Origin: Fibrobacter succinogenes
GTDB lineage: Bacteria; Fibrobacterota; Fibrobacteria; Fibrobacterales; Fibrobacteraceae
Direction of reading: 5' to 3'
Assembly (NCBI GenBank): GCA_902756345.1
Contig: CACVQR010000011.1
Location: forward strand, 1-64,000
DNA: 64,000 nucleotides
Below are positions 1-64,000 of this stretch, one piece after another; positions within the stretch are counted from its first letter, which is position 1, and each line of letters begins with the position of its first letter. A program made the translations under genes and the position numbers. The notes under the pieces were generated by a model, which ran no database searches, was not told where the DNA came from, and was given only the letters and a program-made list of their open reading frames with translations.

Positions 1-1
1 G

Positions 2-223
2 ACACCGACTGTAGTTGTGTCTAGTAAAGGCTACGGTAGCAATGTGTATGATGGCTATGAAACTCAGTTGTGGGCGACTGATGTTGCACTTATCGAAGCA
101 CTCCTTAATGGTCGTTCACTTCGCGAAGATGATACAATGACCGGAGTGCTTTTTGAGACGCAAAATTTGGGTGTACGGACATCTAGATATTATGGAGCGG
201 CAATTCGCTGCATAAGGGATTGA
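2..223 (+). CDS. FISUMP domain protein, C-terminal fragment
   Basis: This is the open 3' end of a gene that starts before the window; the frame is open from base 2. The last residues, 'AAIRCIRD', match the usual end of the Fibrobacter succinogenes major paralogous domain (VRC[IV]K). The residues before it (ATDVALIEALL, GVRTSRYYGAAIRC) fit its last beta-strands. Three other genes in the window have the same ending. Proteins with this domain are mostly secreted or lipid-anchored and their function is unknown. The domain call rests on a short stretch and on the other copies nearby. Confidence 0.7.
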   Translation, partial: TPTVVVSSKGYGSNVYDGYETQLWATDVALIEALLNGRSLREDDTMTGVLFETQNLGVRTSRYYGAAIRCIRD

Positions 224-235
224 TTCTTTGCCTTA

Positions 236-1243
236 CTAGTTTTCGCTTGCGAGGTGGTCCAGATAAATCTTCTGGGCCTTGGCGTCGTACATCACCACGT
301 CGTAGAGTTCTCCGTCTTTACCGGTGCGCGATTCCACGAAGAGTCCGCTCATGAAGCCCTTTTCGGTGGGCAGGAATGCGCTGCGGCCTTCGGGCGATGT
401 CTTGAATTCAAGATAGCCCTGTTCCACATACCAGTCGCGAATGACTTTGTAGTAGATGCGTTCCATATTCTCGCCAACAAGGGTGTTCAGGCGGCGTGCG
501 ATTTCGCTCACGGGCACGGGCGTGTCTTCGGTGGGGTAATCGGCCAGCTGTTCGGCGGTCAGGTGGAATTTTTCCCTTTGCACGCGCTTCGGAGCGTATT
601 CCTGGTCGTCTTGAAAATCTTGAGCCTGGTTGGCCTTGCGCTTGGCAAAGCGTTCGTTTGCAATGTCGACGCACTTTTGAATGTTGTCCAAAATGAACTG
701 CTGCGCCTGTTGCCAGCACTGCGTATAAATGTTATGGTGTCCGCGCAGGTCCGATTCGCCCTTTTCGAATCCGTAGGTTTCGCCCTTGGCGGTGGGCAGG
801 TTGGCGTCGGTGCCGCTTTCGGTGGACTGTCTTTCGAGAATGCCTTCTTGCACCAGGAAGTTTGCCACGTCGGCATAGAGCAGGTGGTTCATGTTCTTGG
901 GCAAAAGTTCGTTCACGTTGCGCACCACGCGGGAAATCGAAACCGGGTAATCGAAGAAGCGGTAACCCTTCAGGGTTTCGGCGTCGATGGCCAAATCTTG
1001 CATGGCGGGCCTCGCGTTCTTCTTTGCTACGCGCGGCTTTTCGGCGGTGGGCATGGGGGCCACCTGGTCGTGGTTGAGCTGCTGCTGCAAAAGCGATGCG
1101 ACGTAGGCGAGGCACTTGCTGATGCGTTCCTGTTTGCAGGAATCCCCTTCGGGCAGGATTTCGTCTGTCAGGGGGTTGATTCCGCAAGAGAGCTTGCGCA
1201 GGTACATTTCGGCACGTTCGATAATCGCATTTTCAGAGGCCAT
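236..1243 (-). CDS. Hypothetical protein with duplicated winged-helix-like domain
   Basis: Predicted 335 aa. I start it at MASENAIIERAEM because GGAG lies 7 bases upstream; the longer frame would run into tmk on the other strand. It contains two related segments, roughly residues 110-220 and 235-335. Both read as '(T/Y)PVxxSxxxRxxNxLxxxNMxxxxYxxxxxxxVxxGxLE', then 'LPTxKG', then a Gly-rich turn and an amphipathic helix. That suggests an ancient duplication of a small helical or winged-helix domain. There is no signal peptide or membrane segment, so it is probably cytoplasmic. It is divergent from tmk with about 95 bases between the starts. I do not recognise the family. Confidence 0.75.
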   Translation of the reverse strand: MASENAIIERAEMYLRKLSCGINPLTDEILPEGDSCKQERISKCLAYVASLLQQQLNHDQVAPMPTAEKPRVAKKNARPAMQDLAIDAETLKGYRFFDYPVSISRVVRNVNELLPKNMNHLLYADVANFLVQEGILERQSTESGTDANLPTAKGETYGFEKGESDLRGHHNIYTQCWQQAQQFILDNIQKCVDIANERFAKRKANQAQDFQDDQEYAPKRVQREKFHLTAEQLADYPTEDTPVPVSEIARRLNTLVGENMERIYYKVIRDWYVEQGYLEFKTSPEGRSAFLPTEKGFMSGLFVESRTGKDGELYDVVMYDAKAQKIYLDHLASEN

Positions 1244-1339
1244 ACAAAACTCCATTCGTTGCAAAAAGCGTTGTAAAGATAGTATTTTCTTGGCGTACCA
1301 TAATTTTTTTCTACCTTTTAAAGTAATTGTGAATCTACT

Positions 1340-1969
1340 ATGAAAACGGCTAAGCATTTTTTTAGTTTAGAAGGTATCGACGGTTCGGGCAAAACGACCC
1401 AGATCGATATGCTGATTGATGCGCTCACCAAGGAAGGCTACTCCGTGGTGAAGCTGCGCGAACCGGGCGGCGCGAAGATTTCGGAACGCGTGCGCGAGAT
1501 TCTTTTGGACACGAGTTTCAAGGGAATCATGAGCGACAAGACCGAGCTTTTGTTGTATAATGCAGCACGCGCCCAAGTGATTGCCGAAATTATTCAGCCC
1601 GCGCTTGATGCAGGCAAGATCGTGATTGCCGATCGCTTTGCCTGGAGCACTTTTGCCTACCAGGGTTATGCCCGCGGCTTGGGCGCAGACCTTGTGCAGC
1701 GCCTGACCGAGATCACTTGCGACGGATGCTTTCCGGAACTAACCGTGGTGCTTGACATTGATGTGCAGCGGGGACGCGCGCGCACCGCGAAGCGGGGCGA
1801 GGCACCCGATCGACTGGAGAGCGAGAAGGCCGAATTTTTCGAGAGGGTGCGCAAGGGGTACCTTGCCGCGGCCCGCGACTACAGCGACTGCGTTGCGGCT
1901 ATCGATGCCGACCGCAGCCCCGATGTCGTATTCGCCGACTTGTATAAGCTTGTAAAGGCTAGACTCTAG
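1340..1969 (+). CDS. tmk: Thymidylate kinase
   Basis: Predicted 209 aa, the usual length for Tmk. It phosphorylates dTMP to dTDP with ATP, in the cytoplasm, for DNA precursor synthesis. The P-loop is GIDGSGKTT at residues 13-21. The dTMP-site loop follows as LREPGG (about 41-46), then the DR(F/Y) motif as ADRFAWST (about 96-103), with QGYARGLG after it. The lid region has Arg residues (RGRARTAKRGEAPDRLE) and an ESEKAEFFERVRKGYL helix. rsmA follows on the same strand after about 70 bases. Confidence 0.95.
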   Translation: MKTAKHFFSLEGIDGSGKTTQIDMLIDALTKEGYSVVKLREPGGAKISERVREILLDTSFKGIMSDKTELLLYNAARAQVIAEIIQPALDAGKIVIADRFAWSTFAYQGYARGLGADLVQRLTEITCDGCFPELTVVLDIDVQRGRARTAKRGEAPDRLESEKAEFFERVRKGYLAAARDYSDCVAAIDADRSPDVVFADLYKLVKARL

Positions 1970-2027
1970 AAAAATCGTTAAAGTATAACTTGAAAGGCCT
2001 GCAATTGAATTGCGGGCTTTTTATTTC

Positions 2028-2035
2028 TATCTTTG
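2028..2035 (+). promoter_or_regulatory. FCB-type -7 element before rsmA
   Basis: TATCTTTG matches the TAnnTTTG -7 element of Bacteroidota-type promoters and ends 5 bases before the rsmA ATG. Transcription would start at or next to the start codon, and there is no clear ribosome binding site. The promoter role is inferred from position and from the same motif before other genes here. Confidence 0.5.
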
Positions 2036-2040
2036 GCGGT

Positions 2041-2829
2041 ATGGATAGAGCAAGACGCCGTAAATTTGGCCAGAACTTTCTGGATGTACCTACCGCGCAG
2101 ATGATTGCGGGCGATTTGCCTGCGAATGCGGGCGACTGGGTGCTTGAAATCGGCCCTGGCCACGGCGCCTTGACGGAACACTTGATTGAGCGTGCCGTGC
2201 AACTCACTGCCGTCGAAATCGACGAGCAGTGCGTGGAATTTTTGCAAGAAAAATTCCAGGGCCGCGAGAACTTCCACATCGAAAACATTGATTTTCTGAA
2301 GTTTGACTTGCAGGCGTTTCTGGATGCCCATGAAAAGCCCTGGGTCACGGGAAACTTGCCGTACAATGTGTCTACGGCGATTATCGCGGGCCTGATGCCG
2401 AAACTGCATTTGACAAAGGGCTTCATGGGAATGGTGCAGCTCGAAGTCGCCGAGCGCATCTGTGCAAGCCCCTGCAGTAGCAATTACGGCAGTTTATCTG
2501 TGCTTGTGTCCGCCTACGCCGATACGCAGATTCTCCGCAAGATTGGCCCCGAGCATTTTACGCCGCGCCCCAATGTAGATAGCGCCACCATGCTCCTTAC
2601 GCCCAAGGCCGATGCGCTCGAGGCCCCCGAAGGATTCTTCGATTTCGTACGCGCCGCCTTCACCCAAAAGCGCAAGACGCTCGCCAACTCGTTCGGCCGC
2701 GCTTACGACAAAAAGAAAATCCAGGAAGCTATCGAGCTCCTGGATTATCCGACAACCGTTCGCGCCGAAGAACTTTCGCCCGCCCAGTTCCTTGAATTCT
2801 ACAAGGTGATTGTGGGCGAGCAGGCTTAA
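2041..2829 (+). CDS. rsmA: 16S rRNA (adenine1518/1519-N6)-dimethyltransferase
   Basis: Predicted 262 aa. RsmA (KsgA) dimethylates two adjacent adenines in helix 45 of 16S rRNA during small-subunit assembly. The N terminus has the family signature RRRKFGQNFL. SAM motif I is VLEIGPGHGALTEHL (about residues 36-50), the acidic ribose contact is in AVEIDEQC, and catalytic motif IV is TGNLPYN (NLPY). A C-terminal helical domain includes FTQKRKTLANSF. The frame opens earlier, at 1990, but the family starts just before RARRRKFGQNFL and a -7 element lies directly upstream, so I start at 2041. Its stop touches the stop of the converging peptide gene with no gap. Confidence 0.95.
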   Translation: MDRARRRKFGQNFLDVPTAQMIAGDLPANAGDWVLEIGPGHGALTEHLIERAVQLTAVEIDEQCVEFLQEKFQGRENFHIENIDFLKFDLQAFLDAHEKPWVTGNLPYNVSTAIIAGLMPKLHLTKGFMGMVQLEVAERICASPCSSNYGSLSVLVSAYADTQILRKIGPEHFTPRPNVDSATMLLTPKADALEAPEGFFDFVRAAFTQKRKTLANSFGRAYDKKKIQEAIELLDYPTTVRAEELSPAQFLEFYKVIVGEQA

Positions 2830-2955
2830 TTAGCCGAGTTCATCGCAATAATCATCGCAGCCTTCAGGCTCTTCGCCGCTGCCGGCGAGCAAGCAAGCCT
2901 GAGCTTCGAAATCGACGATTTCCATTTTCGGTGCTTCGTATTCTTTCTTTTCCAT
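2830..2955 (-). CDS. Small 'LLAGSG' peptide, copy 1
   Basis: A 41-aa gene. It begins MEKKEYEAPKMEIVDFEAQA, continues CLLAGSG, and ends with an acidic Cys-containing tail (EEPEGCDDYCDELG). The copy at 4071-4193 is identical or conservative through LLAGSG and then diverges except for the final DELG. Conserved front, variable tail and a G-S-G junction are what leader/core peptides look like. Bacteroidota have many small peptides of the 'KKEYxxPxxEVxxxE...LLAGS' kind, mostly uncharacterised. It lies 20 bases downstream of the secreted protein gene 2976-3929 and is probably cotranscribed. No maturase or transporter is visible nearby, so a modified-peptide role is only a hypothesis. Confidence 0.75.
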   Translation of the reverse strand: MEKKEYEAPKMEIVDFEAQACLLAGSGEEPEGCDDYCDELG

Positions 2956-2975
2956 AGTCTCTAATCCCCCGGTGA

Positions 2976-3929
2976 TTATTTCTGAATATTGGTGTTGCCG
3001 ATGAACATGCCCTTGTTTTGGGGCTTGCTGTTCAATTTGCGACCCTTGAGGTCATACCAGCCGTTTACCTTGACCATTTCGCCCGTGACTGTATTCCAGC
3101 GGGCAAGGCGGGTGGTGCCATCTTCTTCGACCAGCGTTACGTCGATTGTTTCGGGCAGTTCAACGATCGATTCGACGGACTTGGCGAGAGGAGTTTGACC
3201 TCTGTATTTAAGGTAGGCGCGCATGGGCGGAATATAGGCGCCAGCGCCCACTTTGGTGAAGTGGCCGGCTTGAACTTTGTTCTTGTCCTTGGCGGCGTAA
3301 CCGTAGACCTTGCCCAAGTCGGCATGGTCCTTGTCCCAGCGGATAAAATTGTAAGAACCTTCGAGAGCCCAGTCATTGGCGCCACTCTTGGGATTATGAA
3401 GTTCGCGTTCCAATTGGGCTTGAGTATGTTCGTTAACGAGTTGCAGGCCGCTCGCTGTAAATTCGATTTCCTTGATGTCCTGGCATTCTTTGCGCTGGGT
3501 ATCGGTAATCATGAGCAAGGCTCTGTGCGCGACACCATTACCTGGTGCGTTCGAAGCGAAAACATTCCATACGCCTTCGTCATTGGTAGTGAAAGCGTAA
3601 GGGTCATATAGCTCGATGCAAGAACTTTTCGGCGAATAGTTCATGGGGAGTACGATGGTCGAATTTGTGGCCAGTTTTGTACTGCGTTCTACCACGAGGT
3701 TGAATTCACCGCTAGAATTTACATCGATGCAGCTCTTGGTTGTGTCTAAAATTTCAATACGGGCATTTTCGTCGTTGACCGATTCCAAGTACAATGTGTT
3801 GTTGGATTTGTAGTAAGCTCCGCCCGGGAACTCGCAAGTCGCATCTTCGCTCGGCCTTTCGGCCCAAACAGTAGAAACAAGACAAGATAATGCCGCAACG
3901 GTAGCGGCTGTAAGAACTTTTCCGTTCAT
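2976..3929 (-). CDS. Secreted protein paralogous to its neighbour, copy 1
   Basis: Predicted 317 aa from MNGKVLTAATVAAL, chosen because GGAGG precedes this ATG; the frame opens 10 codons earlier. A signal peptide ends near STVWA-ER. Four-residue blocks shared with the copy at 4210-5160 include KSNNTLYLES(V/I)NDENA, (K/D)ECQ(D/G)IKEIEFTA, FIRWDKDHADLG and the whole C terminus (WYDLKGRKLNSKPQNKG, then MFIGNT). That tail resembles the 'DLxGRxLxxKPxxKGxYI' ends of Bacteroidota surface proteins. No catalytic motif is recognised. It is probably periplasmic or surface exposed, with an LLAGSG peptide gene directly downstream. Confidence 0.8.
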   Translation of the reverse strand: MNGKVLTAATVAALSCLVSTVWAERPSEDATCEFPGGAYYKSNNTLYLESVNDENARIEILDTTKSCIDVNSSGEFNLVVERSTKLATNSTIVLPMNYSPKSSCIELYDPYAFTTNDEGVWNVFASNAPGNGVAHRALLMITDTQRKECQDIKEIEFTASGLQLVNEHTQAQLERELHNPKSGANDWALEGSYNFIRWDKDHADLGKVYGYAAKDKNKVQAGHFTKVGAGAYIPPMRAYLKYRGQTPLAKSVESIVELPETIDVTLVEEDGTTRLARWNTVTGEMVKVNGWYDLKGRKLNSKPQNKGMFIGNTNIQK

Positions 3930-4010
3930 GATTCCTCCAATTTTTTTGGCGGAACGCAATGTAGAAAAATGAGGCTTGAACAGATGTTTTATTTATATTA
4001 CATGTAAAAT

Positions 4011-4043
4011 AAAAAAACAAGACAAATTGCTTTGCCTTGTTTT
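4011..4043 (-). terminator. Rho-independent terminator after peptide copy 2
   Basis: On the minus strand a 13-bp stem (arms 4014-4026 and 4031-4043, one G-U pair, 4-base loop) runs straight into a T-tract. It lies about 28 bases past the stop of the 40-aa peptide gene, so the upstream cassette ends here and the second cassette is a separate unit. Confidence 0.75.
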
Positions 4044-4070
4044 GCTAAATCTTGAACGGAGGCTTATATA

Positions 4071-4193
4071 TTAGCCGAGTTCGTCATCATAGACATAATT
4101 GGTTTGCTCTACGCCGCTGCCGGCAAGCAGGCAAGCCTGTGCTTCGAAATCCACGATTTCCATTTCCGGTGCTTTGTATTCTTTCTTTTCCAT
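4071..4193 (-). CDS. Small 'LLAGSG' peptide, copy 2
   Basis: A 40-aa gene, MEKKEYKAPEMEIVDFEAQA then CLLAGSG, with the tail VEQTNYVYDDELG. The first 27 residues differ from copy 1 at only two positions (E/K and K/E). The tail is different, and only the last four residues match. It follows the secreted protein gene 4210-5160 by 16 bases and is followed by a strong terminator, so the two genes form a cassette. Conservation of the leader with tail divergence argues that it is translated. Function unknown. Confidence 0.75.
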   Translation of the reverse strand: MEKKEYKAPEMEIVDFEAQACLLAGSGVEQTNYVYDDELG

Positions 4194-4209
4194 AACCAAC
4201 CTTTAATAA

Positions 4210-5160
4210 TTACTTTTGAACCTTGGTGTTGCCGATGAACATGCCCTTGTTTTGGGGCTTGCTGTTCAGCTTGCGACCCTTGAGGTCGTACCAGCCGTTT
4301 ACCTTTACGATTTCGCCCGTGGCCATGTTCCAGCGCGCAAGGCGGGTAGTGCCATTATTCTTGTCGATGAGCTTTACGCCAATCGTTTCGGGCAGTTCGA
4401 CGGCATCGGATTCAGTAGACTTTTGAAGAGCCTTGTCGCCTTTGTAAATCAGGTAAGCGCGCAGCGGCGGAACAAAGGCGCCTGCACCGACTTTGGTGAA
4501 CTGGCCGGCTTTGACTTCGCCCTTGTTCTTGGCGGCATAACCATAAACGGTACCCAGGTCGGCGTGATCCTTGTCCCAGCGGATAAAGCTGTAAGAGCCG
4601 CGCATAAGCCAGTCGCCCTGATTGCTGACTTCGCTTCTTAATGTAAGCTCGACGGAGGTCTGCGTAGAAACGCTCACGCCGGTAGCCGTGAATTCAATTT
4701 CCTTGATACCCTGGCATTCATCTTTACTAATATCGGTAATCATCAGCATGGGCCTGTGGGCGGTACCGTCGGCAATGTCATGCTTTTCGGCGGAAATCCA
4801 CATGCCGTTTTCGTCTTTGCCGTAGCTGAGGGGTTCGTACAGGTCGACGCATTCGTTTGCGGACTGGTAGTTTACCGGCAAGGTGATGGTAGAGTTTGCT
4901 GCCAGAGCCGTGCTGCGTTCAACAATGACTTTGAAGTTGCCGTTTCTACTGTTGCTGATGCAATTCGCGGCATCGTTATCGACTTCGACCTTTGCGTTTT
5001 CGTCGTTGATCGATTCCAGATACAGGGTGTTGTTGGACTTGAAGAATGCCCCACCCACAAAACTGCAAGTCGGATCGCCTTCGGGTCTTGCGGCCCAGGC
5101 GCTAGAAATTAAACTAGAAACAACTACTATAGTAGCAGTAGAAAGAACTTTGTTATTCAT
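4210..5160 (-). CDS. Secreted protein paralogous to its neighbour, copy 2
   Basis: Predicted 316 aa. The signal peptide is MNNKVLSTATIVVVSSLISS with cleavage near AWA-AR, and GGAGG lies 5 bases before the ATG. It is collinear with copy 1 along its whole length, including CxFxGG after the signal peptide, the KDECQGIKEIEFTATG block, RWDKDHADLG(T/K)VYGYAAK and the LKGRKLNSKPQNKG tail. A TATATTTG element lies about 27 bases upstream of the start. The peptide gene at 4071-4193 follows at once. I see no enzyme motif; envelope or surface location is inferred from the signal peptide. Confidence 0.8.
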   Translation of the reverse strand: MNNKVLSTATIVVVSSLISSAWAARPEGDPTCSFVGGAFFKSNNTLYLESINDENAKVEVDNDAANCISNSRNGNFKVIVERSTALAANSTITLPVNYQSANECVDLYEPLSYGKDENGMWISAEKHDIADGTAHRPMLMITDISKDECQGIKEIEFTATGVSVSTQTSVELTLRSEVSNQGDWLMRGSYSFIRWDKDHADLGTVYGYAAKNKGEVKAGQFTKVGAGAFVPPLRAYLIYKGDKALQKSTESDAVELPETIGVKLIDKNNGTTRLARWNMATGEIVKVNGWYDLKGRKLNSKPQNKGMFIGNTKVQK

Positions 5161-5187
5161 ATTTCCTCCAAATTAATTTGGCGCGCC

Positions 5188-5195
5188 CAAATATA
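5188..5195 (-). promoter_or_regulatory. FCB-type -7 element, upstream cassette
   Basis: TATATTTG on the minus strand, 27 bases before the ATG of the 316-aa secreted protein. Here the leader has room for the GGAGG site, unlike the leaderless cases in this window. Confidence 0.45.
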
Positions 5196-5253
5196 GAAAA
5201 ATATTCTTAATTTCAACTTTTATTTTTATTACAACCGAAATAAAAGTTTGGAT

Positions 5254-5280
5254 AAAAAAACAGCCGGGATAATCCGGTTG
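5254..5280 (-). terminator. Terminator after thioredoxin gene
   Basis: On the minus strand, a 7-bp stem with one mismatch (arms 5274-5280 and 5261-5267) is followed by seven T. It lies just past the stop of the thioredoxin-like gene at 5307. Confidence 0.65.
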
Positions 5281-5306
5281 CTCTCTTTAATGATATTTGA
5301 AACAAA

Positions 5307-6083
5307 TTATTTACAATTGAAGCCTTGCAGCTCAAGCCCGGCGCGCATTTCGCCGTAGGTCGAAGTACGCTTCATGTCCATCGCCTTCATGAATCGGCAA
5401 TCGTTGTCGATATGAATTTGCAAGCCCGTGAGGGTGGTGGTGACTTCGCCCTTGCCGCTTGCGCGCATTCTTGCGATAATGTCTTCGCGGTGGTCTTCCA
5501 TTTCGGGCGGAATGAATACGTCGGTCACGATGTCGACATTCTTGATTTCGGCGTCGCCGAATTCGAACGAGATAGTCACCAGGTTCTTGAGGCCGTTAAA
5601 CTGTCCGTTGACCTTGCAAACAAGGTTTTTCGGCGAATTCTTGGATTTCTTGGTGTTTTTGGCGGTGCTCTTCTTGGGCGTATACTGCATGGCGGCAAAG
5701 ATTTCTTCTTCTTTGACGACGCCCACGAGGCGGTTCACGATTTTGCCGTCTTTAATCAGGAAGAACGTGGGGAATGCCTGAATGGGGAGTGTTGCCTTGA
5801 TTTTGTCGATGCCCGGTTCGTCGATACCTACCGAGGCGACCTTGATGTCGCTATAGTTTTTAGCGATACCGATGAGTGTGGGAATCATGACGAGGCAGGG
5901 CGGGCAGCTGGTCGAAGAGATTTCGAGGATGACCGGCGTTTTGGATTTCATGATTTCTTTTTCGAAATTACTGTCGTTCACCTTGACGATTTTGATGTCG
6001 TCTGCAGCGTTTGCGGTGGTGAAGGCGCCTGCAGCAAGAATTGCGGCTGCGGCAAAAGTCGCGATGTGTTTCAGGATGTTCAT
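5307..6083 (-). CDS. Secreted thioredoxin-fold protein
   Basis: Predicted 258 aa with a signal peptide ending near TANA-AD. A thioredoxin domain covers about residues 28-135. The active site is SSTSCPPCLVMIP, a CPPC redox pair, and the cis-Pro loop is QAFPTFFLIKDGK. A basic linker (KKSTAKNTKKSKNSPKN) leads to a C-terminal domain of about 100 aa that I do not recognise, containing two Cys (NDCRFM and the final FNCK). It probably acts as a periplasmic disulfide reductase or isomerase. The terminator at 5254-5280 ends the unit; the neighbouring MutT gene upstream is on the same strand 39 bases away. Confidence 0.85.
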   Translation of the reverse strand: MNILKHIATFAAAAILAAGAFTTANAADDIKIVKVNDSNFEKEIMKSKTPVILEISSTSCPPCLVMIPTLIGIAKNYSDIKVASVGIDEPGIDKIKATLPIQAFPTFFLIKDGKIVNRLVGVVKEEEIFAAMQYTPKKSTAKNTKKSKNSPKNLVCKVNGQFNGLKNLVTISFEFGDAEIKNVDIVTDVFIPPEMEDHREDIIARMRASGKGEVTTTLTGLQIHIDNDCRFMKAMDMKRTSTYGEMRAGLELQGFNCK

Positions 6084-6122
6084 GACAATAAAATAGCAAA
6101 TTGCTTGAGTGATAGAAAAAAG

Positions 6123-6509
6123 CTATTGCGCTTCGATGGCTTCGACGACTTTGATGTCGGCGGGCAGCCAGTCGACGGAATGCAGTTCTGCAGGGGCGAG
6201 CCACTTGGCTGCCTCGTGCTCCAAAAGTTCCGGCGCCTTGCCGCCGGCAATCGTGCAAAAGTAGCAGTGCATGGTCAGGTGGAAGGCGGGGTAGTCGTGT
6301 TCCACGGTACAAAGAAATTTACCCACGTTCACTTGGATGGCGAGTTCTTCTTGGAGTTCGCGCTTGAGTGCTTGCTGCGGGGTCTCGCCGCTTTCCATTT
6401 TGCCGCCAGGGAACTCCCAGAACCCCTTGTGTTCGCCGTAGCCGCGTTGCGTAGCAAAAATCTTGTCGCCATCTTGAATGATTCCTGCTACAACTTCGAT
6501 ATGTTTCAT
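6123..6509 (-). CDS. mutT: Nudix hydrolase, MutT (8-oxo-dGTP diphosphatase) type
   Basis: Predicted 128 aa, the normal MutT length. The Nudix box is complete: GGKMESGETPQQALKRELQE then ELAI (Gx5Ex7REUxEExGU, with I in place of the last G region). The N terminus VVAGIIQDGDKIFATQRGYG and the FPGGK entry are typical of MutT. It would hydrolyse 8-oxo-dGTP and so prevent A:T to C:G changes, but related Nudix enzymes use other nucleotides. A TAAATTTG element ends 5 bases before the ATG with no ribosome site between, so the mRNA may be leaderless. Confidence 0.85.
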   Translation of the reverse strand: MKHIEVVAGIIQDGDKIFATQRGYGEHKGFWEFPGGKMESGETPQQALKRELQEELAIQVNVGKFLCTVEHDYPAFHLTMHCYFCTIAGGKAPELLEHEAAKWLAPAELHSVDWLPADIKVVEAIEAQ

Positions 6510-6514
6510 GAAGC

Positions 6515-6522
6515 CAAATTTA
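6515..6522 (-). promoter_or_regulatory. FCB-type -7 element before mutT
   Basis: TAAATTTG on the minus strand, 5 bases before the mutT ATG. No Shine-Dalgarno sequence fits in the gap. Confidence 0.5.
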
Positions 6523-6581
6523 TGTAAAATTTTTACGGGAGAGGTCTTGAACAGCCCTTTTTTGGTTATTTTATATCTAGT

Positions 6582-8468
6582 ATGAAAAGGTTTTTGTGGA
6601 TTCTTGCAATTTCATTATTGCTTTTTGCATGCGGTGACGATTCATCGTCCGGTTCTTCTGAACAAGTTGAACCTCTAACTCCGCAGGAGCAAATTGACGA
6701 TACTACTACAACGTCGCCAGTGGGGGATACTTCAGACAGTTTTACTGATCCACGTGATGGTAAAACCTACAAGACCGTTACCATGGGCAAGCTGACATGG
6801 ATGGCCGAAAACCTGAACTATTCTGACGAAAAGATTGGTCAAGGTGATGAGAGATACACTTGGGCCGAAGCGCAAATTGCATGTCCCGATGGATGGCATT
6901 TGTCGGATTTTGATGAATGGGTAGCAATAGATGACTGGGTGAGGAAGCATTTTTGGGCAGATTCGTTGGAAGAAAAATGTCCTAATTGGGCCTTAAAATC
7001 TACAACTGGTTGGGATAATGATACTATTGATGGTGAGATTATTGTTGGTAATGGAGGAAATACCGTGGGGCTTAATTTAAAGCCTATGGGGATTTGTGAA
7101 GGTTCTGAATGTCGTTATTTGGGTCGCATTGCTGCATTTTGGATTCAAATGATCGATTCACAAGATGAACTTGGCGATTTGTACTTTTTCCATATATCTA
7201 CGTCTGGTTATAATAGCAGCATTGAACGTGACGCAAGGTTGAATGTCCGCTGCGTAAATGATAAGAATACCGTATACGAATCGCTAAGTAAGTGTACCCG
7301 TGAAAGAGAAGGAGTCGTTGCAAAAGTGGGTTCAGAGTATTATAAATGCAAAGACCTGGTTTGGGTGACTCCGACGCTAAAAGAAAAACTTGATTTTGCA
7401 CTAGGCGAATGCAACTCGGCTAATGCGAATAAGCGTTACCCGTTACAGGATTCTGTTTTTATGTGTGCTGTATGGAATGGAGGTTCCGATTATAGATGGA
7501 ACTACACTCCAGAAGATTCTGCATTTATAGAATGCGCCGCTAAAGGTGACACGCTGTGCGAAGTTGGAGTAGCGAAAGATTTGTATGTAATGAAGAATGG
7601 ATATTGGAAAAAAGCATACGTGTCGGATGTTTTTGGGGATTGTACCGAAGATCGGATAGGAGAGATTGTGAAGCTCGGTAGGGTAGATTACATTTGCCGA
7701 GAAAGTTGGGATATGGCTAATAGCATTGAAGTTGAGTTTGGCGCTTGTGACGATTCAAAACTGTACGATACGCTCAATTTAGGTGCTAAATATATTTGCG
7801 TGGATCACAGTTGGCGCCTTGCGACAAGAATAGATGATGAGCTTGGCTTTTGCTTTGATGATGGTGCGGTTGGAGAATATGATGGCCACAAATACATATG
7901 TGATGCAAAAGATCACAAATGGTATTACGAGATGATTGATGAACGTGATGGGCAGAAATACAAGGCCATATGGGTAGAATTTGAGTGGGCCGCCGACGAA
8001 CTCGTGATGGCTGAAGATCTCAAGTTTGGCGGCGACAGCTTGTATACTTGGGCCGATGCTCAGACGGCTTGCCCTGATGGATGGCATATCCCTTCGGATG
8101 CTTTTGTGCGAAAGCTGAGAAATGAGATTCACAACAACAAAGGCCTTACAATCTCGACTCGCACATTGATGTCGCAATCAGGTTGGAAAGTTAACGGGTC
8201 TAATTGGTCGGGCATGAATTTGCAGCCTATTGCAATTGATACGATAAAATCGTATGTGTATGACGGAGTGAAGGATACTAGTTATTATGTTCATGATAAC
8301 TATAAATTGAATTCCTGGTTCTGGTTATCGGACGAAGAAGGAAGTTATGCAGGAATTCAAGAAAGGGTTGATGAAAACGGCGAAGAAGATTATGTGATGT
8401 TCGGACTTGACATTAGTGATTTTGATACTCCCGTAGAAAAAGCCACAGTCCGTTGCATCAAGGAATAA
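6582..8468 (+). CDS. Lipoprotein with two FISUMP domains
   Basis: Predicted 628 aa. The lipoprotein signal peptide ends in the lipobox LLFA-C (residues 14-17), followed by GDDSSSGSS and a short low-complexity linker. FISUMP domain 1 (about 55-230) has FTDPRDGKTYKTVTMGKLTW, MAENLNY and ACPDGWHLSD, and ends NVRCVND. A middle part (about 235-465) carries five or so Cys-containing repeats of about 45 residues in the pattern 'C...G.....Y.C....W'. FISUMP domain 2 (about 468-628) has IDERDGQKYKAIWVEFEWAAD and CPDGWHIPS, and ends TVRCIKE. It is likely anchored in the outer membrane. Function unknown; the family is greatly expanded in Fibrobacter. Confidence 0.9.
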   Translation: MKRFLWILAISLLLFACGDDSSSGSSEQVEPLTPQEQIDDTTTTSPVGDTSDSFTDPRDGKTYKTVTMGKLTWMAENLNYSDEKIGQGDERYTWAEAQIACPDGWHLSDFDEWVAIDDWVRKHFWADSLEEKCPNWALKSTTGWDNDTIDGEIIVGNGGNTVGLNLKPMGICEGSECRYLGRIAAFWIQMIDSQDELGDLYFFHISTSGYNSSIERDARLNVRCVNDKNTVYESLSKCTREREGVVAKVGSEYYKCKDLVWVTPTLKEKLDFALGECNSANANKRYPLQDSVFMCAVWNGGSDYRWNYTPEDSAFIECAAKGDTLCEVGVAKDLYVMKNGYWKKAYVSDVFGDCTEDRIGEIVKLGRVDYICRESWDMANSIEVEFGACDDSKLYDTLNLGAKYICVDHSWRLATRIDDELGFCFDDGAVGEYDGHKYICDAKDHKWYYEMIDERDGQKYKAIWVEFEWAADELVMAEDLKFGGDSLYTWADAQTACPDGWHIPSDAFVRKLRNEIHNNKGLTISTRTLMSQSGWKVNGSNWSGMNLQPIAIDTIKSYVYDGVKDTSYYVHDNYKLNSWFWLSDEEGSYAGIQERVDENGEEDYVMFGLDISDFDTPVEKATVRCIKE

Positions 8469-8472
8469 ATAA

Positions 8473-8490
8473 GGCGGCCATCGGGCCGCC
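8473..8490 (+). terminator. Hairpin after double FISUMP gene
   Basis: A perfect 7-bp GC stem, GGCGGCC-ATCG-GGCCGCC, begins 5 bases past the stop. The following bases are AT-rich but not a clean T-tract, so termination is likely rather than certain. It may serve the converging gene as well. Confidence 0.5.
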
Positions 8491-8517
8491 CATAATATTA
8501 TTTAGTATAGTTTTTGA

Positions 8518-9276
8518 TTATTCATCATCATCTTCGAATTCGTCGTGAGTTAGCCAATAGGATTGGTAACGCTTTTCGTAATCCGGGTCGGTGGGTGGGA
8601 AGTCTTCCGGGTGGTTTAGGCAAGAATCCAATAGAGCCTTGATATCATGAAGAGATTTCTCGTAGAGTGAGTCATATAATTGATTGTAAAGTTTTTTCTG
8701 CTCGTTATATGCATTTAGGGTTTCTGTATAAACGGCGTATTCGTTTTTAGGGTGAACGGTGCCATCGCTACATTCGATTTCTGTAGCAATAGAATCTGTG
8801 CTTATGGCGTCGTCTGTATCGTTAAACCACTGATAATATTCATAAACGTAAATGGAGTCAATCATTTCTATGAGACAGTAAGGCATGCTGTCGGGATACC
8901 ATCCGTAGCCGGTTCTTTCGTAGTGGAGTTGAGCAACTGTATCCTTAAGAAAGGGGAAAAAAGTTTTTTTATATGCCATATAGGGCGCTTTTTGCATGGC
9001 ATACGATTGAGGATTATTTACAATCATCATGTCGAAGTTCTCTTTGGGAATCCACTTTGAATCGTGACATGAATATTCGGTGGTGTCCACGGAATCCGTT
9101 TCGATTATAGAAGTGACTTCGGCTGAATCTTCTGGTATTGCAGGCGTGATTTCAACGGGGACTGTAGCGGAAGTTTCTGCCGGTGCTGCAGGGGTGCTTT
9201 CGGAACTGTCCCCGCAGTTTACCATGAACAATGCTGCGGCAAAAAACAAGGCTGTTTTGAACATTGTCATATTCAT
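8518..9276 (-). CDS. Lipoprotein, paralog of the upstream gene
   Basis: Predicted 252 aa. The lipobox is FMVN-C (Cys about residue 21), then GDSSESTPAAPAE, a low-complexity linker. The rest is acidic and helical. It shares with the gene at 9280-9933 the block 'DSIAT(E/K)..C(S/D)DGT' and a following helix, 'Y...L..Y......(F/Y)N..Y..LYEK.L......LDSC'. The start lies 3 bases after the stop of that gene, so this is a tandem duplication in one operon. It probably faces the periplasm or the cell surface. Function unknown. Confidence 0.8.
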   Translation of the reverse strand: MNMTMFKTALFFAAALFMVNCGDSSESTPAAPAETSATVPVEITPAIPEDSAEVTSIIETDSVDTTEYSCHDSKWIPKENFDMMIVNNPQSYAMQKAPYMAYKKTFFPFLKDTVAQLHYERTGYGWYPDSMPYCLIEMIDSIYVYEYYQWFNDTDDAISTDSIATEIECSDGTVHPKNEYAVYTETLNAYNEQKKLYNQLYDSLYEKSLHDIKALLDSCLNHPEDFPPTDPDYEKRYQSYWLTHDEFEDDDE

Positions 9277-9279
9277 GGT

Positions 9280-9933
9280 TTATTCCTCGGTTTCCTCAGC
9301 TTCTTCCGACTGATCAATGCAGGAATCCAACTGCTTTTGGAGTTCGGCTAATCTTTTTTCGTATAACTGGCTGTATGCCTCGTTGAAGATGACGAGATTC
9401 TTTTCGTATGATTCCAGGTCTTTTTGGTAGTTAAGGTATTCCTCGTTGGCGTATGTTGTGCCGTCGTCGCATACGAATTTTGTCGCGATAGAATCGTTAA
9501 AGAAGGCCATGGGACCGTACAAAAAGACAGGAGCTTCAAGTGTATCGAGCATATCTTGAAGACATTTCGGAGGTTCTAGGTAATTATATATCAAGCCTCC
9601 GTCTATTTCATCATAAATGTCCATTTGTGCATTGCGGTCGGCGTTCCTTGTTGCGGCCTTGACAGGATCGTCAATTAGATCTGAGTTCAAGGACCTCTTT
9701 TGAATTTTTTCGGCTTCGTGGCATTGCGAAGATGTGTTGGAAACGCTGTCAACCTTGTCGGTTTCGTTGCGTTGTAAGGAGTCGCTAGGCGCATTTTGCG
9801 TCGTAGAGTCGCTTGGAATATTGGTTCCCGGAGCTACGGTCGGGCTGCTAGAATTAGCGTCATCGCCGCAGCTTGCCCAAAAGAGAGCCGTTGATGCAAG
9901 AAAGAGTCTTTGTAGACATTTGCGGATGTTCAT
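9280..9933 (-). CDS. Lipoprotein, paralog of the downstream gene
   Basis: Predicted 217 aa from MNIRKCLQRLF. A GTG two codons upstream is in frame, but AGGAGG sits 8 bases before this ATG. The lipobox is FWAS-C, followed by GDDANSSSP and a Ser/Asp-rich linker. The C-terminal half has the shared 'ATKFVCDDGTTY' block and a long charged helix ending LDSCIDQSEEAEETEE. It is the first gene of a two-gene operon with the copy at 8518-9276. Function unknown. Confidence 0.8.
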   Translation of the reverse strand: MNIRKCLQRLFLASTALFWASCGDDANSSSPTVAPGTNIPSDSTTQNAPSDSLQRNETDKVDSVSNTSSQCHEAEKIQKRSLNSDLIDDPVKAATRNADRNAQMDIYDEIDGGLIYNYLEPPKCLQDMLDTLEAPVFLYGPMAFFNDSIATKFVCDDGTTYANEEYLNYQKDLESYEKNLVIFNEAYSQLYEKRLAELQKQLDSCIDQSEEAEETEE

Positions 9934-10091
9934 GAGCACGTCCTCCTTTTTGTGCTTTGGGAAACCCTACCATGAAATATACATTTTTTACCCCAAAGAC
10001 CAGCTTGTATACACTTGAATCCACTTGGTAGAGGGCTTGAGATTCCCAAGAGCCCGCAATAAGTCTATATTCATTGTAAAGAGGTTACGCA

Positions 10092-11993
10092 ATGAATAAA
10101 TCGGTTCTCAAGTTTGCAATTCTCGGTTGTGGGCATATTGCGACCAAGATGGCGGCAGCTGTCAAGGCGCTCGAAAGTCGCGGTATGGGGGTAGAGGCGT
10201 ATGCGGTGGCATCGCGTACTTTAGAAAAGGCCCAGAAGTTTGCGGCGGATTACGGATTCAAGTGCGCGTATGGTAGCTACGCAGAACTCGCACAAGATTC
10301 GCAAGTCGACCTGATTTACGTTGCGACTCCGCATTCCGAACATTTTAACGACATAATGCTTTGCCTTGAGCACGGCAGGAACTTGCTTGTCGAAAAGGCG
10401 TTTACGGCGAATGCATTGCTTGCCTCGCAGGCGATTGCCCTTGCCGAAGAAAAGGGAACCTTCCTTTGCGAGGCCATGTGGACGCGCTTTTTGCCGGCGG
10501 TGCAAATGGTGCGTGACTGGATTTTGGCCGGGAATATTGGCCGCGTTCATGGCGTGGAGGCGGAATTCTCGATGCCGCTTTCGCATATCGAACGCTTGCG
10601 TAACCCATCCCTTGCGGGCGGTGCGCTTCTGGACTTGGGCATTTACAGTTTGACTTTTGCAGACTTGTTCTTGACAGACCCCGAAATCGGCGGGCAAGGC
10701 AACCATATCGTTCAGACGAAGAGCGCCTGCGTCAAGTTCCATACGGGCGTCGATGCCACGGACTGGATCGATTTGAATTATTCGAACGGCCAGGTGGCGC
10801 ACCTCAAGACGTCTATGGTGGCGCCGCTCAAGAACGACGGCACGATTTTTGGCACGGAAGGATTCATTCGCGTGCAGAACTTGAACGACATGGTCGAAAT
10901 CCAGCGCTTTGATGTCGCGGGCGCGCTCGTGGAGTCGGTGACTCCGCCGCGTATTGAAAACTGCTACGAGTACGAGGTGCTTGGCTGCAAGGCGGCGCTC
11001 AAGAAGGGGCTTAAGGAATGTCCCGAGATGCCGCATGCAAAGACCATGCAGATGATGACGCAGATGGACAAACTCCGCGAAAGCTGGGGCGTATCTTACC
11101 CGTTCGAACAGAGCCCGGGCGAAGTCTGGGATCGTTCTGGCAACAAGTCGTTCTTGCAGGTTTACGATATCGAAACGGGCAAGACGACGTTGCTCAAGGA
11201 ATTTGACAAGGTGATCGAGGCGCCGAACTGGAGTGCCGACGGAAAGTTCCTGACATATAACAGCGAAGGCCGAATCTACAAGTACGAACTCGAGGGCGGC
11301 TCGATTACCGAAGTGCCGAGCTATTTTGTGGACAACTGCAATAACGACCACGTGCTCGCTTCTGACGGTTCGGGACTTTATGTAAGCCACCACACCAAAG
11401 AAGACGGCCTTTCTCGCATTTACAAGATTTACTTTGATGGCCGCGAGCCGGAACTGGTGACGCCTCTTGCGCCGAGTTACCTGCACGGCATTACGACTGA
11501 CGGCAAGACGCTTGCCTACTGCGCCGAACGCAATGGCGAATACGACATTTACTCCATACCTGCCGCGGGCGGTAACGAGACGCGGCTTACAAGCTCCCTC
11601 GGGCTAAACGACGGCCCGGAATACGACTGCGACGGCGAATACATCTGGTTCAATTCGGTGCGCACGGGGCGTATGCAGGCCTGGCGCATGAAGGCCGACG
11701 GTTCCGAGCAGACGCAAATGACCGACGACCCGCATTGGAATACTTGGTTCCCGCATATTTCGCCGGACCGCAAGAAGGTGGTCATGATCGCATATCACGA
11801 AAGTGATGTGCGCCCGGGCGACCATGTTCCGAATAAAGATGTCGAAATCCGCCTGATGACAGGCAGCGATGCAAGCGGCTGGAGCAAGCCGCGCACGTTG
11901 TTGAAATTGTTCGGCGGTCAGGGCACGATTAACGTGAATTCCTGGGCGCCCGATAGCCAGAGGTTCGCTTTTGTGAGCTACGCCTTGGAATAA
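10092..11993 (+). CDS. Gfo/Idh/MocA oxidoreductase fused to TolB-like beta-propeller
   Basis: Predicted 633 aa, about twice the length of either parent family. Residues 6-345 are a Gfo/Idh/MocA dehydrogenase: FAILGCGHIATKM (Rossmann Gly motif), YVATPHSEHF, LLVEKAFTANA (EKP-like, with Ala for Pro) and AGGALLDLGIYSL. This subgroup resembles dihydrodiol or sugar dehydrogenases using NAD(P). Residues about 346-633 are a TolB/WD40-like propeller with repeated 'P.WS.DGK.L.Y' blades (IEAPNWSADGKFLTYNSEGR, HGITTDGKTLAYCAERNGEY, PHISPDRKKVVM, NSWAPDSQRFAFVS). There is no signal peptide, so it is cytoplasmic. GAGG lies 9 bases before the ATG. Sugar metabolism is inferred from both families. Confidence 0.88.
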   Translation: MNKSVLKFAILGCGHIATKMAAAVKALESRGMGVEAYAVASRTLEKAQKFAADYGFKCAYGSYAELAQDSQVDLIYVATPHSEHFNDIMLCLEHGRNLLVEKAFTANALLASQAIALAEEKGTFLCEAMWTRFLPAVQMVRDWILAGNIGRVHGVEAEFSMPLSHIERLRNPSLAGGALLDLGIYSLTFADLFLTDPEIGGQGNHIVQTKSACVKFHTGVDATDWIDLNYSNGQVAHLKTSMVAPLKNDGTIFGTEGFIRVQNLNDMVEIQRFDVAGALVESVTPPRIENCYEYEVLGCKAALKKGLKECPEMPHAKTMQMMTQMDKLRESWGVSYPFEQSPGEVWDRSGNKSFLQVYDIETGKTTLLKEFDKVIEAPNWSADGKFLTYNSEGRIYKYELEGGSITEVPSYFVDNCNNDHVLASDGSGLYVSHHTKEDGLSRIYKIYFDGREPELVTPLAPSYLHGITTDGKTLAYCAERNGEYDIYSIPAAGGNETRLTSSLGLNDGPEYDCDGEYIWFNSVRTGRMQAWRMKADGSEQTQMTDDPHWNTWFPHISPDRKKVVMIAYHESDVRPGDHVPNKDVEIRLMTGSDASGWSKPRTLLKLFGGQGTINVNSWAPDSQRFAFVSYALE

Positions 11994-12006
11994 ACAATCC
12001 GCTAGT

Positions 12007-13005
12007 CTATAATTTCTTGCTGGCCTTGGCGCGTTCTGCCTTTACGGTTTGTACCGCTGCTTTCAAGGCGTCTTTTTTAGCTTGCTCCTCTTCCGGCGTC
12101 GGCTTTGTGTCTTCCAAAAGGCGGTCGGCCCATTCGTCCCAGAAGCGGCAGCGTTCGCCTTCGAGTTTCATCTTGGCAAACTTGACCGGTTCGGTTTCGA
12201 CGGCAAGCGTTACGACCGATTCCTTGTAGGCCTGCGGAAGGCCTGCCACGTGCGCCATGCGCTGCTTGAGTTCGGCCACGGTGGCATCCAGAATATCGAC
12301 TTCGAAACGGCGCTCGATATAGCGGCGGGTAATGAACCCGAGTGCCATAAAGTAGTCGCCCTGGTTCCCTTCGGCGAGGTAATTCTTCTGACGGAGTTCC
12401 TTGAGCGCAAGTACCGCTTCTTCGTACGGCGGGAGCCTGGGAGCGGCACCTGCTTTTGCAAACTTTTTATGCAGGAACCAGCCGAGGAACACCAGCAGCG
12501 CGACCCCCACCACAATCAGCACGATGTAGAGCCATTGCGGGAGACGCGGGTCGTCGAGCGGGTCTTCGACTTCCAGGATGTCTTCTTCTTCGCCGGTGGT
12601 GCGGGTAGAAACCTTGACGGCCACGGGGTCGGTGCTTGTCTTGACGGTATCGCTACCGACGACGGCGCTCACTTGCTGCGGGGCAATCAAAAAATCGCCG
12701 CTCACGAAGGTGTTGAGCGTTGCATTCCACACGAACTTGGCGGTACCCTTGGGCATGCCCTCGGTCACCTTTTCGTTCTTCATTTCCTTGACTTCGAAAC
12801 TGCCGAGGTTTCCGACAAAGCTCGGCAAGTCGACGATTGCGTTTTCGGGGGCTACCACTTGGATTTCGTAATTGAACATGTCGCCCACGAACACCTGGGC
12901 GTTATCGACGTTCGCCTTGACCGATACGTCGAAGGCGAGGGTGCTTGTGGCACAAAATGCGATTGCGGTAAAAAGAATTGCGAGAGAGCTAAAAATTCGA
13001 GACAT
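12007..13005 (-). CDS. BatD-like membrane protein
   Basis: Predicted 332 aa from MSRIFSSLAILF; AGAGG lies 5 bases before this ATG, whereas the frame opens 6 codons earlier. After a signal peptide (cleavage near LAFD) come beta-rich Ig-like segments (VKANVDNAQVFVGDMFNYEI, VDLPSFVGNLGSFEV) as in BatD/oxygen-tolerance proteins. An acidic linker leads to a single membrane helix (WLYIVLIVVGVALLVFLGWF, about residues 175-195). The cytoplasmic tail of about 140 aa is helical and charged. BatD proteins usually sit with MoxR/BatA-E genes; none is visible here, so this is a lone copy. It diverges from the gene at 13090. Confidence 0.7.
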   Translation of the reverse strand: MSRIFSSLAILFTAIAFCATSTLAFDVSVKANVDNAQVFVGDMFNYEIQVVAPENAIVDLPSFVGNLGSFEVKEMKNEKVTEGMPKGTAKFVWNATLNTFVSGDFLIAPQQVSAVVGSDTVKTSTDPVAVKVSTRTTGEEEDILEVEDPLDDPRLPQWLYIVLIVVGVALLVFLGWFLHKKFAKAGAAPRLPPYEEAVLALKELRQKNYLAEGNQGDYFMALGFITRRYIERRFEVDILDATVAELKQRMAHVAGLPQAYKESVVTLAVETEPVKFAKMKLEGERCRFWDEWADRLLEDTKPTPEEEQAKKDALKAAVQTVKAERAKASKKL

Positions 13006-13089
13006 ATAAACCTCTGTGCTCAAGAATATACAAATTTTGGGGTATGCGGGGCAACTTGGGCGGGATGTTTATCTATATTCCCAAGGCTT

Positions 13090-14100
13090 ATGTCTTGGCG
13101 AAAAATATGCAAGCTGGTGTTCGTAATGGTGCTGTTTGGCGCCGCGTTCGCCGTTGCCGCCGAAACCGCCGACAGCTCGGCAGTCAAGAAGGATTCCGTT
13201 GCCGTGGCCGATAGCACTGGGCTCAAGACTTCGCGCGAGGGCGTGTTTTCGATTGCCGCTTTGTTGTTGCCGCATAATTCACTCAGGAATTCAGAGACCT
13301 TGCACAACTGGCCATTCTTCGCGTTTGCGGCGCCCGCGTACACGTACCATTTTAAGGTGCAACAGGATTTCGGCAAACTGCTGAGCTTTAAGGGCCTGGC
13401 GGCAGGCGATGTGAACTTTGCCGGGGTTGGCCTAAAACTGGATGCCGCAATCGAGTTGATGCACTTGCTGGAACTGGGTGCCGAGGCGAATACGGGGACG
13501 GCGCTGAACTATGGCAAAACCGTGACATTCATGGGCGTGTACGATACTGAAAAAAGGAACTACCGGCAAGATGTCATGTTTACGGAGTACGCATACGGCG
13601 TGCGTTACCATTCGGCGCTCACTATACCGTTGCTTGCGTTTTTGCCCAAGAGCGATTGGACCAAGATTATTCTGAAGGGAACGGCGGAATTCAAGTATTC
13701 TGCGTATACAGGCGCCGAAGATAAAGAGGTGTGGAAGGCCGGCAACGAAAACACGGTGAACGGATTCAAGTACAAGTACGGCGGCACGCTGATTTACATG
13801 ATGCCGTTCGAGCGCGTGCCTATGGCCATGCTTTCGGTGAATGCGAGCGGCTTCAAGCACGAATATGATTTTGACAAGGCGTACAAGGATTACAATCCGG
13901 GTTTCATAACGGTGAGTATAACTCCGATGGCCTCGATCAGGCTGAACGAAAAATGGAACGGCATGCTCATGGCGTCTGTCTCGCGCGACCGCAAGTTCGA
14001 AAATCGCCGCTACCCGACCACCGAAGAATTGCTGCAAAAGCAGGTGGGGAGCGAATGGGACTTGCGCACGGTCATGTTTGTCATGAGCCGGAAATTCTAG
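13090..14100 (+). CDS. Probable outer-membrane beta-barrel protein
   Basis: Predicted 336 aa. The same frame is open for another kilobase upstream, but that part is antisense to the BatD-like gene. The first plausible start is MSWRKICKLVFVMVLFGAAF, a signal peptide ending near VAA-ET. A TATATTCC element lies about 12 bases upstream and AAGG just before the ATG. The mature protein alternates hydrophobic and polar residues with many aromatic ends and finishes LRTVMFVMSRKF, a terminal Phe as in outer-membrane barrels. No specific family is recognised. Confidence 0.7.
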   Translation: MSWRKICKLVFVMVLFGAAFAVAAETADSSAVKKDSVAVADSTGLKTSREGVFSIAALLLPHNSLRNSETLHNWPFFAFAAPAYTYHFKVQQDFGKLLSFKGLAAGDVNFAGVGLKLDAAIELMHLLELGAEANTGTALNYGKTVTFMGVYDTEKRNYRQDVMFTEYAYGVRYHSALTIPLLAFLPKSDWTKIILKGTAEFKYSAYTGAEDKEVWKAGNENTVNGFKYKYGGTLIYMMPFERVPMAMLSVNASGFKHEYDFDKAYKDYNPGFITVSITPMASIRLNEKWNGMLMASVSRDRKFENRRYPTTEELLQKQVGSEWDLRTVMFVMSRKF

Positions 14101-14105
14101 ATTCA

Positions 14106-14140
14106 CGTCATTGCGAGTCCCTGAAAGGGGCGAAGCAATC
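14106..14140. repeat. REP-like palindromic element (CATTGCGAG...GCAATC type)
   Basis: The ends CATTGC and GCAAT(C) are complementary and an inner CCC/GGG pair adds to the stem. The pattern CGTCATTGCGAG...CGAAGCAATC is a common dispersed intergenic palindrome in many bacteria. It lies directly after the stop at 14100. I saw one copy of this type in the window; related elements of a second type lie at 19305 and 59098. Confidence 0.6.
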
Positions 14141-14202
14141 TTTAGCCTTTTTTTAAATTTTAGAAATGGAAATGCCTGCTGTTGCGGGCATGACGGAAGA
14201 AC

Positions 14203-15546
14203 ATGAATATCGCTTTAATTATATACTTGGTACTTTTGGTTGCGATTGCGGTGCGCAGTGCGCGGCGCGTAAAGGACATTCCCGATTTTTTCGTGGCGCG
14301 CAAAGGGGCGTCGGCGAAGGCGGTAGCCGGTAGCCTGGTTGCAACGATTCTTGGCGGGTCGGCCGTGATTGGCGCCGTCGATAGCGGCGCAAAGCTCGGC
14401 GGGGCCGCGAGCTGGTTCATGCTGGTGGGTGCGCTTGGCCTGTTTGCGTTGATTCCGATTGCGGGCCGTGCCTACGAGCATGGCAAATATTCCTTGCCGG
14501 ATTTGGTCGAGAACCTGTACGGCAAGGGCCCGCGCCTGGTGGCGACCATTGTGATTCCGGTTGCCTGGACAGGCATTGTGGCGGCCCAGATTATTGCCGC
14601 GGCCAAGCTCCTGATGACTTTTACTCCGCTTGGCTATACGACGGCGGCGATTGTGTCGGCGTTGGTGTTTACGGGCTACACGCTTGCGGGCGGCCAGCTT
14701 TCGATTTTGCGTACTGACTTTTTGCAGGCGTGCCTGATCATTGTCGGGCTCTTGCTGCTGGCGGGCTTTGCAAAGTTTGGTGGCGGTGAGCTCGGCAGCA
14801 TGTTGGCAAGCGCTACGACAAGTGTAGCGCCCAAGTTCCCGTTCAACGCGAACTTTACGCCGCTAGACTTGTTCCTTCTGATTCTCACTTACGGCACCAC
14901 GTATACGGCAGGCCCCGATATTTATAGCCGCATGTTCTGCGCGAAGGATGCGGCAACTGCCAAGAAGGCGATCGGCATGGCCGCATGCGTCTTGATTCCT
15001 GTGGCATTCGTGATCGGGTTCCTGGCGGTTTATGGTGTGAACTTTGCTCACGTGCAGGGCGCCCGCATTACGGCGATTGCAGATGCTGTGCTTCCGTCGG
15101 CGCTTTTGCCGGTGTTTGCACTTGCGCTTTTGAGTGTGGTGCTGAGCAGTGCCGACACCACGCTTTTGAGCAGTTCCATTATCATTAACGGATTGTGCCG
15201 CAAGCCTTCGCTATTCCAGGCCCGTATCATCATCTTGCTGAACGGAATCGTGGCACTCCTGCTTGCGCTCGTGTTTACCGATATCATCGGCACCTTGCTT
15301 TTGGCGCTAGCGGTTTATGCGGGTGCGTTTACGGTGCCGATTCTGTGGGGACTTTTAGGGTTCCAGGCAAAGCCCAAGTTTGTAGGGGCTGCCATTGTGG
15401 CAGGTGGAATCTTGGCGCTCGCTGGTAAACTGTGTCCGGCGTTACCGGGTTCGCTTGGCCAGCATACCGGGGATATCCTGATGATTGCCGCATTCGTGGT
15501 GAACGGCGCGATTCTTGTGCTGGGGCGCCGTCCTCGCGTGAATTAG
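14203..15546 (+). CDS. Sodium:solute symporter family transporter
   Basis: Predicted 447 aa with about 13 membrane helices, slightly short for the SSS family. The opening IPDFFVARKGASAKAVAGSL followed by AAWFM-like GGAASWFMLVG matches the family's 'DFF.AGR....W..g.s..at..sa...G' entry. The later GTTYTAGPDIYSRMFCAKDA is the usual 'G.dq...qR..aakd' loop. SSADTTLLSSSIIINGL is the 'sS.ds.lns.st....D' region that holds Na+ ligands. It would import a solute with Na+ across the inner membrane; the solute cannot be told. Its last 4 bases overlap the stop of the converging protease gene. Confidence 0.88.
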   Translation: MNIALIIYLVLLVAIAVRSARRVKDIPDFFVARKGASAKAVAGSLVATILGGSAVIGAVDSGAKLGGAASWFMLVGALGLFALIPIAGRAYEHGKYSLPDLVENLYGKGPRLVATIVIPVAWTGIVAAQIIAAAKLLMTFTPLGYTTAAIVSALVFTGYTLAGGQLSILRTDFLQACLIIVGLLLLAGFAKFGGGELGSMLASATTSVAPKFPFNANFTPLDLFLLILTYGTTYTAGPDIYSRMFCAKDAATAKKAIGMAACVLIPVAFVIGFLAVYGVNFAHVQGARITAIADAVLPSALLPVFALALLSVVLSSADTTLLSSSIIINGLCRKPSLFQARIIILLNGIVALLLALVFTDIIGTLLLALAVYAGAFTVPILWGLLGFQAKPKFVGAAIVAGGILALAGKLCPALPGSLGQHTGDILMIAAFVVNGAILVLGRRPRVN

Positions 15547-16121
15547 GCCGCCTTAATTTCTTTGTTCAAAATTTTTTGACTGCGTATGGCGACAGTCGGG
15601 TGTTCGCGGTAAACGACTGCGAACAATTTTGTGTACGGGATTTCGCTTTCGGCGAGGTTTCGCATGGCCGCCTTGGCGACTTTTTTGCCGAGTTTTTCGA
15701 AGGCGTAGCGGTCGGCTTCATATTCCTGGTGCCAGCAATACAAATGGAATACAATGCGGAACGGAATGGCCGCTAGGTGTAACCACAGCACAGATTCCAC
15801 AAGCGACATGCCGTGGCTTGCAAGCAAGAAGGCGAATAGCCATACGGCCAGGAGCAACAGGGCTACTTTAGCGAGGTTCCGCAAAATGCCGTGACGCAAT
15901 TCCTTGTGGCCTTCTTCGTGCTTTTTCACGAATTCGTTTTCGGCCGGTTCCTTCTTGTTTTCGGGCAGCGGCACGATATCGTTCAATAGCGGGACCAGGC
16001 GCAACAAGGTAAAGATTCCGCCGCGCATTTGCGTAAGCCTGCGTTCGCGAATTTCAAGCACGAGGCGTGCCACGAATTCAATGGCAAGCAATAGGGCGAG
16101 AATCAGCGTGGCAGAACACAT
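15543..16121 (-). CDS. M48-like membrane zinc metalloprotease
   Basis: Predicted 192 aa from MCSATLILALLLAIEF. The frame opens 26 codons earlier but would then overlap the upstream gene, whose stop is at 16127. A membrane helix at the N terminus is followed by VKKHEEGHKELRHG, a clear HExxH zinc site with the M48 flanks (HELGHxxxxH). Two more hydrophobic segments follow, and then HQEYEADRYAFEKLG, the ExxAD motif carrying the third zinc ligand. It is short for M48 enzymes, so it may be a minimal version. An inner-membrane protein turnover role is inferred from the family. It is cotranscribed with the beta-helix gene upstream, with a 5-base gap. Confidence 0.75.
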   Translation of the reverse strand: MCSATLILALLLAIEFVARLVLEIRERRLTQMRGGIFTLLRLVPLLNDIVPLPENKKEPAENEFVKKHEEGHKELRHGILRNLAKVALLLLAVWLFAFLLASHGMSLVESVLWLHLAAIPFRIVFHLYCWHQEYEADRYAFEKLGKKVAKAAMRNLAESEIPYTKLFAVVYREHPTVAIRSQKILNKEIKAA

Positions 16122-16126
16122 CTTTG

Positions 16127-18004
16127 CTATTCGGGCTTGTTCGTTTTGACAATGGAATTCAGGCGGCGCAACTTTTCTTCGACGCGGGCTTTTTCCCATT
16201 CGGTGAATCCCTTGTCAATCGGGTGCGCGTCATCGTAGTCGTCAAAAATTTGGCGGCCGCGTTCGTTGTCCTTGTCGAGCCCGTGAGTCACGCGTTCGTA
16301 CCAGTCCTTTTCAAGCTGGCGGTATCGCTTGAGCAGTTCGTCGAATGTTTCGGGCAACACAACCACGCGCATCACGTCCTTGTTCGCGTCGTTGGTGGCC
16401 ATGCGGCGCAGTTCCTTTACGGGTTGCGCCTGCAGGTTTGCATCGTTTACAACCAGGGTGATAATCTGCTCGAGCGCGTAGCGTTCCATGTATTCCTGGT
16501 ACGTCTTGATCGCCTGCTGGCGAATGCGTTCGCGCATAAAGTTTTCGCCGAGGCCGTCGATGTGTTCCTTGGTGTAAATGTCGCGGATAGCGCTCACTTG
16601 CAGGCGCTGGTAGGCGTCGAAAACATAGCGCACGGTTTCGGGGCTAAAGATGCTGTAGAAGGTGGCGGGCACAATGCCCTTGCCGCGCAGCGAATACTTG
16701 TAGAGATTGCGGTCAAGCGCGTAGGCGTTGCGGGCGTAGTTCCAACCGGGTACGATTTCGTTCAGGCGAGGTGCCACACCCACCAGTTGCGGGTCACCCG
16801 GGCGAATCAGCGAGAACGGGAATTTGACGCGCTGCGGGAGCGTGGTAAGTCCTGTCGCAATCAAGGTGAATGGCGATTCGCGGTAGTTCGCGGGGAACTT
16901 GATATTCACGCCGAGGCCAAAGAACATTCCCTGGCCGGGCATGACTTCTTGGTCGGGCATGCGGCCGGTGTGGTTGCTGCCCACGTTTGCGCCGTAGCCC
17001 AAGTTTCCGCAGCCTTCGGGCCAAAGAGCCGCAATCAAGAGCGAGTGGTGGTGCATCTGGGTCATGGGGCCCACGTAAGAGCTGTTGACTTCGCCTTCTT
17101 CGATGTGGCAGCACGGCGCGATAATCGAAGACTTCACGATTGCCTTGCAGGCGACTGTGGTGCGGCTCATGAGTACAGAACCCTGCACCTCGGCACCGGT
17201 GTGAATGGTGACCGACTTTTGCACGTTCGAATTTTCGAGAATCACGGAATCGTAAACGTGGCTCGGTTCTTCGAGCGAAGAAAGCACCACGGAATTGCGG
17301 ATTTTTTCGGCACCTTCGATGCGTGCGTGCGCACCGATCCAGCTGTTACGAATAATGTTTGTATTGCAGACCACGGCGCCCTTGCCCACGACGCCGAACG
17401 GGAACGCAGTCTCTTCGCGGTAGGCCTTGAGCTGTTCGTCGAAGGCTGCTGCGACTTCGGGGTCCGGCTTGTGGAACAGCTGTGCTTCTACAAGTTCCAT
17501 GGTAATTTCGGGGAACACGGCGACTTTACGGCCGCCCATTTCGTTGCCCACGTGCATGGAATTCCCGATCATGTAGCTGATTTTTCCGCTACTGATGATG
17601 GAGCCCACGTTCTGGATAACCGCGCTGCTGCGCACCAGAATGTTGCTGAGCATGGCCACCTTATGGACCAATGCGTTTTCGATAAAGCAATTGTGTACAA
17701 GGCTGTCGTAAATGCCTGTAGGGAACGACACGTCGCCCGGCAATAAAAGCGTTCCGAAAAATTTAGGCAGGTAGACTTCGCCCATGAACGACGAACGGAT
17801 AATGCGGTTTGCGTCGAAGTCAGATTCGACCATGACCTTGTCCCAGGATTCGGAGCGGTTACCGTTTTTTTCGAGAATCTGGATTTCGTCTTCGGTCAGG
17901 TGGCGGTATTTTGCGGTTCCGGCCCTGATTCCCTTGAAATTTTCGACGGAGGTCGCCAAAATGCTGTTCTTGAGCACTTTTTTCAATTTTAACAATCGCT
18001 GCAT
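16127..18004 (-). CDS. Left-handed beta-helix protein, DUF4954 type
   Basis: Predicted 625 aa. Residues about 75-330 show hexapeptide-like repeats (e.g. VHNCFIENALVHKVAMLSNI, NSWIGAHARIEGAEKIRNSV, ENSNVQKSVTIHTGAEVQGS), as in left-handed beta-helix acyl- and nucleotidyltransferases. Then follow GCGNLGYGANVGSNHTGRMPDQE and GVNIKFPANYRESPF, blocks typical of DUF4954 proteins of Bacteroidota and Fibrobacteres. The C-terminal 250 residues are helical and charged. There is no signal peptide. A sugar-nucleotide or transferase role is suspected from the fold only. Confidence 0.8.
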   Translation of the reverse strand: MQRLLKLKKVLKNSILATSVENFKGIRAGTAKYRHLTEDEIQILEKNGNRSESWDKVMVESDFDANRIIRSSFMGEVYLPKFFGTLLLPGDVSFPTGIYDSLVHNCFIENALVHKVAMLSNILVRSSAVIQNVGSIISSGKISYMIGNSMHVGNEMGGRKVAVFPEITMELVEAQLFHKPDPEVAAAFDEQLKAYREETAFPFGVVGKGAVVCNTNIIRNSWIGAHARIEGAEKIRNSVVLSSLEEPSHVYDSVILENSNVQKSVTIHTGAEVQGSVLMSRTTVACKAIVKSSIIAPCCHIEEGEVNSSYVGPMTQMHHHSLLIAALWPEGCGNLGYGANVGSNHTGRMPDQEVMPGQGMFFGLGVNIKFPANYRESPFTLIATGLTTLPQRVKFPFSLIRPGDPQLVGVAPRLNEIVPGWNYARNAYALDRNLYKYSLRGKGIVPATFYSIFSPETVRYVFDAYQRLQVSAIRDIYTKEHIDGLGENFMRERIRQQAIKTYQEYMERYALEQIITLVVNDANLQAQPVKELRRMATNDANKDVMRVVVLPETFDELLKRYRQLEKDWYERVTHGLDKDNERGRQIFDDYDDAHPIDKGFTEWEKARVEEKLRRLNSIVKTNKPE

Positions 18005-18019
18005 GTCGTAAAAATAGCC

Positions 18020-18027
18020 TAAATTTG
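18020..18027 (+). promoter_or_regulatory. FCB-type -7 element
   Basis: TAAATTTG ends 5 bases before the ATG at 18033. The gap AGTCG has no ribosome site, so a leaderless mRNA is likely. Confidence 0.5.
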
Positions 18028-18032
18028 AGTCG

Positions 18033-18485
18033 ATGATGAAAGAGCTGCTCTATAATTTGATACGAAAACACAAGTATAATATCTCGATTTATACCGAAGA
18101 GATCTTTGAAAGACGTTGTCAAGAAGAAATTATCCGCAGTGACGAGGATAACAGCTCGTTTGTATATCTGGAATTTGATTTTGAAACATTGAAAAAGGAA
18201 TTACCCGACGAGGGCGATTTCACGCAGTTCTGGAATTCCATTTTCGCCGTGTTGAGCAGTGGCAGCCGTGGAAGCGACATTATCGGGTTCCTGGAACATG
18301 AATCGGGAATCGGCATGCTATTGCTCGATTCCAAGCTTGATGGCTGGCAGCGAGTGAAGGGCCGTATCGAACAGAAGGCCGACGCCGACAACAATGGTAA
18401 AATCAAGGCCATTTTGGATAATGTCATTAAGCCGATCCTTTACCCGGCTTGCATTCAGAACGCGCCCACGCCGGCGGCTGTGTAG
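18033..18485 (+). CDS. Conserved-looking hypothetical protein, cytoplasmic
   Basis: Predicted 150 aa (the second Met, at 18036, is equally possible). There is no signal peptide or membrane segment. It has an acidic central part (FVYLEFDFETLKKELPDEGD) and a mixed alpha/beta composition with GSDIIGFLEHESGIGMLLLD near residues 85-105. The stop is 2 bases before the ATG of the glycosyltransferase, so the two are cotranscribed and probably translationally coupled. I do not recognise a family. The coupling suggests a link with polysaccharide or glycolipid synthesis, which is inference only. Confidence 0.75.
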   Translation: MMKELLYNLIRKHKYNISIYTEEIFERRCQEEIIRSDEDNSSFVYLEFDFETLKKELPDEGDFTQFWNSIFAVLSSGSRGSDIIGFLEHESGIGMLLLDSKLDGWQRVKGRIEQKADADNNGKIKAILDNVIKPILYPACIQNAPTPAAV

Positions 18486-18487
18486 TT

Positions 18488-19783
18488 ATGACTGAACAAT
18501 CCGGCGTTCAAAAAGTTTTAGTCATCGGTTCGGTTTACCCGCGCTTTCACGAAGACGCCGAAGTCCCTTGGTTGCGGACCTCCATTGCGCACCTCAAAAA
18601 GGCGGGCCTCGACATCCAGGTTTTGGCGCCTGCGTACAAGGGGCTCAAAAGTCACGAAATCGATGGCGTCAAGGTGAACCGTTTTCGCTATGCTCCCGCC
18701 AAATGGGAATTCCTGACCCACGAAGAAGGCGCCCCGAGCAAGATGGCAAACAAGCCCTGGCTGCAGCTCTTGGCGATTCCCTATATCATCAGCGGGTTCT
18801 TCAAGTGCATTAAAATTTGCCGCAAGTTTAAGCCCGATATCATTCATGCGCACTGGCCGTTTCCGCACGCCTACATCGCGCTCGGTGCCGCTAAGTTGTT
18901 CAAAATTCCGCTGGTGCTGAATTTCCACGGGGCAGAACTCCTGCTCATCCGCAAAAAGAAATGGGTCAAGCCGCTCCTTAAATTTGCAATCGGCCAGGCG
19001 CAGGCCGTGTTTGCGAACTCGAGCTTTACTGCTGGTAAAATCAAGGCCCTCCGCAACGTCGATGTCGAGTGGAGCCCGTACGGCACGACTCTTGAATTCG
19101 GAAATCGGAATTCGGAATTCGGAATGGAGCCGCACCCGATAAATAACAAGTTCAAAATCTTGTTCGTCGGGCGCCACATTGAACGCAAGGGCATTCGCTA
19201 CCTGATTGAAGCGGCCAAGTACCTGCCCCGTGAAAGTTTCGAAATCCGAATCGTCGGCGTCGGCGATTTGACCGAACAGCTGAAGATGCAAGCAGATGCA
19301 TTGTGTCATCCTGAGCTATACGAAACTAAGAACTTTAGTTCTCAAGTTGAGTTATGCCCTTTGGGTAGCAGTGAAACGGAGTCGAAGGATCTGCCGGCCG
19401 AAATCATCTTCACCGGCAAGCTTTCGCCCGAAGCGCTTGCAAGCGAGTACAAGACTGCCAACGTCTTCACGCTCCCGGCGATTGTCGACAGCAAGGGCGA
19501 CACCGAAGGCCTCGGCGTCGTACTCATCGAAGCCATGGAACTCGGCCTCCCCATTGTGGCAAGCAATGTGGGCGGAATCCCCGATGTCGTGATTGACGGC
19601 GAAACGGGAATTCTCGTTCCCGAAAAAGACCCCGAGGCCCTCGCAAGCGCCTACAAGCGTCTCGCCGCCGAGCCCGAGCTTGTAAAGCACCTGCTCGCCG
19701 GCGCCCAGAAGCGCATCAACGAATGCTTCACCTGGGACGGAATCATTCAGCGCCAGATCGAAGTTTACAACAAGCTAAAGTAA
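18488..19783 (+). CDS. GT4-family glycosyltransferase with in-frame repeat insertions
   Basis: Predicted 431 aa from MTEQSGVQKVLVIGSVYPRF. The fold is GT-B: an N-terminal acceptor domain with HAHWPFPHAYIALGAAKLFK and FHGAELLLIRKKKW, then a donor domain with ILFVGRHIERKGIRYLIEA, VFTLPAIVDSKGDTEGLGVV and (L)IEAMELGLPIVASNVGGIPD, the EX7E-type signature of GT4. It would transfer a sugar from a nucleotide donor, in the cytoplasm, to a glycan or lipid. Two stretches do not fit the family: residues about 202-216 (EFGNRNSEFG) and about 273-301 (CHPELYET...ETESKD). Both coincide with DNA repeats and keep the frame. The last 9 bases overlap the converging gene. Confidence 0.88.
   Translation: MTEQSGVQKVLVIGSVYPRFHEDAEVPWLRTSIAHLKKAGLDIQVLAPAYKGLKSHEIDGVKVNRFRYAPAKWEFLTHEEGAPSKMANKPWLQLLAIPYIISGFFKCIKICRKFKPDIIHAHWPFPHAYIALGAAKLFKIPLVLNFHGAELLLIRKKKWVKPLLKFAIGQAQAVFANSSFTAGKIKALRNVDVEWSPYGTTLEFGNRNSEFGMEPHPINNKFKILFVGRHIERKGIRYLIEAAKYLPRESFEIRIVGVGDLTEQLKMQADALCHPELYETKNFSSQVELCPLGSSETESKDLPAEIIFTGKLSPEALASEYKTANVFTLPAIVDSKGDTEGLGVVLIEAMELGLPIVASNVGGIPDVVIDGETGILVPEKDPEALASAYKRLAAEPELVKHLLAGAQKRINECFTWDGIIQRQIEVYNKLK
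19094..19125. repeat. GAATTCGG-type simple repeat inside the glycosyltransferase
   Basis: The unit 'GGAATTC' / 'GAATTCGGAA' recurs three to four times (with one GAAATCGG variant) inside the coding frame, giving EFGNRNSEFG in the linker before the donor domain. A similar string occurs outside genes at 26384-26406, which marks it as a dispersed repeat rather than ordinary coding sequence. Confidence 0.65.
19305..19391. repeat. REP-like element (GTCATCCTGAG...GAAGGATC) inside a coding region
   Basis: The ends GTCATCCTGAGC and GTCGAAGGATC are the two arms of a widespread intergenic palindrome. AGAACT-TT-AGTTCT forms an inner hairpin. It lies within the glycosyltransferase, adds about 29 codons and keeps the frame. 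The element at 59098-59131 is the same type in its normal intergenic setting. Confidence 0.7.
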
Positions 19784-20668
19784 GTACCATTCCCATTCAA
19801 GGTCGTAGTTGCTGTTGTAATCTTCGTGCTCCTTGATATCGGTAGATTTTAGGTACCCGATATTGGAAGTCGTAAAGCATTTACCTGAAGTATAAGAGTC
19901 GTTTACCGAAACATCTTCGTCGATGACTTTGGGGCAAATTTTAATCTGGTCCGTCCCCTTGTTGATTGTATAGGATTTGGTGACGGAACCGCTCCATAGC
20001 CTGGTATCTTGCTTGTCGATAAAGGTGGTGGTGTTTATGGTTTGCCCTAAAACGCCGTCGCTGTAAGTGTAAATCGTGAACGAAACTTCCGGGTCGCCAG
20101 CGTTGTCTAAACCGTCCCAATTACTTGAAAGCTGTTTGTAATAGGTCAGGGTAATTTTCATTGACTTTGCTGTGGTCAAGTAATAGAGAGCGCTGGAACT
20201 GCTAGATACATAGCGGGATGAACTGCTAGAATAGCTGCATTGATACCCATAATTGGAGCAACAGTAACTGTTACTGTAAGTACTTGTACCCAGGCGGCAT
20301 TTTTCAGATTCGCTTACGTAGCTGGAGCTGCTGTAGTATGTGTACTGGCACTGATAGCCATAGTAATCGCAGCAATAGCTAGCGCCATAAGTGCTTGTAC
20401 CTAGACGGCATTTTTCGGATTCGCTTACGTAGCTGGAACTGCTGGAATATTTGACGCTGCATTTTTCGCCAAACATTTCACAGCACCAGCTATTGTATTC
20501 GTCCTTTCCGTTAAAGCACATGCTTTTTCTTTTGGCGTCGTAAACATCGTCGCTGGCGTTTGCTATTTCGTCTTCTGCCACTTCAAAAGGGCTTTCTTTG
20601 CTGCATGCCGTAAACGGAATGGTAGAAGCTAAACATAGAATGCTGATAATGCTTTTAAAGAATTTCAT
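19775..20668 (-). CDS. Lipoprotein with tandem Cys-rich, Ser-linked repeats
   Basis: Predicted 297 aa from MKFFKSIISILCL (the frame opens 7 codons earlier). The lipobox is PFTA-C at about residue 22. Between about residues 55 and 165 lie three similar units: 'C...(D/G).Y..(W/Y)CC...(G).(K/Q)C', with the second and third sharing SSYVSESEKCRLGTSTY almost exactly and separated by runs of Ser. The C-terminal 130 residues form a beta-rich domain (KITLTYYKQLSSNWDGLDNA). This is a typical Fibrobacter surface lipoprotein layout. The Cys pattern suggests two disulfides per unit. Function unknown. Confidence 0.82.
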   Translation of the reverse strand: MKFFKSIISILCLASTIPFTACSKESPFEVAEDEIANASDDVYDAKRKSMCFNGKDEYNSWCCEMFGEKCSVKYSSSSSYVSESEKCRLGTSTYGASYCCDYYGYQCQYTYYSSSSYVSESEKCRLGTSTYSNSYCCSNYGYQCSYSSSSSRYVSSSSSALYYLTTAKSMKITLTYYKQLSSNWDGLDNAGDPEVSFTIYTYSDGVLGQTINTTTFIDKQDTRLWSGSVTKSYTINKGTDQIKICPKVIDEDVSVNDSYTSGKCFTTSNIGYLKSTDIKEHEDYNSNYDLEWEWYLL

Positions 20669-20678
20669 ACTGAATCTC

Positions 20679-21815
20679 CTACCATGCAAAATCCATGCTT
20701 ATTCGCCAAGTATAGAGGCCGCTCACGTAGGCGAAAATTTCATCAACATTCGTTCGTAACGAAATCAAGAGAATCTGCCATTGTATTGAAAAATGCCTAT
20801 AGAATTCTATACCGAATCCCAGGTGTTCAAGAAATTCCCAGTCCGCGATAGTGAATGCCCCGTCGCAATCAAATGAATTGTCTGTATGGTAATAATTAGT
20901 ATAATAGGTGTTATAACCATTGTCGTAGCCGTAATAATAATCATCATATATTCTATTTTCCCAGCTCCAGTCTGCATAGTAGTGGGGAATCCAGGCGTAT
21001 ATGGGTTTTCTGATAAGCGTACTTATGCTTGCGAAGGGACTGATTTCTTTTGTTTTCCCGATAGGGAATCCAAAACGGAATTGCAGGGGAATTTCAAATA
21101 GAATGCTGTGATAGTCTATTTCGCCATAGGCATTATCGGCATTGTAGTTATACAAGTCATCTTCTTTAAAGTAATAGTCTGCATGGTGGTATACAATATT
21201 TAATCCCGTCTGGAAAGAACCCCATTGGTAAAAATACCAACGTAATAAAAAGCCTAGGCTCGCCCCGATGTGATCGGTTCCGAAATCGTGTATCCGATTC
21301 ACTTCGTGGTTCGCGACTTCATATTCCTGGAAATAATCAAATCCAAGCGAAATGCCCTTGTAGAAAGAACGCTTCCTTTGGTCTGGAATCACTTCCACGT
21401 GTTGCGGGGCGGAGGGCGTAATGATTGCATGGTTTGTGTCGGGGGCCGCCTCTTGAGTGGCGGTATCGCGAGTTGCAGTGTCTATGGCGATGGTGTCTTG
21501 TGGCGGAACAACAGAGCTGTCGCTGATACTTGCCGAAGTGTCAGCTGCGTTTACAGAATCAGCTTCTGTTACAGCGGTTGAGTCGAAACTTTGTGCGGTA
21601 TCGCTTAAAACGGTGTCTGCGGCAACGGTGTCTGTGGCAACGGTATCTGCGGGAATGCTGTCAATCATCTCGGAGCATTTGCAAAGAAGTTCCACCTTGG
21701 CGCAAGCGGGGGAATCGCTTTTGCCCATGCAGGATCCGCAAAATTCAATGCAGGTGTCGTTAGCGAAAACGCTAATTGATAAGAATAAAAGGTACGGGAG
21801 GATTTTATTTTTCAT
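20679..21815 (-). CDS. Outer-membrane barrel protein with N-terminal Cys motif
   Basis: Predicted 378 aa from MKNKILPYLLFLSISV; the frame opens 20 codons earlier but this ATG overlaps the stop of the gene upstream (TAATG). After the signal peptide comes CIEFCGSCMGKSDSPACAKV then ELLCKC, a Cys cluster also found in the upstream gene. Then follows an Asp/Thr/Ser-rich linker (repeats of 'ADTV'), and from about residue 165 a barrel-like domain (KGISLGFDYFQEYE, GFLLRWYFYQWGSFQTGLNI, PLQFRFGFPIG) ending WRISMDFAW. Probably an outer-membrane protein with a periplasmic Cys module; function unknown. Confidence 0.78.
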   Translation of the reverse strand: MKNKILPYLLFLSISVFANDTCIEFCGSCMGKSDSPACAKVELLCKCSEMIDSIPADTVATDTVAADTVLSDTAQSFDSTAVTEADSVNAADTSASISDSSVVPPQDTIAIDTATRDTATQEAAPDTNHAIITPSAPQHVEVIPDQRKRSFYKGISLGFDYFQEYEVANHEVNRIHDFGTDHIGASLGFLLRWYFYQWGSFQTGLNIVYHHADYYFKEDDLYNYNADNAYGEIDYHSILFEIPLQFRFGFPIGKTKEISPFASISTLIRKPIYAWIPHYYADWSWENRIYDDYYYGYDNGYNTYYTNYYHTDNSFDCDGAFTIADWEFLEHLGFGIEFYRHFSIQWQILLISLRTNVDEIFAYVSGLYTWRISMDFAW

Positions 21816-22270
21816 TATAGTGATGCTAAGATGATGACGAGTGCTAACACGATGCCGCCCCCAATGGCAACCCATATCCCCGTATTACTCTTTTCCTTCA
21901 TTTCGTAAGAACCGTCGGCTTGCAGTTCGGCGGTGTATTCGCTGTCGCCCTTGTAACCGAAGTTGACGTTCATGATGGCGCCGTCTTTCTTTTTTTCTGG
22001 AGGCGGCGCAAAAGAAGCCTTCATGATAGGTGCGCTTGGAGCGGGCTCGACGGTTTCGCTCACGGCTTCGGGTTCTTCGGGTTGAGAATTTTCGACATTA
22101 CCAGAATCTGTTTCGCCAGACTCGTTGCATTGGCATGTCTCGATGATTTCGGTGCACAATTCCGACTGTTCTTCGATGCATTTTTTGCAGAAATCAACGC
22201 ATGCGGCATCGTTTGTTACGGCAAAGGCAAACGAACTAGCGAATAAAATGGATAAAAACAACTTGAGCAT
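21815..22270 (-). CDS. Small envelope protein with Cys motif and C-terminal membrane helix
   Basis: Predicted 151 aa. A signal peptide (MLKLFLSILFASSFAFA) is followed by ACVDFCKKCIEEQSELCTEI then IETCQC, the same CxxFCxxC...C....CxC pattern as the next gene. A Glu/Pro-rich linker, a short block (IMNVNFGYKGDSEYTAELQA) and a C-terminal membrane helix with GGG (WVAIGGGIVLALVIILASL) follow. Its TAA overlaps the next ATG by one base, so translation is probably coupled. The pair likely works together at the envelope. Function unknown. Confidence 0.78.
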   Translation of the reverse strand: MLKLFLSILFASSFAFAVTNDAACVDFCKKCIEEQSELCTEIIETCQCNESGETDSGNVENSQPEEPEAVSETVEPAPSAPIMKASFAPPPEKKKDGAIMNVNFGYKGDSEYTAELQADGSYEMKEKSNTGIWVAIGGGIVLALVIILASL

Positions 22271-22278
22271 GACATTCC

Positions 22279-22749
22279 CTACTCAGAAAGAATAACCGCT
22301 GTCACGACTCCTGCGATGGCTAAAATGCCAAGTAGAATTAACCAAGCGGGGGTATGTTGCGACACTTCGGTGTTGTTCTGGATTGCGGCGTAGTCGGGTC
22401 TTGGGCGAAGTCCGATAATGCGGTTGTTCACGACCATGATTCCCACAAGTTCGGTACGAACGCTCCACAAGTCGACGCGGTCCTTGTCATTGGGCTTAAA
22501 GTCGCGCCCGTCACGCACGGACTTGTAAAGGTGGGGTCTGTAGTTGTACACGAATTCCACGGTGTCGCCACGGTATTCGGTAAAGACCGGTGTGCCGAGA
22601 AGCGGCGCGATTTTTTGAATGTTCGGTTCGGCGAGAATGGTTTGCATATCGTCGTCATCGACCCAGTTTTCTTTGAGGCCGTATGTGGATGCACAACCGG
22701 TAAGGAATAACACTGTCAAGGCGATTAAGGCGAAAATGCTCTTTTTCAT
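22279..22749 (-). CDS. Lipoprotein with C-terminal membrane segment
   Basis: Predicted 156 aa with the lipobox LTG-C (Cys at residue 19) after a hydrophobic signal. The middle (IQKIAPLLGTPVFTEYRGDT, VEFVYNYRPHLYKSV) resembles the small SmpA/OmlA-like fold of outer-membrane lipoproteins, though weakly. It ends with a hydrophobic stretch, PAWLILLGILAIAGVVTAVI, like the end of the next gene. It is the first gene of the run 22749 to about 19775, with 8 bases to the next start. Confidence 0.72.
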   Translation of the reverse strand: MKKSIFALIALTVLFLTGCASTYGLKENWVDDDDMQTILAEPNIQKIAPLLGTPVFTEYRGDTVEFVYNYRPHLYKSVRDGRDFKPNDKDRVDLWSVRTELVGIMVVNNRIIGLRPRPDYAAIQNNTEVSQHTPAWLILLGILAIAGVVTAVILSE

Positions 22750-22762
22750 AAAATGCTCCCTT

Positions 22763-22790
22763 GAAAAAAATCCGGAAGGAGTCCGGATTC
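22763..22790 (-). terminator. Terminator between metallophosphoesterase and lipoprotein genes
   Basis: On the minus strand AATCCGGA, a 5-base loop and TCCGGATT are followed by a T-tract. It lies about 90 bases past the stop at 22880 and only 14 bases upstream of the next start. The lipoprotein's promoter must therefore be upstream of or inside the hairpin, which makes attenuation possible. Confidence 0.65.
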
Positions 22791-22879
22791 TTATCAGTCT
22801 AATGTAAATATATCAAAACAATTGCAAAGGGTCAAGGTTTTATTTTAGTTATAATGAAAACCTATGTGTCGCCCTGCTG

Positions 22880-24124
22880 TTATTGATCGCTTAAATCGGC
22901 TTCTTTCGCCTTGAATTTGATGACCCAGATTTCGGAGTCGCTCCCTAGGCGTACAGGCGGGCCCCAGCAATCGAAGCCGGAACTCACGAGCCAGAGCACG
23001 CCGCTGAGTGCGCCCTTGCCGTAGGCGAGTTTCCACACGTAGTCGATAAGGAAGGTGACCGGGAAGAACTGGCCGTTATGCGTGTGGCCCGAAAGGGCAA
23101 AGTCCGGGAGTCTGCCGGCATGCGTTTTTTCGATTCCCTTGGGCTGGTGGTCCAAGAGAATCCAGGGGCGGTAAAGTGGAATTGTGTCGTAAGTAATTGC
23201 AGGGGCGGCAACGGTATCCATGGTAGAATCTTGTGCGGCAACTGTCCTTGTAGAATCTGCGAGAGAATCCGTAGTATCTTTTACGTGTTCCACGATCTTT
23301 ATAGAATCGGGAATGAGTTCGCTAAGCGGCTTGCGTTCGGTGTCCCTGCTGCGGGCAACCGTAAAGTCGGTGCGGCCCGTAAAGCAGACGCCGCCCAGGC
23401 ATGCGGTAGAATCGTCGAGCACCACGAAGCCAACATTGCGCATCCATTCTTCGGGGTTGTTGCCTGAGCGCGCCATGAACGCTTCGTGATTTCCGTTGAT
23501 GGCGACTGCCGCCACTTTCGCTCCGGCGGTCAGTTTTTTGAACAAACTATCGTAACCCGCGTGATCCATCTTTTCGGTGGTAATATCGGCGAGGTCGCCG
23601 CCGAATAACAAGTAGTCGGGCTTGATGGAATCGACTTGCGCAATAAGGCGCTCCAGTTTTTGGGGGTCGAACAGCGGGTCAACATGAATATCGCTAAAGA
23701 ATACCGCGGTAAAGCTTTCGGTGTAAACGCCCGGCAAGTCGATAGTAAGCAAGTTCGTCTTGTATTCATCGTTGTGCTGCATGCCGTAGCCGATGAATAT
23801 GAACGTGAATGCGCATGTGATTCCGAGCAGGTAGCGGCTTACGCGGCGTACCAGGTGGCGGCTCAGGTGATGCGGCTGCGTAAAGTAGTAACCGATTCTG
23901 TAGAGTGTCCAGGGAATGTAAAGAATTAGAGAATTGGGGAGCCAGACCGCAAAAAAGGTGACAATTAAACTACCGATCAGTGTAGAGCGCAAGAACATGC
24001 CCAAAAAGAGCACGAACAGCACTGCGGCACCGATAATTTTACCCGTTTTTCCCTTGGCGACGCTGCTCACGTTAATATAAATCAGCACAAGGCCAATAAG
24101 CAGTATAAATAGGAACGCAATCAT
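22880..24124 (-). CDS. Membrane-anchored metallophosphoesterase
   Basis: Predicted 414 aa. Three or four membrane helices occupy the first 130 residues. The calcineurin-like phosphoesterase domain follows with all metal motifs: FFSDIHVDPLF (D-x-H), LLFGGDLADI (GDxxD-like), INGNHEAF (GNHE), a His in LLDHQPKG and SGHTHNGQFFP (GHxH). This layout is that of YkuE/YaeI-type phosphodiesterases facing the periplasm, proposed to act on lipid head groups such as UDP-diacylglucosamine or phospholipids. A 50-aa Ser/Asp/Thr insertion (KDTTDSLADSTRTVAAQDST) between the motifs is unusual. Confidence 0.88.
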   Translation of the reverse strand: MIAFLFILLIGLVLIYINVSSVAKGKTGKIIGAAVLFVLFLGMFLRSTLIGSLIVTFFAVWLPNSLILYIPWTLYRIGYYFTQPHHLSRHLVRRVSRYLLGITCAFTFIFIGYGMQHNDEYKTNLLTIDLPGVYTESFTAVFFSDIHVDPLFDPQKLERLIAQVDSIKPDYLLFGGDLADITTEKMDHAGYDSLFKKLTAGAKVAAVAINGNHEAFMARSGNNPEEWMRNVGFVVLDDSTACLGGVCFTGRTDFTVARSRDTERKPLSELIPDSIKIVEHVKDTTDSLADSTRTVAAQDSTMDTVAAPAITYDTIPLYRPWILLDHQPKGIEKTHAGRLPDFALSGHTHNGQFFPVTFLIDYVWKLAYGKGALSGVLWLVSSGFDCWGPPVRLGSDSEIWVIKFKAKEADLSDQ

Positions 24125-24159
24125 GTTTCAATAATAGCAAAACTTTTTTTGAGTTTAGC

Positions 24160-24167
24160 TATATTTG
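24160..24167 (+). promoter_or_regulatory. FCB-type -7 element
   Basis: TATATTTG ends 7 bases before the ATG at 24175; the gap ACCCCGT holds no ribosome site. Likely leaderless. Confidence 0.5.
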
Positions 24168-24174
24168 ACCCCGT

Positions 24175-24489
24175 ATGGCTTTATGTATTGAATCAGATCA
24201 TTTGGAAAAGGTCCAGAGGATCTTGGCCCTTCATTTCGAGGGGCTGGAAGTTTGGGCGCATGGAGCCCGTGTCACTGGAGTAGACCTTACTCCCGATACG
24301 GAACTGGAATTGGTGGTTATTTCAGACAGTCCCCTTTCTTTCGAGGCGATGACCGCCGTCGAAAAGGCTTTTGTCGATAGCGGACTCCCGTTCCGGGTCG
24401 ATGTCATGGACTGGGCGAAATTGCCTGAATCTCTCCAAAAACAAATCAAGAAAGAACACGACGTGGTTCAAGCCGCTGCGGAATCCTAG
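24175..24489 (+). CDS. MNT-type nucleotidyltransferase-fold protein, active site degenerate
   Basis: Predicted 104 aa. The layout matches minimal nucleotidyltransferases: an N-terminal helix, then VWAHGARVTG in place of GSxxxG, TELELVVIS in place of the catalytic DxD strand, a helix, and PFRVDVMDW for the third carboxylate. The two catalytic Asp are Glu here, and the GS is HG, so it is probably inactive or uses a changed site. These proteins usually act with a HEPN partner as toxin-antitoxin pairs; none is seen. It is cotranscribed with the next gene (1-base gap). Confidence 0.72.
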   Translation: MALCIESDHLEKVQRILALHFEGLEVWAHGARVTGVDLTPDTELELVVISDSPLSFEAMTAVEKAFVDSGLPFRVDVMDWAKLPESLQKQIKKEHDVVQAAAES

Positions 24490-24490
24490 T

Positions 24491-26284
24491 ATGAAACGTC
24501 TTTTACCCTTTGCTTTGGTGGCAATGCTTGCCGCTTCCGCTTTTGCCCAAGACGAAATTCGTGAGGCAAAGAACTTAATCCAGAACGGCCAGTGTGCCGA
24601 GGCGATTGCCCCGCTCCAGAAGGTCTACAAGTCAAGCTTCCGCAAGTCCTCGGGCGAGCGTGCCGCCGTGATGCTCACGGAATGCTACTTGCGCGAACAC
24701 AAGCGCGACGAAGCCTTGAAGCTTTCTTCCCGATTCCTGGAATACTACGTGAACACGATTTACCGCGAACGCATGGAACTGGCTAACGCCATCGTGCTGG
24801 TCGAAAAGGGTAGCGTTTACGAAGGTGTAGAAGCCATGCTTCGGATTCTCGCCTACTCCAAGAATCCGGCCGCCCGCAGCCGCACCAAGGATGTCGCCAT
24901 CCAGACGCTCGCCGCCTCGCTTTTGACCGCTGACCAGTTGCAGGCCCTTTTGGAAAAGTACCCGGTGGACAAGGACATCGTGGGCTGGATGCAGCTGCAG
25001 ATCGGCCGCGAATGCCAGAATTCCAAGCGCTACAAGGCAGCCCGTTACTGGTACAAGAAGGTGATTGCAGGTGGGGTAGCCGAAAACCTCTCCAACACTG
25101 CCGAGAAGGGACTTGAATCCTTGGAAGACCGCGGCGCCGGTATGCCGACGGTCTTGGTGCTCGCCCCCCTTTCGGGCGACTATGCCGAATTCGGCGCGGC
25201 GGCTATCCAGGGCGTGATTCTCGCCCAAGAAAAAGCCGGACTCAAGGGCAAGGTGAACCTGCGCGTGGCCGATACCCGTGCTGACGCCGCCCAGGCGCTC
25301 CTCCGCACCCAGCAGGCCATTAACCAGGATAGCATTGTGGCTGTTATCGGCCCCATTATGAGTGCCCCGGCCGCGACCGTTGCCGCCTGGCTTGGCAGTA
25401 ACTTCCAGCACATCCCGATGCTTACCCCGACGGCAACCGACGACGGTATCGCCAAGATGGGCCCGAACATTTTCCAGGTGAACATCACCATGGATAACCT
25501 GGCAAAGAGCATCGCCGACTTCGCTACCAAGTGCCTGAACATCCGCGAATACGCGGTCTTGAGCCCGCTCGGCGGTTATGGCGCCTCGATGTCGCAGAGC
25601 TTTACCACCGCCGTGGAACGTCGCGGCGGCTCCGTGATCGCCTTCCGCAACTACGAAGAAGGCCGCCCCGACTACAAGACCGAATTCAGCCTGCTTCGCG
25701 ATGTGCGTTTCAAGCAGTTGAACCGCCGCCAGAACATTGCCCGCGGGGCAAGCGACCTCGACGCCGTGAACGCCAAGGAACGTCGCTTCTACATGCAGGA
25801 TTCCACGTTCAACATTCCGGGCATCTTCATTCCGGCAACGAACCCGGGCGACGCCGGCCTCATGGCGGGCCAGGTGGCCTTCAACAAGATTTCGGGAACG
25901 TTGCTGGGTGCTTCCGGCTGGTACGGCCGCGAACTTTTGATCCAGGGCAAGCGCCAGGTGGACAGTTCTTACTTTAGCGTGCCTGCTATGGACATGGGCG
26001 GCAACAACGACGGCCTCAAGAAATTCGTGAGCGACTTCAAGGAACGCTGGGGTGCAGAACCCGGCGAAGACCGAGTCAGTGGACTCAGCTACGACGCCGC
26101 CAACATCGTGTTCAACTCCATGGCCAAGAACCCGAACAGCCTCACGAACCTGATTAACTACACTGCGAATTTCCAGGGCGTGTACGGCGAAATCAAGTTC
26201 AAGCGCGGCATGAACATGAACACCAAGATCGTGACCGTGAACAAGGGCAAGTTCGAAACCGTCGAAGGCTGCCCGGCGAAATAG
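24491..26284 (+). CDS. TPR plus type-1 periplasmic-binding protein (LpoA/LivJ-like)
   Basis: Predicted 597 aa. I start at MKRLLPFALVAMLAASAFAQ, a signal peptide, one base after the previous stop; the frame opens 40 codons earlier. Residues 20-220 are helical TPR-like repeats (AKNLIQNGQCAEAIAPLQKV, YLREHKRDEALKLSSRFLEY). From about 225 comes a leucine/isoleucine-binding type domain: VLVLAPLSGDYAEFGAAAIQ, GVILAQ, VIGPIMSAPAATVAA, PMLTPTATDDGI. The same two-part layout occurs in LpoA-like activators of peptidoglycan synthases and in many FCB outer-envelope proteins. A strong terminator follows. Confidence 0.85.
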   Translation: MKRLLPFALVAMLAASAFAQDEIREAKNLIQNGQCAEAIAPLQKVYKSSFRKSSGERAAVMLTECYLREHKRDEALKLSSRFLEYYVNTIYRERMELANAIVLVEKGSVYEGVEAMLRILAYSKNPAARSRTKDVAIQTLAASLLTADQLQALLEKYPVDKDIVGWMQLQIGRECQNSKRYKAARYWYKKVIAGGVAENLSNTAEKGLESLEDRGAGMPTVLVLAPLSGDYAEFGAAAIQGVILAQEKAGLKGKVNLRVADTRADAAQALLRTQQAINQDSIVAVIGPIMSAPAATVAAWLGSNFQHIPMLTPTATDDGIAKMGPNIFQVNITMDNLAKSIADFATKCLNIREYAVLSPLGGYGASMSQSFTTAVERRGGSVIAFRNYEEGRPDYKTEFSLLRDVRFKQLNRRQNIARGASDLDAVNAKERRFYMQDSTFNIPGIFIPATNPGDAGLMAGQVAFNKISGTLLGASGWYGRELLIQGKRQVDSSYFSVPAMDMGGNNDGLKKFVSDFKERWGAEPGEDRVSGLSYDAANIVFNSMAKNPNSLTNLINYTANFQGVYGEIKFKRGMNMNTKIVTVNKGKFETVEGCPAK

Positions 26285-26324
26285 AGCTTAGTTGGTAGAG
26301 TTTAGAACTTAGAATAGATATCAA

Positions 26325-26358
26325 AAAATTCCCGCAGCGGTGCGCTGCGGGAATTTTT
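26325..26358 (+). terminator. Strong rho-independent terminator
   Basis: A perfect 15-bp stem (26325-26339 with 26343-26357) has a 3-base loop and ends in a T-tract. The arm also begins with an A-tract, so it can work for both strands. It ends the 24175-26284 operon. Confidence 0.85.
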
Positions 26359-26383
26359 GTTTCTAGGAGGGAGAGATTGATAA

Positions 26384-26406
26384 ATTCGGATTTCGGAATT
26401 CGGAGT
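26384..26406. repeat. GAATTCGG-type simple repeat, intergenic
   Basis: ATTCGGATTTCGGAATTCGG repeats the unit found inside the glycosyltransferase gene at 19094-19125. A shorter 'AGAGTTTAGAACTTAGAA' string at 26297-26314 resembles the 'GAACTC' repeats at 30660. Confidence 0.5.
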
Positions 26407-26422
26407 TGAAATTCTTTCTGAC

Positions 26423-26638
26423 TTAGTCTTCTTCGCAGGTGGGGCAGAGCGATGCCGCCACGTAGTCCGGGGAGTCCCCGTTGCGGTAATAGGCATGCAG
26501 GCTGTCGTCGTCCAGGAGGTCGTCCAGGTTCCCGCCGCCGGCAGCGTCGAGTTCTTCCTTGACGCGGGTCTTGAATGCCATGAAGCCGGAGTGGATCATG
26601 TAGAATGACAATGCAGATGTTTTATGGAAAAGTTTCAT
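26423..26638 (-). CDS. Small protein ending in a CxxC tail
   Basis: Predicted 71 aa; GGAGG lies 6 bases before the ATG, which supports translation. The N terminus MKLFHKTSALSFYMIHSGFM is mildly hydrophobic, followed by FKTRVKEELDAAGGGNLDDL, an acidic stretch, and the tail SLCPTCEED. The GGG after a helical, charged segment and the Cys-containing end could suit a leader/core peptide, but no processing gene is nearby. It has about 400 bases of gene-free DNA upstream. Not recognised. Confidence 0.6.
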   Translation of the reverse strand: MKLFHKTSALSFYMIHSGFMAFKTRVKEELDAAGGGNLDDLLDDDSLHAYYRNGDSPDYVAASLCPTCEED

Positions 26639-27048
26639 AAGACCTCCGTCGCGTGTTACTTACATGTTGATAAGTTGTTAACCTCCTATACCAGTTATAG
26701 ATAATTTTGGGTGACTAGGCAATACTAAAAATTCATGTAAGGTTTAAGAAACAATTCCGTATTTTTGGGGAATTTTGCGAAATTTTGGCACATTTGTCCA
26801 AAATGGCATTTACTAAGTTGTTGCCTGTCAACACGTTAGAATGCGCCTTCACACCTCGTTTGCGACCCCAGTCAAAGGCTTTCGACTATATTCCAACTTG
26901 GACTAAAAAGTAAGCAAATCGGGCCTTCTGAAACTGTCCAGACGGAGCCATTTTTTGTGGATAAATAGTGAATTCGTGATTTTTATCAATAGTTTATCAA
27001 CAGGTTTGGGACGGTTCGCGGGTTGCCATATTTTCTAAATTTGCACCG
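26639..27048. other. Gene-free AT-rich region with DnaA-box-like sites
   Basis: This stretch separates two divergent genes and has no credible reading frame. It contains TGTGGATAA at 26956-26964, a perfect complement of the DnaA box TTATCCACA, and near matches TGTTGATAA (26665-26673) and TTATCAACA (26994-27002). There is also an inverted TTTTGG/CCAAAA pair near 26783-26804. No neighbouring gene is typical of a replication origin, so these may be chance matches in AT-rich DNA. Confidence 0.35.
27036..27043 (+). promoter_or_regulatory. FCB-type -7 element
   Basis: TAAATTTG ends 5 bases before the ATG at 27049, with CACCG between and no ribosome site. Likely leaderless. Confidence 0.5.
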
Positions 27049-27993
27049 ATGCGATTTTTGAAGACGATTATTTTTGCCCTTTTTGCTTTGGCGAACCTTT
27101 GTATTGCCGACGAACCTCTTACGCTTTCGCTCCCCAAGGAGCAGGCCGAACTCTGGTCCAAGGCGACTTCGGCGACCATGGCCCTGCGCTATGGCGACGC
27201 CCTGGAAATTTCCAGGAAGTTGCGCGCACAGAACGAGGGCGCGGGCTGCGTGCTCGAAAACATCGTGCGCATCAGCATTTACGACGACAAGGGCGACACG
27301 GCCGCTTTGCAGAAGGCGGGCAAGTTCCTGGAAAACTGCAAGACTGCCGGCCTCTGGGATGCCTTGCGCCGTTTTGAGATGGGTTTCGTGCAGGGCGAGA
27401 CGGGGCATTCGGTCAAAGGGGCAATGACCACGCGCTCTGCGGCTAAGGCATTCGAAGATTCCAAGGAACTCGAGGCTCGCGCCTTCTTTGCCATTTACGC
27501 CTATTACATAGACAAGAGCTTTAGCTGGGTTCCGTTCAAGTCGGACAACCGCGAACTTTACTTGGCCACTCTCGATAGCGCCTCGCAAAAGTCCGAACGA
27601 TTCTGGCCGCTGTTCTTGACGCCGCTCATCTGGATGCATTACGACAAGGAAGACTTTGCGACAGGGCTTAAGCTTGCCGAACGCGGGCTCAAGCGGGCGC
27701 CGAATCACCCGGTCATGCTGCAGATCAAGGCCGACATGCTCTACCGCCTCAAAAAGTACGACGAGGCCGCGGGCATTTACGAGCGAAGCGCCGCCGATTA
27801 CCTGAAGCGCACGGGCAAGAGCATTCGCTACTGGTGCTCGGCGCTGAACCTGATTCGCATTTACAGCGACAAGGGCGACAAGGCAAAGGCCGATACCTGG
27901 CGCAAGACCCTGGACGACCCGAAGTTCAAGGAACTCAAGGATTGGATGCCGGGCTCTTTGATGGATGACTTGAAAAAGAAAAAGCTTCTTTAG
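27049..27993 (+). CDS. Secreted TPR-repeat protein
   Basis: Predicted 314 aa with a signal peptide (MRFLKTIIFALFALANLCIA-DE). The mature part is all helical with TPR-like pairs: ATMALRYGDALEISRKLRAQ, ALQKAGKFLENCKTAGLWDA, YDKEDFATGLKLAERGLKRA, PNHPVMLQIKADMLYRLKKY, DEAAGIYERSAADYLKRTGK. Such proteins act as periplasmic scaffolds for protein or glycan complexes; the partner is unknown. It is followed by its own terminator. Confidence 0.78.
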   Translation: MRFLKTIIFALFALANLCIADEPLTLSLPKEQAELWSKATSATMALRYGDALEISRKLRAQNEGAGCVLENIVRISIYDDKGDTAALQKAGKFLENCKTAGLWDALRRFEMGFVQGETGHSVKGAMTTRSAAKAFEDSKELEARAFFAIYAYYIDKSFSWVPFKSDNRELYLATLDSASQKSERFWPLFLTPLIWMHYDKEDFATGLKLAERGLKRAPNHPVMLQIKADMLYRLKKYDEAAGIYERSAADYLKRTGKSIRYWCSALNLIRIYSDKGDKAKADTWRKTLDDPKFKELKDWMPGSLMDDLKKKKLL

Positions 27994-28043
27994 TTTTTTT
28001 GTATAGAAAATTTAACATCGAAAAATGGTATTAGGTACCCCAA

Positions 28044-28074
28044 AAAAAGCGTGTTAGTAAGAGGCACGCTTTTT
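28044..28074 (+). terminator. Terminator after TPR gene
   Basis: AAAAAGCGTG and CACGCTTTTT pair perfectly (10 bp) around an 11-base loop and end in a T-tract. The next gene starts 12 bases later, with GGAG between, so transcripts reading that gene must pass or start close to this hairpin. Confidence 0.75.
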
Positions 28075-28085
28075 ATGGAGGTATT

Positions 28086-28784
28086 ATGCCGCAACCGCTC
28101 CGCATAGGATTTTTCCTGGATGGCTTTACCCTGAAAAAGGTGAACGACTATTACCGCAACGTTCACCGGTTTCATTCGAGCCTGGACTTCAGGAGTCTAA
28201 GGCTCTGGGTCGAATCGCAGGCGATACGCTACTTCGAGGGCGGCAAGTACCGCGAGTTGCAAATGGAGTCGCACTATTACCACCCGTATCGCGACCCGCA
28301 TGTGTTCGCGCGCGACCGCGAGGGCGTGTTCAGGCTGGAGCAGACCTTGATGGATGCCGGTTACAGCGTGCATTTTAATAACCCCGCAGAGAGCGGTTGC
28401 GTGGGCCCGAACATGTTGCTCATGGAAGATGCACTGCTGTTTGCCATGTACAGGCGCCTTGATGCCGTGGTGCTTTTATCTACACAGGGCGAATACGCGC
28501 CGCTCCCCGACAGGTTGCGCCTGCTGGGAGTCCCGACTCTTGTGCTGGGATGGGAATTCATTTACCCGAAGGCGAAATACATGGTCCGCTGGAAAACGGA
28601 TTCGTGCCTGAGGCGCACCTGCGCCCATTACGTGGCCATGGAAAAAATCCTGGATTCCAATCCGAACGGCGATGCGCCCTGCGGGTTTTTCTTCCAGCGC
28701 GAACACGCTTTTAGCAAAGGGCGTAATCCTCGACCGAAGGTGGCGGTGGGGCGCGATCCTCACGCGCCTCGCCGCCTTAATTAA
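28086..28784 (+). CDS. NYN (PIN-like) domain protein
   Basis: Predicted 232 aa; GGAGG lies 5 bases before the ATG. The N terminus RIGFFLDGFTLKKVNDYY is the usual 'v.vfiDg.Nl' start of NYN/LabA-like domains, with Asp as first metal ligand. An acidic residue in LMEDALLFAMYRRLDAVVLL (D for the 'GD.D' strand) and LLGVPTLVLGWE follow the same fold. The last about 30 residues (GRNPRPKVAVGRDPHAPRRL) are basic and lie in repeat-like DNA, so the original end may have been lost and replaced. NYN proteins are putative RNases. Confidence 0.75.
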   Translation: MPQPLRIGFFLDGFTLKKVNDYYRNVHRFHSSLDFRSLRLWVESQAIRYFEGGKYRELQMESHYYHPYRDPHVFARDREGVFRLEQTLMDAGYSVHFNNPAESGCVGPNMLLMEDALLFAMYRRLDAVVLLSTQGEYAPLPDRLRLLGVPTLVLGWEFIYPKAKYMVRWKTDSCLRRTCAHYVAMEKILDSNPNGDAPCGFFFQREHAFSKGRNPRPKVAVGRDPHAPRRLN

Positions 28785-28857
28785 AGCGAGCCTTAATTAA
28801 TGCGATAGAGGCGAGCGGCTTTTACGATAGAGCCAAATTGCCTTTGTGAGTAACAAA

Positions 28858-28879
28858 GCCCCTGTTATTAAACAGGGGC
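28858..28879 (-). terminator. Hairpin after outer-membrane protein gene
   Basis: GCCCCTGTT and AACAGGGGC form a perfect 9-bp stem with a 4-base loop. On the minus strand it is followed by TTTGTT. It lies about 90 bases past the stop of the gene at 28970 and may also end the NYN gene. Confidence 0.6.
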
Positions 28880-28927
28880 GGTTACGAGAGCGAGCGCTCT
28901 GGGTACGTACTTAGTACGATTGGGCGC

Positions 28928-28971
28928 GAGCGGTCTTTAAAGCCGAGCAGTCTTTAAAGCCGAGCGGTCTT
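28928..28971. repeat. 17-bp tandem repeat, 2.6 copies
   Basis: The unit GAGCGGTCTTTAAAGCC recurs at 28928, 28945 (one change) and 28962 (partial), running up to the stop codon of the outer-membrane protein gene. The core CTTTAAAG is palindromic. 'GAGGCGAGCGGCTTTTACGA' at 28808-28827 looks like a diverged copy. Confidence 0.7.
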
Positions 28972-29887
28972 ATAATTTGTCTTTTTGCTTCTTTTCCCAT
29001 TGAGAAAGGAAGTACCACGTCAGGCGAAGACCGAGGTAGTAGGTATCGCCGACGTTGTCCGTGCCGTTCGGGACTGCGCCGTACTGAATGGTAAAGCCTT
29101 CGACGTCGAGGTCGTTATAGCGGATGAAACGGTAACCGATGTAGCCGCCCAGAGCCAAACGACCGAGTTCGATGCGGAGTTCAAGTTCGGAGTTGACTGT
29201 AGTTGCGAACGTGCTGTAGAAACGGTCGCGGACGGTTTCCACGTGGTCTTCGTTGCCCTTTTCGAAATGGTCGAAGTGGGAGGCGAAGTGGAAGTTGATG
29301 AGGTTGAAACCGAAGCCGATTGCCGGAATCAGGTTGATCGGCGCATTTTCGCCGAAGAGCTTCCATGCGAACATCCAGTCGGCGCCGTAAGCGAACCATT
29401 CGACGTCGTAAAGCGGGAAATAATCGTCTGTGACGGCGTATGAACCTTCGGGCAGTGCGGTTGCGGGAATATCTGCGGTATACCAGTCGGCCTTGCGTTC
29501 GGACACCTGGGAGGGCATGAAGTTGAAGTCGATCCAGGTCATGAACTGCTTGTACTGGGCACCTACGTTTACGTGGAGTCCCAGGTACCAGTCATCGAAC
29601 TTGTCGTATCTGAATGCGCCGTACGAAGTCGTTTGGACCGTATCGATATTGCCGGAGCTATCGGGGACGGCGTACTTGACGCGGTGACCGAAGTTCTGGA
29701 AGGCAGTGTTGTTCACGTAGCGCTGGAATTCCTTGCGCATGCCGCGGTAGTCGGCGCCAATGGAGATGAACCCACGGACGTGGTCCTTTTCGTAAAACCC
29801 TTCTTCTTCTTCGGCGAACGAGCCGGTTGCGAGGGTGAGCAAGCTGAGAGCGACAATGCTCAAAAAAGAGGCTATCTTTGTTTTCAT
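28970..29887 (-). CDS. Outer-membrane beta-barrel protein
   Basis: Predicted 305 aa from MKTKIASFLSIVALSLL (the frame opens 4 codons earlier at a second ATG). Signal peptide with cleavage near GSFA-EE. The mature part has alternating strands with aromatic girdles: RGFISIGADYRGM, WYLGLHVNVGAQYKQFMTWI, NLIPAIGFGFNLINFHFASH, LALGGYIGYRFIRYND, YYLGLRLTWYFLSQ. It ends with a charged KKQKDKL rather than an aromatic residue, which is unusual for a barrel. Specific function unknown. Confidence 0.78.
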   Translation of the reverse strand: MKTKIASFLSIVALSLLTLATGSFAEEEEGFYEKDHVRGFISIGADYRGMRKEFQRYVNNTAFQNFGHRVKYAVPDSSGNIDTVQTTSYGAFRYDKFDDWYLGLHVNVGAQYKQFMTWIDFNFMPSQVSERKADWYTADIPATALPEGSYAVTDDYFPLYDVEWFAYGADWMFAWKLFGENAPINLIPAIGFGFNLINFHFASHFDHFEKGNEDHVETVRDRFYSTFATTVNSELELRIELGRLALGGYIGYRFIRYNDLDVEGFTIQYGAVPNGTDNVGDTYYLGLRLTWYFLSQWEKKQKDKL

Positions 29888-30004
29888 AAAAGATTCCATT
29901 GCTAATATCTAGGCTATAAAATACATTATGTTTAGGAAAATTGCATCGGAAATTTTCATAAGATGTTAAAAATCAACGATTTACGTGCTTTTTTAGGAGC
30001 TAGG

Positions 30005-31198
30005 ATGTTGAATTTTTGTGGAAAAATGGTCATGGGCGCCGCCTTCGGGCTTTTTATGGCTTTTTCGGCCTTCGGGCTGTCGGGCTGCAAAAGCGAGGCC
30101 GGAGGCGACGTGAAAACGGCCGACTGCGGCGAACTTCCGGCGCTGGAATATAGCGAAAACCTTAAAATGGGCAAGCTTTGCGGCGAGGATTATGCCGAAA
30201 TCCGCTCGATCGTGGGGCGCGATACCTTGATCAAGCGATTCAAGCTGGGCGCGCCACTCAAGCGCGTGGTGGCGCTTTCGTCGTCGCAGGTGGGCTACAT
30301 GCTGCGCCTCGGGCTGCGCGACCGCATTGTGGCGGTGGGCGAGGGGCGCTACCTGGTCGATAGCTTGTTGTATGTGCGAGTCCAAAAAGGCGAGGTGGCC
30401 GAGGTCGGTAACGGGCCTACGCTTTCGCTCGAAAAGTTGATGGCGACAAAGCCCGACCTGGTGTTCGACTTTGCGACTGGCGGCGGCATGGACGACTACG
30501 AGCGCATTGGCGCCATCGGGCTTTCGCTGATGCTTACGTCGGAATGGCAGGAACGCACCCCGCTCGCGAAGGCCGAATGGATCAAGCTGTTCGGGCGCCT
30601 GTTCGGCGTGGAGGCGCTTGCCGATTCGATTTTTGAACAAAGTAAAACCAACTACACCTCCGAACTCCAAACCCCAAATTCTCTAGTAACTAGTAACTCC
30701 GAACTCAGAACTCCTAATTCCGAACTCCGAACTCCGAACTCAGAACACCCCTGCCCTCGCGTGCTTGTGGGCATGAGCTACGGCGGCGTGTGGCATGCGC
30801 CGGGCGGCAAGAGCTTTACCGCACAACTTATCAAAGACGCCGGAGGCTGCTACCTGTGGGCCGCGGACACCAATCAGGATCTGCAGTTCAGCCTCGAAGA
30901 AATCTTGCAGGTGGCAGACAGCGCCGACGTGTGGGTGAATCCGGGAATGTTCGCGACCGTAGAGGACTTGCTGATGGCCGAACCCCGCGTAAAGTACATC
31001 AGGGCGTTCAAGGAAAAACGCGTATACCAGAATGACGGCATCAAGGGTGCCGGCGGCGGGAACGATTTCTTCGAGTCGGCTGTCGCATACCCTGCCGAAA
31101 TTCTTACGAATTTGCGTCTGTGTATACAAAACTCTACAAATGGGGCAGATTCTACCCGAAAGGGTTTTGACTGGTACCATAATATTTTTATCTTTTAG
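30005..31198 (+). CDS. ABC-type siderophore/vitamin B12-like substrate-binding lipoprotein
   Basis: Predicted 397 aa from MLNFCGKMVMGAAFG; AGGAG sits about 6 bases upstream, while the frame opens 14 codons earlier. Lipobox LSG-C. The fold is BtuF/FepB-like: KRVVALSSSQVGYMLRLGLR, DRIVAVGEGRYL, GNGPTLSLEKLMATKPDLVF, then YGGVWHAPGGKSFTAQLIKD, AGG and ADSADVWVNPGM. Such proteins deliver iron chelates or corrinoids to an inner-membrane permease; none is adjacent. About 30 residues (SELQTPNSLVTSNSELRTPN and on) between the lobes are encoded by a simple DNA repeat. The next gene starts 3 bases after the stop. Confidence 0.85.
   Translation: MLNFCGKMVMGAAFGLFMAFSAFGLSGCKSEAGGDVKTADCGELPALEYSENLKMGKLCGEDYAEIRSIVGRDTLIKRFKLGAPLKRVVALSSSQVGYMLRLGLRDRIVAVGEGRYLVDSLLYVRVQKGEVAEVGNGPTLSLEKLMATKPDLVFDFATGGGMDDYERIGAIGLSLMLTSEWQERTPLAKAEWIKLFGRLFGVEALADSIFEQSKTNYTSELQTPNSLVTSNSELRTPNSELRTPNSEHPCPRVLVGMSYGGVWHAPGGKSFTAQLIKDAGGCYLWAADTNQDLQFSLEEILQVADSADVWVNPGMFATVEDLLMAEPRVKYIRAFKEKRVYQNDGIKGAGGGNDFFESAVAYPAEILTNLRLCIQNSTNGADSTRKGFDWYHNIFIF
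30660..30747. repeat. GAACTC-type simple repeat inside a coding region
   Basis: Repeats of 'CGAACTC(C/A)' with interspersed CTAGTAACTAGTAACT fill about 88 bases within the binding-protein gene and keep its frame. The encoded TPNSE units sit between the two lobes. A related string lies outside genes near 26297. Confidence 0.75.
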
Positions 31199-31201
31199 AA
31201 C

Positions 31202-31999
31202 ATGAAGACTCATACTGGTATTGGTGACTGGATTGCAGCCAACTATGAACTTGGGACACCTTTTTTGCAGCAGGTGCCCAGGGACTGTGCAGACTATTTG
31301 CTCTTGAATGCGCAGATCCGCGAGTACGAGCCGGGGGAAATCATTATCAACGGTGGTTCGGTCGGGGATTCGTTCTGCGTGTTGCAGAGTGGCAGAGCTT
31401 TTATTTGTGGCGAACTTTTGGCCGATGGCCATTACAATACGCTTGCCCAGCTCGAAATGGGCGCCTGCTTTGGCGAAATGTCCATCATTTGTAACGAACC
31501 CACGAGCAATACGGTGGTTGCTGGCGAAGAAGGTGCCACGGTGCTTCACATTCCAAGCGACGAGTTCGTGAAGTTCCTGGACAAGAACCCGAATATCATG
31601 GTGTACCTTTACAAGGTGGTCGCCGACCGCCTGCGTGCAAAGAACAAGGCCTTCGACGAATTCGAAAGGCTTTCGCTCCTTGCTTCCGCGAAGGTGCTCC
31701 CCTTTATCGATTTTGCGCAAACTTTGGAAAAGAGCCGCGTGACGGGAACGGTCATGTTCGAATGCAGTGGCGAAAAGGGCTTTATCGCATTCCAGGATGG
31801 TCGAATCTGCTGTGCCAAGTGCGGCAAACTGGCAGGCCCAGACGCTCTCGAAAAAATGCTCTCCTGGGGCGACGAGACGTTGTTCAAGCTCGACACGCAC
31901 CTGATGCCTGACATCGTGAACATCAACCAGATGTCCGACACCACGAGCCTGATTCTGGATGCGCTCAGAAATATTGATGAAAAACAAAATGCCCACTAA
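31202..31999 (+). CDS. Cyclic-nucleotide-binding domain plus DUF4388 regulator
   Basis: Predicted 265 aa. Residues about 35-150 are a cNMP-binding barrel: YEPGEIIINGGSVGDSFCVL, QSGRAFICGE and the phosphate cassette region GACFGEMSIICNEPTSNTVV. The cassette Arg of the FGExAL...R motif is replaced by Asn, so the ligand may not be cAMP. After a helix (KVVADRLRAKNKAFDEF) comes a DUF4388/PATAN-like module (IDFAQTLEKSRVTGTVMFEC, SGEKGFIAFQDGRICCAKCG, GPDALEKMLSW). There is no DNA-binding domain, so it probably acts by protein contact. It forms an operon with the binding-protein gene and lies 40 bases before purM. Confidence 0.82.
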   Translation: MKTHTGIGDWIAANYELGTPFLQQVPRDCADYLLLNAQIREYEPGEIIINGGSVGDSFCVLQSGRAFICGELLADGHYNTLAQLEMGACFGEMSIICNEPTSNTVVAGEEGATVLHIPSDEFVKFLDKNPNIMVYLYKVVADRLRAKNKAFDEFERLSLLASAKVLPFIDFAQTLEKSRVTGTVMFECSGEKGFIAFQDGRICCAKCGKLAGPDALEKMLSWGDETLFKLDTHLMPDIVNINQMSDTTSLILDALRNIDEKQNAH

Positions 32000-32039
32000 G
32001 GGCTAACACGTGCCCAAGACTTGGGCAAAAGGATAAAAG

Positions 32040-33065
32040 ATGAATTACGCAGACGCAGGAGTGTCCTTGGCACGTGCCGACGAAGCAATGGTCGGTGTCA
32101 AGAAATCCGTACGTACTACATTCAACCAGGGCGTTTTGGGCGACGTGGGTAACTTCGGTGGCCTATTCACGCTGAACCACCTCGGCATGAAGGATCCCGT
32201 GCTCGTGAGCTCCGTGGATGGCGTGGGCACCAAGCTCAAGGTCGACATCGAAATGGGTACGCACGAACTTCCGGGCCAGGACATTGTGAACCACTGCTGC
32301 GATGACATTCTGGTGCAGGGTGCACGTCCGCTGTTCTTCTTGGACTACGTGGCTACCGGCCGCCTGGAACCGGGTGTCATGGACAAGCTCGTTGCCGGTA
32401 TGGCCAAGGCCTGCCGCGAAAACGACCTCGTGCTGATCGGTGGCGAAACTGCTGAAATGCCGGGCTTCTACGGTCCGGGTGACTACGATATTTCCGGCAC
32501 CATCGTTGGCGTGGTGGAACGCGAAAACATTATCGATGGCAAGAAGATCAAGCCGGGTACCATTATCCTCGGCCTGCCTTCTACTGGCCTTCACACCAAC
32601 GGTTACTCTTTGGCCCGTAAGGTGCTCTTTGACGTGGCCGGCTACAAGGTCGACACCATGGTCGACGGCATGGACAAGTCCATCGGTGAAGCTCTCGCCG
32701 TGCCGCACCGCAGCTACTACCCGAGCCTCATCGATCTTTGCAACAAGAAGATCATTCAGGGCCTCGCCCACATCACCGGTTCTGGCTACCAGGGCAATAT
32801 TCCGCGCATTCTGCCGGACGATGTCGACGTGATTATCGACCGCACCACGTGGGATCCTCCGATGATCTTCAAGCTCATCCAGCAGGCCGGCTCCGTCGAA
32901 AAGGACGAGATGTACAATACCTTCAACATGGGTATGGGCATGCTCATCTTCATCGATCCGGCTGACAAGGCCGAAGTTACCGCTCACCTCGAAGCCAAGG
33001 GCGAAAAGTGGGTGCAGATCGGCGAAGTCGTGAAGGGCACCAAGCAGGTGAAGTTCCGCGACTAG
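32040..33065 (+). CDS. purM: Phosphoribosylformylglycinamidine cyclo-ligase
   Basis: Predicted 341 aa, normal for PurM. It closes the imidazole ring of aminoimidazole ribonucleotide with ATP in purine synthesis. Motifs: MNYADAGVSLARADEAM (YxxAGV), GGLFTL, SSVDGVGTKLKVDIEM (DGVGTK), DILVQGARPLFFLDYVATGR, LIGGETAEMPGFY, TGLHTNGYSLARKV, AHITGSGYQGNIPRIL and FNMGMGMLIFI. AAGGA lies upstream of the ATG. Two successive hairpins follow the gene. Confidence 0.96.
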   Translation: MNYADAGVSLARADEAMVGVKKSVRTTFNQGVLGDVGNFGGLFTLNHLGMKDPVLVSSVDGVGTKLKVDIEMGTHELPGQDIVNHCCDDILVQGARPLFFLDYVATGRLEPGVMDKLVAGMAKACRENDLVLIGGETAEMPGFYGPGDYDISGTIVGVVERENIIDGKKIKPGTIILGLPSTGLHTNGYSLARKVLFDVAGYKVDTMVDGMDKSIGEALAVPHRSYYPSLIDLCNKKIIQGLAHITGSGYQGNIPRILPDDVDVIIDRTTWDPPMIFKLIQQAGSVEKDEMYNTFNMGMGMLIFIDPADKAEVTAHLEAKGEKWVQIGEVVKGTKQVKFRD

Positions 33066-33076
33066 TGACGAATGTG

Positions 33077-33158
33077 AAATGTGGGATGTGTAATGTGAGA
33101 TGATTCATTCCTCATTACACATTGCGGCAAAGCCGCTCACATTACACACTGCACATTT
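33077..33158. repeat. Long imperfect inverted repeat downstream of purM
   Basis: Arms 33077-33099 and 33136-33158 (23 bases each) are complementary except for about three positions; their core is TGTGTAATGTGAG. Inside are another copy of the same word (CTCATTACACATT) and a small GCGGC-AAA-GCCGC hairpin. It looks like a dispersed repeat element rather than a gene. Confidence 0.7.
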
Positions 33159-33196
33159 AAAAAAGGCTTGCACGTGTAAGTGCGGCCTTTTTTTTT
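33159..33196 (+). terminator. Terminator after purM
   Basis: An A-tract plus GGC pairs with GCC plus a T-tract, with an inner GCAC/GTGC stem and a 6-base loop. It directly follows the inverted repeat. Confidence 0.7.
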
Positions 33197-33203
33197 GCAG
33201 GAT

Positions 33204-33312
33204 GCGGCTATGGAGGGCAGGCTGGAATACAGCCTGCTCGAAATAGCCGGCAAAGTCCTTGGTTGCTATGCTAGATGCAATTTGCATAGGCAAGGACTTT
33301 GCTTTTTATTTT
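33204..33312 (+). ncRNA. Candidate structured RNA element before the GH45 operon
   Basis: Stem 1 pairs 33205-33211 with 33243-33249 (CGGCTAT/ATAGCCG) and encloses hairpin 2, 33217-33224 with 33230-33237 (GCAGGCTG/CAGCCTGC). Stem 3 pairs 33250-33261 with 33291-33302 (12 bp, perfect) and holds an inner CTATGC/GCATAG pair. A T-rich run follows. This could be a small RNA or a terminator-controlled leader for the cellulase genes 134 bases downstream. It matches no riboswitch class I know. Confidence 0.4.
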
Positions 33313-33445
33313 TTCGTGACGCAGTTCTCATATTTCGGGGCTTTGTGTACATTTAGGGAACATATAATGATTTAGTAACTTGATTTTGCTTTGAAAATCG
33401 GGCAACAGAATTTATTTTTAGAATTGAAAAACAATAAGAGGATGT

Positions 33446-34996
33446 ATGAAACGTAAACTGATGAAGTCGATGATTGCGGCCGGTGCGGTCGCCATGATTT
33501 GTGCTTGCGGCGACGATTCCGCTTCGAGCAATCCTGCAACTCCGATTGCCGATAACGCCTGCGCAAAGGCTGTCGTAATGGCGGACGCGTGGCTCTTGAA
33601 CAACTGGGTCATTTATGCCGACGGTAACGTGACCGATCTTGCCGGTGCCGCAGTGGGCTACTATGCCGACGGAATCGTCATGGATTTGGCAGGCGCTCCC
33701 CTTGCACAGAATGTCAATCTCGCTGACCTTACCGCCTGTGCTGCAAATGCCAGCATCAATCCTGATACCGGTTTACCTGTAAAGCTCAGCTCTTCGTCTG
33801 AGGCAAGCAATCCGGGCGACCCGACGAATCCGACTTCTTCGGCAGGCGCCAATCCGGGTGATCCGACGAATCCGACTTCTTCGGCAGGCGCTAATCCGGG
33901 TGACCCGACGAATCCGACCTCTAGCGCAGGCGGCACGGACCCGACCGACCCGACTTCGAGCGCGGGCACCGAACCTACCGTAAGCAGCAGCTCCGTGAAT
34001 ACGAATCCGGAACTGGGCCCCGACGGGTTCCCGACTCTGGAATCTTACGGTGCACCTCCTGCAGCTTATACCAAAGAAATTCGCGATAACGGAAAGACCG
34101 GTTGGAATAGCCGCTATTGGGATGGCTGCAAGCCCCACTGTTCTTGGCTCAGCAGTGTTGATACCACGAGCGAAGAAACATTCCAGGCTGGCCGTACCGT
34201 TGCACGTAACTGCAATGTTCACGACGTAGAGGTTCCTGCCTATACCCTGGGACACGCTGTTCAGCAATACTGGATGGGTTATGAAGGGACCAATAGCGCT
34301 TGCGACAAAAAGGACGCTACGGGTACATTCTCTTGCACGGACATGGCGCCTATTGCTGTGAACGACACTCTTTCGTATGCTTATGTTGCCGGTTCCGGAG
34401 CTCAGTATAAGTTCGGTTGTGGCAAGTGTTATCACTTGCAGTATAATGGCGGCAAGAACGATGGCGATGTCAAGAAAACACACAAGGCTCTGAATGGCAA
34501 GCATATTGTGGTTATGGTATCCAATATCGGTTACGATGTGGAAGTTGGCCAGTTTGACTTGTTGATTCCTGGTGGTGGCGTGGGCGCCTTCGATGCCCTT
34601 TCGACCCAGTTGGGCTTGACAGACGCTTCGGTACTTGGTGCCAATGGTGGTGGCATCGGAAGAGTCTGCTTTGAACAGGTTGGCTGGGACGGCGAAGTCG
34701 CCGATTTCCAGAAGTGCATCATTGACGGCTGCGAAAAGGCTTTTTCAAAGTGGCCGAACTTGCTGCGCGGCTGTAAGTGGTATGCCGAATGGTACATGGC
34801 TGCTGACAACCCGACTTACAACTGGGAAGAGGTGGAATGCCCGCAGTACTTGATTGATCACTACATGACAACCATCAACACGACCAAGGACAACCGTTTC
34901 CGTTGGCGTGATGACTGGTCTGACTACAAGAAGGGTGATGCTCTTGAAACGCAGGAATGCCTGACGGACGAATATCCGCAGGGTTGCGCCCCGTAA
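33446..34996 (+). CDS. GH45 endoglucanase lipoprotein, copy 1
   Basis: Predicted 516 aa. Lipobox MICA-C (Cys about residue 21), then GDDSASSN. Residues 30-110 are a small extra domain with two copies of '(Y)YADG.V.DLAGA'. A linker of four 'NPGDPTNPTSSAG'-type repeats follows. The catalytic domain (about 185-516) has the GH45 signature TGWNSRYWDGCKPHCSW, with the proton-acceptor Asp in YWD. Later QFDLLIPGGGVGAFD carries the second catalytic Asp, and there are many Cys. It hydrolyses internal beta-1,4-glucan bonds, probably while lipid-anchored at the cell surface. AGAGG-like AAGAGG lies upstream of the ATG. Copy 2 follows after 8 bases. Confidence 0.9.
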   Translation: MKRKLMKSMIAAGAVAMICACGDDSASSNPATPIADNACAKAVVMADAWLLNNWVIYADGNVTDLAGAAVGYYADGIVMDLAGAPLAQNVNLADLTACAANASINPDTGLPVKLSSSSEASNPGDPTNPTSSAGANPGDPTNPTSSAGANPGDPTNPTSSAGGTDPTDPTSSAGTEPTVSSSSVNTNPELGPDGFPTLESYGAPPAAYTKEIRDNGKTGWNSRYWDGCKPHCSWLSSVDTTSEETFQAGRTVARNCNVHDVEVPAYTLGHAVQQYWMGYEGTNSACDKKDATGTFSCTDMAPIAVNDTLSYAYVAGSGAQYKFGCGKCYHLQYNGGKNDGDVKKTHKALNGKHIVVMVSNIGYDVEVGQFDLLIPGGGVGAFDALSTQLGLTDASVLGANGGGIGRVCFEQVGWDGEVADFQKCIIDGCEKAFSKWPNLLRGCKWYAEWYMAADNPTYNWEEVECPQYLIDHYMTTINTTKDNRFRWRDDWSDYKKGDALETQECLTDEYPQGCAP

Positions 34997-35004
34997 GAGG
35001 TTTT

Positions 35005-36423
35005 ATGAATCGTAAGTTATTCAAGAGTGTAATTGCTGCAGGTGCGGTCGCCATGATTTGCGCTTGCGGTGACGATACCGCTTCGAACAATGCAACAGAT
35101 CCGAATGCAGTCATTGACCCGGGTGCGGGCGTAATCGACAATCCGTATTCTTCGGCTGGGGTGACTGACCCGAGCAATCCGGGCAATACGCAGAACCCAG
35201 GCAATACGCAGAACCCGACATCGAGTGCGGGTGGCACGAATCCGACCGATCCGACGATTCCGACATCGTCTGCGGGCGCAACGAATCCGCTTGACCCCAC
35301 ATCGAGTGCGGGCTCTGACCCTGTTGCAAGCAGCGGCTCCGTGAACACGAATCCGGAACTGGGCCCCGACGGGTTCCCGACTCTTGAATCTTACGGTGCG
35401 CCTCCGGCTGAATACACCAAGGACATTAGCGCTACGGCAAAGCGCGGCTGGAATACCCGCTACTGGGACGCCTGCAAACCGCATTGCTCTTGGCTTAAGG
35501 AAAGCTCGAACGATACAACTCGTGCAGATACGTCTTCCAACGAGGCGTTCCTTGCCGACTTTGGCACTGCACGTAACTGCAACATCCACGATGTCGAAGT
35601 GCCTACCTTTACCTTGGGTGACGTCAGTAAGGCTTGGTTCGGTTACAACGGGACCAGAAGCGCTTGCGGCGACGAAAAGGAAAAGGGCGTGTTCACCTGC
35701 ACCGACATGGCTCCGATCCAGGTGACAGAGAACCTGTCTTATGGTTACGTTGCGGGCACAGCCAACAGCAAGTGCGGCAAATGCTATCACTTGCAGTACG
35801 ACGGTCACTTCGCGAACGAGATGGAAAACAACCCGCCCAGGGAAACTCACAAGGCTCTCAAGGGCAAGCACATGATCGTGATGGCCTCTAACATCGGTAT
35901 GGATGTGGCTGGCGGCAATCCTAATCTTCCGGCAGGACAGTTTGACTTGATGGTGCCGGGTGGTGGCGTGGGCGCTTTTGACGCTCTTACAACTCAGGTG
36001 AAAAAAGGCAGCGACTTTAACTGGGGTGCAGGCTTTGGCGGATTCTTGACCGAATGCCAGAACCAGCTCGGTTACGACGCTACTCTCGTTGAATACCAGA
36101 CCTGCATCAAGGATATGTGCGACGCGGCCTTCGGCGATGCCGGCCTCCCGAACCTGTTGCGCGGTTGCCACTGGTTTGCCGACTGGTACATGGCCGCAGA
36201 CAATCCGACCTACTACATCGAAGAAGTGGAATGTCCGCAGTACTTGATCGACCATTACATGAGCCGATACAACACCTCTCTAGAAAACAACTTCAAGAAG
36301 GTGACGGACTGGTCCACTTTCAAGGAAGGCGACGTGCTCGATACGCTGCATTGCTGGAAGGCGGGCGAAGCTCCTCCGGAAAACGGCTGGCAGAATCCGA
36401 GTGCCGGCTGCGATGTGGAATAA
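35005..36423 (+). CDS. GH45 endoglucanase lipoprotein, copy 2
   Basis: Predicted 472 aa from MNRKLFKSVIAAGAVAMICA-C; AGAGG lies 4 bases upstream, and the frame opens earlier inside copy 1. The signal peptide, GDDTAS start and catalytic domain closely match copy 1 (NTRYWDACKPHCSW; GQFDLMVPGGGVGAFD; CHWFADWYMAADNPTYYIEE). It lacks the ADG/DLAGA domain, and its linker repeats differ (SNPGNTQNPGNTQNPTSS). Both copies share a stretch at the linker-domain join (NTNPELGPDGFPTLESYGAP) that is nearly unchanged. A terminator follows. Confidence 0.9.
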   Translation: MNRKLFKSVIAAGAVAMICACGDDTASNNATDPNAVIDPGAGVIDNPYSSAGVTDPSNPGNTQNPGNTQNPTSSAGGTNPTDPTIPTSSAGATNPLDPTSSAGSDPVASSGSVNTNPELGPDGFPTLESYGAPPAEYTKDISATAKRGWNTRYWDACKPHCSWLKESSNDTTRADTSSNEAFLADFGTARNCNIHDVEVPTFTLGDVSKAWFGYNGTRSACGDEKEKGVFTCTDMAPIQVTENLSYGYVAGTANSKCGKCYHLQYDGHFANEMENNPPRETHKALKGKHMIVMASNIGMDVAGGNPNLPAGQFDLMVPGGGVGAFDALTTQVKKGSDFNWGAGFGGFLTECQNQLGYDATLVEYQTCIKDMCDAAFGDAGLPNLLRGCHWFADWYMAADNPTYYIEEVECPQYLIDHYMSRYNTSLENNFKKVTDWSTFKEGDVLDTLHCWKAGEAPPENGWQNPSAGCDVE

Positions 36424-36442
36424 TCGACCTTAAGTTTAGCTG

Positions 36443-36475
36443 AAAGCCCCGCGAAAGTTCGCGGGACTTTTTTTA
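36443..36475 (+). terminator. Terminator of the GH45 operon
   Basis: An 11-bp stem with one mismatch (36443-36453 with 36460-36470) ends in a T-tract 20 bases past the stop. Confidence 0.8.
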
Positions 36476-36495
36476 CTTTACGAATCTTTAATTTT

Positions 36496-36519
36496 AAAGG
36501 CTCCCGTGAGGGAGCCTTT
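36496..36519 (-). terminator. Terminator of the Rpn-family gene
   Basis: AAAGGCTCCC-GTGA-GGGAGCCTTT is a perfect 10-bp stem with A- and T-tract ends, just past the stop of the converging gene at 36529. It can work on both strands. Confidence 0.75.
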
Positions 36520-36528
36520 GCTGAAAAA

Positions 36529-37476
36529 TTATTTTGCTTGTGAGGAACTTAATGCATCAAGCCTAGCCTTGGCTTCGGCTATCTTTTCTGGCGGAAGTCC
36601 CATGTTTTGCAATACGCTAATTGCGTCTGCATGACCTTTAGCTTCGCCTTCGTCACGAGCTTTTTCAGCCCTTTCTTCAGCATCGGCAATTTGCTTGCGG
36701 AAATAGTCTCCGGCACTTTCAAAGCCGTATTTTTGTCCAATGCTTACGAATGCCATGTCAAGCTCCTTGAAAATATCTTTGCCGAGGTACTCTGCTAAAT
36801 ATATATTTATTTTTTGCCAAAGGCAAGACGCCTCGTCGCGGGGCAATTTTCGCAATCTTTCGTTGAATTGCGGAAGCACTTTGAGTAACTTCTCCTTGTC
36901 GTAAGCATACTTCATCGCCACAACTCCCATACCGGTCGCTACGTCTTCGCAGGCAAGGCAATCGCTATCAGGGATATCGGCCATATTCACAAAGGCATGC
37001 ATAAACGGCAACATAGAAGGCAGGTAATCTTCTGGATAACCTTCTACCAACTTTTTAAACGGGTCCCAATTCGTGCGTCCGTTGTAGAAAATGATGGCCA
37101 TCGTCGGAATGAGGTCATAACCTCGCTGTTCACCATGCATTTTCATTAATGCATTTACATATTTTGCAATTTGATTGAGTGTGTCAGGGTCATTGCCGGA
37201 CTTATGTTCTAGTACAATCCCTACAAGCACTGGAGCGCCCGATATGACGCTTACGCGGAATGCCAAGTCACTTTCGCCAGTGTCGCTGACATTGGAGTAT
37301 GAATCAGGAATGCGCACGAGTGTGTCAAGATTCACTGTCGAGAGGAACCTGTCAACCTTCGCGTTGACTTTGCCAGAAAGTTCTAGCAAGGCTTTTGTGT
37401 GGTCGGTGTCGGCAAACAGCCACCGGAAAAACGGATCATGCTTGCGCTTGGTCGTCCTGTTATTTTCTTTATTCAT
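36529..37476 (-). CDS. Rpn-family recombination-promoting nuclease / PD-(D/E)XK transposase-like
   Basis: Predicted 315 aa. The start KRKHDPFFRWLFADTDHTKA is the hallmark of the Rpn/YhgA-like family (DxxFKxLF). The nuclease core follows as SDLAFRVSV ... VLVGIVLEHKS, giving the D-(x)n-ExK metal site, then QIAKYVNALMKMH. The end is a charged coiled segment rich in Glu/Lys/Ala (AEERAEKARDEGEAKGHADA), common in this family and prone to length change. Members cut DNA and promote RecA-independent recombination in E. coli; copies spread like selfish genes. Confidence 0.88.
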   Translation of the reverse strand: MNKENNRTTKRKHDPFFRWLFADTDHTKALLELSGKVNAKVDRFLSTVNLDTLVRIPDSYSNVSDTGESDLAFRVSVISGAPVLVGIVLEHKSGNDPDTLNQIAKYVNALMKMHGEQRGYDLIPTMAIIFYNGRTNWDPFKKLVEGYPEDYLPSMLPFMHAFVNMADIPDSDCLACEDVATGMGVVAMKYAYDKEKLLKVLPQFNERLRKLPRDEASCLWQKINIYLAEYLGKDIFKELDMAFVSIGQKYGFESAGDYFRKQIADAEERAEKARDEGEAKGHADAISVLQNMGLPPEKIAEAKARLDALSSSQAK

Positions 37477-37734
37477 ATGATATTCCTTTCTCGATGGAGA
37501 AAAACGGTTTAAGACCGAGTTTCGAAAAAAAACTCAGCCCAGTTGCAGCACTTTCGGTGCTTTTAATTTAAAGGGAAGGGACCGATTTTGCAGTCCATCT
37601 AAAAAGCCATATAAAAATCATCAGGTTGAAGAACGTGTATAGTTCAACAAAAACTGATTGTGCTTAATTTAATAAAATGATTGTAGAAAAACAAGCGGAT
37701 TGCTCTCGCAATAATTATTATTTTGAATACGATT
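37477..37734. other. Intergenic region, divergent promoters
   Basis: There is no gene here. A short hairpin AGCAC-TTTCG-GTGCT followed by T lies near 37548-37563. The rest is AT-rich. It must hold the start signals for the Rpn gene and the FISUMP gene, but I see no clear consensus. Confidence 0.4.
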
Positions 37735-38442
37735 ATGAAATACACCAAAAGCATTTTGTCTGTTAGCGTAGCATTTTTTGCATTGTTCTTTTCCGCCTGT
37801 GACGACGGTTCCTCTGCTCCGGACGAGCCTGTCGATACGTTCGATGCGGCAATCGTTTGCCCTGCCGATGGGATGAACGCCTATGGCGAGCCGAATCGCG
37901 GAACGTTCACGGATGTACGCGATGGTCAGGTTTATAAGTACACGACTATCGGTAACCAGGTGTGGATGGCAGAGAACCTGAAGTTTGACGCACCCTATAG
38001 CGCTTGCTATGACAAGATTGATGGATTCTGTGATACGTTCGGCAGGTTCTATTCGCTGCACCAAAAAGGAGAACTATTCGATTTATTTGACCAAGAACTA
38101 TTGGATACGATTTGCCCTGCAGGTTGGCATGTGCCATCTGCTCCAGAATGGAATGAGTTAGCTGATAGTATGGGTGGGCCTCAGAATGCGGGACTTAGAT
38201 TAAGGAGTTCTGAAAATTTTGGCGAATATTATAAAAAGGGAACCGATGATTGTGGTTTTTCTGCTTTGCCTGCTGGGTATTGGATGTCAAATGGATCTTT
38301 ATCTGGTGAGTATATAATGACTATTTATTGGACTTCTACGAAAAGAACTGCGTCTATCTCATATTCGTATCTTATAACTTCAACAAATACATATGCCGAT
38401 ATTAATCAGCCTAAATTGCCTATCCGTTGTAAAAAGGATTAA
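37735..38442 (+). CDS. FISUMP domain lipoprotein
   Basis: Predicted 235 aa from MKYTKSILSVSVAFFALFFS; a TTG four codons upstream is the alternative, and neither has a clear ribosome site. Lipobox FFSA-C. One FISUMP domain spans about residues 50-235: FTDVRDGQVYKYTTIGNQVW, MAENLKF, TICPAGWHVPSAPEWNEL, DDCGFSALPAGYW and the end LPIRCKKD. It is probably an outer-membrane surface lipoprotein. It is the first gene of the AT-rich block that continues to about 54.5 kb. Confidence 0.85.
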   Translation: MKYTKSILSVSVAFFALFFSACDDGSSAPDEPVDTFDAAIVCPADGMNAYGEPNRGTFTDVRDGQVYKYTTIGNQVWMAENLKFDAPYSACYDKIDGFCDTFGRFYSLHQKGELFDLFDQELLDTICPAGWHVPSAPEWNELADSMGGPQNAGLRLRSSENFGEYYKKGTDDCGFSALPAGYWMSNGSLSGEYIMTIYWTSTKRTASISYSYLITSTNTYADINQPKLPIRCKKD

Positions 38443-38527
38443 ATTGTCTGCTCGTTGCATAAGGAATTGATTTTCTGTTTTACACAAGATTGTTAATTTG
38501 TTAGATTTGGGTGCGAGGAGACATTTT

Positions 38528-38974
38528 ATGAAAATGTTATTGGCTGCAACGGCTCTGTTGCTTTTGGCTGGGTGTTCTTTCCTGGATCAGGGATTTACGA
38601 CTGCGCCCGATAAGGCGGTATCGCTTGAAGATATTCAAGGGTGCTATTACTATGAAGGAATGGGTGATAGAGACTTTTTGTGCGCAGAGATGTGTGTAGA
38701 CAGTGTCTTGCATTTTCATACCCGTCTTTATTCGAAAGAGGATGTGAATTTAGAGTCTCCCTATAATGATTCTATTTACGTATGGGATATTGAAGCCCAG
38801 CGCCCGGAAGCGGATGGGACGATGAACGTAAATTTCCGTATGAATGGTCCCCACAATGCGGTGATGAATTATTTAGGTGGTGCTGAAGAACAATTGTATG
38901 TTTATGGCCAAATGCCTTATTATTGGCGTGAAGCCATTTATTCAAAGCAGAAGGGGGCAAGATGCGTGTACTAA
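38528..38974 (+). CDS. Small lipoprotein, cassette A
   Basis: Predicted 148 aa from MKMLLAATALLLL; GAGGAG lies upstream, while the frame opens 10 codons earlier. Lipobox LAG-C. After a short linker comes SLEDIQGCYYYEGMGDRDFL, then CAEMCVDSVLHFHT, a layout shared with the lipoprotein at 52826 (SLEDLQGCFYALG, CKSVCIVGDTVNF). It ends GARCVY. Its last 13 bases overlap the start of the barrel gene, which points to coupled translation. Function unknown. Confidence 0.75.
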   Translation: MKMLLAATALLLLAGCSFLDQGFTTAPDKAVSLEDIQGCYYYEGMGDRDFLCAEMCVDSVLHFHTRLYSKEDVNLESPYNDSIYVWDIEAQRPEADGTMNVNFRMNGPHNAVMNYLGGAEEQLYVYGQMPYYWREAIYSKQKGARCVY

Positions 38975-39543
38975 TTCTTTGCCTGTTCCTTGTTGCGACA
39001 TATGCGAATGCCTTTTTTGCCTATGGTAATTTAGGCGATTCCAGATTGCAATGCAAAAATAACGTGTATCGTCCGGCGGGCATTGTGGGCTATACCCTTG
39101 GAGTAGGTGTTTTTGACGAACTGGAAAATATGGTGGACTACAAGATGTCCTTTGGACTCACGCGAGCAGGGTATTCATACGATGATGGTGACGAGAGTGT
39201 GTCGCTGTACATGCTCGACATCCATTTGATTTCTTGGTCTGTCAAGATTCATAATGTTTATGTCGAAGCATTTGGCGGTCTTTCGTATTTGTTGATCTAT
39301 TCGAATTTTTCGGATTACATGGAAGAAAAGGTCGGCGAAAAATTTATTGACCAGGAACGTTTGTACCCGAAATACGGATTCCGTTTGGGCTATTACGTCA
39401 TGGACAACTTGCTTGTTGGCGTGACGGCAAATTACAACATGGTTCATTGGCGTTACGGCAAGACTCGCAGCTGGGCCGGTAATAATAACGAATCCCTGTT
39501 TATTGGCGGCATTGGTCTTTCTGTTCTGTACAATATTTTCTAG
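38962..39543 (+). CDS. Small outer-membrane barrel protein, cassette A
   Basis: Predicted 193 aa with a signal peptide (MRVLILCLFLVATYANA-FF). The barrel-like body contains YRPAGIVGYTLGVGVFDELE, MVDYKMSFGLTRAGYSYDDG, and it ends IGGIGLSVLYNIF, a terminal Phe. It is paralogous over its whole length to the protein at 53290-53859 (YKPAGIVALSLESGFFDEID, VDYSMSFELKRFGYAYNDGD, IAGIGLSVMYNLF). It probably forms an eight-strand barrel in the outer membrane and pairs with the preceding lipoprotein. Confidence 0.8.
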   Translation: MRVLILCLFLVATYANAFFAYGNLGDSRLQCKNNVYRPAGIVGYTLGVGVFDELENMVDYKMSFGLTRAGYSYDDGDESVSLYMLDIHLISWSVKIHNVYVEAFGGLSYLLIYSNFSDYMEEKVGEKFIDQERLYPKYGFRLGYYVMDNLLVGVTANYNMVHWRYGKTRSWAGNNNESLFIGGIGLSVLYNIF

Positions 39544-39546
39544 TGT

Positions 39547-40032
39547 ATGAATAACCTGCTTAAAGCGATTGCCCTTGCGTTTTTGATTCCTTGCGCGTTA
39601 TTTGCGCAGGTGATGCCTGACACGTTGAAAAGCGAACTTCAAGATAGTACCGAGGTTGACGCTGTTAATGGATATGATGTCAATGGCAATACTTGTTTTA
39701 AAAAAGATCCGATGCTTTGCCACAAGATGTTGTATCGTGAAGTGGGGCTTTTGAAGTGGGAATATAAGCTGGATTATGAAAAGGTTGATGTGGATAAGCT
39801 TTATCCATATTTAAAGGCGAACCCAGAATCGCGTGGAAATTATTGGGCTTCTCGTGTAACGTGGTTTTTGGGGGTAGGGAGTCTTTTGTATACAGCTGTT
39901 GCGTGTCCTCTTTTTCTTGCTACGGGGTCTAAAGCTATTGGGATTTCTTGGGGTGTATCGTTTGCTGCGGGATTGGCTCTAGGTATCACGTCTGTGACAG
40001 AATTGCATATTGCAATTGATGATTATAAATAA
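39547..40032 (+). CDS. Hypothetical envelope protein
   Basis: Predicted 161 aa with a signal peptide (MNNLLKAIALAFLIPCALFA-QV). It has a soluble segment with two Cys (NTCFKKDPMLCHKMLYREVG) and two C-terminal hydrophobic helices (WFLGVGSLLYTAVACPLFLA; IGISWGVSFAAGLALGITSV). It starts 3 bases after the barrel gene. The following gene is a shorter relative. Function unknown. Confidence 0.7.
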   Translation: MNNLLKAIALAFLIPCALFAQVMPDTLKSELQDSTEVDAVNGYDVNGNTCFKKDPMLCHKMLYREVGLLKWEYKLDYEKVDVDKLYPYLKANPESRGNYWASRVTWFLGVGSLLYTAVACPLFLATGSKAIGISWGVSFAAGLALGITSVTELHIAIDDYK

Positions 40033-40047
40033 TGGAGTTAATTGCCG

Positions 40048-40425
40048 ATGAGAAACCTATTTAAAGCGATTGTATTGGCGTTAGAAGAAGTATCCAGTGA
40101 ACATCATATGATATACTACGATGATTTGCTGATAGGTACAGAGTTTTATCTAGATGGAAAAGTCGTGAACGATTTATCCGAGATTAGGCGGTATTTGCTC
40201 GCGAACGAATATTCTAGACCTTATGCTAAGGTGTCTAATTGGGTTAGGGCGTTTGCATATCTTTTTGCAGGGGCTAGTGGAATGATGCTTGTGGGCGGAT
40301 TTGTGACTGAAAGTCCTTATAGCAAGTACCTCTTCATTGGCTCGGCCGCTTCGTTTGTTGTCGGTATTACCGGCGGATTTGTTTCTGGACATTATCTAGA
40401 AAAAGCGATTGACGAGTATCAATAG
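40048..40425 (+). CDS. Shortened paralog of the preceding gene
   Basis: Predicted 125 aa from MRNLFKAIVLALEEVSSEHH; an in-frame TTG two codons upstream has a better-placed GGAG. The first 10 residues match the preceding protein (MNNLLKAIALAF), but the rest of the signal peptide and the Cys segment are missing, and the protein jumps to EEVSSEHHMIYYDDLL. The two C-terminal helices (WVRAFAYLFAGASGMMLVGG; YLFIGSAASFVVGITGGFVS) and the end EKAIDEYQ align with the longer copy (LHIAIDDYK). It may be a decaying duplicate or an inner-membrane variant. Confidence 0.6.
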   Translation: MRNLFKAIVLALEEVSSEHHMIYYDDLLIGTEFYLDGKVVNDLSEIRRYLLANEYSRPYAKVSNWVRAFAYLFAGASGMMLVGGFVTESPYSKYLFIGSAASFVVGITGGFVSGHYLEKAIDEYQ

Positions 40426-40440
40426 CACTTGTATTGCATT

Positions 40441-40458
40441 GTATTACGTTTGTAATAC
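40441..40458. promoter_or_regulatory. Palindrome upstream of the giant gene
   Basis: GTATTAC-GTTT-GTAATAC is a perfect 7-bp inverted repeat located 129 bases before the ATG of the 4,076-aa protein. It could be an operator or, less likely, a weak terminator for the gene that ends at 40425 (no T-tract follows). Confidence 0.4.
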
Positions 40459-40527
40459 GAATCTTAAATTTATATTATTTTGTTTGCGTTTTGTGGATAA
40501 ATTATCAAGATGATTTACACAAAATTG

Positions 40528-40556
40528 TTTACAAACTATTAAAAAAATTCTATATA
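40528..40556 (+). promoter_or_regulatory. Putative promoter of the giant gene
   Basis: TTTACA (40528-40533), a 17-base spacer and TATATA (40551-40556) resemble a housekeeping promoter. The start site would fall about 24 bases before the ATG at 40587, leaving room for GGAGAG. Confidence 0.5.
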
Positions 40557-40586
40557 TTCGTGATAAATTAACGTTTGGAGAGAAAA

Positions 40587-43500
40587 ATGCGCTTAAAGCA
40601 CGTATTTCTGTTTTTGTCTATGGTTTCCATTGCGTTCTCTGCCCCGATGGAACCTGCAAGATCCACTTTGTTTATCCTTCTTGATGGAATGAATCCGTCA
40701 AACAAAGGTTTGCTGCAAGACTATTGCGAACACTATGAAAATAGTGAAGTTTGGGGTAAAACTGGTGCGGCAAAATACTTCCAAGAAAACGTTGTAAATA
40801 CAAAGGCGAACGTTTATTCCAGATCGTATAAAAACCCTGCAGATGCGCCTTCTGCAATGGTATCGGAATTGGCTGGGCATGGGAATACGGTGCAGAAGGT
40901 CAACTGCAAAGAAAACGTGATGGTTTATGATGCTGGTAAGAAAGAATTTTCTTCTGGTTCCAGTAAGGATATGCAGATAAGTTCCATTGTCGATGAAGCG
41001 TTGGAACATTGGTTTGCAAACAAATTGGCTGAAGTGAATTTGCCGTTGCCAACAAATGCCGCAGATAAAATAGGCCTCTTGAAAAAAAGAGACACGTGGA
41101 GTGGCTCTGCCAATAGTTATACTCCTAAGAATACGTATAAGGCGGAATTTGCAGATATAGATCCGTTTTTGTATGCGTGGTTGAATAATTATAAAGCCAA
41201 AAATGGGAATTATCCTACTCTCGAAACGTTGAAAAAAGAGCGCCCGGATTTCTTGCCGTCGCGTTACGTGTTTGTTGCGAATGGTATGGGTGGTATGGTT
41301 GCTCGTGAATATATTCAGGGCAGCGGATATCAGGGTGATGTTGAAAAAATTTTGTTTATTAATACTCCGCATGAAGGTACGGGTTTTGCAGACCAGGCTT
41401 TGTTGAGTAAGGATATGGATTATTATCATGCTCATAATTCGTTAGGATCAGCATTGGCATTTTTAATACCGGTGGTTACGCTTGTTTATGTGGGTTCTGA
41501 TTATTTTGTAGAAGATTCAATAATGTCTTTTACTAAAACAATACTTCAAGCGCTTGGTAGTATAGCGAAGGGTTCTATAAGCGGTAATTTTAACGATCAC
41601 TACTTTGAAGACTATAATGTTACAGATGGTGCATTGTGGTATTCGGCTCAAGATGCTGATAAACGTGATTTGCTTTATAATAGCATAAGGGAGGATGCTA
41701 AAGACAGTAAAGTCGATACTTTAATAGGTAGAACACAATTGCTGAATTCAATGGGGATGCGAAACACGTATTCGGATCCGTTATATCGTATAATTTATTC
41801 TTATGGCATGCCTTCCGTTGGTAATGGGAGACGTACTCGTGCGGACTTTCTCTTTCAGAAGAAATATCATGTAGATGAAGAACACTTGAATGAGCAACTG
41901 ATTGATGTGTACAAGTCTTCAGTTAAAACCTTCCTTTTGGATACGCTTGGTCTAAAAGAGGATATTGTTGACGCTTATTCATTTCAATTGTCGGAATTTT
42001 TAAGACATAAGAAAATTGATATTCGAAATCTTAATTTGAATGCACGATTTGATGTTGGCGTGACGGATTGGATATTGGAACATGCATCTGATTTAATTAA
42101 TAATGAGAAAATGGCGAAACAAATTTTAGAAGGTGCGACGGATTTTGCTGTTGGAAAAGCTGTTGATTTTGTTGCTGATAATGTTGTTGGTGCTTTACTG
42201 GAATGGATTGATTTGGGAGGAATGATTGATGACCTGCCAACGTTCTGGGTGAATCTTATTACGGTATTGGAAGAAATAATTCCGCAAAATTTCCAAGAGA
42301 AATTTGTTTCTGCCTTTATTTCTTCTTATTCGCCTAAGTATAAGGGGATGGAGGCTTCGGCAGATAATTGCGATATAGGTGGAATATCTTTTAATCCGCT
42401 TAAATTTGCTGATAATTTTTCAAATTTGGCAAGCTTGGCAAGTTCAGAGGACCGTTTGAAAAATTGTCTTGCAGCTGGGCATAAGGATATGGCGCGTGGA
42501 TTAATTAATTATTCAATAAATTTCTTTGAGCAAGGAACTTATGACGTTCCTTCTTACAGTGCTTATGGCGGTGGCGTTTCATTATTTAAAGATAAGGATG
42601 TGTTGCGCAATGCTTATCCATTACATACCATGTCTACAAGCGATTCTGATTATAGGTCTTATAGAAACATACTTGCTGTTGATGGCGCATTTGAGTCGAA
42701 TCGAAAATTGATAGACCAAGGGCTTAAAGTAGTATGTCTTGCTCTTAGTTGGACGGGTACTGAAATCCCATGTAAAATAGCCAAATATGCTACAAATATT
42801 GGCTTTGCAACATCGCAAATGGCGTTGACATCGGTAGCTTTTGGGGAGTATGGGGTCCTGGAACAGTCTACCAATATGACTTTTAATGCGTCTTTAGAAG
42901 CAAAGCATTCTAAGGAAGTTTCTTTGCATAGTGGAGCAAAACGATTAATTTCGTACTCCGATATGGACGAAATGCTTTACGAAAAACCGTATATGAGCTT
43001 GCAGATGGTTTCGACTAAAGAAGGCGATGTTGTGAAAGCGTATCCCTTGTTGCTTATAGAAGAAAGTAGTGATGGTTATGGCGATATTCCTGAAATTGTT
43101 GACTATAATCAGTTGAATAGTGTGTATACTCAAAGGTACATAGCGAAAAATGGTTCGTCAGAAGGTTTCGACCTCTCTAATTTTTACGCTCCCACAGGGC
43201 CAGCAGAAAATTTGAAAAATAAGAATCTTGTTACAAATGAAGACTATTACGCAATGTCTTTGAAAGATGTTTCGTATAAGAATTGGACGAATGGATCTAT
43301 TACGCGTGAAATATCACGAAAAGAAATGCCGGCAATGATTGTTAAGGACGAGATTAAGGAATACCGTTTCCAGATAGATGATTTGCGCCCAGATCTTATA
43401 TGGCAAATAGGTCTAGACTTTAACTTGGATGTTCAGTTCTATTTTGAACGTAATACTAATGGAACGTGGGATTCATATATCGAAAGAAATGGAAATGATA

Positions 43501-46500
43501 GAATTTATATTGATAGGGCAATTGCTGTACCTCCTATAAATGAAATGGGACAGTTTGTATTCCGTCCGATGTATTTGGCTGATGAAGCGAATAAGCTTAT
43601 AACAGATGTAAATAAGAAATTTGCTCATAATAAGATACAAGCGGAAGGTCCGAACCTTGTAACTGTGTTTGTGAAGAACGTAATGGATATGTCTGCTTCT
43701 CAACAGTTCTCGTTCTATTATCAAGCGACCCTTCCGTACTTGCGCGAAGGTTGGCCGACATATTTACAGACTGTATCTTCTTTGGATGATATTTATATTA
43801 CTGCTGCCAATCAGGGTGATCCGTATGCGTTTACAAAGGCAGAAGTATGCTTGGTTAAATCCGATAATGGATCGTATACGCAGGTTCCGAATAGTTGTGT
43901 AGATGCAAATGTTAATTATGTGAAAAATGAAAATAATGATGCAGCATGGGATCAACTATGGCGAATGGAAGCGCATCTTGGTGATGGCTTTATTGAGAAG
44001 AATAATATTGAAGATGGAAACTATATCCTCCAGTGGAAACTCACAACAAAGGATGCGTCTAACAATACCTCTACCTACAATATGAATGTATCGGTAAAGG
44101 TTGATACTAAGAAGCCTGACCTTGCTTTGACTTTGACCAGCACAAATCTTTCGAATACTGCTAGGGATGCTTCTTGGGCAAAGATTTTGAATAATGATGG
44201 GTCGTCGTTAAGAAAAACTCGCGTTTTTGCCATCCCAGAAGGTACGAATGATACGATATGGGTGAAGAGTTATGATGGTACGGGCGTGTCAGAAATGAAT
44301 TTTGGCTGGGGTTTGTCTGTGGGTAAGTTGCCTCAGGGAAAGTCTAAAGTTTATGTACAGTCTGTAGATTATGCGGAACCGAATATTGCGATGGGTATTA
44401 TTCTGCAGGATTTGTATTCGGATGACAAGGATACGGTAAATGCTGCATGGCAGAATATTCTGGAATCTGATGGGGTTTCTTTCAAGAATGGTATTAACGG
44501 AACTACCCTTATCCAAGAAATTGTTATTGATAATGACGCTCCGGCAATCGATATGGGTTCTGTGACAACGGCTACAGTTGCAAATTCTTCCAAACAGTGT
44601 GCAAATTGTCCGGCATATACCAAGAATACAGGCAGTGATTTTGTGGTGAACTCCGCGGAATTGCTAAAACTGAGCTTCAAATTGAATAATGTTCAGAATA
44701 ATGTTGCCCACGATTCTGTGCGAATTCAGGTTATTTTGACTGATACAGATCAGTCGCTTGCAAGGTCTTTTATTGCAATGCATGACTTTAAGGCGAATGC
44801 GACCTATGAATTCGTAGAATCGGGTGATTCAAAAATTCCGGATGGAAAATATTCCCTGTCTGTAGTACTTGTAGATGAGACGGGTAACTCGTCGGGTAAT
44901 ATTGCCTTGCAAAAGACCGTCCGCATTGATAGAACGTTGCCGGTAGTGAATAATGTTGTTCCTAATGAACCGGTGTATGCTTCCGCTGCAGATGTAGACA
45001 AAGCCACATTTACTGTGTCTTCTTCCAAATTGGATGTGAATAAATCGTCTTATGCTTGCTATCAGAAACTGGTTTCCCAAGCTGGAGAAAGCGCTTGGAA
45101 TTATATCGGCGAAGTTTCTGCGGATCAAATGAATGATTCGAAGAAGGTCTCTGTTGAATATTCTATGAAAAATGCCGGAATGACTATTACGGATGGCCGC
45201 TATTCAACAATGGTGGGCTGTTACGATAAGTCTGGCAACTTTAGCAGCAATAGTGGGCCATTTAGTATTGGTTATAGGTATCCTGTTTTAACATATCCCA
45301 CATCGGCGGTAGCAGCTGCGATTGCAGATGATTACATTCAGATTGCTGGTATCGCGCCGAATCCTATTGTTCCCGGCGGCAATATTCAAACTGCGGAATA
45401 TAAGGTTGAATGGCGTAAAGTTGGCGATACCGACTGGAGTGAAAAGGGTGTTCAGTCTACTGGTAAGCTGGTAAGTACGCTTGTCAATAATCTTGCAATA
45501 TGGGATAGGACCAATCTGGCTGCAGGTGATTATGAAATACGACTTTCTGTGAGAGGGTGTAAAGATGACTCTGACGCGAAGTGTGATTGGGTTTCAACAG
45601 TAGAGACGGTTACGTTGGATGTGCTCGATCCTATTGCAATTGCGAATAAGCCTAAAATTACGTTTGCTCTTCCCGTAGATCAAGTTCCAGGTGGTGAAGA
45701 AAAAATTATCAGTTCACAGATGTTGGGTGTGGATGATGGTAGCGAATGGTCCATGGAAATGAAAATTTTGGTGGCGGATCCGTTTGACCCGACGAGTACT
45801 GTAGTTGCTAAAAAAGAATATTTAGATTCAATGATTATTTCTCCGTTTGGCGGAAAGCCTAGTGGAACGTTGCCGCAGGGCCTGTCTATTTGGCAGGATA
45901 AGGATGAATGGACGATTAAATATGTGGGAAAAGTGGAAGCTGCAAAGAATTATTCTGCACCGACATTGGTTTTGAAATATACACATTCGTCTATGGAGTT
46001 TGTAAATTCTACCAAGGCCGATGAAGAGTCGTTCTTGTATGACGACACAACGCAATTTGCTCCAGAATTAGATTTTAGAAGTGTGATAAGTCCAGCATAT
46101 AACTATACTAGTGCATGGGATTTAAGCAATGCAACTGCGTTTGAATTAAGGTTTAAGACTAATGAACCATTTATATTGGATGTGTCTTCTGTGAAGGATG
46201 CGTATGCGAACATGTATTGTGGTGCCATGGGAGATTTGTGCTCAAAGTACTTTGAGTTGTTGAATGAGAACTTTGCAACACTTTTTGTTAATACAAATTC
46301 ATTTAGGATGAATCTTCCGTGGAACGGTTTGACTTCAAATGAAATGTATCCGGGGTCGGATAAGGCGAAAGTGATTGCAATTGCTACTGAAAAGACTCCT
46401 GGAAATCGCGTTATTGTTGATAGTGCGGAATGGAAATTATCTCTCGGAATGCCGGAAATAGTTTCTGATTATGATAATTTGGAAAGTCAGTTGGTAATTT

Positions 46501-49500
46501 CTTCTGAAAAGGATTCTGAAAATACTGTTGTAAGGCTTGGCGAAGTCGGTTACGAATTTGGTATTGCCGGCAGAAGTGCCTTAGTGACGGCTGTTGTAAA
46601 AAATCCTAATGGTGAAATTGTAAAAACATTGATGAATAATGATACTTGTGTTGCTGGTTCTAAGAGGAATGCCTATTCTATCAGTTGGGATGGTGTTTCT
46701 GATAGGCAGTTTGCAAGTATTAATCCTGGCCAATATACTTTTGAAATTAATGCGGTTGATAACGATGGTAACAAGGCTCAGCCCAAGATTTATCCGTTCA
46801 AGGTTGTTTATGCAGGTCATTTGATTGCTGCTCCTGAATCAGAAAATGATTCCGATAATGGAGCGGTTCTTGTGATGGATGAAGCTAAACCTGATGATAA
46901 TGGAGAACTTCGATTTGTCGGTAAACCGGACTATTTATTGACTGCAAATGCTGAAGCTCAAGTATTGTCAGAAGAAAAACGTGAACTGGGTTACTATTGG
47001 GATTGGAAGGGTACGCAGAATCCTGCGTTCTATCGAGCCAATCGATTTAGTCTCGGTATTCGACGTCAGAGAAAGTCGTTCCCAGTGACGATTGTAACTA
47101 TGCTGTCAACTTGGGGATATAGGATGCAGATGGTTGTAAAGCCAAATCCATTTGATTGGGAGGTTGGATATTATGTAAGGGATCGGAGATATGCCTTTAA
47201 CATTGTTGTAAATGATGTGGTTTTTGATAAAGACAATGATGGCGTATTTACTATAGATGATCTTGAGTTAAATGCCCGAGATAATGTTATTGTTGGCCAT
47301 GATAGAAATGGAAATAGGCATTATGATGTAATGGTTTATACAAAGGTGTTTGCGAAAAATGAAGCGATAAAAAATTATAATGGAGCTTCAAATAAATTTG
47401 ATATAATGAGCGATCAAGATGGAAATTGGAAAAAAATGGAGGGAAAGTTTAGGTCTTCAGATGATAGGCTGACAAACTTCATTAATAATTATCCTAATCA
47501 AGGTGGGGTTCTTCTTTGGGAAGAAAAACATGTTTTCGTATCTGATGGCCCAGAATATAATTCAGATCTCAGCTTAGGTTCGAAAACGGTGACTGATGGG
47601 TGTAAACCGAGTGAAGCCAATGGATATGAATGTAATGATGGGTGTAAACTGAATGAAAAAAAAGAATATAAATGTGATGTGCCACCTACAGAAGGATTTA
47701 ATCCGCATAAAAATATGCTTCAAATGGCAATTGTGCATGAAGATAATCATAATGGTTTTTATAATGATCATTACAGTTGTGGTTGCTCAAATAGCGGCAG
47801 TGCTACGAATGTATTCGCTAAGATCAAATATAAGGTGAATGATTCTTATTGGGAGCCTGAATTTGGCTACAGCAACTTGGCGAATAAGTATGTTCGTTTT
47901 GACCATACCAATAAGACTTTGTATAAAGATGGAAACTATTTCCCAATATGCAAAACAGCCGTGAATTTCTATGACGGAATGAATTGGACTCATAAAGATT
48001 ACTATGGCATGGTGACTCCGTTTGAGGTTCAACGATTTAGTTACAATGGTACAGAATGTCCTAAAAACAATCCGTTGCAATTCCCTGACGAAGAGCAAAC
48101 AGGACCGGTTACGCCTTCGAAGTATCAATTTGCGTTCATGGGTGTTGATAATGAAAATAAATATAATGAGGAAAAGTACGGTAAGAAGGTTGATTTTGTC
48201 GCTACGGCAATTGGCTCTGTGGCGGGAATTCAGGTGGCAGATGTTATAACAACTGCTAATGATACAACGCATGTTGGTACGACGATTGGCTATAATGGTT
48301 GGCTTGATCCGAGTATTGATTTCTATGTGACTGCTCGAGCCAAAATTACTGAGGTCGTAAAGCAGTTTGATGAAGTGAAGGTTGCCTATCCTTATAATAA
48401 AGATAGTTTCGCTCCGATTTTACCTAGTGGTGAACAATTGTGCGATATAGATGATGCTGGTAAGATTCGTCTTATAGATGATCAGGACAACCATTGCTTT
48501 AGATATTATCATGCGGCATCTAGAATTCACTATGGTGTTGGAGATTGGAATGATGCTCAATGGATTCAACATTTTGGATCTCCTGCTGATTTGGATTACA
48601 TAAAGAATCCTATGTATGAGAATGTGCTTTCCCCGACGTCTGTAAGCAAACTTTTGGGTGATTTGGAAGAATCATGGGTTAATAATGTTGCACCTCGTGT
48701 TTACAAGAAAGATACTCTTGCTGCAAATGAATATGATGGTAAGGTATGGAGCATAAATTTTGCGAAGATTGCAGAAGGTAATGAGGCGCTAACTTCTACA
48801 ATTGGATCTATCCAACCTAATATTAAACCAGAATTAGTCTTATCTCAGGAATCTGTTGAAAATGGTTGGAAAGTTGATACAGATAAGAACGGAAATGTTA
48901 AGGCAGTTTACAATGCCGGTGATATTGTCAATGCGAACATTGAATACGTTCGTGCAGATGACGATGTAAAGGTGGATTATAATCTGATGCAGCCGCTCGC
49001 TACGGAACAGATATCCAGGGAACGTATAGCAAAACAGAGTAAGGCAGAGATTGTTGCTGGTAATGATTGGGTGAAGAATTTCAAACTTTCTGACCCGAAA
49101 GTCTTTAATAGAAAAGATGGTTCTGAGCATGAATATTTCACGGCTGCAGTTTCTAAGAATGGTGATGAACTTGATGTATCTCGTAACGGCCTTGTTCCGC
49201 AGGAACGTTTGGACGAAATGGTGACACTTCGTGGTCTGGTACCGAGAAATGGAGCTCATTGGACGCTTTCGTATCTTTCTGGAACAAGAATGGTGCCGGT
49301 AGCTTCGGGTACCCAGCGTGAAAAGCGTTTTGATCCTTATCCGCTGCTGAGCAAACTTGATGTAAACACCTTGCAAGGCAATACAAGCTTCTTCTTGACA
49401 TACGGCTTGGATGACGCTGGTGGAGATGTCTATTTCAAGCAGCTTGATGTGCATATCGGTGAATTGCTGAAGCCGACGGAGTCGAAGACTATACAGTCTA

Positions 49501-52500
49501 TGTATGGTAATGCTTCTGTACTCTTCCCGAAGAATTCGTTTGAATCAAGTACAGATGTGACGGTACGTATAGCGAATGTCTCGGATTTGCCACGTGTATT
49601 TGAAGGCCTTGATCCGGTCGGTACTATTGTAGAAGTGCTTCCTTCTCATGAATTCGACCAGAGCGATGATTCGAAATGGCCGCGCGTGACCATCGAAGTG
49701 ACAAAGGAAAGCCTTGGAAATCAAGATCCGCTCGACGTGAAGATTTATAAGCCTGATTTCAAGTCTAAGACGATTGTTCCGTTGGAAGAACAGGAACTTG
49801 GATTCTATGATGCTACAGGCTATCCACTCCTTAAATGCAATAAAAATAGTCCTGTTGCATGCTATGTTCCAGAAGGTTGGGCTATGATTAAGGTTTCTGG
49901 CAAAACGCCTACCTTCTCTAAGTTCATGCTGATGGATAAGGGTAAGGCAGCTCTTGTCAAGGAAATCAAGGAAGAAGAAAAGGTTGTTCCTGAATTTGCT
50001 TGCACGCTTGATAAAATGAATGCAGATACCGTTATTTGGGCTGGCCTCGTAAATGGTTACCTGAAGTACCCGTATCCGTGTGTTGGTGAAAGTAATTACA
50101 TGATTCAGTTGCTCCAGAATAATGCAACGATTGCAGAATTCCAGGAAGTTACGGATTCTGTACTTAAACTCAATGTACGCAAGAATGATTTCTTGGCCAA
50201 GGTGACTTCAAAGGATACTCTTGAATCGAGACTTGCGCTTTATGGTGGCGTAAACAAGAATGTACAGATTGCTGGTCCGTATGTCGTGGCTGATTCGGCG
50301 TTGCCTATATTCGAGGATGCCTCGGTTAAGGTTGAAGACTATGAATTGCAGAAGCGAATCGTTGTCGATGCCGAGTTTGACGATGTCGAAAGCGGAATTG
50401 CCTCGGTTGAATTGCAACTTTATTGGGGCGGAAAGCTTATCGATAGCAGAATCAAGGCCGGTGGTTCTATTATTGAAGAAGACTTCTTGCTTACGAAGAA
50501 AATGGTAACTCAGTGTGTTGGTTGCAAGGCAGAAGTATTTATGACAGCTTATGACTTTGGTCATAACTATATAAAGACTAAGCTTGTTAGCGAAGAAATT
50601 TACCCCTTCCCGAAGTCTCTGGTACTCTGGTACCCGATGGTAGATGGCGCGGGTAGTGTGGCAAAGGAAATGACTGGCACTGATTTGCATTTGAATTTGA
50701 CGTCAATGTATCGTCCGTGGCTGTATGGTGCCGCATTGCACTTTGCTAAAGTTACGGATTATGCAAAACCGACAAAGACATGGGATGGCGTTGGCACTGT
50801 TCCGCTTAGCCTTGAATTTAAGCTTATGTCGAATGTCTCGCGTGGCGGAACGGAATTCGCTATCCTCAGTTGGGATGCCAATAAAAAGTGGCTGGTGGGT
50901 TTAAGTGATGCTCATGACCTGTTCTTTGAATATGCCGGTCAGAAGCTTGTGTTTAAGCAAGCTGCTGTGAGACGTGGCGTTCTGATGCACTATGTGTTCA
51001 CTATAGAAGGCAAAAAGATTCGCCTGTATAAGAATGGGGACTTTGTTGAAGAAAAGGCTTTGGCTTCCGAATTCGTATGGAATACGAAGGGTAAACCGGT
51101 TGCTGGTGCAAATATGAATTACAAATCTATTGGTGCCAATTTGTCGGGAGTTCGCTTCTTCCAGGCTGAATTGACTGATGAAGAAGTTAAGGATCTTTAC
51201 CGTGGTGAAGTTGATATGGTTGAAGCAGACCTTCAGGTGGTTCGCGTGGTTGACCTGCAAGACAGAGAAAACCTTTCTGTAGACCAGGCTTGCGATTTGG
51301 CTGGAATGGCTTACTTACGTCAAGGAAATTCTGAAAATCTGGGTTCTGTGACATGGAAGGTTACGACTACTACAGGTCGCTATAATCTGTATTTGCTCGC
51401 ACGTGGTTATGAAACTATGACCTCTGCAGTAGAAGTTGCGGTTGACGGAGCTGTAATGGGTACATTTGACATGAATAATTCCGGAGTTTGGACAGCGCAG
51501 ACGGTTAACGGTCTCGTTCTGAGCCTTGCTTCGGGTGACCATGAAATTACCGTTACGCCTCTTGGTGTTACTGGCCTTGCTGCTCTTGCGATAGCCAATG
51601 CAGAAAGTGATTTGCCTGCATCAATGATTACTTGGGGTGAAGATAAGTGGACTGTGCCTGATCCCAAGATTCAGGTAGAAATGGCTTATCCTTCTTACTC
51701 GGATAAGACCTGGATGAAGGCTAATTTCCGCTTGAAGAATATTTCTGATGAATCTCTCGAAAATGTCAAGATTCGTTATTACTATAGCGGAGAAGATTAC
51801 TATGTGGCCGCTCAGTCGTTCTATCCGATAGAAGGAATGTCAATTTATGCAGATGCTGCCGATGTATTCTACGCAGAATTGCGCTTGCCTGAAAGCATTC
51901 CTGTTGGTGGAAGCCCCTATTATGGTAATGGTCCGCAAATAGGTGCTTATAGAACGAATAACAATGCTCCGTGGAATTACGATGATGACCCGAGTTTCGA
52001 TCCGGATGCTGTTGATGGTCTGTTCCATGTAACGGATAAGGTGGCTGTATTGGATGGCGAAGGTAATTTGATTTCCAAATTTAGCTGCTACGATGGAACC
52101 GGTCCTGCAAAGCCGAAGACTCCGAAGGTTCGTGCTTTGGCAAGAGATGAAGGCGGTGCATCTAATGTGAATACCATTGCGATGCTGGTGGAAAACGTCG
52201 GCGAAATTCCGCTGAATGGTTTTGAAGTCCGCTATTACGTTCGTGAATCTGCCTTGCCTGAGTTGAATATATATGACAACCAGTTTGCCACGGCTTCGAA
52301 TATCACTTACGTAGATGGCGACCTCTACTACATATCGTTCAAGTACGACAACGTTATTCTCAATCCTGGTGAAAAATCTGATTATGGAAATGGCGTGAAG
52401 TTTGCGCTGCGCCGTACAGATGGTAGTGATTGGGATGCTACTAACGACGCCTCACATTATGGACTTTCGTATAGCTTTGCTCAGGCAGATTCAATCGTGA

Positions 52501-52817
52501 TTTTGGATCAGAATAGGAATCTGCTGTGGGGTGCTACACCTCGTCCGACAAACGCTTTGCCTGAAATTCCAGGTGTTGGCAGCTATGGCGATTATGTTGT
52601 CATTGATCCGGATGGAATTACGGTAGATATTCCTGACGATGGTAAGTATACACTCGAAATGGTTGATATATCAGGTACTTCTCTAACAGTGATATTTAGC
52701 GGTAATTGGAGTGCTGGAGAGCATTACATATCGACTAAAAATATTACATTGATATCTGGTCAGTATATCGTACTCCGCAAGGGAACAACGATACTATCAA
52801 GAGTGTATATAAATTAA
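40587..52817 (+). CDS. Giant secreted multidomain surface protein (4,076 aa) with pseudo-lipase N terminus
   Basis: Start at MRLKHVFLFLSMVSIAFSAP, GGAGAG 4 bases upstream; cleavage near FSA-PM. Residues about 20-330 resemble a lipase-type alpha/beta hydrolase (LFILLDGMNPSNKG; FINTPHEGTGFADQ). The nucleophile elbow reads ANGMGGMVAREY, with Gly233 where Ser is expected, so it is probably not a hydrolase. About 900-2080 holds beta-rich Ig-like repeats (VKVDTKKPDL, IVIDNDAPAI, VRIDRTLPVV) and a FlgD-like unit near 1974-2077. About 2211-2250 has an EF-hand/dockerin-like loop (DKDNDGVFTIDD). Late modules: LamG-like (about 3340-3540), CBM6-like (about 3545-3670), two CBM3-like (about 3690-3830, 3850-3980). 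The last 75 residues (GKYTLEMVDISGTSL... SGQYIVLRKGTTILSRVYI) fit a type IX secretion tail. Probably surface-displayed, binding glycans or substrate. Confidence 0.85.
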   Translation: MRLKHVFLFLSMVSIAFSAPMEPARSTLFILLDGMNPSNKGLLQDYCEHYENSEVWGKTGAAKYFQENVVNTKANVYSRSYKNPADAPSAMVSELAGHGNTVQKVNCKENVMVYDAGKKEFSSGSSKDMQISSIVDEALEHWFANKLAEVNLPLPTNAADKIGLLKKRDTWSGSANSYTPKNTYKAEFADIDPFLYAWLNNYKAKNGNYPTLETLKKERPDFLPSRYVFVANGMGGMVAREYIQGSGYQGDVEKILFINTPHEGTGFADQALLSKDMDYYHAHNSLGSALAFLIPVVTLVYVGSDYFVEDSIMSFTKTILQALGSIAKGSISGNFNDHYFEDYNVTDGALWYSAQDADKRDLLYNSIREDAKDSKVDTLIGRTQLLNSMGMRNTYSDPLYRIIYSYGMPSVGNGRRTRADFLFQKKYHVDEEHLNEQLIDVYKSSVKTFLLDTLGLKEDIVDAYSFQLSEFLRHKKIDIRNLNLNARFDVGVTDWILEHASDLINNEKMAKQILEGATDFAVGKAVDFVADNVVGALLEWIDLGGMIDDLPTFWVNLITVLEEIIPQNFQEKFVSAFISSYSPKYKGMEASADNCDIGGISFNPLKFADNFSNLASLASSEDRLKNCLAAGHKDMARGLINYSINFFEQGTYDVPSYSAYGGGVSLFKDKDVLRNAYPLHTMSTSDSDYRSYRNILAVDGAFESNRKLIDQGLKVVCLALSWTGTEIPCKIAKYATNIGFATSQMALTSVAFGEYGVLEQSTNMTFNASLEAKHSKEVSLHSGAKRLISYSDMDEMLYEKPYMSLQMVSTKEGDVVKAYPLLLIEESSDGYGDIPEIVDYNQLNSVYTQRYIAKNGSSEGFDLSNFYAPTGPAENLKNKNLVTNEDYYAMSLKDVSYKNWTNGSITREISRKEMPAMIVKDEIKEYRFQIDDLRPDLIWQIGLDFNLDVQFYFERNTNGTWDSYIERNGNDRIYIDRAIAVPPINEMGQFVFRPMYLADEANKLITDVNKKFAHNKIQAEGPNLVTVFVKNVMDMSASQQFSFYYQATLPYLREGWPTYLQTVSSLDDIYITAANQGDPYAFTKAEVCLVKSDNGSYTQVPNSCVDANVNYVKNENNDAAWDQLWRMEAHLGDGFIEKNNIEDGNYILQWKLTTKDASNNTSTYNMNVSVKVDTKKPDLALTLTSTNLSNTARDASWAKILNNDGSSLRKTRVFAIPEGTNDTIWVKSYDGTGVSEMNFGWGLSVGKLPQGKSKVYVQSVDYAEPNIAMGIILQDLYSDDKDTVNAAWQNILESDGVSFKNGINGTTLIQEIVIDNDAPAIDMGSVTTATVANSSKQCANCPAYTKNTGSDFVVNSAELLKLSFKLNNVQNNVAHDSVRIQVILTDTDQSLARSFIAMHDFKANATYEFVESGDSKIPDGKYSLSVVLVDETGNSSGNIALQKTVRIDRTLPVVNNVVPNEPVYASAADVDKATFTVSSSKLDVNKSSYACYQKLVSQAGESAWNYIGEVSADQMNDSKKVSVEYSMKNAGMTITDGRYSTMVGCYDKSGNFSSNSGPFSIGYRYPVLTYPTSAVAAAIADDYIQIAGIAPNPIVPGGNIQTAEYKVEWRKVGDTDWSEKGVQSTGKLVSTLVNNLAIWDRTNLAAGDYEIRLSVRGCKDDSDAKCDWVSTVETVTLDVLDPIAIANKPKITFALPVDQVPGGEEKIISSQMLGVDDGSEWSMEMKILVADPFDPTSTVVAKKEYLDSMIISPFGGKPSGTLPQGLSIWQDKDEWTIKYVGKVEAAKNYSAPTLVLKYTHSSMEFVNSTKADEESFLYDDTTQFAPELDFRSVISPAYNYTSAWDLSNATAFELRFKTNEPFILDVSSVKDAYANMYCGAMGDLCSKYFELLNENFATLFVNTNSFRMNLPWNGLTSNEMYPGSDKAKVIAIATEKTPGNRVIVDSAEWKLSLGMPEIVSDYDNLESQLVISSEKDSENTVVRLGEVGYEFGIAGRSALVTAVVKNPNGEIVKTLMNNDTCVAGSKRNAYSISWDGVSDRQFASINPGQYTFEINAVDNDGNKAQPKIYPFKVVYAGHLIAAPESENDSDNGAVLVMDEAKPDDNGELRFVGKPDYLLTANAEAQVLSEEKRELGYYWDWKGTQNPAFYRANRFSLGIRRQRKSFPVTIVTMLSTWGYRMQMVVKPNPFDWEVGYYVRDRRYAFNIVVNDVVFDKDNDGVFTIDDLELNARDNVIVGHDRNGNRHYDVMVYTKVFAKNEAIKNYNGASNKFDIMSDQDGNWKKMEGKFRSSDDRLTNFINNYPNQGGVLLWEEKHVFVSDGPEYNSDLSLGSKTVTDGCKPSEANGYECNDGCKLNEKKEYKCDVPPTEGFNPHKNMLQMAIVHEDNHNGFYNDHYSCGCSNSGSATNVFAKIKYKVNDSYWEPEFGYSNLANKYVRFDHTNKTLYKDGNYFPICKTAVNFYDGMNWTHKDYYGMVTPFEVQRFSYNGTECPKNNPLQFPDEEQTGPVTPSKYQFAFMGVDNENKYNEEKYGKKVDFVATAIGSVAGIQVADVITTANDTTHVGTTIGYNGWLDPSIDFYVTARAKITEVVKQFDEVKVAYPYNKDSFAPILPSGEQLCDIDDAGKIRLIDDQDNHCFRYYHAASRIHYGVGDWNDAQWIQHFGSPADLDYIKNPMYENVLSPTSVSKLLGDLEESWVNNVAPRVYKKDTLAANEYDGKVWSINFAKIAEGNEALTSTIGSIQPNIKPELVLSQESVENGWKVDTDKNGNVKAVYNAGDIVNANIEYVRADDDVKVDYNLMQPLATEQISRERIAKQSKAEIVAGNDWVKNFKLSDPKVFNRKDGSEHEYFTAAVSKNGDELDVSRNGLVPQERLDEMVTLRGLVPRNGAHWTLSYLSGTRMVPVASGTQREKRFDPYPLLSKLDVNTLQGNTSFFLTYGLDDAGGDVYFKQLDVHIGELLKPTESKTIQSMYGNASVLFPKNSFESSTDVTVRIANVSDLPRVFEGLDPVGTIVEVLPSHEFDQSDDSKWPRVTIEVTKESLGNQDPLDVKIYKPDFKSKTIVPLEEQELGFYDATGYPLLKCNKNSPVACYVPEGWAMIKVSGKTPTFSKFMLMDKGKAALVKEIKEEEKVVPEFACTLDKMNADTVIWAGLVNGYLKYPYPCVGESNYMIQLLQNNATIAEFQEVTDSVLKLNVRKNDFLAKVTSKDTLESRLALYGGVNKNVQIAGPYVVADSALPIFEDASVKVEDYELQKRIVVDAEFDDVESGIASVELQLYWGGKLIDSRIKAGGSIIEEDFLLTKKMVTQCVGCKAEVFMTAYDFGHNYIKTKLVSEEIYPFPKSLVLWYPMVDGAGSVAKEMTGTDLHLNLTSMYRPWLYGAALHFAKVTDYAKPTKTWDGVGTVPLSLEFKLMSNVSRGGTEFAILSWDANKKWLVGLSDAHDLFFEYAGQKLVFKQAAVRRGVLMHYVFTIEGKKIRLYKNGDFVEEKALASEFVWNTKGKPVAGANMNYKSIGANLSGVRFFQAELTDEEVKDLYRGEVDMVEADLQVVRVVDLQDRENLSVDQACDLAGMAYLRQGNSENLGSVTWKVTTTTGRYNLYLLARGYETMTSAVEVAVDGAVMGTFDMNNSGVWTAQTVNGLVLSLASGDHEITVTPLGVTGLAALAIANAESDLPASMITWGEDKWTVPDPKIQVEMAYPSYSDKTWMKANFRLKNISDESLENVKIRYYYSGEDYYVAAQSFYPIEGMSIYADAADVFYAELRLPESIPVGGSPYYGNGPQIGAYRTNNNAPWNYDDDPSFDPDAVDGLFHVTDKVAVLDGEGNLISKFSCYDGTGPAKPKTPKVRALARDEGGASNVNTIAMLVENVGEIPLNGFEVRYYVRESALPELNIYDNQFATASNITYVDGDLYYISFKYDNVILNPGEKSDYGNGVKFALRRTDGSDWDATNDASHYGLSYSFAQADSIVILDQNRNLLWGATPRPTNALPEIPGVGSYGDYVVIDPDGITVDIPDDGKYTLEMVDISGTSLTVIFSGNWSAGEHYISTKNITLISGQYIVLRKGTTILSRVYIN

Positions 52818-52825
52818 GGTAACTT

Positions 52826-53305
52826 ATGAACTATCCAAAGAAAATATTAGTAGGATTACTTCTGTCTCTATTGGCGAGTTGTGCCATGTTTGATGAAAAT
52901 GGATTGTCTCTTGCGTCCGAGAAAGCCTCGTTAGAAGATCTTCAAGGATGTTTCTATGCTTTGGGTAGTTCATTTGAAACCGTATATGAAGCTGGATATA
53001 AATCGCTGTATTATAAATGGTGTAAAAGCGTTTGCATTGTAGGTGATACGGTGAATTTTTCAAGTTATAAGATTTATACGGATAAGGATTATTCAAAAAT
53101 TGATCCTGATAGGCAACCTGTGAGTAGTACAGAAAGCAAATCGCTTACCTTGTTGGAACCCGCTGCTCACGGAGCCTTCTATTACAATGTGAAAATTGGA
53201 AAGGAAGACTATTACTTTGAAAATGTTAACGGAGTACGTTCTCTAGAAACAAGAAATGATTCAAAATATGTTGCCTCGGAGGATGCTGTATGCGATTCGT
53301 TTTAA
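52826..53305 (+). CDS. Small lipoprotein, cassette B
   Basis: Predicted 159 aa. Lipobox LLAS-C at about residue 19. The block KASLEDLQGCFYALGSSFET and the CKSVCIVGDTVNF stretch match the lipoprotein of cassette A, and the end has a lone Cys (DAVCDSF). It starts 8 bases after the giant gene's stop, so it is likely in the same operon. The last 16 bases overlap the next gene's start, as in cassette A. Confidence 0.75.
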   Translation: MNYPKKILVGLLLSLLASCAMFDENGLSLASEKASLEDLQGCFYALGSSFETVYEAGYKSLYYKWCKSVCIVGDTVNFSSYKIYTDKDYSKIDPDRQPVSSTESKSLTLLEPAAHGAFYYNVKIGKEDYYFENVNGVRSLETRNDSKYVASEDAVCDSF

Positions 53306-53859
53306 TCGTGGTTGCTTTATGTGTGATTAATGCAAACGCATTCTTTGTTGGCGGACGTATTGGGGAAAGCCGTTTACAGTCAGAGAACGTGATTTATAAG
53401 CCCGCCGGAATTGTAGCTCTGTCACTTGAGTCGGGATTTTTTGATGAAATTGATAATTCGGTAGACTATTCAATGTCCTTTGAATTAAAGCGATTCGGTT
53501 ATGCCTATAACGATGGGGATAACAGTGTTGCCTTTTGGTCCGTAGGCTTAAAACCTATGATATGGACTTTTTCTTTTTGGCAGATGTATGTACAGGGCTA
53601 TTTGTCCTTGGCGTTCATTGCGGTTCACGATGAATTTGAATCAGCAATGGAAGAACATTATTTTGATGGTTTTGACTCGCATCGATTTTTTTGGGGAAGC
53701 GGCTTGGCCATTGGATATCGCATTCAAGAAAAATTGAGTGTTGCTTTGTCTTATGATATCAATACTCTTTTTATTCTTGAGAGTAGATCGAAATATCGCT
53801 ATGAGACCAACTACTCTATAGCAGGTATCGGTCTTTCTGTTATGTATAACCTTTTTTAA
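53290..53859 (+). CDS. Small outer-membrane barrel protein, cassette B
   Basis: Predicted 189 aa with a signal peptide (MRFVLIVVALCVINANA-FF). It aligns end to end with the 193-aa protein of cassette A, including the opening FF.(Y/G)G..G(D/E)SRLQ and the ending IAGIGLSVMYNLF. Barrel-like strand pattern with a final Phe. The two cassettes flank the giant gene, suggesting that the pair helps to place or hold it at the outer membrane; that role is inference. Confidence 0.8.
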   Translation: MRFVLIVVALCVINANAFFVGGRIGESRLQSENVIYKPAGIVALSLESGFFDEIDNSVDYSMSFELKRFGYAYNDGDNSVAFWSVGLKPMIWTFSFWQMYVQGYLSLAFIAVHDEFESAMEEHYFDGFDSHRFFWGSGLAIGYRIQEKLSVALSYDINTLFILESRSKYRYETNYSIAGIGLSVMYNLF

Positions 53860-53876
53860 CTAATAGGAATAATTAA

Positions 53877-54518
53877 ATGAAAAAAGTACTCATTTCTCTG
53901 TTGCTTATCTGCACGGCATCTTTTGCTCTGTCTTTAGATGATGTAAGGAAGGGCTTGAAGACATCGTCCATTAGCGAAGATTCTTTGGAGATGAAGTTCA
54001 AAACGACAATTACTTCTCCGATGATTGGTTCGCAGACAATGGATACTTATAGTGTTCGTAAGGGACCCAACAAGGTTTATTTCGAAATGACGAATAAGCT
54101 CTTGAGCCAGCGCATGATTCTTTCGGGCAATAAAATCAAGATCATTGACTTGAAGAATAAGTCTGAAAAGATTGTCAATAACAGTGCACAGATGCAAAAA
54201 ATGATGCAGTCCCCGAGCTCTAACCCGATGGAAAAGGGAAATTGGAAAGAACCTGTATTGGTATCGGGTGATGTATACCGAATCGAAGGTGATTCTGCTA
54301 CCGTATATTACGATGCATCTAAAAAGCACCTTGTGAAAATGGAACAGGTTACCGATAAGGCAAATACCCTTACGACATTTGAATATAATCCGTCTACCAA
54401 AATGATGTCTGCCATGAAGATTTCTGTTATGATTGGCAATCAGGAAACCAAGATAGAGATGGTATTCTCGAAGTATCAGAATTCCAAGAATTTCTCGGAT
54501 AAGGTATTTGATTTTTAA
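53877..54518 (+). CDS. LolA-like outer-membrane lipoprotein sorting protein
   Basis: Predicted 213 aa with a signal peptide (MKKVLISLLLICTASFA-LS). The mature part follows the LolA/LolB-like half-barrel: DSLEMKFKTTITSPMIGSQT, VRKGPNKVYFEMTNKLLSQR, MILSGNKIKIIDLKNKSEKI, GDVYRIEGDSATVYYDASKK, HLVKMEQ. This fold carries acyl chains or lipoproteins across the periplasm. It lies 17 bases after the cassette B barrel gene, so it is probably part of the same transcript. It may be dedicated to the local lipoproteins, which is inference. Confidence 0.75.
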   Translation: MKKVLISLLLICTASFALSLDDVRKGLKTSSISEDSLEMKFKTTITSPMIGSQTMDTYSVRKGPNKVYFEMTNKLLSQRMILSGNKIKIIDLKNKSEKIVNNSAQMQKMMQSPSSNPMEKGNWKEPVLVSGDVYRIEGDSATVYYDASKKHLVKMEQVTDKANTLTTFEYNPSTKMMSAMKISVMIGNQETKIEMVFSKYQNSKNFSDKVFDF

Positions 54519-54584
54519 GTTAAAGTAGACTGAAGAAGCCCTTTTCGTGGATGGTTCTTCCCGAAATTTTGTATCTTGTAGGGC

Positions 54585-55529
54585 ATGAATAAGAAGATCC
54601 TCGCTGTTAGTCTTGTTGCATGTTCCCTTGCTTTTGCCGGGGAGCATTGGAATGTGGATGCCGGCGGGGTATCGATGAAGTACCTCTCGATGCATGCTTC
54701 GGCTAGGACTGCCGGCCTTTCGGGGGTGGGCGTCGCCGATGCAGCGAATGCTTCTGAAATTTCGCGTAACCCGCTGGCTATGTCCGCGGTTCAAGAGGCC
54801 GAGGCAGGTATCAACCATATTATTTTCCCGGAAATGACGGCCGATGACTTTACGACGGCGTATTTGGCGCTCCCGTTCGAGTTCTGGAAATTCCCGCTCA
54901 CGGCGTCGGCTGGATTTGAATTCCTGGGTTACGACGGCATCGAGGGCCGCGACGAAGAGGGTTTCAAGACGTCGGAATACGGTGCCTACGCCTGGTCGCT
55001 CTCGGCGGGCCTCGGTAACCGCAGCAAGGTTTTTAACTGGGCAACGTCGGCGCGTTTGAGTGTGCAGACGATTGATGACGAATCGGCGATTGCGTTCCTT
55101 GGCGATGTGGGTGGCGCCTACCATGTGAATGAATACTTTGCCTTTGGCGCGACCCTTACGAACTTTGGTTACATGAGCGACTACGACGGCGAAGATGAAA
55201 CTGCCCCGATGGCATTGCAGGCAGGCATTACGGGCATTTTGCCGATTGCAAAGTTCTTTGACTTGCAGAGCAATTGGAACTTGCATGTGTCTGCCGACGC
55301 TTACCGCCGCGCCGATATGCAGGACCCCGAATGGCGATTCGGTGGCGAACTGAATTACGCTGACTTGCTTGCGTTCCGCATGGGTTATGCGGTGCGCCCC
55401 GATACCGAAGACGGAATCAGTGCGGGCCTTGGCGTTGCCGTCGGTATGGCGCATTTCGATTACGCCTACAGCCCCAAAAAAGCGTTTGACGGCGGCTACC
55501 ACTACCTGACGCTTGGCATTCGATTCTAA
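54585..55529 (+). CDS. PorV/PorQ-family outer-membrane protein (type IX secretion)
   Basis: Predicted 314 aa with a signal peptide (MNKKILAVSLVACSLAFA-GE). The family signature follows: SARTAGLSGVGVADAANASE, ISRNPLAMS (the 'GAR..GMGGA..A..DDa.a...NPA' motif). The rest is a barrel of about 14 strands ending YHYLTLGIRF. In T9SS organisms PorV shuttles cargo from the translocon to the attachment complex. Its nearness to a giant protein with a T9SS-like tail fits. A TATCTTGT element ends 5 bases before the ATG. The stop is one base from the converging gene's stop. Confidence 0.82.
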   Translation: MNKKILAVSLVACSLAFAGEHWNVDAGGVSMKYLSMHASARTAGLSGVGVADAANASEISRNPLAMSAVQEAEAGINHIIFPEMTADDFTTAYLALPFEFWKFPLTASAGFEFLGYDGIEGRDEEGFKTSEYGAYAWSLSAGLGNRSKVFNWATSARLSVQTIDDESAIAFLGDVGGAYHVNEYFAFGATLTNFGYMSDYDGEDETAPMALQAGITGILPIAKFFDLQSNWNLHVSADAYRRADMQDPEWRFGGELNYADLLAFRMGYAVRPDTEDGISAGLGVAVGMAHFDYAYSPKKAFDGGYHYLTLGIRF

Positions 55530-55530
55530 C

Positions 55531-56421
55531 TTAACTGGAATGTTTTCTGATTTGATAATTGAGGCAGCCGCGGCTGATGCCTAGTTTTTGCGCGGTGACA
55601 CTTTTGTTGCCGCTATTTTTGGAGAGCTCCGAACAAATTAAATTCCATTCGGGCGTTTCGGCAATGCGCCTAGATTTTGCCTGGTATAGAGTGCAGGAGT
55701 CCGCGACTGTGGCGGGCTCGCTGAATTCGTCGGTGAGCACGTTGCCCAAGGTAATGTCGTAGGGCTTTAAAAGCGAATAGCGTTGCAATACGTTCTTGAG
55801 CTGGCGCACGTTTCCGGGCCATTTGCGCTTTGAAAGCAATGCAATCTCGCTTGCATTAAGCGGATTGTGATCGGCGATTTCTTTCCAGATTTCTTGGGCG
55901 ATAGCCGCAAAGTCTTCGCGTTCGCGGAGCGGCGGGATTTTCACGGGGAACACGTTCAGTCTAAAATAAAGGTCTTCACGGAATCGCCCTGCATGTACCT
56001 CGGCGCGCAAGTTGCGGTTGGTGGCGCAAACCAGGCGAAAGTCTACAGGCTGGGGGTCGCAGCTGCCGAGTGGCATTACGGAGCGCTCCTGCAAAATACG
56101 CAGCAGTTTGCACTGAATTTCGAGCGGCATCTCGCCGATTTCATCCAAAAAAAGCGTGCCGTGGTCCGCCGAGCGCACCACTCCCAGGCGCTCTTCGCTG
56201 GCGCCGGTGAAAGCCCCCTTGCGGTGGCCTTCCAGAATGCTTTCGGTGAGTCCCTTGGCAATCGCCCCGCAATTGAGGGCGATAAAGGGCCCGCCCGCCC
56301 GCTTGCTGTGAGCGTGGACAAAGCGGGCGGCGACTTCTTTGCCGCTGCCCGATTCCCCAAGCAGTAGCACCGAGATGTCGGAGCTTGCCGCAATGCGTAA
56401 CATGGATTCGTGTCTGTTCAT
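55531..56421 (-). CDS. Sigma-54-dependent activator without sensor domain
   Basis: Predicted 296 aa. It is an AAA+ domain with LLLGESGSGKEVAARFVH (Walker A), RKGAFTGASEERLG (the GAFTGA loop that contacts sigma-54), GTLFLDEIGEMP (Walker B), and RLNVFPVKIPPLRERE (Arg fingers). A Fis-type helix-turn-helix ends the protein (NKSVTAQKLGISRGCLNYQI). It starts directly at the AAA+ core (MNRHESMLRIAASSDISVLL), with no receiver, GAF or PAS domain, so control must come from another protein or from its own level. It would switch on RpoN promoters. Confidence 0.9.
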   Translation of the reverse strand: MNRHESMLRIAASSDISVLLLGESGSGKEVAARFVHAHSKRAGGPFIALNCGAIAKGLTESILEGHRKGAFTGASEERLGVVRSADHGTLFLDEIGEMPLEIQCKLLRILQERSVMPLGSCDPQPVDFRLVCATNRNLRAEVHAGRFREDLYFRLNVFPVKIPPLREREDFAAIAQEIWKEIADHNPLNASEIALLSKRKWPGNVRQLKNVLQRYSLLKPYDITLGNVLTDEFSEPATVADSCTLYQAKSRRIAETPEWNLICSELSKNSGNKSVTAQKLGISRGCLNYQIRKHSS

Positions 56422-56469
56422 AAAGCCTCTATACTATACACGCTTTTTTAGAGGCTCTGAATACCAAAA

Positions 56470-56492
56470 GCGCGAATTATTTACATTCGCGC
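56470..56492 (-). terminator. Terminator after envelope lipoprotein gene
   Basis: GCGCGAAT and ATTCGCGC pair perfectly (8 bp, 7-base loop), followed by TTTT on the minus strand and CTAATTTTTT on the plus strand. It lies 17 bases past the stop of the gene at 56509. Confidence 0.7.
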
Positions 56493-56508
56493 CTAATTTT
56501 TTACAAAA

Positions 56509-57465
56509 CTAGTCGAGATTCATTTTAAGGAAGCATTCCGAGAAACTGTCGTTGCCCGTATCCCTATAAAGAGTTGCAGATTCGATTTCATTTCCTTCAG
56601 AATCCCGCATCGTCTCGCCTCTCTTGTTCTTCAAGACATTTGTCACAAGGAATTCGGATTTTTCGCCATGGCATAAATCCTTGTCGACGAGTTTTTCTGA
56701 ATAGTTCAGTTTGCAGGTCGTGGAGCCGTCCGAAAGTTCTATTTGGATTTCGCTGACTGTTTTGAAAAAGAATCCGTCGTAAATGGGCGTTTCGGTTGCG
56801 TTTTTGATGTCAATTGAGAACGTCTTGCCTTTCATTTCGAAGACTTGGCTGGTCTTTTCATTTTTTTTGATATTGACCTTGTTTTCTTCAATGGCACGTT
56901 GTACGCTAGAAGAATCTTTTTCGAATATGGTTTTTGCAGTAGTTAAGAGGTTTCCTTCGTTGATTGCGTCATAAAGTTTTGCCATAAAAAAGGAGTTCAT
57001 GAAATCGGGATTTTCATCATTTTCTTGACTTAGGTCGAGAATGGTCGTTTGAGATAACTTTCCGTCAGAGAATGTGAGTGAGAATGAGGGCTGTGACCAG
57101 GTTCCTTCGAATTTTCCTGATTTCCCGCCTATGAAAACTTCTTCAATTGGCAATTTTTTGCCGTTTCGGAAGGCGGATAGCGCTAGGGAATCTCCTCGGA
57201 ATTCATACTTGAGCGTATCGGGACCGTTTAGGGGTAGGCGCTCCCATACGAAATCTTCTCCAACGGCTACGCATTCGGATCTGTACGTGCTGTCGGGAAT
57301 CATGATCAAGAGATTCTCTGATTCGTCGACTTGATATCGCCCTGTTTTTGTGTCGGTTTCTGTTGGCTGTGTCTGGCTATCGTTCGATGCGTTTGATGAG
57401 GAATCGTCACCGCAGGCAACAATAAAGAATACCGATGCCGCGGCGGCAATCAGCGTTTTTTTCAT
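56509..57465 (-). CDS. Fibrobacter-type lipoprotein, function unknown
   Basis: Predicted 318 aa. Lipobox FIVA-C followed by GDDSSSNASNDSQ. The mature part is beta-rich: LLIMIPDSTYRSECVAVGED, LKYEFRGDSLALSAFRNGKK, KFEGTWSQPSFSLTFSDGKL, which reads like a lipocalin- or barrel-like sheet, then a helical stretch and a final Cys pair (TTCKLNYSEKLVDKDLC). AGGAGAA lies upstream of the ATG. Single gene with its own terminator. Confidence 0.78.
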   Translation of the reverse strand: MKKTLIAAAASVFFIVACGDDSSSNASNDSQTQPTETDTKTGRYQVDESENLLIMIPDSTYRSECVAVGEDFVWERLPLNGPDTLKYEFRGDSLALSAFRNGKKLPIEEVFIGGKSGKFEGTWSQPSFSLTFSDGKLSQTTILDLSQENDENPDFMNSFFMAKLYDAINEGNLLTTAKTIFEKDSSSVQRAIEENKVNIKKNEKTSQVFEMKGKTFSIDIKNATETPIYDGFFFKTVSEIQIELSDGSTTCKLNYSEKLVDKDLCHGEKSEFLVTNVLKNKRGETMRDSEGNEIESATLYRDTGNDSFSECFLKMNLD

Positions 57466-57612
57466 GATATGTTCTCCTTTAAGAGCTGCTTAGTTTGTCT
57501 GTACCGCTAAATTACTAAATCACTTTTGACGAAAAAGTAAAAGGTTTGTCCAAATTTCGCCTGGTTTCGTGACATTTTTTTGACAAACCTTGCCGTGTCT
57601 TGTCGTTTTTTC

Positions 57613-57620
57613 TATTATTG
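57613..57620 (+). promoter_or_regulatory. Possible -7 element of the lysC leader
   Basis: TATTATTG resembles the local -7 elements (the metallophosphoesterase gene has the same octamer upstream of its start, at 24129-24136 on the minus strand). It would start a leader of about 155 bases before lysC. Confidence 0.35.
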
Positions 57621-57782
57621 CCCCCGCAACGGTAAAACACCGTCGCAGACATAGACACAAAGGCGACCGCAAGGGCGCCGTAAACCAAAAGTGGCTGGCC
57701 AGATGGGTAGGCTTGGGCACGACGACCGTGAGGAAAGCGGTTGCGCTCGAAGCCGAGAGGTTTGGTGGCCCGAAAGGAAAAA
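57621..57782 (+). ncRNA. Structured leader of the aspartate kinase gene
   Basis: Three helices can be drawn: ACGGT-AAAAC-ACCGT; GGCG-A-CC-GCAA-GG-G-CGCC with a GNRA loop; and a longer one in which GGCTTGGGC pairs with GCTC-G-AAGCC around an inner CGACCG/CGGTTG stem capped by TGAGGAAAG. The bases before lysC also have an open frame, but its codons look unlike a protein (HRRRHRHKGDRK). Lysine riboswitches control lysC in other bacteria; their conserved AGAGGnGC and GCCGAAG words are not found here, so this would be another class or a leader of different kind. Confidence 0.4.
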
Positions 57783-59089
57783 ATGAGAAGTTCGGCGGCA
57801 GCTCTGTCGCCGATGCCGGCCAGTTCAAGAAGATCAAGGCCATCGTTGAATCCGACAAGAACCGCAAGGTCATCGTCGTTTCCGCCCCCGGCAAGCGCAA
57901 TCCTAAGGAAACCAAGCTTACCGACCTCCTCTATAGCACCTACGACCTCGCCTCCAAGGGTCTCGACTTCTCGACCCCGTGGAACCTGATCCGTCAGCGC
58001 TATGACGAAATCTGCAGGGACCTCGGTCTCGAAGACAAGCTGACCGAAGACCTCGACAGCCTCGAAGACAAGCTCAAGAACCACCCCGAATCCGTCAGCA
58101 CCGACTTCTTGGTAAGCCGTGGCGAATTCCTGTGCGCACGCCTCATGGCCAAGTACCTGGGCGCAAACTTCGTTGACACCTTCCCGCTGATCACCTTCGA
58201 CGACAAGTACCGCATTACGCCGAAGACCTACGAAGATATCGCGAAGACCTTGTCTGACGAAAACCAGCTTTACGTGCTGCCGGGCTTCTATGGCAGCAAC
58301 CTCCGTGGCGAAGTCAAGACCTTCAGCCGTGGCGGCTCCGACATCACGGGCGCAATCCTTGCCAACGGCATCGATGCCGCCAAGTACGAAAACTGGACCG
58401 ACGTTTCGGGCATGCTCATGGCTGACCCGCGCATTGTGGAAAATCCGCTGCCGATCGAATACGTGAGCTACCGCGAAATCCGCGAACTCGCCTACTCCGG
58501 CGCTTCTGTGCTCCATGACGAATCCATCGCCCCGTGCCGCGCGAAGAAGATTCCTATCAACATCCGCAATACGAACCGCCCCGAAGATGCGGGCACCATC
58601 ATCGGCCCCACTCCGGAAGAAGCAAAGCTCCCGATTACGGGTGTCGCCGGCCGTAAGGGCTTCTCGATGATCTACATCGAAAAGTCCATGATGAACAAGG
58701 AAGTCGGTTTTGGCCGCCGCGTGCTCGCCGTGCTCGAAAGCGAAGGCCTCTCTTACGAACTGTGCCCGAGCGCCATCGACTCCATGAGCATCGTGGTGGA
58801 TAGCAAGGCTCTCGACGCCGTGCAGGACGTGGTTCTCGAAGACATCACGCAGCAGATGCGCCCCGACCGTATCAAGGTCTTCCCGGGCATCTCGCTCATC
58901 GCGACTGTCGGTCACGGCATGACGAACAAGATTGGTGTGGCCGCGAAGCTCTTCACCGCTCTCGCCGACAACAAGGTCAACGTCCGTATCATCGACCAGG
59001 GTTCTTCGCAGATCAACATCATCACCGGTGTTGACGAAGCCGATACCGAGAAGGCCATCAAGGCCATCTACGGCGCCTTCGTGAAATAA
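57783..59089 (+). CDS. lysC: Aspartate kinase, apparent frameshift at the start codon
   Basis: About 434 aa. It phosphorylates aspartate, the first step to Lys, Thr, Met and diaminopimelate. Motifs: KFGGSSVADAGQFKKIKAIV, DFLVSRGEFLCARLMAKYLG, FSRGGSDITGAILANGIDAA, TDVSGMLMADPRIV; two ACT domains from about 300 (VAGRKGFSMIYIEKSMMNKE, GHGMTNKIGVAAKLFTALAD). The only ATG with a good site (AAAGGA, 57774-57779) is at 57783, but it is one frame away from KFGGSS: the bases read ATG-AG-AAG-TTC. One missing base restores M-x-KFGGSS. No in-frame ATG exists upstream; GTG at 57728 lies in the leader hairpin. A sequencing or assembly error is the simplest explanation. Confidence 0.85.
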
Positions 59090-59097
59090 CCTGCACT

Positions 59098-59131
59098 GTC
59101 ATCCTGGAGGCCCAACGGGCCGATAGGATCC
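59098..59131. repeat. REP-like palindrome (GTCATCCTGGAG...GGATCC type)
   Basis: GTCATCCT...AGGATC arms plus GGCCC-AAC-GGGCC form a nested hairpin just past lysC. This is the same type as the element inside the glycosyltransferase gene at 19305. Confidence 0.6.
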
Positions 59132-59144
59132 AAGAACATTACCG

Positions 59145-59174
59145 CCCCCGACCTAACAGTCGGGGGTATTTTTT
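59145..59174 (+). terminator. Terminator of lysC
   Basis: CCCCCGAC-CTAACA-GTCGGGGG (8 bp) is followed by TATTTTTTAT. Confidence 0.8.
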
Positions 59175-59232
59175 ATCTGTTTTCCAACTTTGTAGGCGAA
59201 AAATCTATATATAGAGTGTTTTTAGGAGTTTT

Positions 59233-59820
59233 ATGCGTTTTATTATTTTGTTGTCTTTGTTTTCCCTGGTGGCCTTGATGGTTGCCTGTTCGGAATCGTT
59301 TACCGACCCGCGCGACGGACAAAGCTACGACATTGTGCAAATCGGTTCCCAGACTTGGATGGCCGAGAACTTAAATTATGAGGCTGAAGGGAGCGCATGC
59401 CCCGAAGGCGACGACCGAAAATGCTCCAAGTACGGACGGCTCTACAATTGGGACATGGCCCGCACCGTGTGCCCAGAAGGCTGGCGTTTGCCTGACAGCG
59501 CGGACTTTGAAAAACTTATTTCAGCAGCGGGTGGCGCAGAAGTTGCTGGCTATGCTCTCAAATCGACAAGCGGTTGGTTCAAGAAAGGAAACGGCTCGGA
59601 CGCTTACGGCTTTAATGCATTGCCTGCAGGTTACCGCCTTGCCGGAAACGGTACTACGGGCGGCAAGTTCGATGGCATCGGCGGCTATGCCCACCTCTGG
59701 ACCGCATCGGAAACTCCCGACGGCCTAGCTTACTACATGCTCCTGGATTTCAGCATCAAGGCAGCCAAGCTAAGCGCCTTCGGCAAAGACGAAGCAAGAT
59801 CCGTTAGGTGCGTGAAGTAA
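59233..59820 (+). CDS. FISUMP domain lipoprotein
   Basis: Predicted 195 aa; the lipobox is LMVA-C at residue 19 and the FISUMP domain follows almost at once: SFTDPRDGQSYDIVQIGSQT, WMAENLNYEAEGSACPEGDD, RTVCPEGWRLPDSADFEKLI, AYGFNALPAGYR, HLWTASET and the end EARSVRCVK. With hardly any linker, this is a minimal member that shows the domain's full length (about 170 aa). Surface location is inferred. The stop is one base from that of the converging gene. Confidence 0.9.
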   Translation: MRFIILLSLFSLVALMVACSESFTDPRDGQSYDIVQIGSQTWMAENLNYEAEGSACPEGDDRKCSKYGRLYNWDMARTVCPEGWRLPDSADFEKLISAAGGAEVAGYALKSTSGWFKKGNGSDAYGFNALPAGYRLAGNGTTGGKFDGIGGYAHLWTASETPDGLAYYMLLDFSIKAAKLSAFGKDEARSVRCVK

Positions 59821-59821
59821 T

Positions 59822-60976
59822 TTACCGCTTCTTCACGGTCCTGATGGCAGGGCTGATTTTTTGTTCGCCGGTGCCGAGGTAGCGGCCTTGCGTATCGAAC
59901 ATGCGGACGTTGGATGCACGGCGATTTTCGTGGTTTTCGTGCGGTGTCACGGTGGCGGCTGTGGAATCGGGTGACGTAGGTATCACGCTGGGTTCCAGTT
60001 TCCATTTCTCTAGCGAGTCAAGGCCTGCATTCCCGAGCACGGCCAAGTCATAGCCGATGACCATCAAAGCCCCCGCGGCGTATGCGGTATCGAGCTGCGC
60101 CGAGATTCTTGCGCTGTCGGCAAGCGCGTGTGAATCGTCGGTGCGGAACAGTTCCATGTCCACCCAGAATTCAATCCCGTATTGATTGCAGGCCTGTGCC
60201 ACCGCGCGTTCGTAGTTGCCCACATTCGTAGTTTCGGCGTGGTGCTTGCCCGCGTCGCTCGCGCCTACGCCATCCTGCACGGCGATTACGTCGGGCTTGA
60301 ATCCTGCGGCAAAAAGTTTCTCGAAAAACGTTTGCAGTTTCTCGGGAGTTTCCAGGTTCTGGTTGTAGAATGGGGCCGCCATCACCTTCCAGCCCTTAGC
60401 CTGTGCGGCTTCGGTGACCGGTTTCAAGAAGTGTTTCGTAAGCATTTCCGGAGTCGCGTCAGTGCGCAGGCCATCCCAGTAGTAGCGCGCAATTTCTTGC
60501 GGAATGTACACGCCCTCGACAACAGTTTCATTGCCGTACAGCGAATAGATTTCTTCGAGTACCTTCAGGTTGCGTGCAGACAAAGTATCGAGCTGCTCGG
60601 CGGTCGGTGGCGTGTACCAGTTGTCGCCATTGTAGTAAAGCCCGAGCCAGACCCTGGTCCCGGTGGCCTTCGCCGCCTCGATGCTTTTGGGGAAAAGTTC
60701 GTTGTTCTTGTACTGCGTGTTCTGCAAAAAGTCCAGTTGCGAGGGGTAGTACAAGTGCGTCGCCTCGACCGCGGCATACTGCAACACAACCTCGTCCATC
60801 CCGAGCGCGTGCAGGCGCTGGTGCATGTGCGTGATGGAATCTTGCGGGTAGTAGGCTGTGGACCAGCCCGCGTCGAAAACACCCGCGAACCCCGCCGCAT
60901 GAACTGCGCCGGCAAGCGGCCCCGCCACAAGCGAAAACGCTCCGCACAGGAGCGATGTAATTACTACCCTTCGCAC
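59822..60976 (-). CDS. DUF4434-type TIM-barrel glycosidase-like protein, secreted
   Basis: Predicted 384 aa with a signal peptide (MRRVVITSLLCGAFSLVAGP...VHA-AG). The body is a TIM barrel of the DUF4434 type: GWSTAYYPQDSITHMHQRLH, ALGMDEVVLQYAAVEATHLY, RVWLGLYYNGDNWY, VVEGVYIPQEIARYYWDG, KVMAAPFYNQN, PDVIAVQDGVGASDAGKHHA, EFWVDMELF. Acidic residues at strand ends (PQE, QD, DME) suit a glycoside hydrolase. The end (RRASNVRMFDTQGRYLGTGE) resembles a short T9SS-like or surface tail. Substrate unknown. Confidence 0.8.
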   Translation of the reverse strand: MRRVVITSLLCGAFSLVAGPLAGAVHAAGFAGVFDAGWSTAYYPQDSITHMHQRLHALGMDEVVLQYAAVEATHLYYPSQLDFLQNTQYKNNELFPKSIEAAKATGTRVWLGLYYNGDNWYTPPTAEQLDTLSARNLKVLEEIYSLYGNETVVEGVYIPQEIARYYWDGLRTDATPEMLTKHFLKPVTEAAQAKGWKVMAAPFYNQNLETPEKLQTFFEKLFAAGFKPDVIAVQDGVGASDAGKHHAETTNVGNYERAVAQACNQYGIEFWVDMELFRTDDSHALADSARISAQLDTAYAAGALMVIGYDLAVLGNAGLDSLEKWKLEPSVIPTSPDSTAATVTPHENHENRRASNVRMFDTQGRYLGTGEQKISPAIRTVKKR

Positions 60977-60985
60977 ATTGCTGTT

Positions 60986-61312
60986 TTAATCTTCTTGCGT
61001 ATCGTCTTTGCTGTCCATTGCGCCCGTCATGAAGTCGTAGCACATTTCGTCGGCCATGTTTCCAACGTCGTCGAGCGTCATGCCGCCTGCCGGAGTAGTT
61101 TCGCTCTCGCCGTCCTTGGTCATCACGAGGTTGTCGCCATCAAGGGCGTACACGATTTCTTCCGTCTGGCCGTCCTTGGTCATGGTTATGGTCACCTGGC
61201 TGCCCTTGTTAATGGTGCAGGTCGGGGAACTGGATGCCGAAGAGGAATCGTCGCCACATGCGGTGAAGAGAGCGCTTGCGCCGATAACGGCCGCGAGGAA
61301 CATTTTTTTCAT
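60986..61312 (-). CDS. Small lipoprotein
   Basis: Predicted 108 aa from MKKMFLAAVIGASALF; AAGGAG lies 7 bases upstream, while the frame opens 37 codons earlier. Lipobox LFTA-C, then GDDSSSASSSPTCTINKGSQ. The body has two 'MTKDG(Q/E)(T/S)E' turns (VTITMTKDGQTEEIVYALDG; NLVMTKDGESETTP) and an acidic Cys-containing tail. It lies 9 bases before the DUF4434 gene and is likely cotranscribed with it. Confidence 0.75.
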   Translation of the reverse strand: MKKMFLAAVIGASALFTACGDDSSSASSSPTCTINKGSQVTITMTKDGQTEEIVYALDGDNLVMTKDGESETTPAGGMTLDDVGNMADEMCYDFMTGAMDSKDDTQED

Positions 61313-61419
61313 CGTAATACTCCTTGGAATTTTAGACACAAGTAATATATACCATGAAACCCGCGCGGGACCGCAATTTTTTGATTGCCCTGAGCGGGAG
61401 TGATTTGCTTCACAGGATT

Positions 61420-61731
61420 TCACGCAAACAGTTCATCCTTCGTAACGACGCCTTGTGCAATGTCGGAATACATTCCTTGCGAAAGGCCTTCGCTTGCAAT
61501 CATTGTAATCCAGGGTGAATGGCGAAGTCCCGTTTCCTTGGAAAACGCCTCCCTGCGATTCAGCAACTTTTGGTATTCGTCCTTGTCAATAGAATAAGGT
61601 GTTTGGCTGTATTTGATTTCGCAGAGGTTGACGATTTTGTCCGCCCGTTCAATGACGAGGTCAATTTGTGCTCCCGGTGTAGAACTTTTACTGCGCCAAG
61701 CGTAGTTGATTGTTGAAATAGCATTTTTTCG
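61420..61731 (-). pseudogene. C-terminal remnant of a DUF234-type ATPase
   Basis: The minus strand encodes AWRSKSSTPGAQIDLVIERA, DKIVNLCEIKYSQTPYSIDK and GLSQGMYSDIAQGVVTKDEL-FA before a stop. This is the typical end of Bacteroidota-type AAA ATPases with a DUF234 / PD-(D/E)XK tail (GxQIDLxIxRxDxxxNLCEIK...DLF), with the nuclease-like D...ExK intact. An in-frame stop at 61732-61734 lies just upstream and the ATPase domain is absent, so about three quarters of the gene is gone. The break coincides with the hairpin pair at 61735-61827. Confidence 0.75.
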
Positions 61732-61734
61732 TTA

Positions 61735-61780
61735 AAAAAGTGCTAAAACGATAAAAAATTGTGCCGATTTAGCACTTTTT
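61735..61780. repeat. Inverted repeat 1 of a related pair
   Basis: Arms 61735-61750 and 61765-61780 are complementary at 15 of 16 positions (core GTGCTAAA) around a 14-base loop, ending in a T-tract. The core GCTAAAACG recurs in the next hairpin. Confidence 0.7.
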
Positions 61781-61789
61781 ATTCATTTT

Positions 61790-61827
61790 ATTGCTAAAAC
61801 GACATAAAAAGTGGCCGTTTTAGCAAT
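61790..61827. repeat. Inverted repeat 2 of a related pair
   Basis: ATTGCTAAAACG and CGTTTTAGCAAT pair perfectly (12 bp) around a 14-base loop. Both hairpins share GCTAAAACG and loop length, which suggests duplication or a repeated binding site. Confidence 0.7.
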
Positions 61828-61930
61828 GCTGAGCGTGCGGAATAATTCTTGAGACTCAGCAAACTCTGACGGTTGATTTGCAGTTTACAACGGTAGAATG
61901 AACGTTTTTTGTTCAATTCGTCATTTTTAC

Positions 61931-61959
61931 TTGACATATTGTGTTCAGAAATGTATATT
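61931..61959 (+). promoter_or_regulatory. Consensus-like promoter of the HTH/OLD operon
   Basis: TTGACA, a 17-base spacer, and TATATT. The -10 hexamer ends one base before an ATG (61960) and 6 bases before a second one (61966), so a transcript would be leaderless from the second ATG. Confidence 0.65.
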
Positions 61960-61965
61960 ATGAAC

Positions 61966-62442
61966 ATGATTCGCGAACGATTTAAAGAAATGGATTTGAG
62001 AATTACGGATTTGGCGGATTATTTGCATATGTCTAGGACGACCATATACAGTTTTATGGAGGCCTATGATAAAGGCAATAAATCAGTCATTAGCCCAAAC
62101 GTACTAAAACTCTTTGATTATGTAATGGATAATCCGCTATCTGGAAAAAAGAATGTAATGTCGCTGCTTTTATCCGACATTACAGGCGATATGGAACGTA
62201 TCAATAAGGCTGAAAATACAGCCATCTCACCAGTTATCAAATATTTGACGGAATATCCAGAATCCTCCAAAGCCAAGTTTTTTCAGTTGGCTGTATCAAC
62301 ATCGGATTTTGACAGCGTCATGGAATATTTATTAAAAGTGTATCCCTTACTTCGCAATCGTCGTTTGACTGATGCGGAAATAGAATTTATTAAACCGTAC
62401 GATGATATTAGGAATATCATCGACAACAACAAGGAGAAATAA
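61966..62442 (+). CDS. Helix-turn-helix protein, probable regulator of the OLD nuclease
   Basis: Predicted 158 aa from MIRERFKEMDLRITDLADYL; ATG at 61960 gives two more residues. A DNA-binding helix-turn-helix is at residues about 10-35 (ITDLADYLHMSRTTIYSFME). The rest is helical (VLKLFDYVMDNPLSGKKNVM; TAISPVIKYLTEYPESSKAK). The OLD-family gene starts 3 bases after its stop. It may repress its own operon or act as a partner of the nuclease. No known antitoxin family is recognised. Confidence 0.75.
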   Translation: MIRERFKEMDLRITDLADYLHMSRTTIYSFMEAYDKGNKSVISPNVLKLFDYVMDNPLSGKKNVMSLLLSDITGDMERINKAENTAISPVIKYLTEYPESSKAKFFQLAVSTSDFDSVMEYLLKVYPLLRNRRLTDAEIEFIKPYDDIRNIIDNNKEK

Positions 62443-62444
62443 AA

Positions 62445-64000
62445 ATGGCCGAACGATCTCTGAGAATAGAAGCGTTCCGAAATATCGGATTTAAGGATGG
62501 AAAACCGAGGCGCGAGCGACTGGTACTTAATGGTTCTCTAAAAAAGGGAGAACTCGGTAACTTGCTTATCGTAATAGGAGCAAATAATTCTGGAAAAAGT
62601 AATGTTCTGGATGCACTTCGTGTTTTAGGTGACAAACAGATTTCAGAACGTGATGTTACTGACTTGCAGTTTGATGCTGATGAATGCAAAAAACCTAAAA
62701 TTTCCCTTTTCGCAAGAGATGAAGGCGACAAAGAAGATAAATACGCATACATTAGAGAATTCGAAAAGGATGATACGGTCGTAGTCCCAAATGTCGAGGA
62801 AAAGGAGTATGAATGCACTTATTCAAACAAAGAGACGATTCTTAATGATATAAGTTCCCTTGCTGAAAACGAAAGACATTTTCTTTGTAATTTTAATGAT
62901 ATACAAAAACTTAAAAATGAGTTTTCATCCGTCAATTCCAGTGAAATGTCTGATGAAAATTTTTGTGACCTAGCTAGTAGAATATTTGAAATTTTAGATA
63001 AATATGAAAAACACACAAACGAGTTATATTATTGGGATGAATTCAAAAACAGAATTTCCAGAAGGGACATAGTAAAGGATTGGTTTCAGAAAAATTCTGC
63101 AAAACAAGACAATATTGACAAACTAAATTCTCTTTTTAAAGAGGAATATGGGTATAATTTTATTCCAAAAATTCTCTCGTACAAGGAAAAACCGATTTCA
63201 AATGACGATTTAAATGTGGAATATGACGCCATAGAAAACAATCCATTCTTTATGGCTCTTTTTAAATCAATTGGTGAAGATGTGTCTATTGTGCAGAATG
63301 CTCATAATGAATTGACTCTTCGTAAAAACATGAGCAAAATGAAGGCCCTAACAAAGAAATTGAGCGACAAACTTAAAGTAGTATCGGATAAATTCAACAA
63401 ATTGTACTATCTTGACCAGTCAAGGTATAAGTTTGAAATAGATTTGCAAGAGGAAAAGATTCACTTTTGTCTTTATAAAGGTGATCAAGGCATTTTAATT
63501 GATTATCAATCAACTGGTTTTCGTTGGTTCTTTAATCTGTTCTTCAACTTGCTTAATTCAACAGAACTCGAGGCTGGAGACATCATCATGATGGACGAAC
63601 CCGCAACAAACCTCCATGTGAAAGGACAAAGAGAATTGCGGATTTTTTTAAAGGAATTTGCTATTCAGAATGACATTACAATTATCATTGTAACCCATTC
63701 CCCATTCCTTGTTGATATGGACAACCTTGATGAGCTTAGAATCGTTGTGAATGAAAATAGTGTTTCTCACATTGAAAATGTTTTCTCTGCAGTCTGCCAA
63801 AATGATCCCGATTCGCTTTTACCTATAAAGGAGAGTTTGACCATAGAAAACCATATTTTGGTCAATCCTGATGAAACAGTTATCTTTGTTGAAGGTATTA
63901 CGGATTACAACTATCTTACGGCATTTAAGAAACTATTTGAAAAGAAAGGCATTACATTCCTTCCGATAAATGGTGTCGGTGGGAATGAAACTGAATGTAA
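62445..64000 (+). CDS. OLD-family ATPase/TOPRIM nuclease, 3' truncated by window end
   Basis: 518 codons are visible and the frame is still open at the edge. AAGGAG lies 8 bases before the ATG. Walker A is GANNSGKS (residues 45-52). After a long coiled insertion come the ABC-like signature region YQSTGFRWFFNLFFNLL, Walker B IIMMDEPATNLH (about 380-391) and the H-loop IIIVTHSPFLVD. The TOPRIM domain begins with TVIFVEGITDYNYLTAF (E483, D487). OLD nucleases, including GajA of the Gabija system, are anti-phage effectors. No UvrD-type partner is in view, since the window ends. An HTH gene directly upstream is less usual. Confidence 0.85.
   Translation, partial: MAERSLRIEAFRNIGFKDGKPRRERLVLNGSLKKGELGNLLIVIGANNSGKSNVLDALRVLGDKQISERDVTDLQFDADECKKPKISLFARDEGDKEDKYAYIREFEKDDTVVVPNVEEKEYECTYSNKETILNDISSLAENERHFLCNFNDIQKLKNEFSSVNSSEMSDENFCDLASRIFEILDKYEKHTNELYYWDEFKNRISRRDIVKDWFQKNSAKQDNIDKLNSLFKEEYGYNFIPKILSYKEKPISNDDLNVEYDAIENNPFFMALFKSIGEDVSIVQNAHNELTLRKNMSKMKALTKKLSDKLKVVSDKFNKLYYLDQSRYKFEIDLQEEKIHFCLYKGDQGILIDYQSTGFRWFFNLFFNLLNSTELEAGDIIMMDEPATNLHVKGQRELRIFLKEFAIQNDITIIIVTHSPFLVDMDNLDELRIVVNENSVSHIENVFSAVCQNDPDSLLPIKESLTIENHILVNPDETVIFVEGITDYNYLTAFKKLFEKKGITFLPINGVGGNETEC

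Follow-up and report, generated by a model that had tools for sequence, protein, structure and literature searches.

Several described systems share features with the locus reported here. In the type IX secretion system of Flavobacterium johnsoniae, adhesins with a type B C-terminal domain (CTD) are paired with PorP-like shuttle proteins, as SprB is with SprF (PMC9143113, PMC12618676). Specialised LolA/LolB paralogues are known in Bacteroidota, among them F. johnsoniae LolA1/LolB1 (PMC11885536) and P. gingivalis LolA3 (PDB 9tp6). Fibrobacter has its own families of cellulose-linked proteins, FISUMP (TIGR02145) and fibro-slime (TIGR02148) (PMC4704652), and CDI/Rhs loci carry orphan cassettes of displaced gene ends (PMC3482391). 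Here we compare with these systems a locus in a 64,000-nucleotide stretch of Fibrobacter succinogenes DNA (the window), in which a gene for a giant predicted surface protein is accompanied by lipoprotein, barrel, and LolA-like genes.

Organization of the locus

The features of the locus are listed in Table 1. A preliminary description of this DNA had placed a lipoprotein-to-barrel pair on either side of a gene for a 4,076-residue protein, followed by a LolA-like gene, and every one of these ORFs is present. The ORF check of the window gave an overlap of 13 bases between the lipoprotein gene LP1 and barrel1 and of 16 bases between LP2 and barrel2. The description had missed two small ORFs that separate barrel1 from the giant, as well as the PorV-family gene after the LolA-like gene. 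Two GH45-type genes lie upstream of the locus. Promoter and terminator scans returned sites no more numerous than in shuffles, so we infer the operon structure from spacing alone.

DNA alignment of the window with the orthologous locus of another species (G017:C56) ended at 39619 and restarted at 54562. Between these two aligned flanks, G017 has its own relative of P0003. The PorV/PorQ-family gene is retained at this giant-less locus and is not conserved beside giants, and it was rejected as a member of the module. Pair 1 also keeps its place there, although the giant is absent.

Table 1. Features of the giant-protein locus in the window
Feature	Position	Strand	Basis or remark
FISUMP (Fib_succ_major) lipoprotein gene, 5' of pair 1	37735..38442	+	Pfam 4.6e-26, TIGR02145 1.7e-42, lipobox FSAC
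LP1, pair 1 lipoprotein	38528..38974	+	lipobox Cys16 and four invariant Cys; AlphaFold pLDDT 84, eight strands
barrel1, pair 1 small outer-membrane barrel	38962..39543	+	signal peptide, C-terminal Phe; 82% identical to G017:C56
P0003, small membrane protein	39547..40032	+	relatives in G034 and at the G017 locus that lacks the giant
P0004, second small membrane protein	40042 or 40048 to 40425	+	weakly similar to P0003; without clear signal peptide
Stretch absent from orthologous locus G017:C56 (P0004, giant, pair 2, LolA-like gene)	39620..54561		DNA alignment
Gene for the giant predicted surface protein (4,076 aa from ATG)	40587..52817	+	homologues in 42/168 phylum genomes
Gly233 codon, nucleophile Ser position of hydrolase head	41283..41285	+	head alignment
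LamG-type domain, residues 3424-3535	50856..51191	+	Pfam Laminin_G_3, 2.3e-9
CBM35-like, then two CBM3-like modules (approximate bounds)	51300..52560	+	PDB profile search
C-terminal domain similar to type IX tails, bounds approximate	52593..52814	+	own-genome profile match
LP2, pair 2 lipoprotein, in slot between giant and LolA-like gene	52826..53305	+	ORF, lipoprotein family alignment
barrel2, pair 2 small outer-membrane barrel	53290..53859	+	subfamily of G036/G012/G013/G051
LolA-like putative chaperone gene, near-constant partner of giant	53877..54518	+	LolA/LolB fold, co-occurrence
PorV/PorQ-family outer-membrane protein gene	54585..55529	+	NF033709, 4.6e-32, above cut-off

The giant protein belongs to a family with cellulose-binding-type modules

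All 42 genomes with a giant homologue are Fibrobacteraceae, and a homologue is present in the cultured isolate F. intestinalis ATCC 43854. Domain analysis of the family revealed a PGAP1-like alpha/beta-hydrolase head and Ig-like, LamG, CBM35-like, and CBM3-like domains, and a giant family with such cellulose-binding-type modules is apparently undescribed so far. By inspection, the N-terminal hydrophobic signal of the giant, MRLKHVFLFLSMVSIAFSAP, is a Sec signal peptide. The PGAP1 identity of the head was obtained via a homologous free-standing head (1.2e-10). Across 21 aligned heads, the nucleophile position is occupied by Ser in 13, including the sister subfamily of giants (the Ser subfamily), and by Gly in 8, which comprise all eight aligned members of the window's subfamily. 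The head therefore resembles PGAP1-like hydrolases in its homology to free-standing PGAP1-matching copies and in the outline of its elbow motif but differs from them, in the window's subfamily, in the Gly at the nucleophile position and in an altered HG motif. With its nucleophile Ser replaced, the window's head is unlikely to be an active hydrolase.

A profile of the giant matched CBM3 chains (to 1.9e-10) and CBM35 chains (to 4.5e-7) in the PDB. Pfam CBM_3 was found in 12 of 15 members of the family; the window's own CBM_3 sequence taken alone scores below the Pfam cut-off (20.1 versus 22.4 bits). Judged by these modules, plant cell-wall polysaccharide is the probable ligand of the giant. The conserved core (residues 2400-3320), searched against PDB sequences, gave no match, and Pfam and NCBIfam scans matched the giant to neither FISUMP nor fibro-slime.

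The tail of the giant aligned with the TIGR04183 tails of its own genome with an hhalign probability of 87% (E 4e-6, from a single comparison). It matched none of the curated NCBIfam CTD models, and the giant is not among the TIGR04183 matches of the genome. The type IX machinery is represented in this genome by SprA/Sov, above cut-off, and by 54 type IX tails.

The LolA-like gene is the near-constant partner of the giant

The AlphaFold model of the LolA-like protein (pLDDT 86.4) found its best PDB matches in LolA/LolB (Foldseek, E 1e-6 to 1e-5), which supports the earlier proposal of one locus that includes a LolA-fold protein. The gene is present in 41 of the 42 giant-bearing genomes compared with 9 of the 126 others, and it follows most Ser-family giants at a distance of 8 to 16 bp. 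The giant and the LolA-fold gene are thus the conserved core, and it is the LolA-like gene, not the LP-barrel pair, that is the giant's near-constant partner. It shares its fold with the Bacteroidota paralogues, among which additional LolA-type proteins are known to serve specialised clients; unlike them, it goes with a single giant predicted surface protein and the lipoprotein module of that giant. LolA-like genes also occur in nine genomes in which no giant was detected.

LP-barrel pairs are linked to giants but are not their constant partners

The two barrels are clear paralogues (37% identity over 193 aa, E 1e-43), whereas the direct match between LP1 and LP2 is weaker (28%, E 2e-6). Both lipoproteins belong to one family, defined by an invariant lipobox Cys, four further invariant Cys residues, and a QGC(Y/F)Y-type motif. 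In the barrel tree, barrel2 falls in a different subfamily from barrel1, whose 82%-identical relative is in another species; this rules out a local duplication of one pair from the other. A third pair is found on another contig of the same genome (C1:86583-87131), with no giant nearby. Almost all of the pair loci examined have the order lipoprotein to barrel and a short overlap of the two genes, an arrangement that is more than chance.

Pfam OMP_b-brl was matched by 12 of 22 barrel family members (best 8.6e-7). The barrels, of about 190 aa, had no Pfam match to the 14-stranded PorP/SprF family. Many of the top structural matches to the LP model were lipocalins, with a best E of only 0.1, and neither LP nor barrel matched the FISUMP or fibro-slime families.

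A pair was found in 14 of the 42 giant-bearing genomes and was not detectable in the other 28, and the giant is missing from 12 of the 26 pair-bearing genomes. On this co-occurrence, the pair was rejected as a constant partner, although the 14 genomes with both exceed expectation (Fisher p 8e-4, uncorrected for genome relatedness). Pairs adjoin intact giants at three loci (the window, G034, and G067:C22), in the window on both sides. In addition, scars of giant genes abut otherwise orphan-looking pairs at six loci in three genera (G036, G070, G067:C13, G071, G136, and G145), and in the scanned pair loci, fragments derived from giants were found only within about 2 kb of the pair. Such adjacency is seen for several pair subfamilies and frequently involves the same slot. 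Most pair loci have no giant or giant scar nearby.

An initial reading that the link between pair and giant was refuted was overturned by the scar scan; the link is real, as first proposed. The two observations that the preliminary description had named as contrary to its proposal, pairs scattered away from giants and giants mostly without pairs, were both literally made, but these giant/lolA scars show that a substantial share of the scattered pairs are remnants of giant loci or cassettes that have been displaced.

The slot between the giant and the LolA-like gene has alternative occupants

The slot between the giant and the LolA-like gene is filled by an LP-barrel pair in the window and in G034. 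In most other members of the window's giant subfamily it holds FISUMP lipoproteins with lipoboxes, the commonest occupants. The slot is empty in the Ser subfamily, which has a different lipoprotein gene (c2) upstream of the giant, and likewise in G021. Given these empty slots, the giant family as a whole does not depend on any slot module. The c2 gene adjoins each Ser-subfamily giant and most truncated hydrolase heads. Among the genus loci examined, it accompanies 13 of 13 Ser heads and none of 8 Gly heads; outside this genus, a Gly-type giant (G134:C17) also has c2 genes on its 5' side. The Ser-c2 correlation was rejected as independent evidence, since it reflects one tree split and c2 occurs at this Gly-type locus.

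Orphan cassettes consisting of a giant 3' tail, a lipoprotein module, and a lolA gene occur in the genomes of several relatives, including the isolate F. intestinalis ATCC 43854; none was found in the window's own genome. Mean identities within them are 92% for the giant tails, 86% for LolA, and 48% for FISUMP. In two species, the genes behind the intact giant of one match orphan cassettes of the other, a reciprocal placement that is as expected if cassettes had been exchanged. The genomes are mostly MAGs, whose assembly can go wrong at repeated cassettes, and a longer ancestral array that underwent differential loss would give the same picture as exchange. Like CDI/Rhs orphan cassettes, those of the relatives combine displaced giant-gene ends with alternative small genes after them, and conserved flanks with a divergent centre. 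They differ in that the giant has a conserved C-terminus; what would be exchanged is a surface lipoprotein.

Discussion

We favor, at a probability of about 0.5, a reading in which the type IX system exports a polysaccharide-binding giant whose partners are a LolA-fold chaperone and an outer-membrane lipoprotein that can be interchanged. The giant would cross the outer membrane through the type IX system by means of its C-terminal domain, and the LolA-like protein would deliver the lipoprotein of the cassette to the outer membrane. That lipoprotein, here with its barrel, may dock with the conserved C-terminal end of the giant and add binding or anchoring. Plant fibre would be held by the CBM3, CBM35, and LamG modules, with the hydrolase head as a binding tip. 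Recombination between giant 3' ends and lolA copies would swap the module. More tentatively, the giant 3' end and the lolA-like gene may serve as homologous flanks of an expression slot, in which recombination with displaced cassettes would switch the displayed lipoprotein between FISUMP and an LP-barrel pair. The 5' end of the Ser subfamily would mirror this with cassettes of c2 lipoprotein and truncated hydrolase head.

The preliminary description had instead cast the pair as a dedicated anchor or assembly factor; a pair needed for surface display of the giant would be comparable to SprF for SprB. In the known SprB-SprF case, the barrel gene likewise adjoins the gene of a giant adhesin (PMC9143113), and this arrangement recurs in the window and G034 in a genome background that, for the window, includes a type IX translocon; pairs adjoin intact giants at three loci, and the scars point to an old association across three genera. 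As a requirement, the proposal is not supported, given the 28 pairless giant genomes, the 12 giantless pair genomes, and the FISUMP lipoproteins that hold the slot in the giant's close relatives. The barrels also differ from SprF in size and in matching OMP_b-brl, not PorP/SprF, and in being accompanied by a lipoprotein and a LolA-fold gene and replaceable by FISUMP; moreover, comparison with the curated type A and B models gave no match for the CTD of the giant. We consider a dedicated anchor unlikely, although it could still hold for the window's version alone. It is improbable that the pairs are mobile or hitch-hiking genes with no relation to the giants, placed near them by chance. Such a view would account for the majority of pair loci, which lack giant or scar, and for pair 1 staying in place at G017:C56 without the giant, but not for fragments that, in the scanned loci, all lie within about 2 kb of a pair, for adjacency repeated across pair subfamilies, or for the raised co-occurrence. 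A purely unrelated passenger is made unlikely by the scars beside orphan pairs.

A further alternative is contact-dependent antagonism, with a toxic head on the giant, neighbouring lipoproteins that protect the producer, and orphan cassettes as in polymorphic toxin loci. The displaced gene ends with alternative small genes do resemble orphan toxin/immunity cassettes, and a c2 lipoprotein gene stands beside each Ser-subfamily giant and most truncated heads. We nevertheless regard antagonism as a poor prospect: the nucleophile is missing from the window's head, the FISUMP and LP-barrel modules are unlike immunity proteins, and a published account counts FISUMP among the proteins that bind cellulose (PMC4704652). 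In addition, it is the downstream partner that would be exchanged while the giant's own tail is conserved, the modules recognised near the C-terminus are all of CBM or LamG type, and Pfam and NCBIfam scans of the giant, LP, barrel, and LolA-like proteins revealed no toxin domain or cognate immunity gene. With the FISUMP and fibro-slime proteins, the locus shares a probable link to cellulose and, in relatives, FISUMP as the commonest slot occupant; giant, LP, and barrel matched neither family.

Fibrobacter stays close to the fibre while it breaks down crystalline cellulose, and its mode of attachment is unsettled. Giant proteins with cellulose-binding-type modules form a family across Fibrobacteraceae, including cultured F. 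intestinalis ATCC 43854, and are coupled to their own LolA-fold protein. Should the lipoprotein of the module be the client of the LolA-like protein, the locus would offer a clean test case for cargo-dedicated LolA delivery. If module exchange is true, the surface partner of the adhesin would be changed rather than the adhesin itself, and fibre adhesion at the outer membrane would involve a partner-switching system.

Organization of the locus

The positions of the open reading frames (ORFs) in the preliminary description, and the gene overlaps of 13 and 16 bases within the two lipoprotein-barrel pairs, were confirmed on the sequence. The two pairs had been called paralogous, which clearly holds for the barrels; the lipoproteins are more divergent, yet of one family. 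The gene list was correct for the ORFs that it named but overlooked two small membrane-protein ORFs (P0003 and P0004) between barrel1 and the giant gene. A PorV/PorQ-family gene follows the LolA-like gene, and a FISUMP lipoprotein gene lies upstream of the locus. Genomes G034 and G017 also carry two copies of the GH45-type genes; the transposase is missing at the orthologous G017 locus.

Features of the locus and related loci (window coordinates unless a contig is named; G, genome; C, contig; L, locus)
Feature	Location	Strand	Remark
Two GH45-type glycoside hydrolase genes	33446-36423		Just upstream of locus
YhgA-like putative transposase (Transposase_31)	36529-37476	minus
Pair 1	38528-39543
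Giant	40587-52817		4,076 aa
Pair 2	52826-53859
LolA-like gene	53877-54518
Segment missing from G017:C56 (L142)	39620-54561		P0004, giant, pair 2, LolA-like gene
Third lipoprotein-barrel pair of genome (L034)	G000:C1:86583-87131		No giant nearby
Scars	G036		Last 58 giant residues just upstream of lipoprotein; lolA scar after barrel
Scars	G070		65-residue giant tail before pair; intact lolA after
Scars	G067:C13		Pair flanked by broken giant tail and broken lolA
Scar	G071		Giant N-terminal fragment 1.9 kb downstream of pair
Scar	G136 (another genus)		Giant N-terminal fragment before pair
Scars	G145 (third genus)		N- and C-terminal giant fragments before pair
Orphan cassettes	L223 (G059:C34); L097 (G013:C4); L222 (G013:C3)
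Orphan cassettes	L235, L237 (F. intestinalis C36, C21)
L224	G005:C9, 8072-10047		Lipoprotein remnants, intact c2 gene, giant N-terminal fragment fused into second half of LolA-like gene

The giant family and its LolA-like partner

Of the 168 genomes of the phylum, 42 carry relatives of the giant, mostly 3,500 to 4,100 aa when complete; the 42 all belong to one taxonomic family and represent eight genera. Fibrobacter intestinalis ATCC 43854 is among the named records and has at least three copies. No description of this family of giants was found in the open-access literature, subscription papers being outside the search. The N-terminal head was identified, via a homologous free-standing head, as a PGAP1-like alpha/beta hydrolase. 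In the subfamily of the window, Gly replaces the nucleophile Ser, and the His-Gly motif at the N terminus has changed too. The core-region tree divides Ser-type from Gly-type giants by one change with full support, and each type is found in more than one genus. Beyond the head lie Ig-like domains and a LamG domain, then a CBM35-like module and two CBM3-like modules, a count based partly on alignment. A giant from another genus (L231, G123:C69) has Asp at the nucleophile position (AHDMGG). The L176 giant, on a contig filed under a Bacteroidales metagenome-assembled genome (MAG), nests among Fibrobacter sequences, so that contig is probably mis-binned or mislabelled.

The LolA-like gene (213 aa, predicted LolA/LolB fold) lies downstream of the giant and is its constant partner, being present in 41 of 42 giant genomes versus 9 of 126 others (counts that ignore phylogeny). 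It mostly follows Ser-type giants by 8 to 16 bp; at Gly-type loci an inserted module mostly separates the two genes. A distant LolA-like paralogue in the same genome (L153, G000:C10), fused to the N terminus of a Ser-rich lipoprotein, adjoins a gene whose product has a type IX-like tail.

All 13 Ser-type giants examined in the genus are immediately preceded by a c2 lipoprotein gene, whose product could be an inhibitor or chaperone of the hydrolase. Upstream of Ser-type giants at L106 (G044:C9), L108-L109 (G012:C3), and L126 (G064:C28), c2 genes alternate with truncated active-Ser heads. The arrangement at L224 is a large internal deletion.

Giant and lolA scars beside lipoprotein-barrel pairs

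Barrel relatives were found in 26 of 168 genomes, and at the loci examined a lipoprotein gene of the pair family nearly always precedes and overlaps the barrel gene. Taken as a family, the barrels match OMP_b-brl; the pair lipoprotein has a predicted eight-stranded, lipocalin-like structure, with no significant structural match. The preliminary description had linked the pairs to the giant, and genome counts at first sight spoke against this, since overlap was modest (both in 14 genomes, pair only in 12, giant only in 28, phylogeny ignored). That picture changed once the pair loci were searched for fragments of the giant and of LolA. Scars were present in several genomes (see the table), and pairs adjoin intact giants in the window, G034, and G067:C22; these pairs span several barrel subfamilies. 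Flanks are not visible on some short pair contigs (e.g., those of G022, G050, and G062). The neighbourhood of the third pair, L034, is kept in G004, G044, and G074.

The G017 locus orthologous to that of the window (L142) retains the GH45-type genes, pair 1, a P0003 relative, and the PorV-like gene and is a natural giant-less site. In G034 a giant lies close to the same GH45-type genes, which would make loss in G017 the simpler reading.

A putatively exchangeable slot between giant and lolA

At most other Gly-type loci, the slot between the giant and lolA is occupied by FISUMP lipoproteins with lipoboxes. The isolate F. intestinalis (G139) carries orphan cassettes comprising a giant 3' tail, FISUMP, and lolA, as do G013, G059, G026, G028, G038, and G152; the cassettes hold single or multiple FISUMP genes, and three stand consecutively at L223. 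Most genomes are MAGs, in which repeated cassettes are error-prone in assembly, a weakness that the isolate partly offsets. Among loci compared from G013, G021, G059, and G041, mean identity was 92% for tails and 86% for LolA versus 48% for FISUMP proteins. The two FISUMP genes behind the intact G013 giant share 95% and 99% protein identity with those of an orphan cassette in G059, and the nearest relative (75%) of the FISUMP behind the intact G059 giant is in an orphan cassette of G013. Conserved flanks, a divergent centre, and reciprocal placement suggest that the slot module is exchanged by recombination, although the pattern could equally stem from a longer ancestral array that was differentially lost. 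Neither a second giant nor an orphan cassette was found in the window's own genome, so relatives are the sole basis for inferring exchange. Since lipoprotein-barrel cassettes share the architecture of FISUMP cassettes, the pair is best interpreted as a variant of this apparently exchangeable module.

Export and proposed function

The C terminus of the giant matched no curated CTD model. Despite this, export by the type IX system is likely, given the similarity of the tail to the genome's own T9SS tails in profile comparison and the presence of SprA/Sov in the genome. Cellulases of F. succinogenes have been proposed to be secreted by the type IX route (PMC6851124). The closest arrangement described pairs the giant adhesin SprB with its barrel partner SprF (PMC9143113; PMC12618676); the locus differs from it in its barrel family, extra lipoprotein, and constant LolA-like partner. 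Bacteroidota are known to have specialised LolA and LolB proteins (PMC11885536). FISUMP is among the listed cellulose-binding proteins of Fibrobacteres (PMC4704652) and, in human microbiomes, occurs among the variable-protein domains of diversity-generating retroelements (PMC4159848). In the mechanism that we propose, the LolA-like protein would carry the lipoprotein of the module to the outer membrane; there the lipoprotein, plus the barrel in the window's version, would join the giant close to its conserved C terminus; the head would bind rather than cleave, and the CBM modules of the giant would hold plant fibre.
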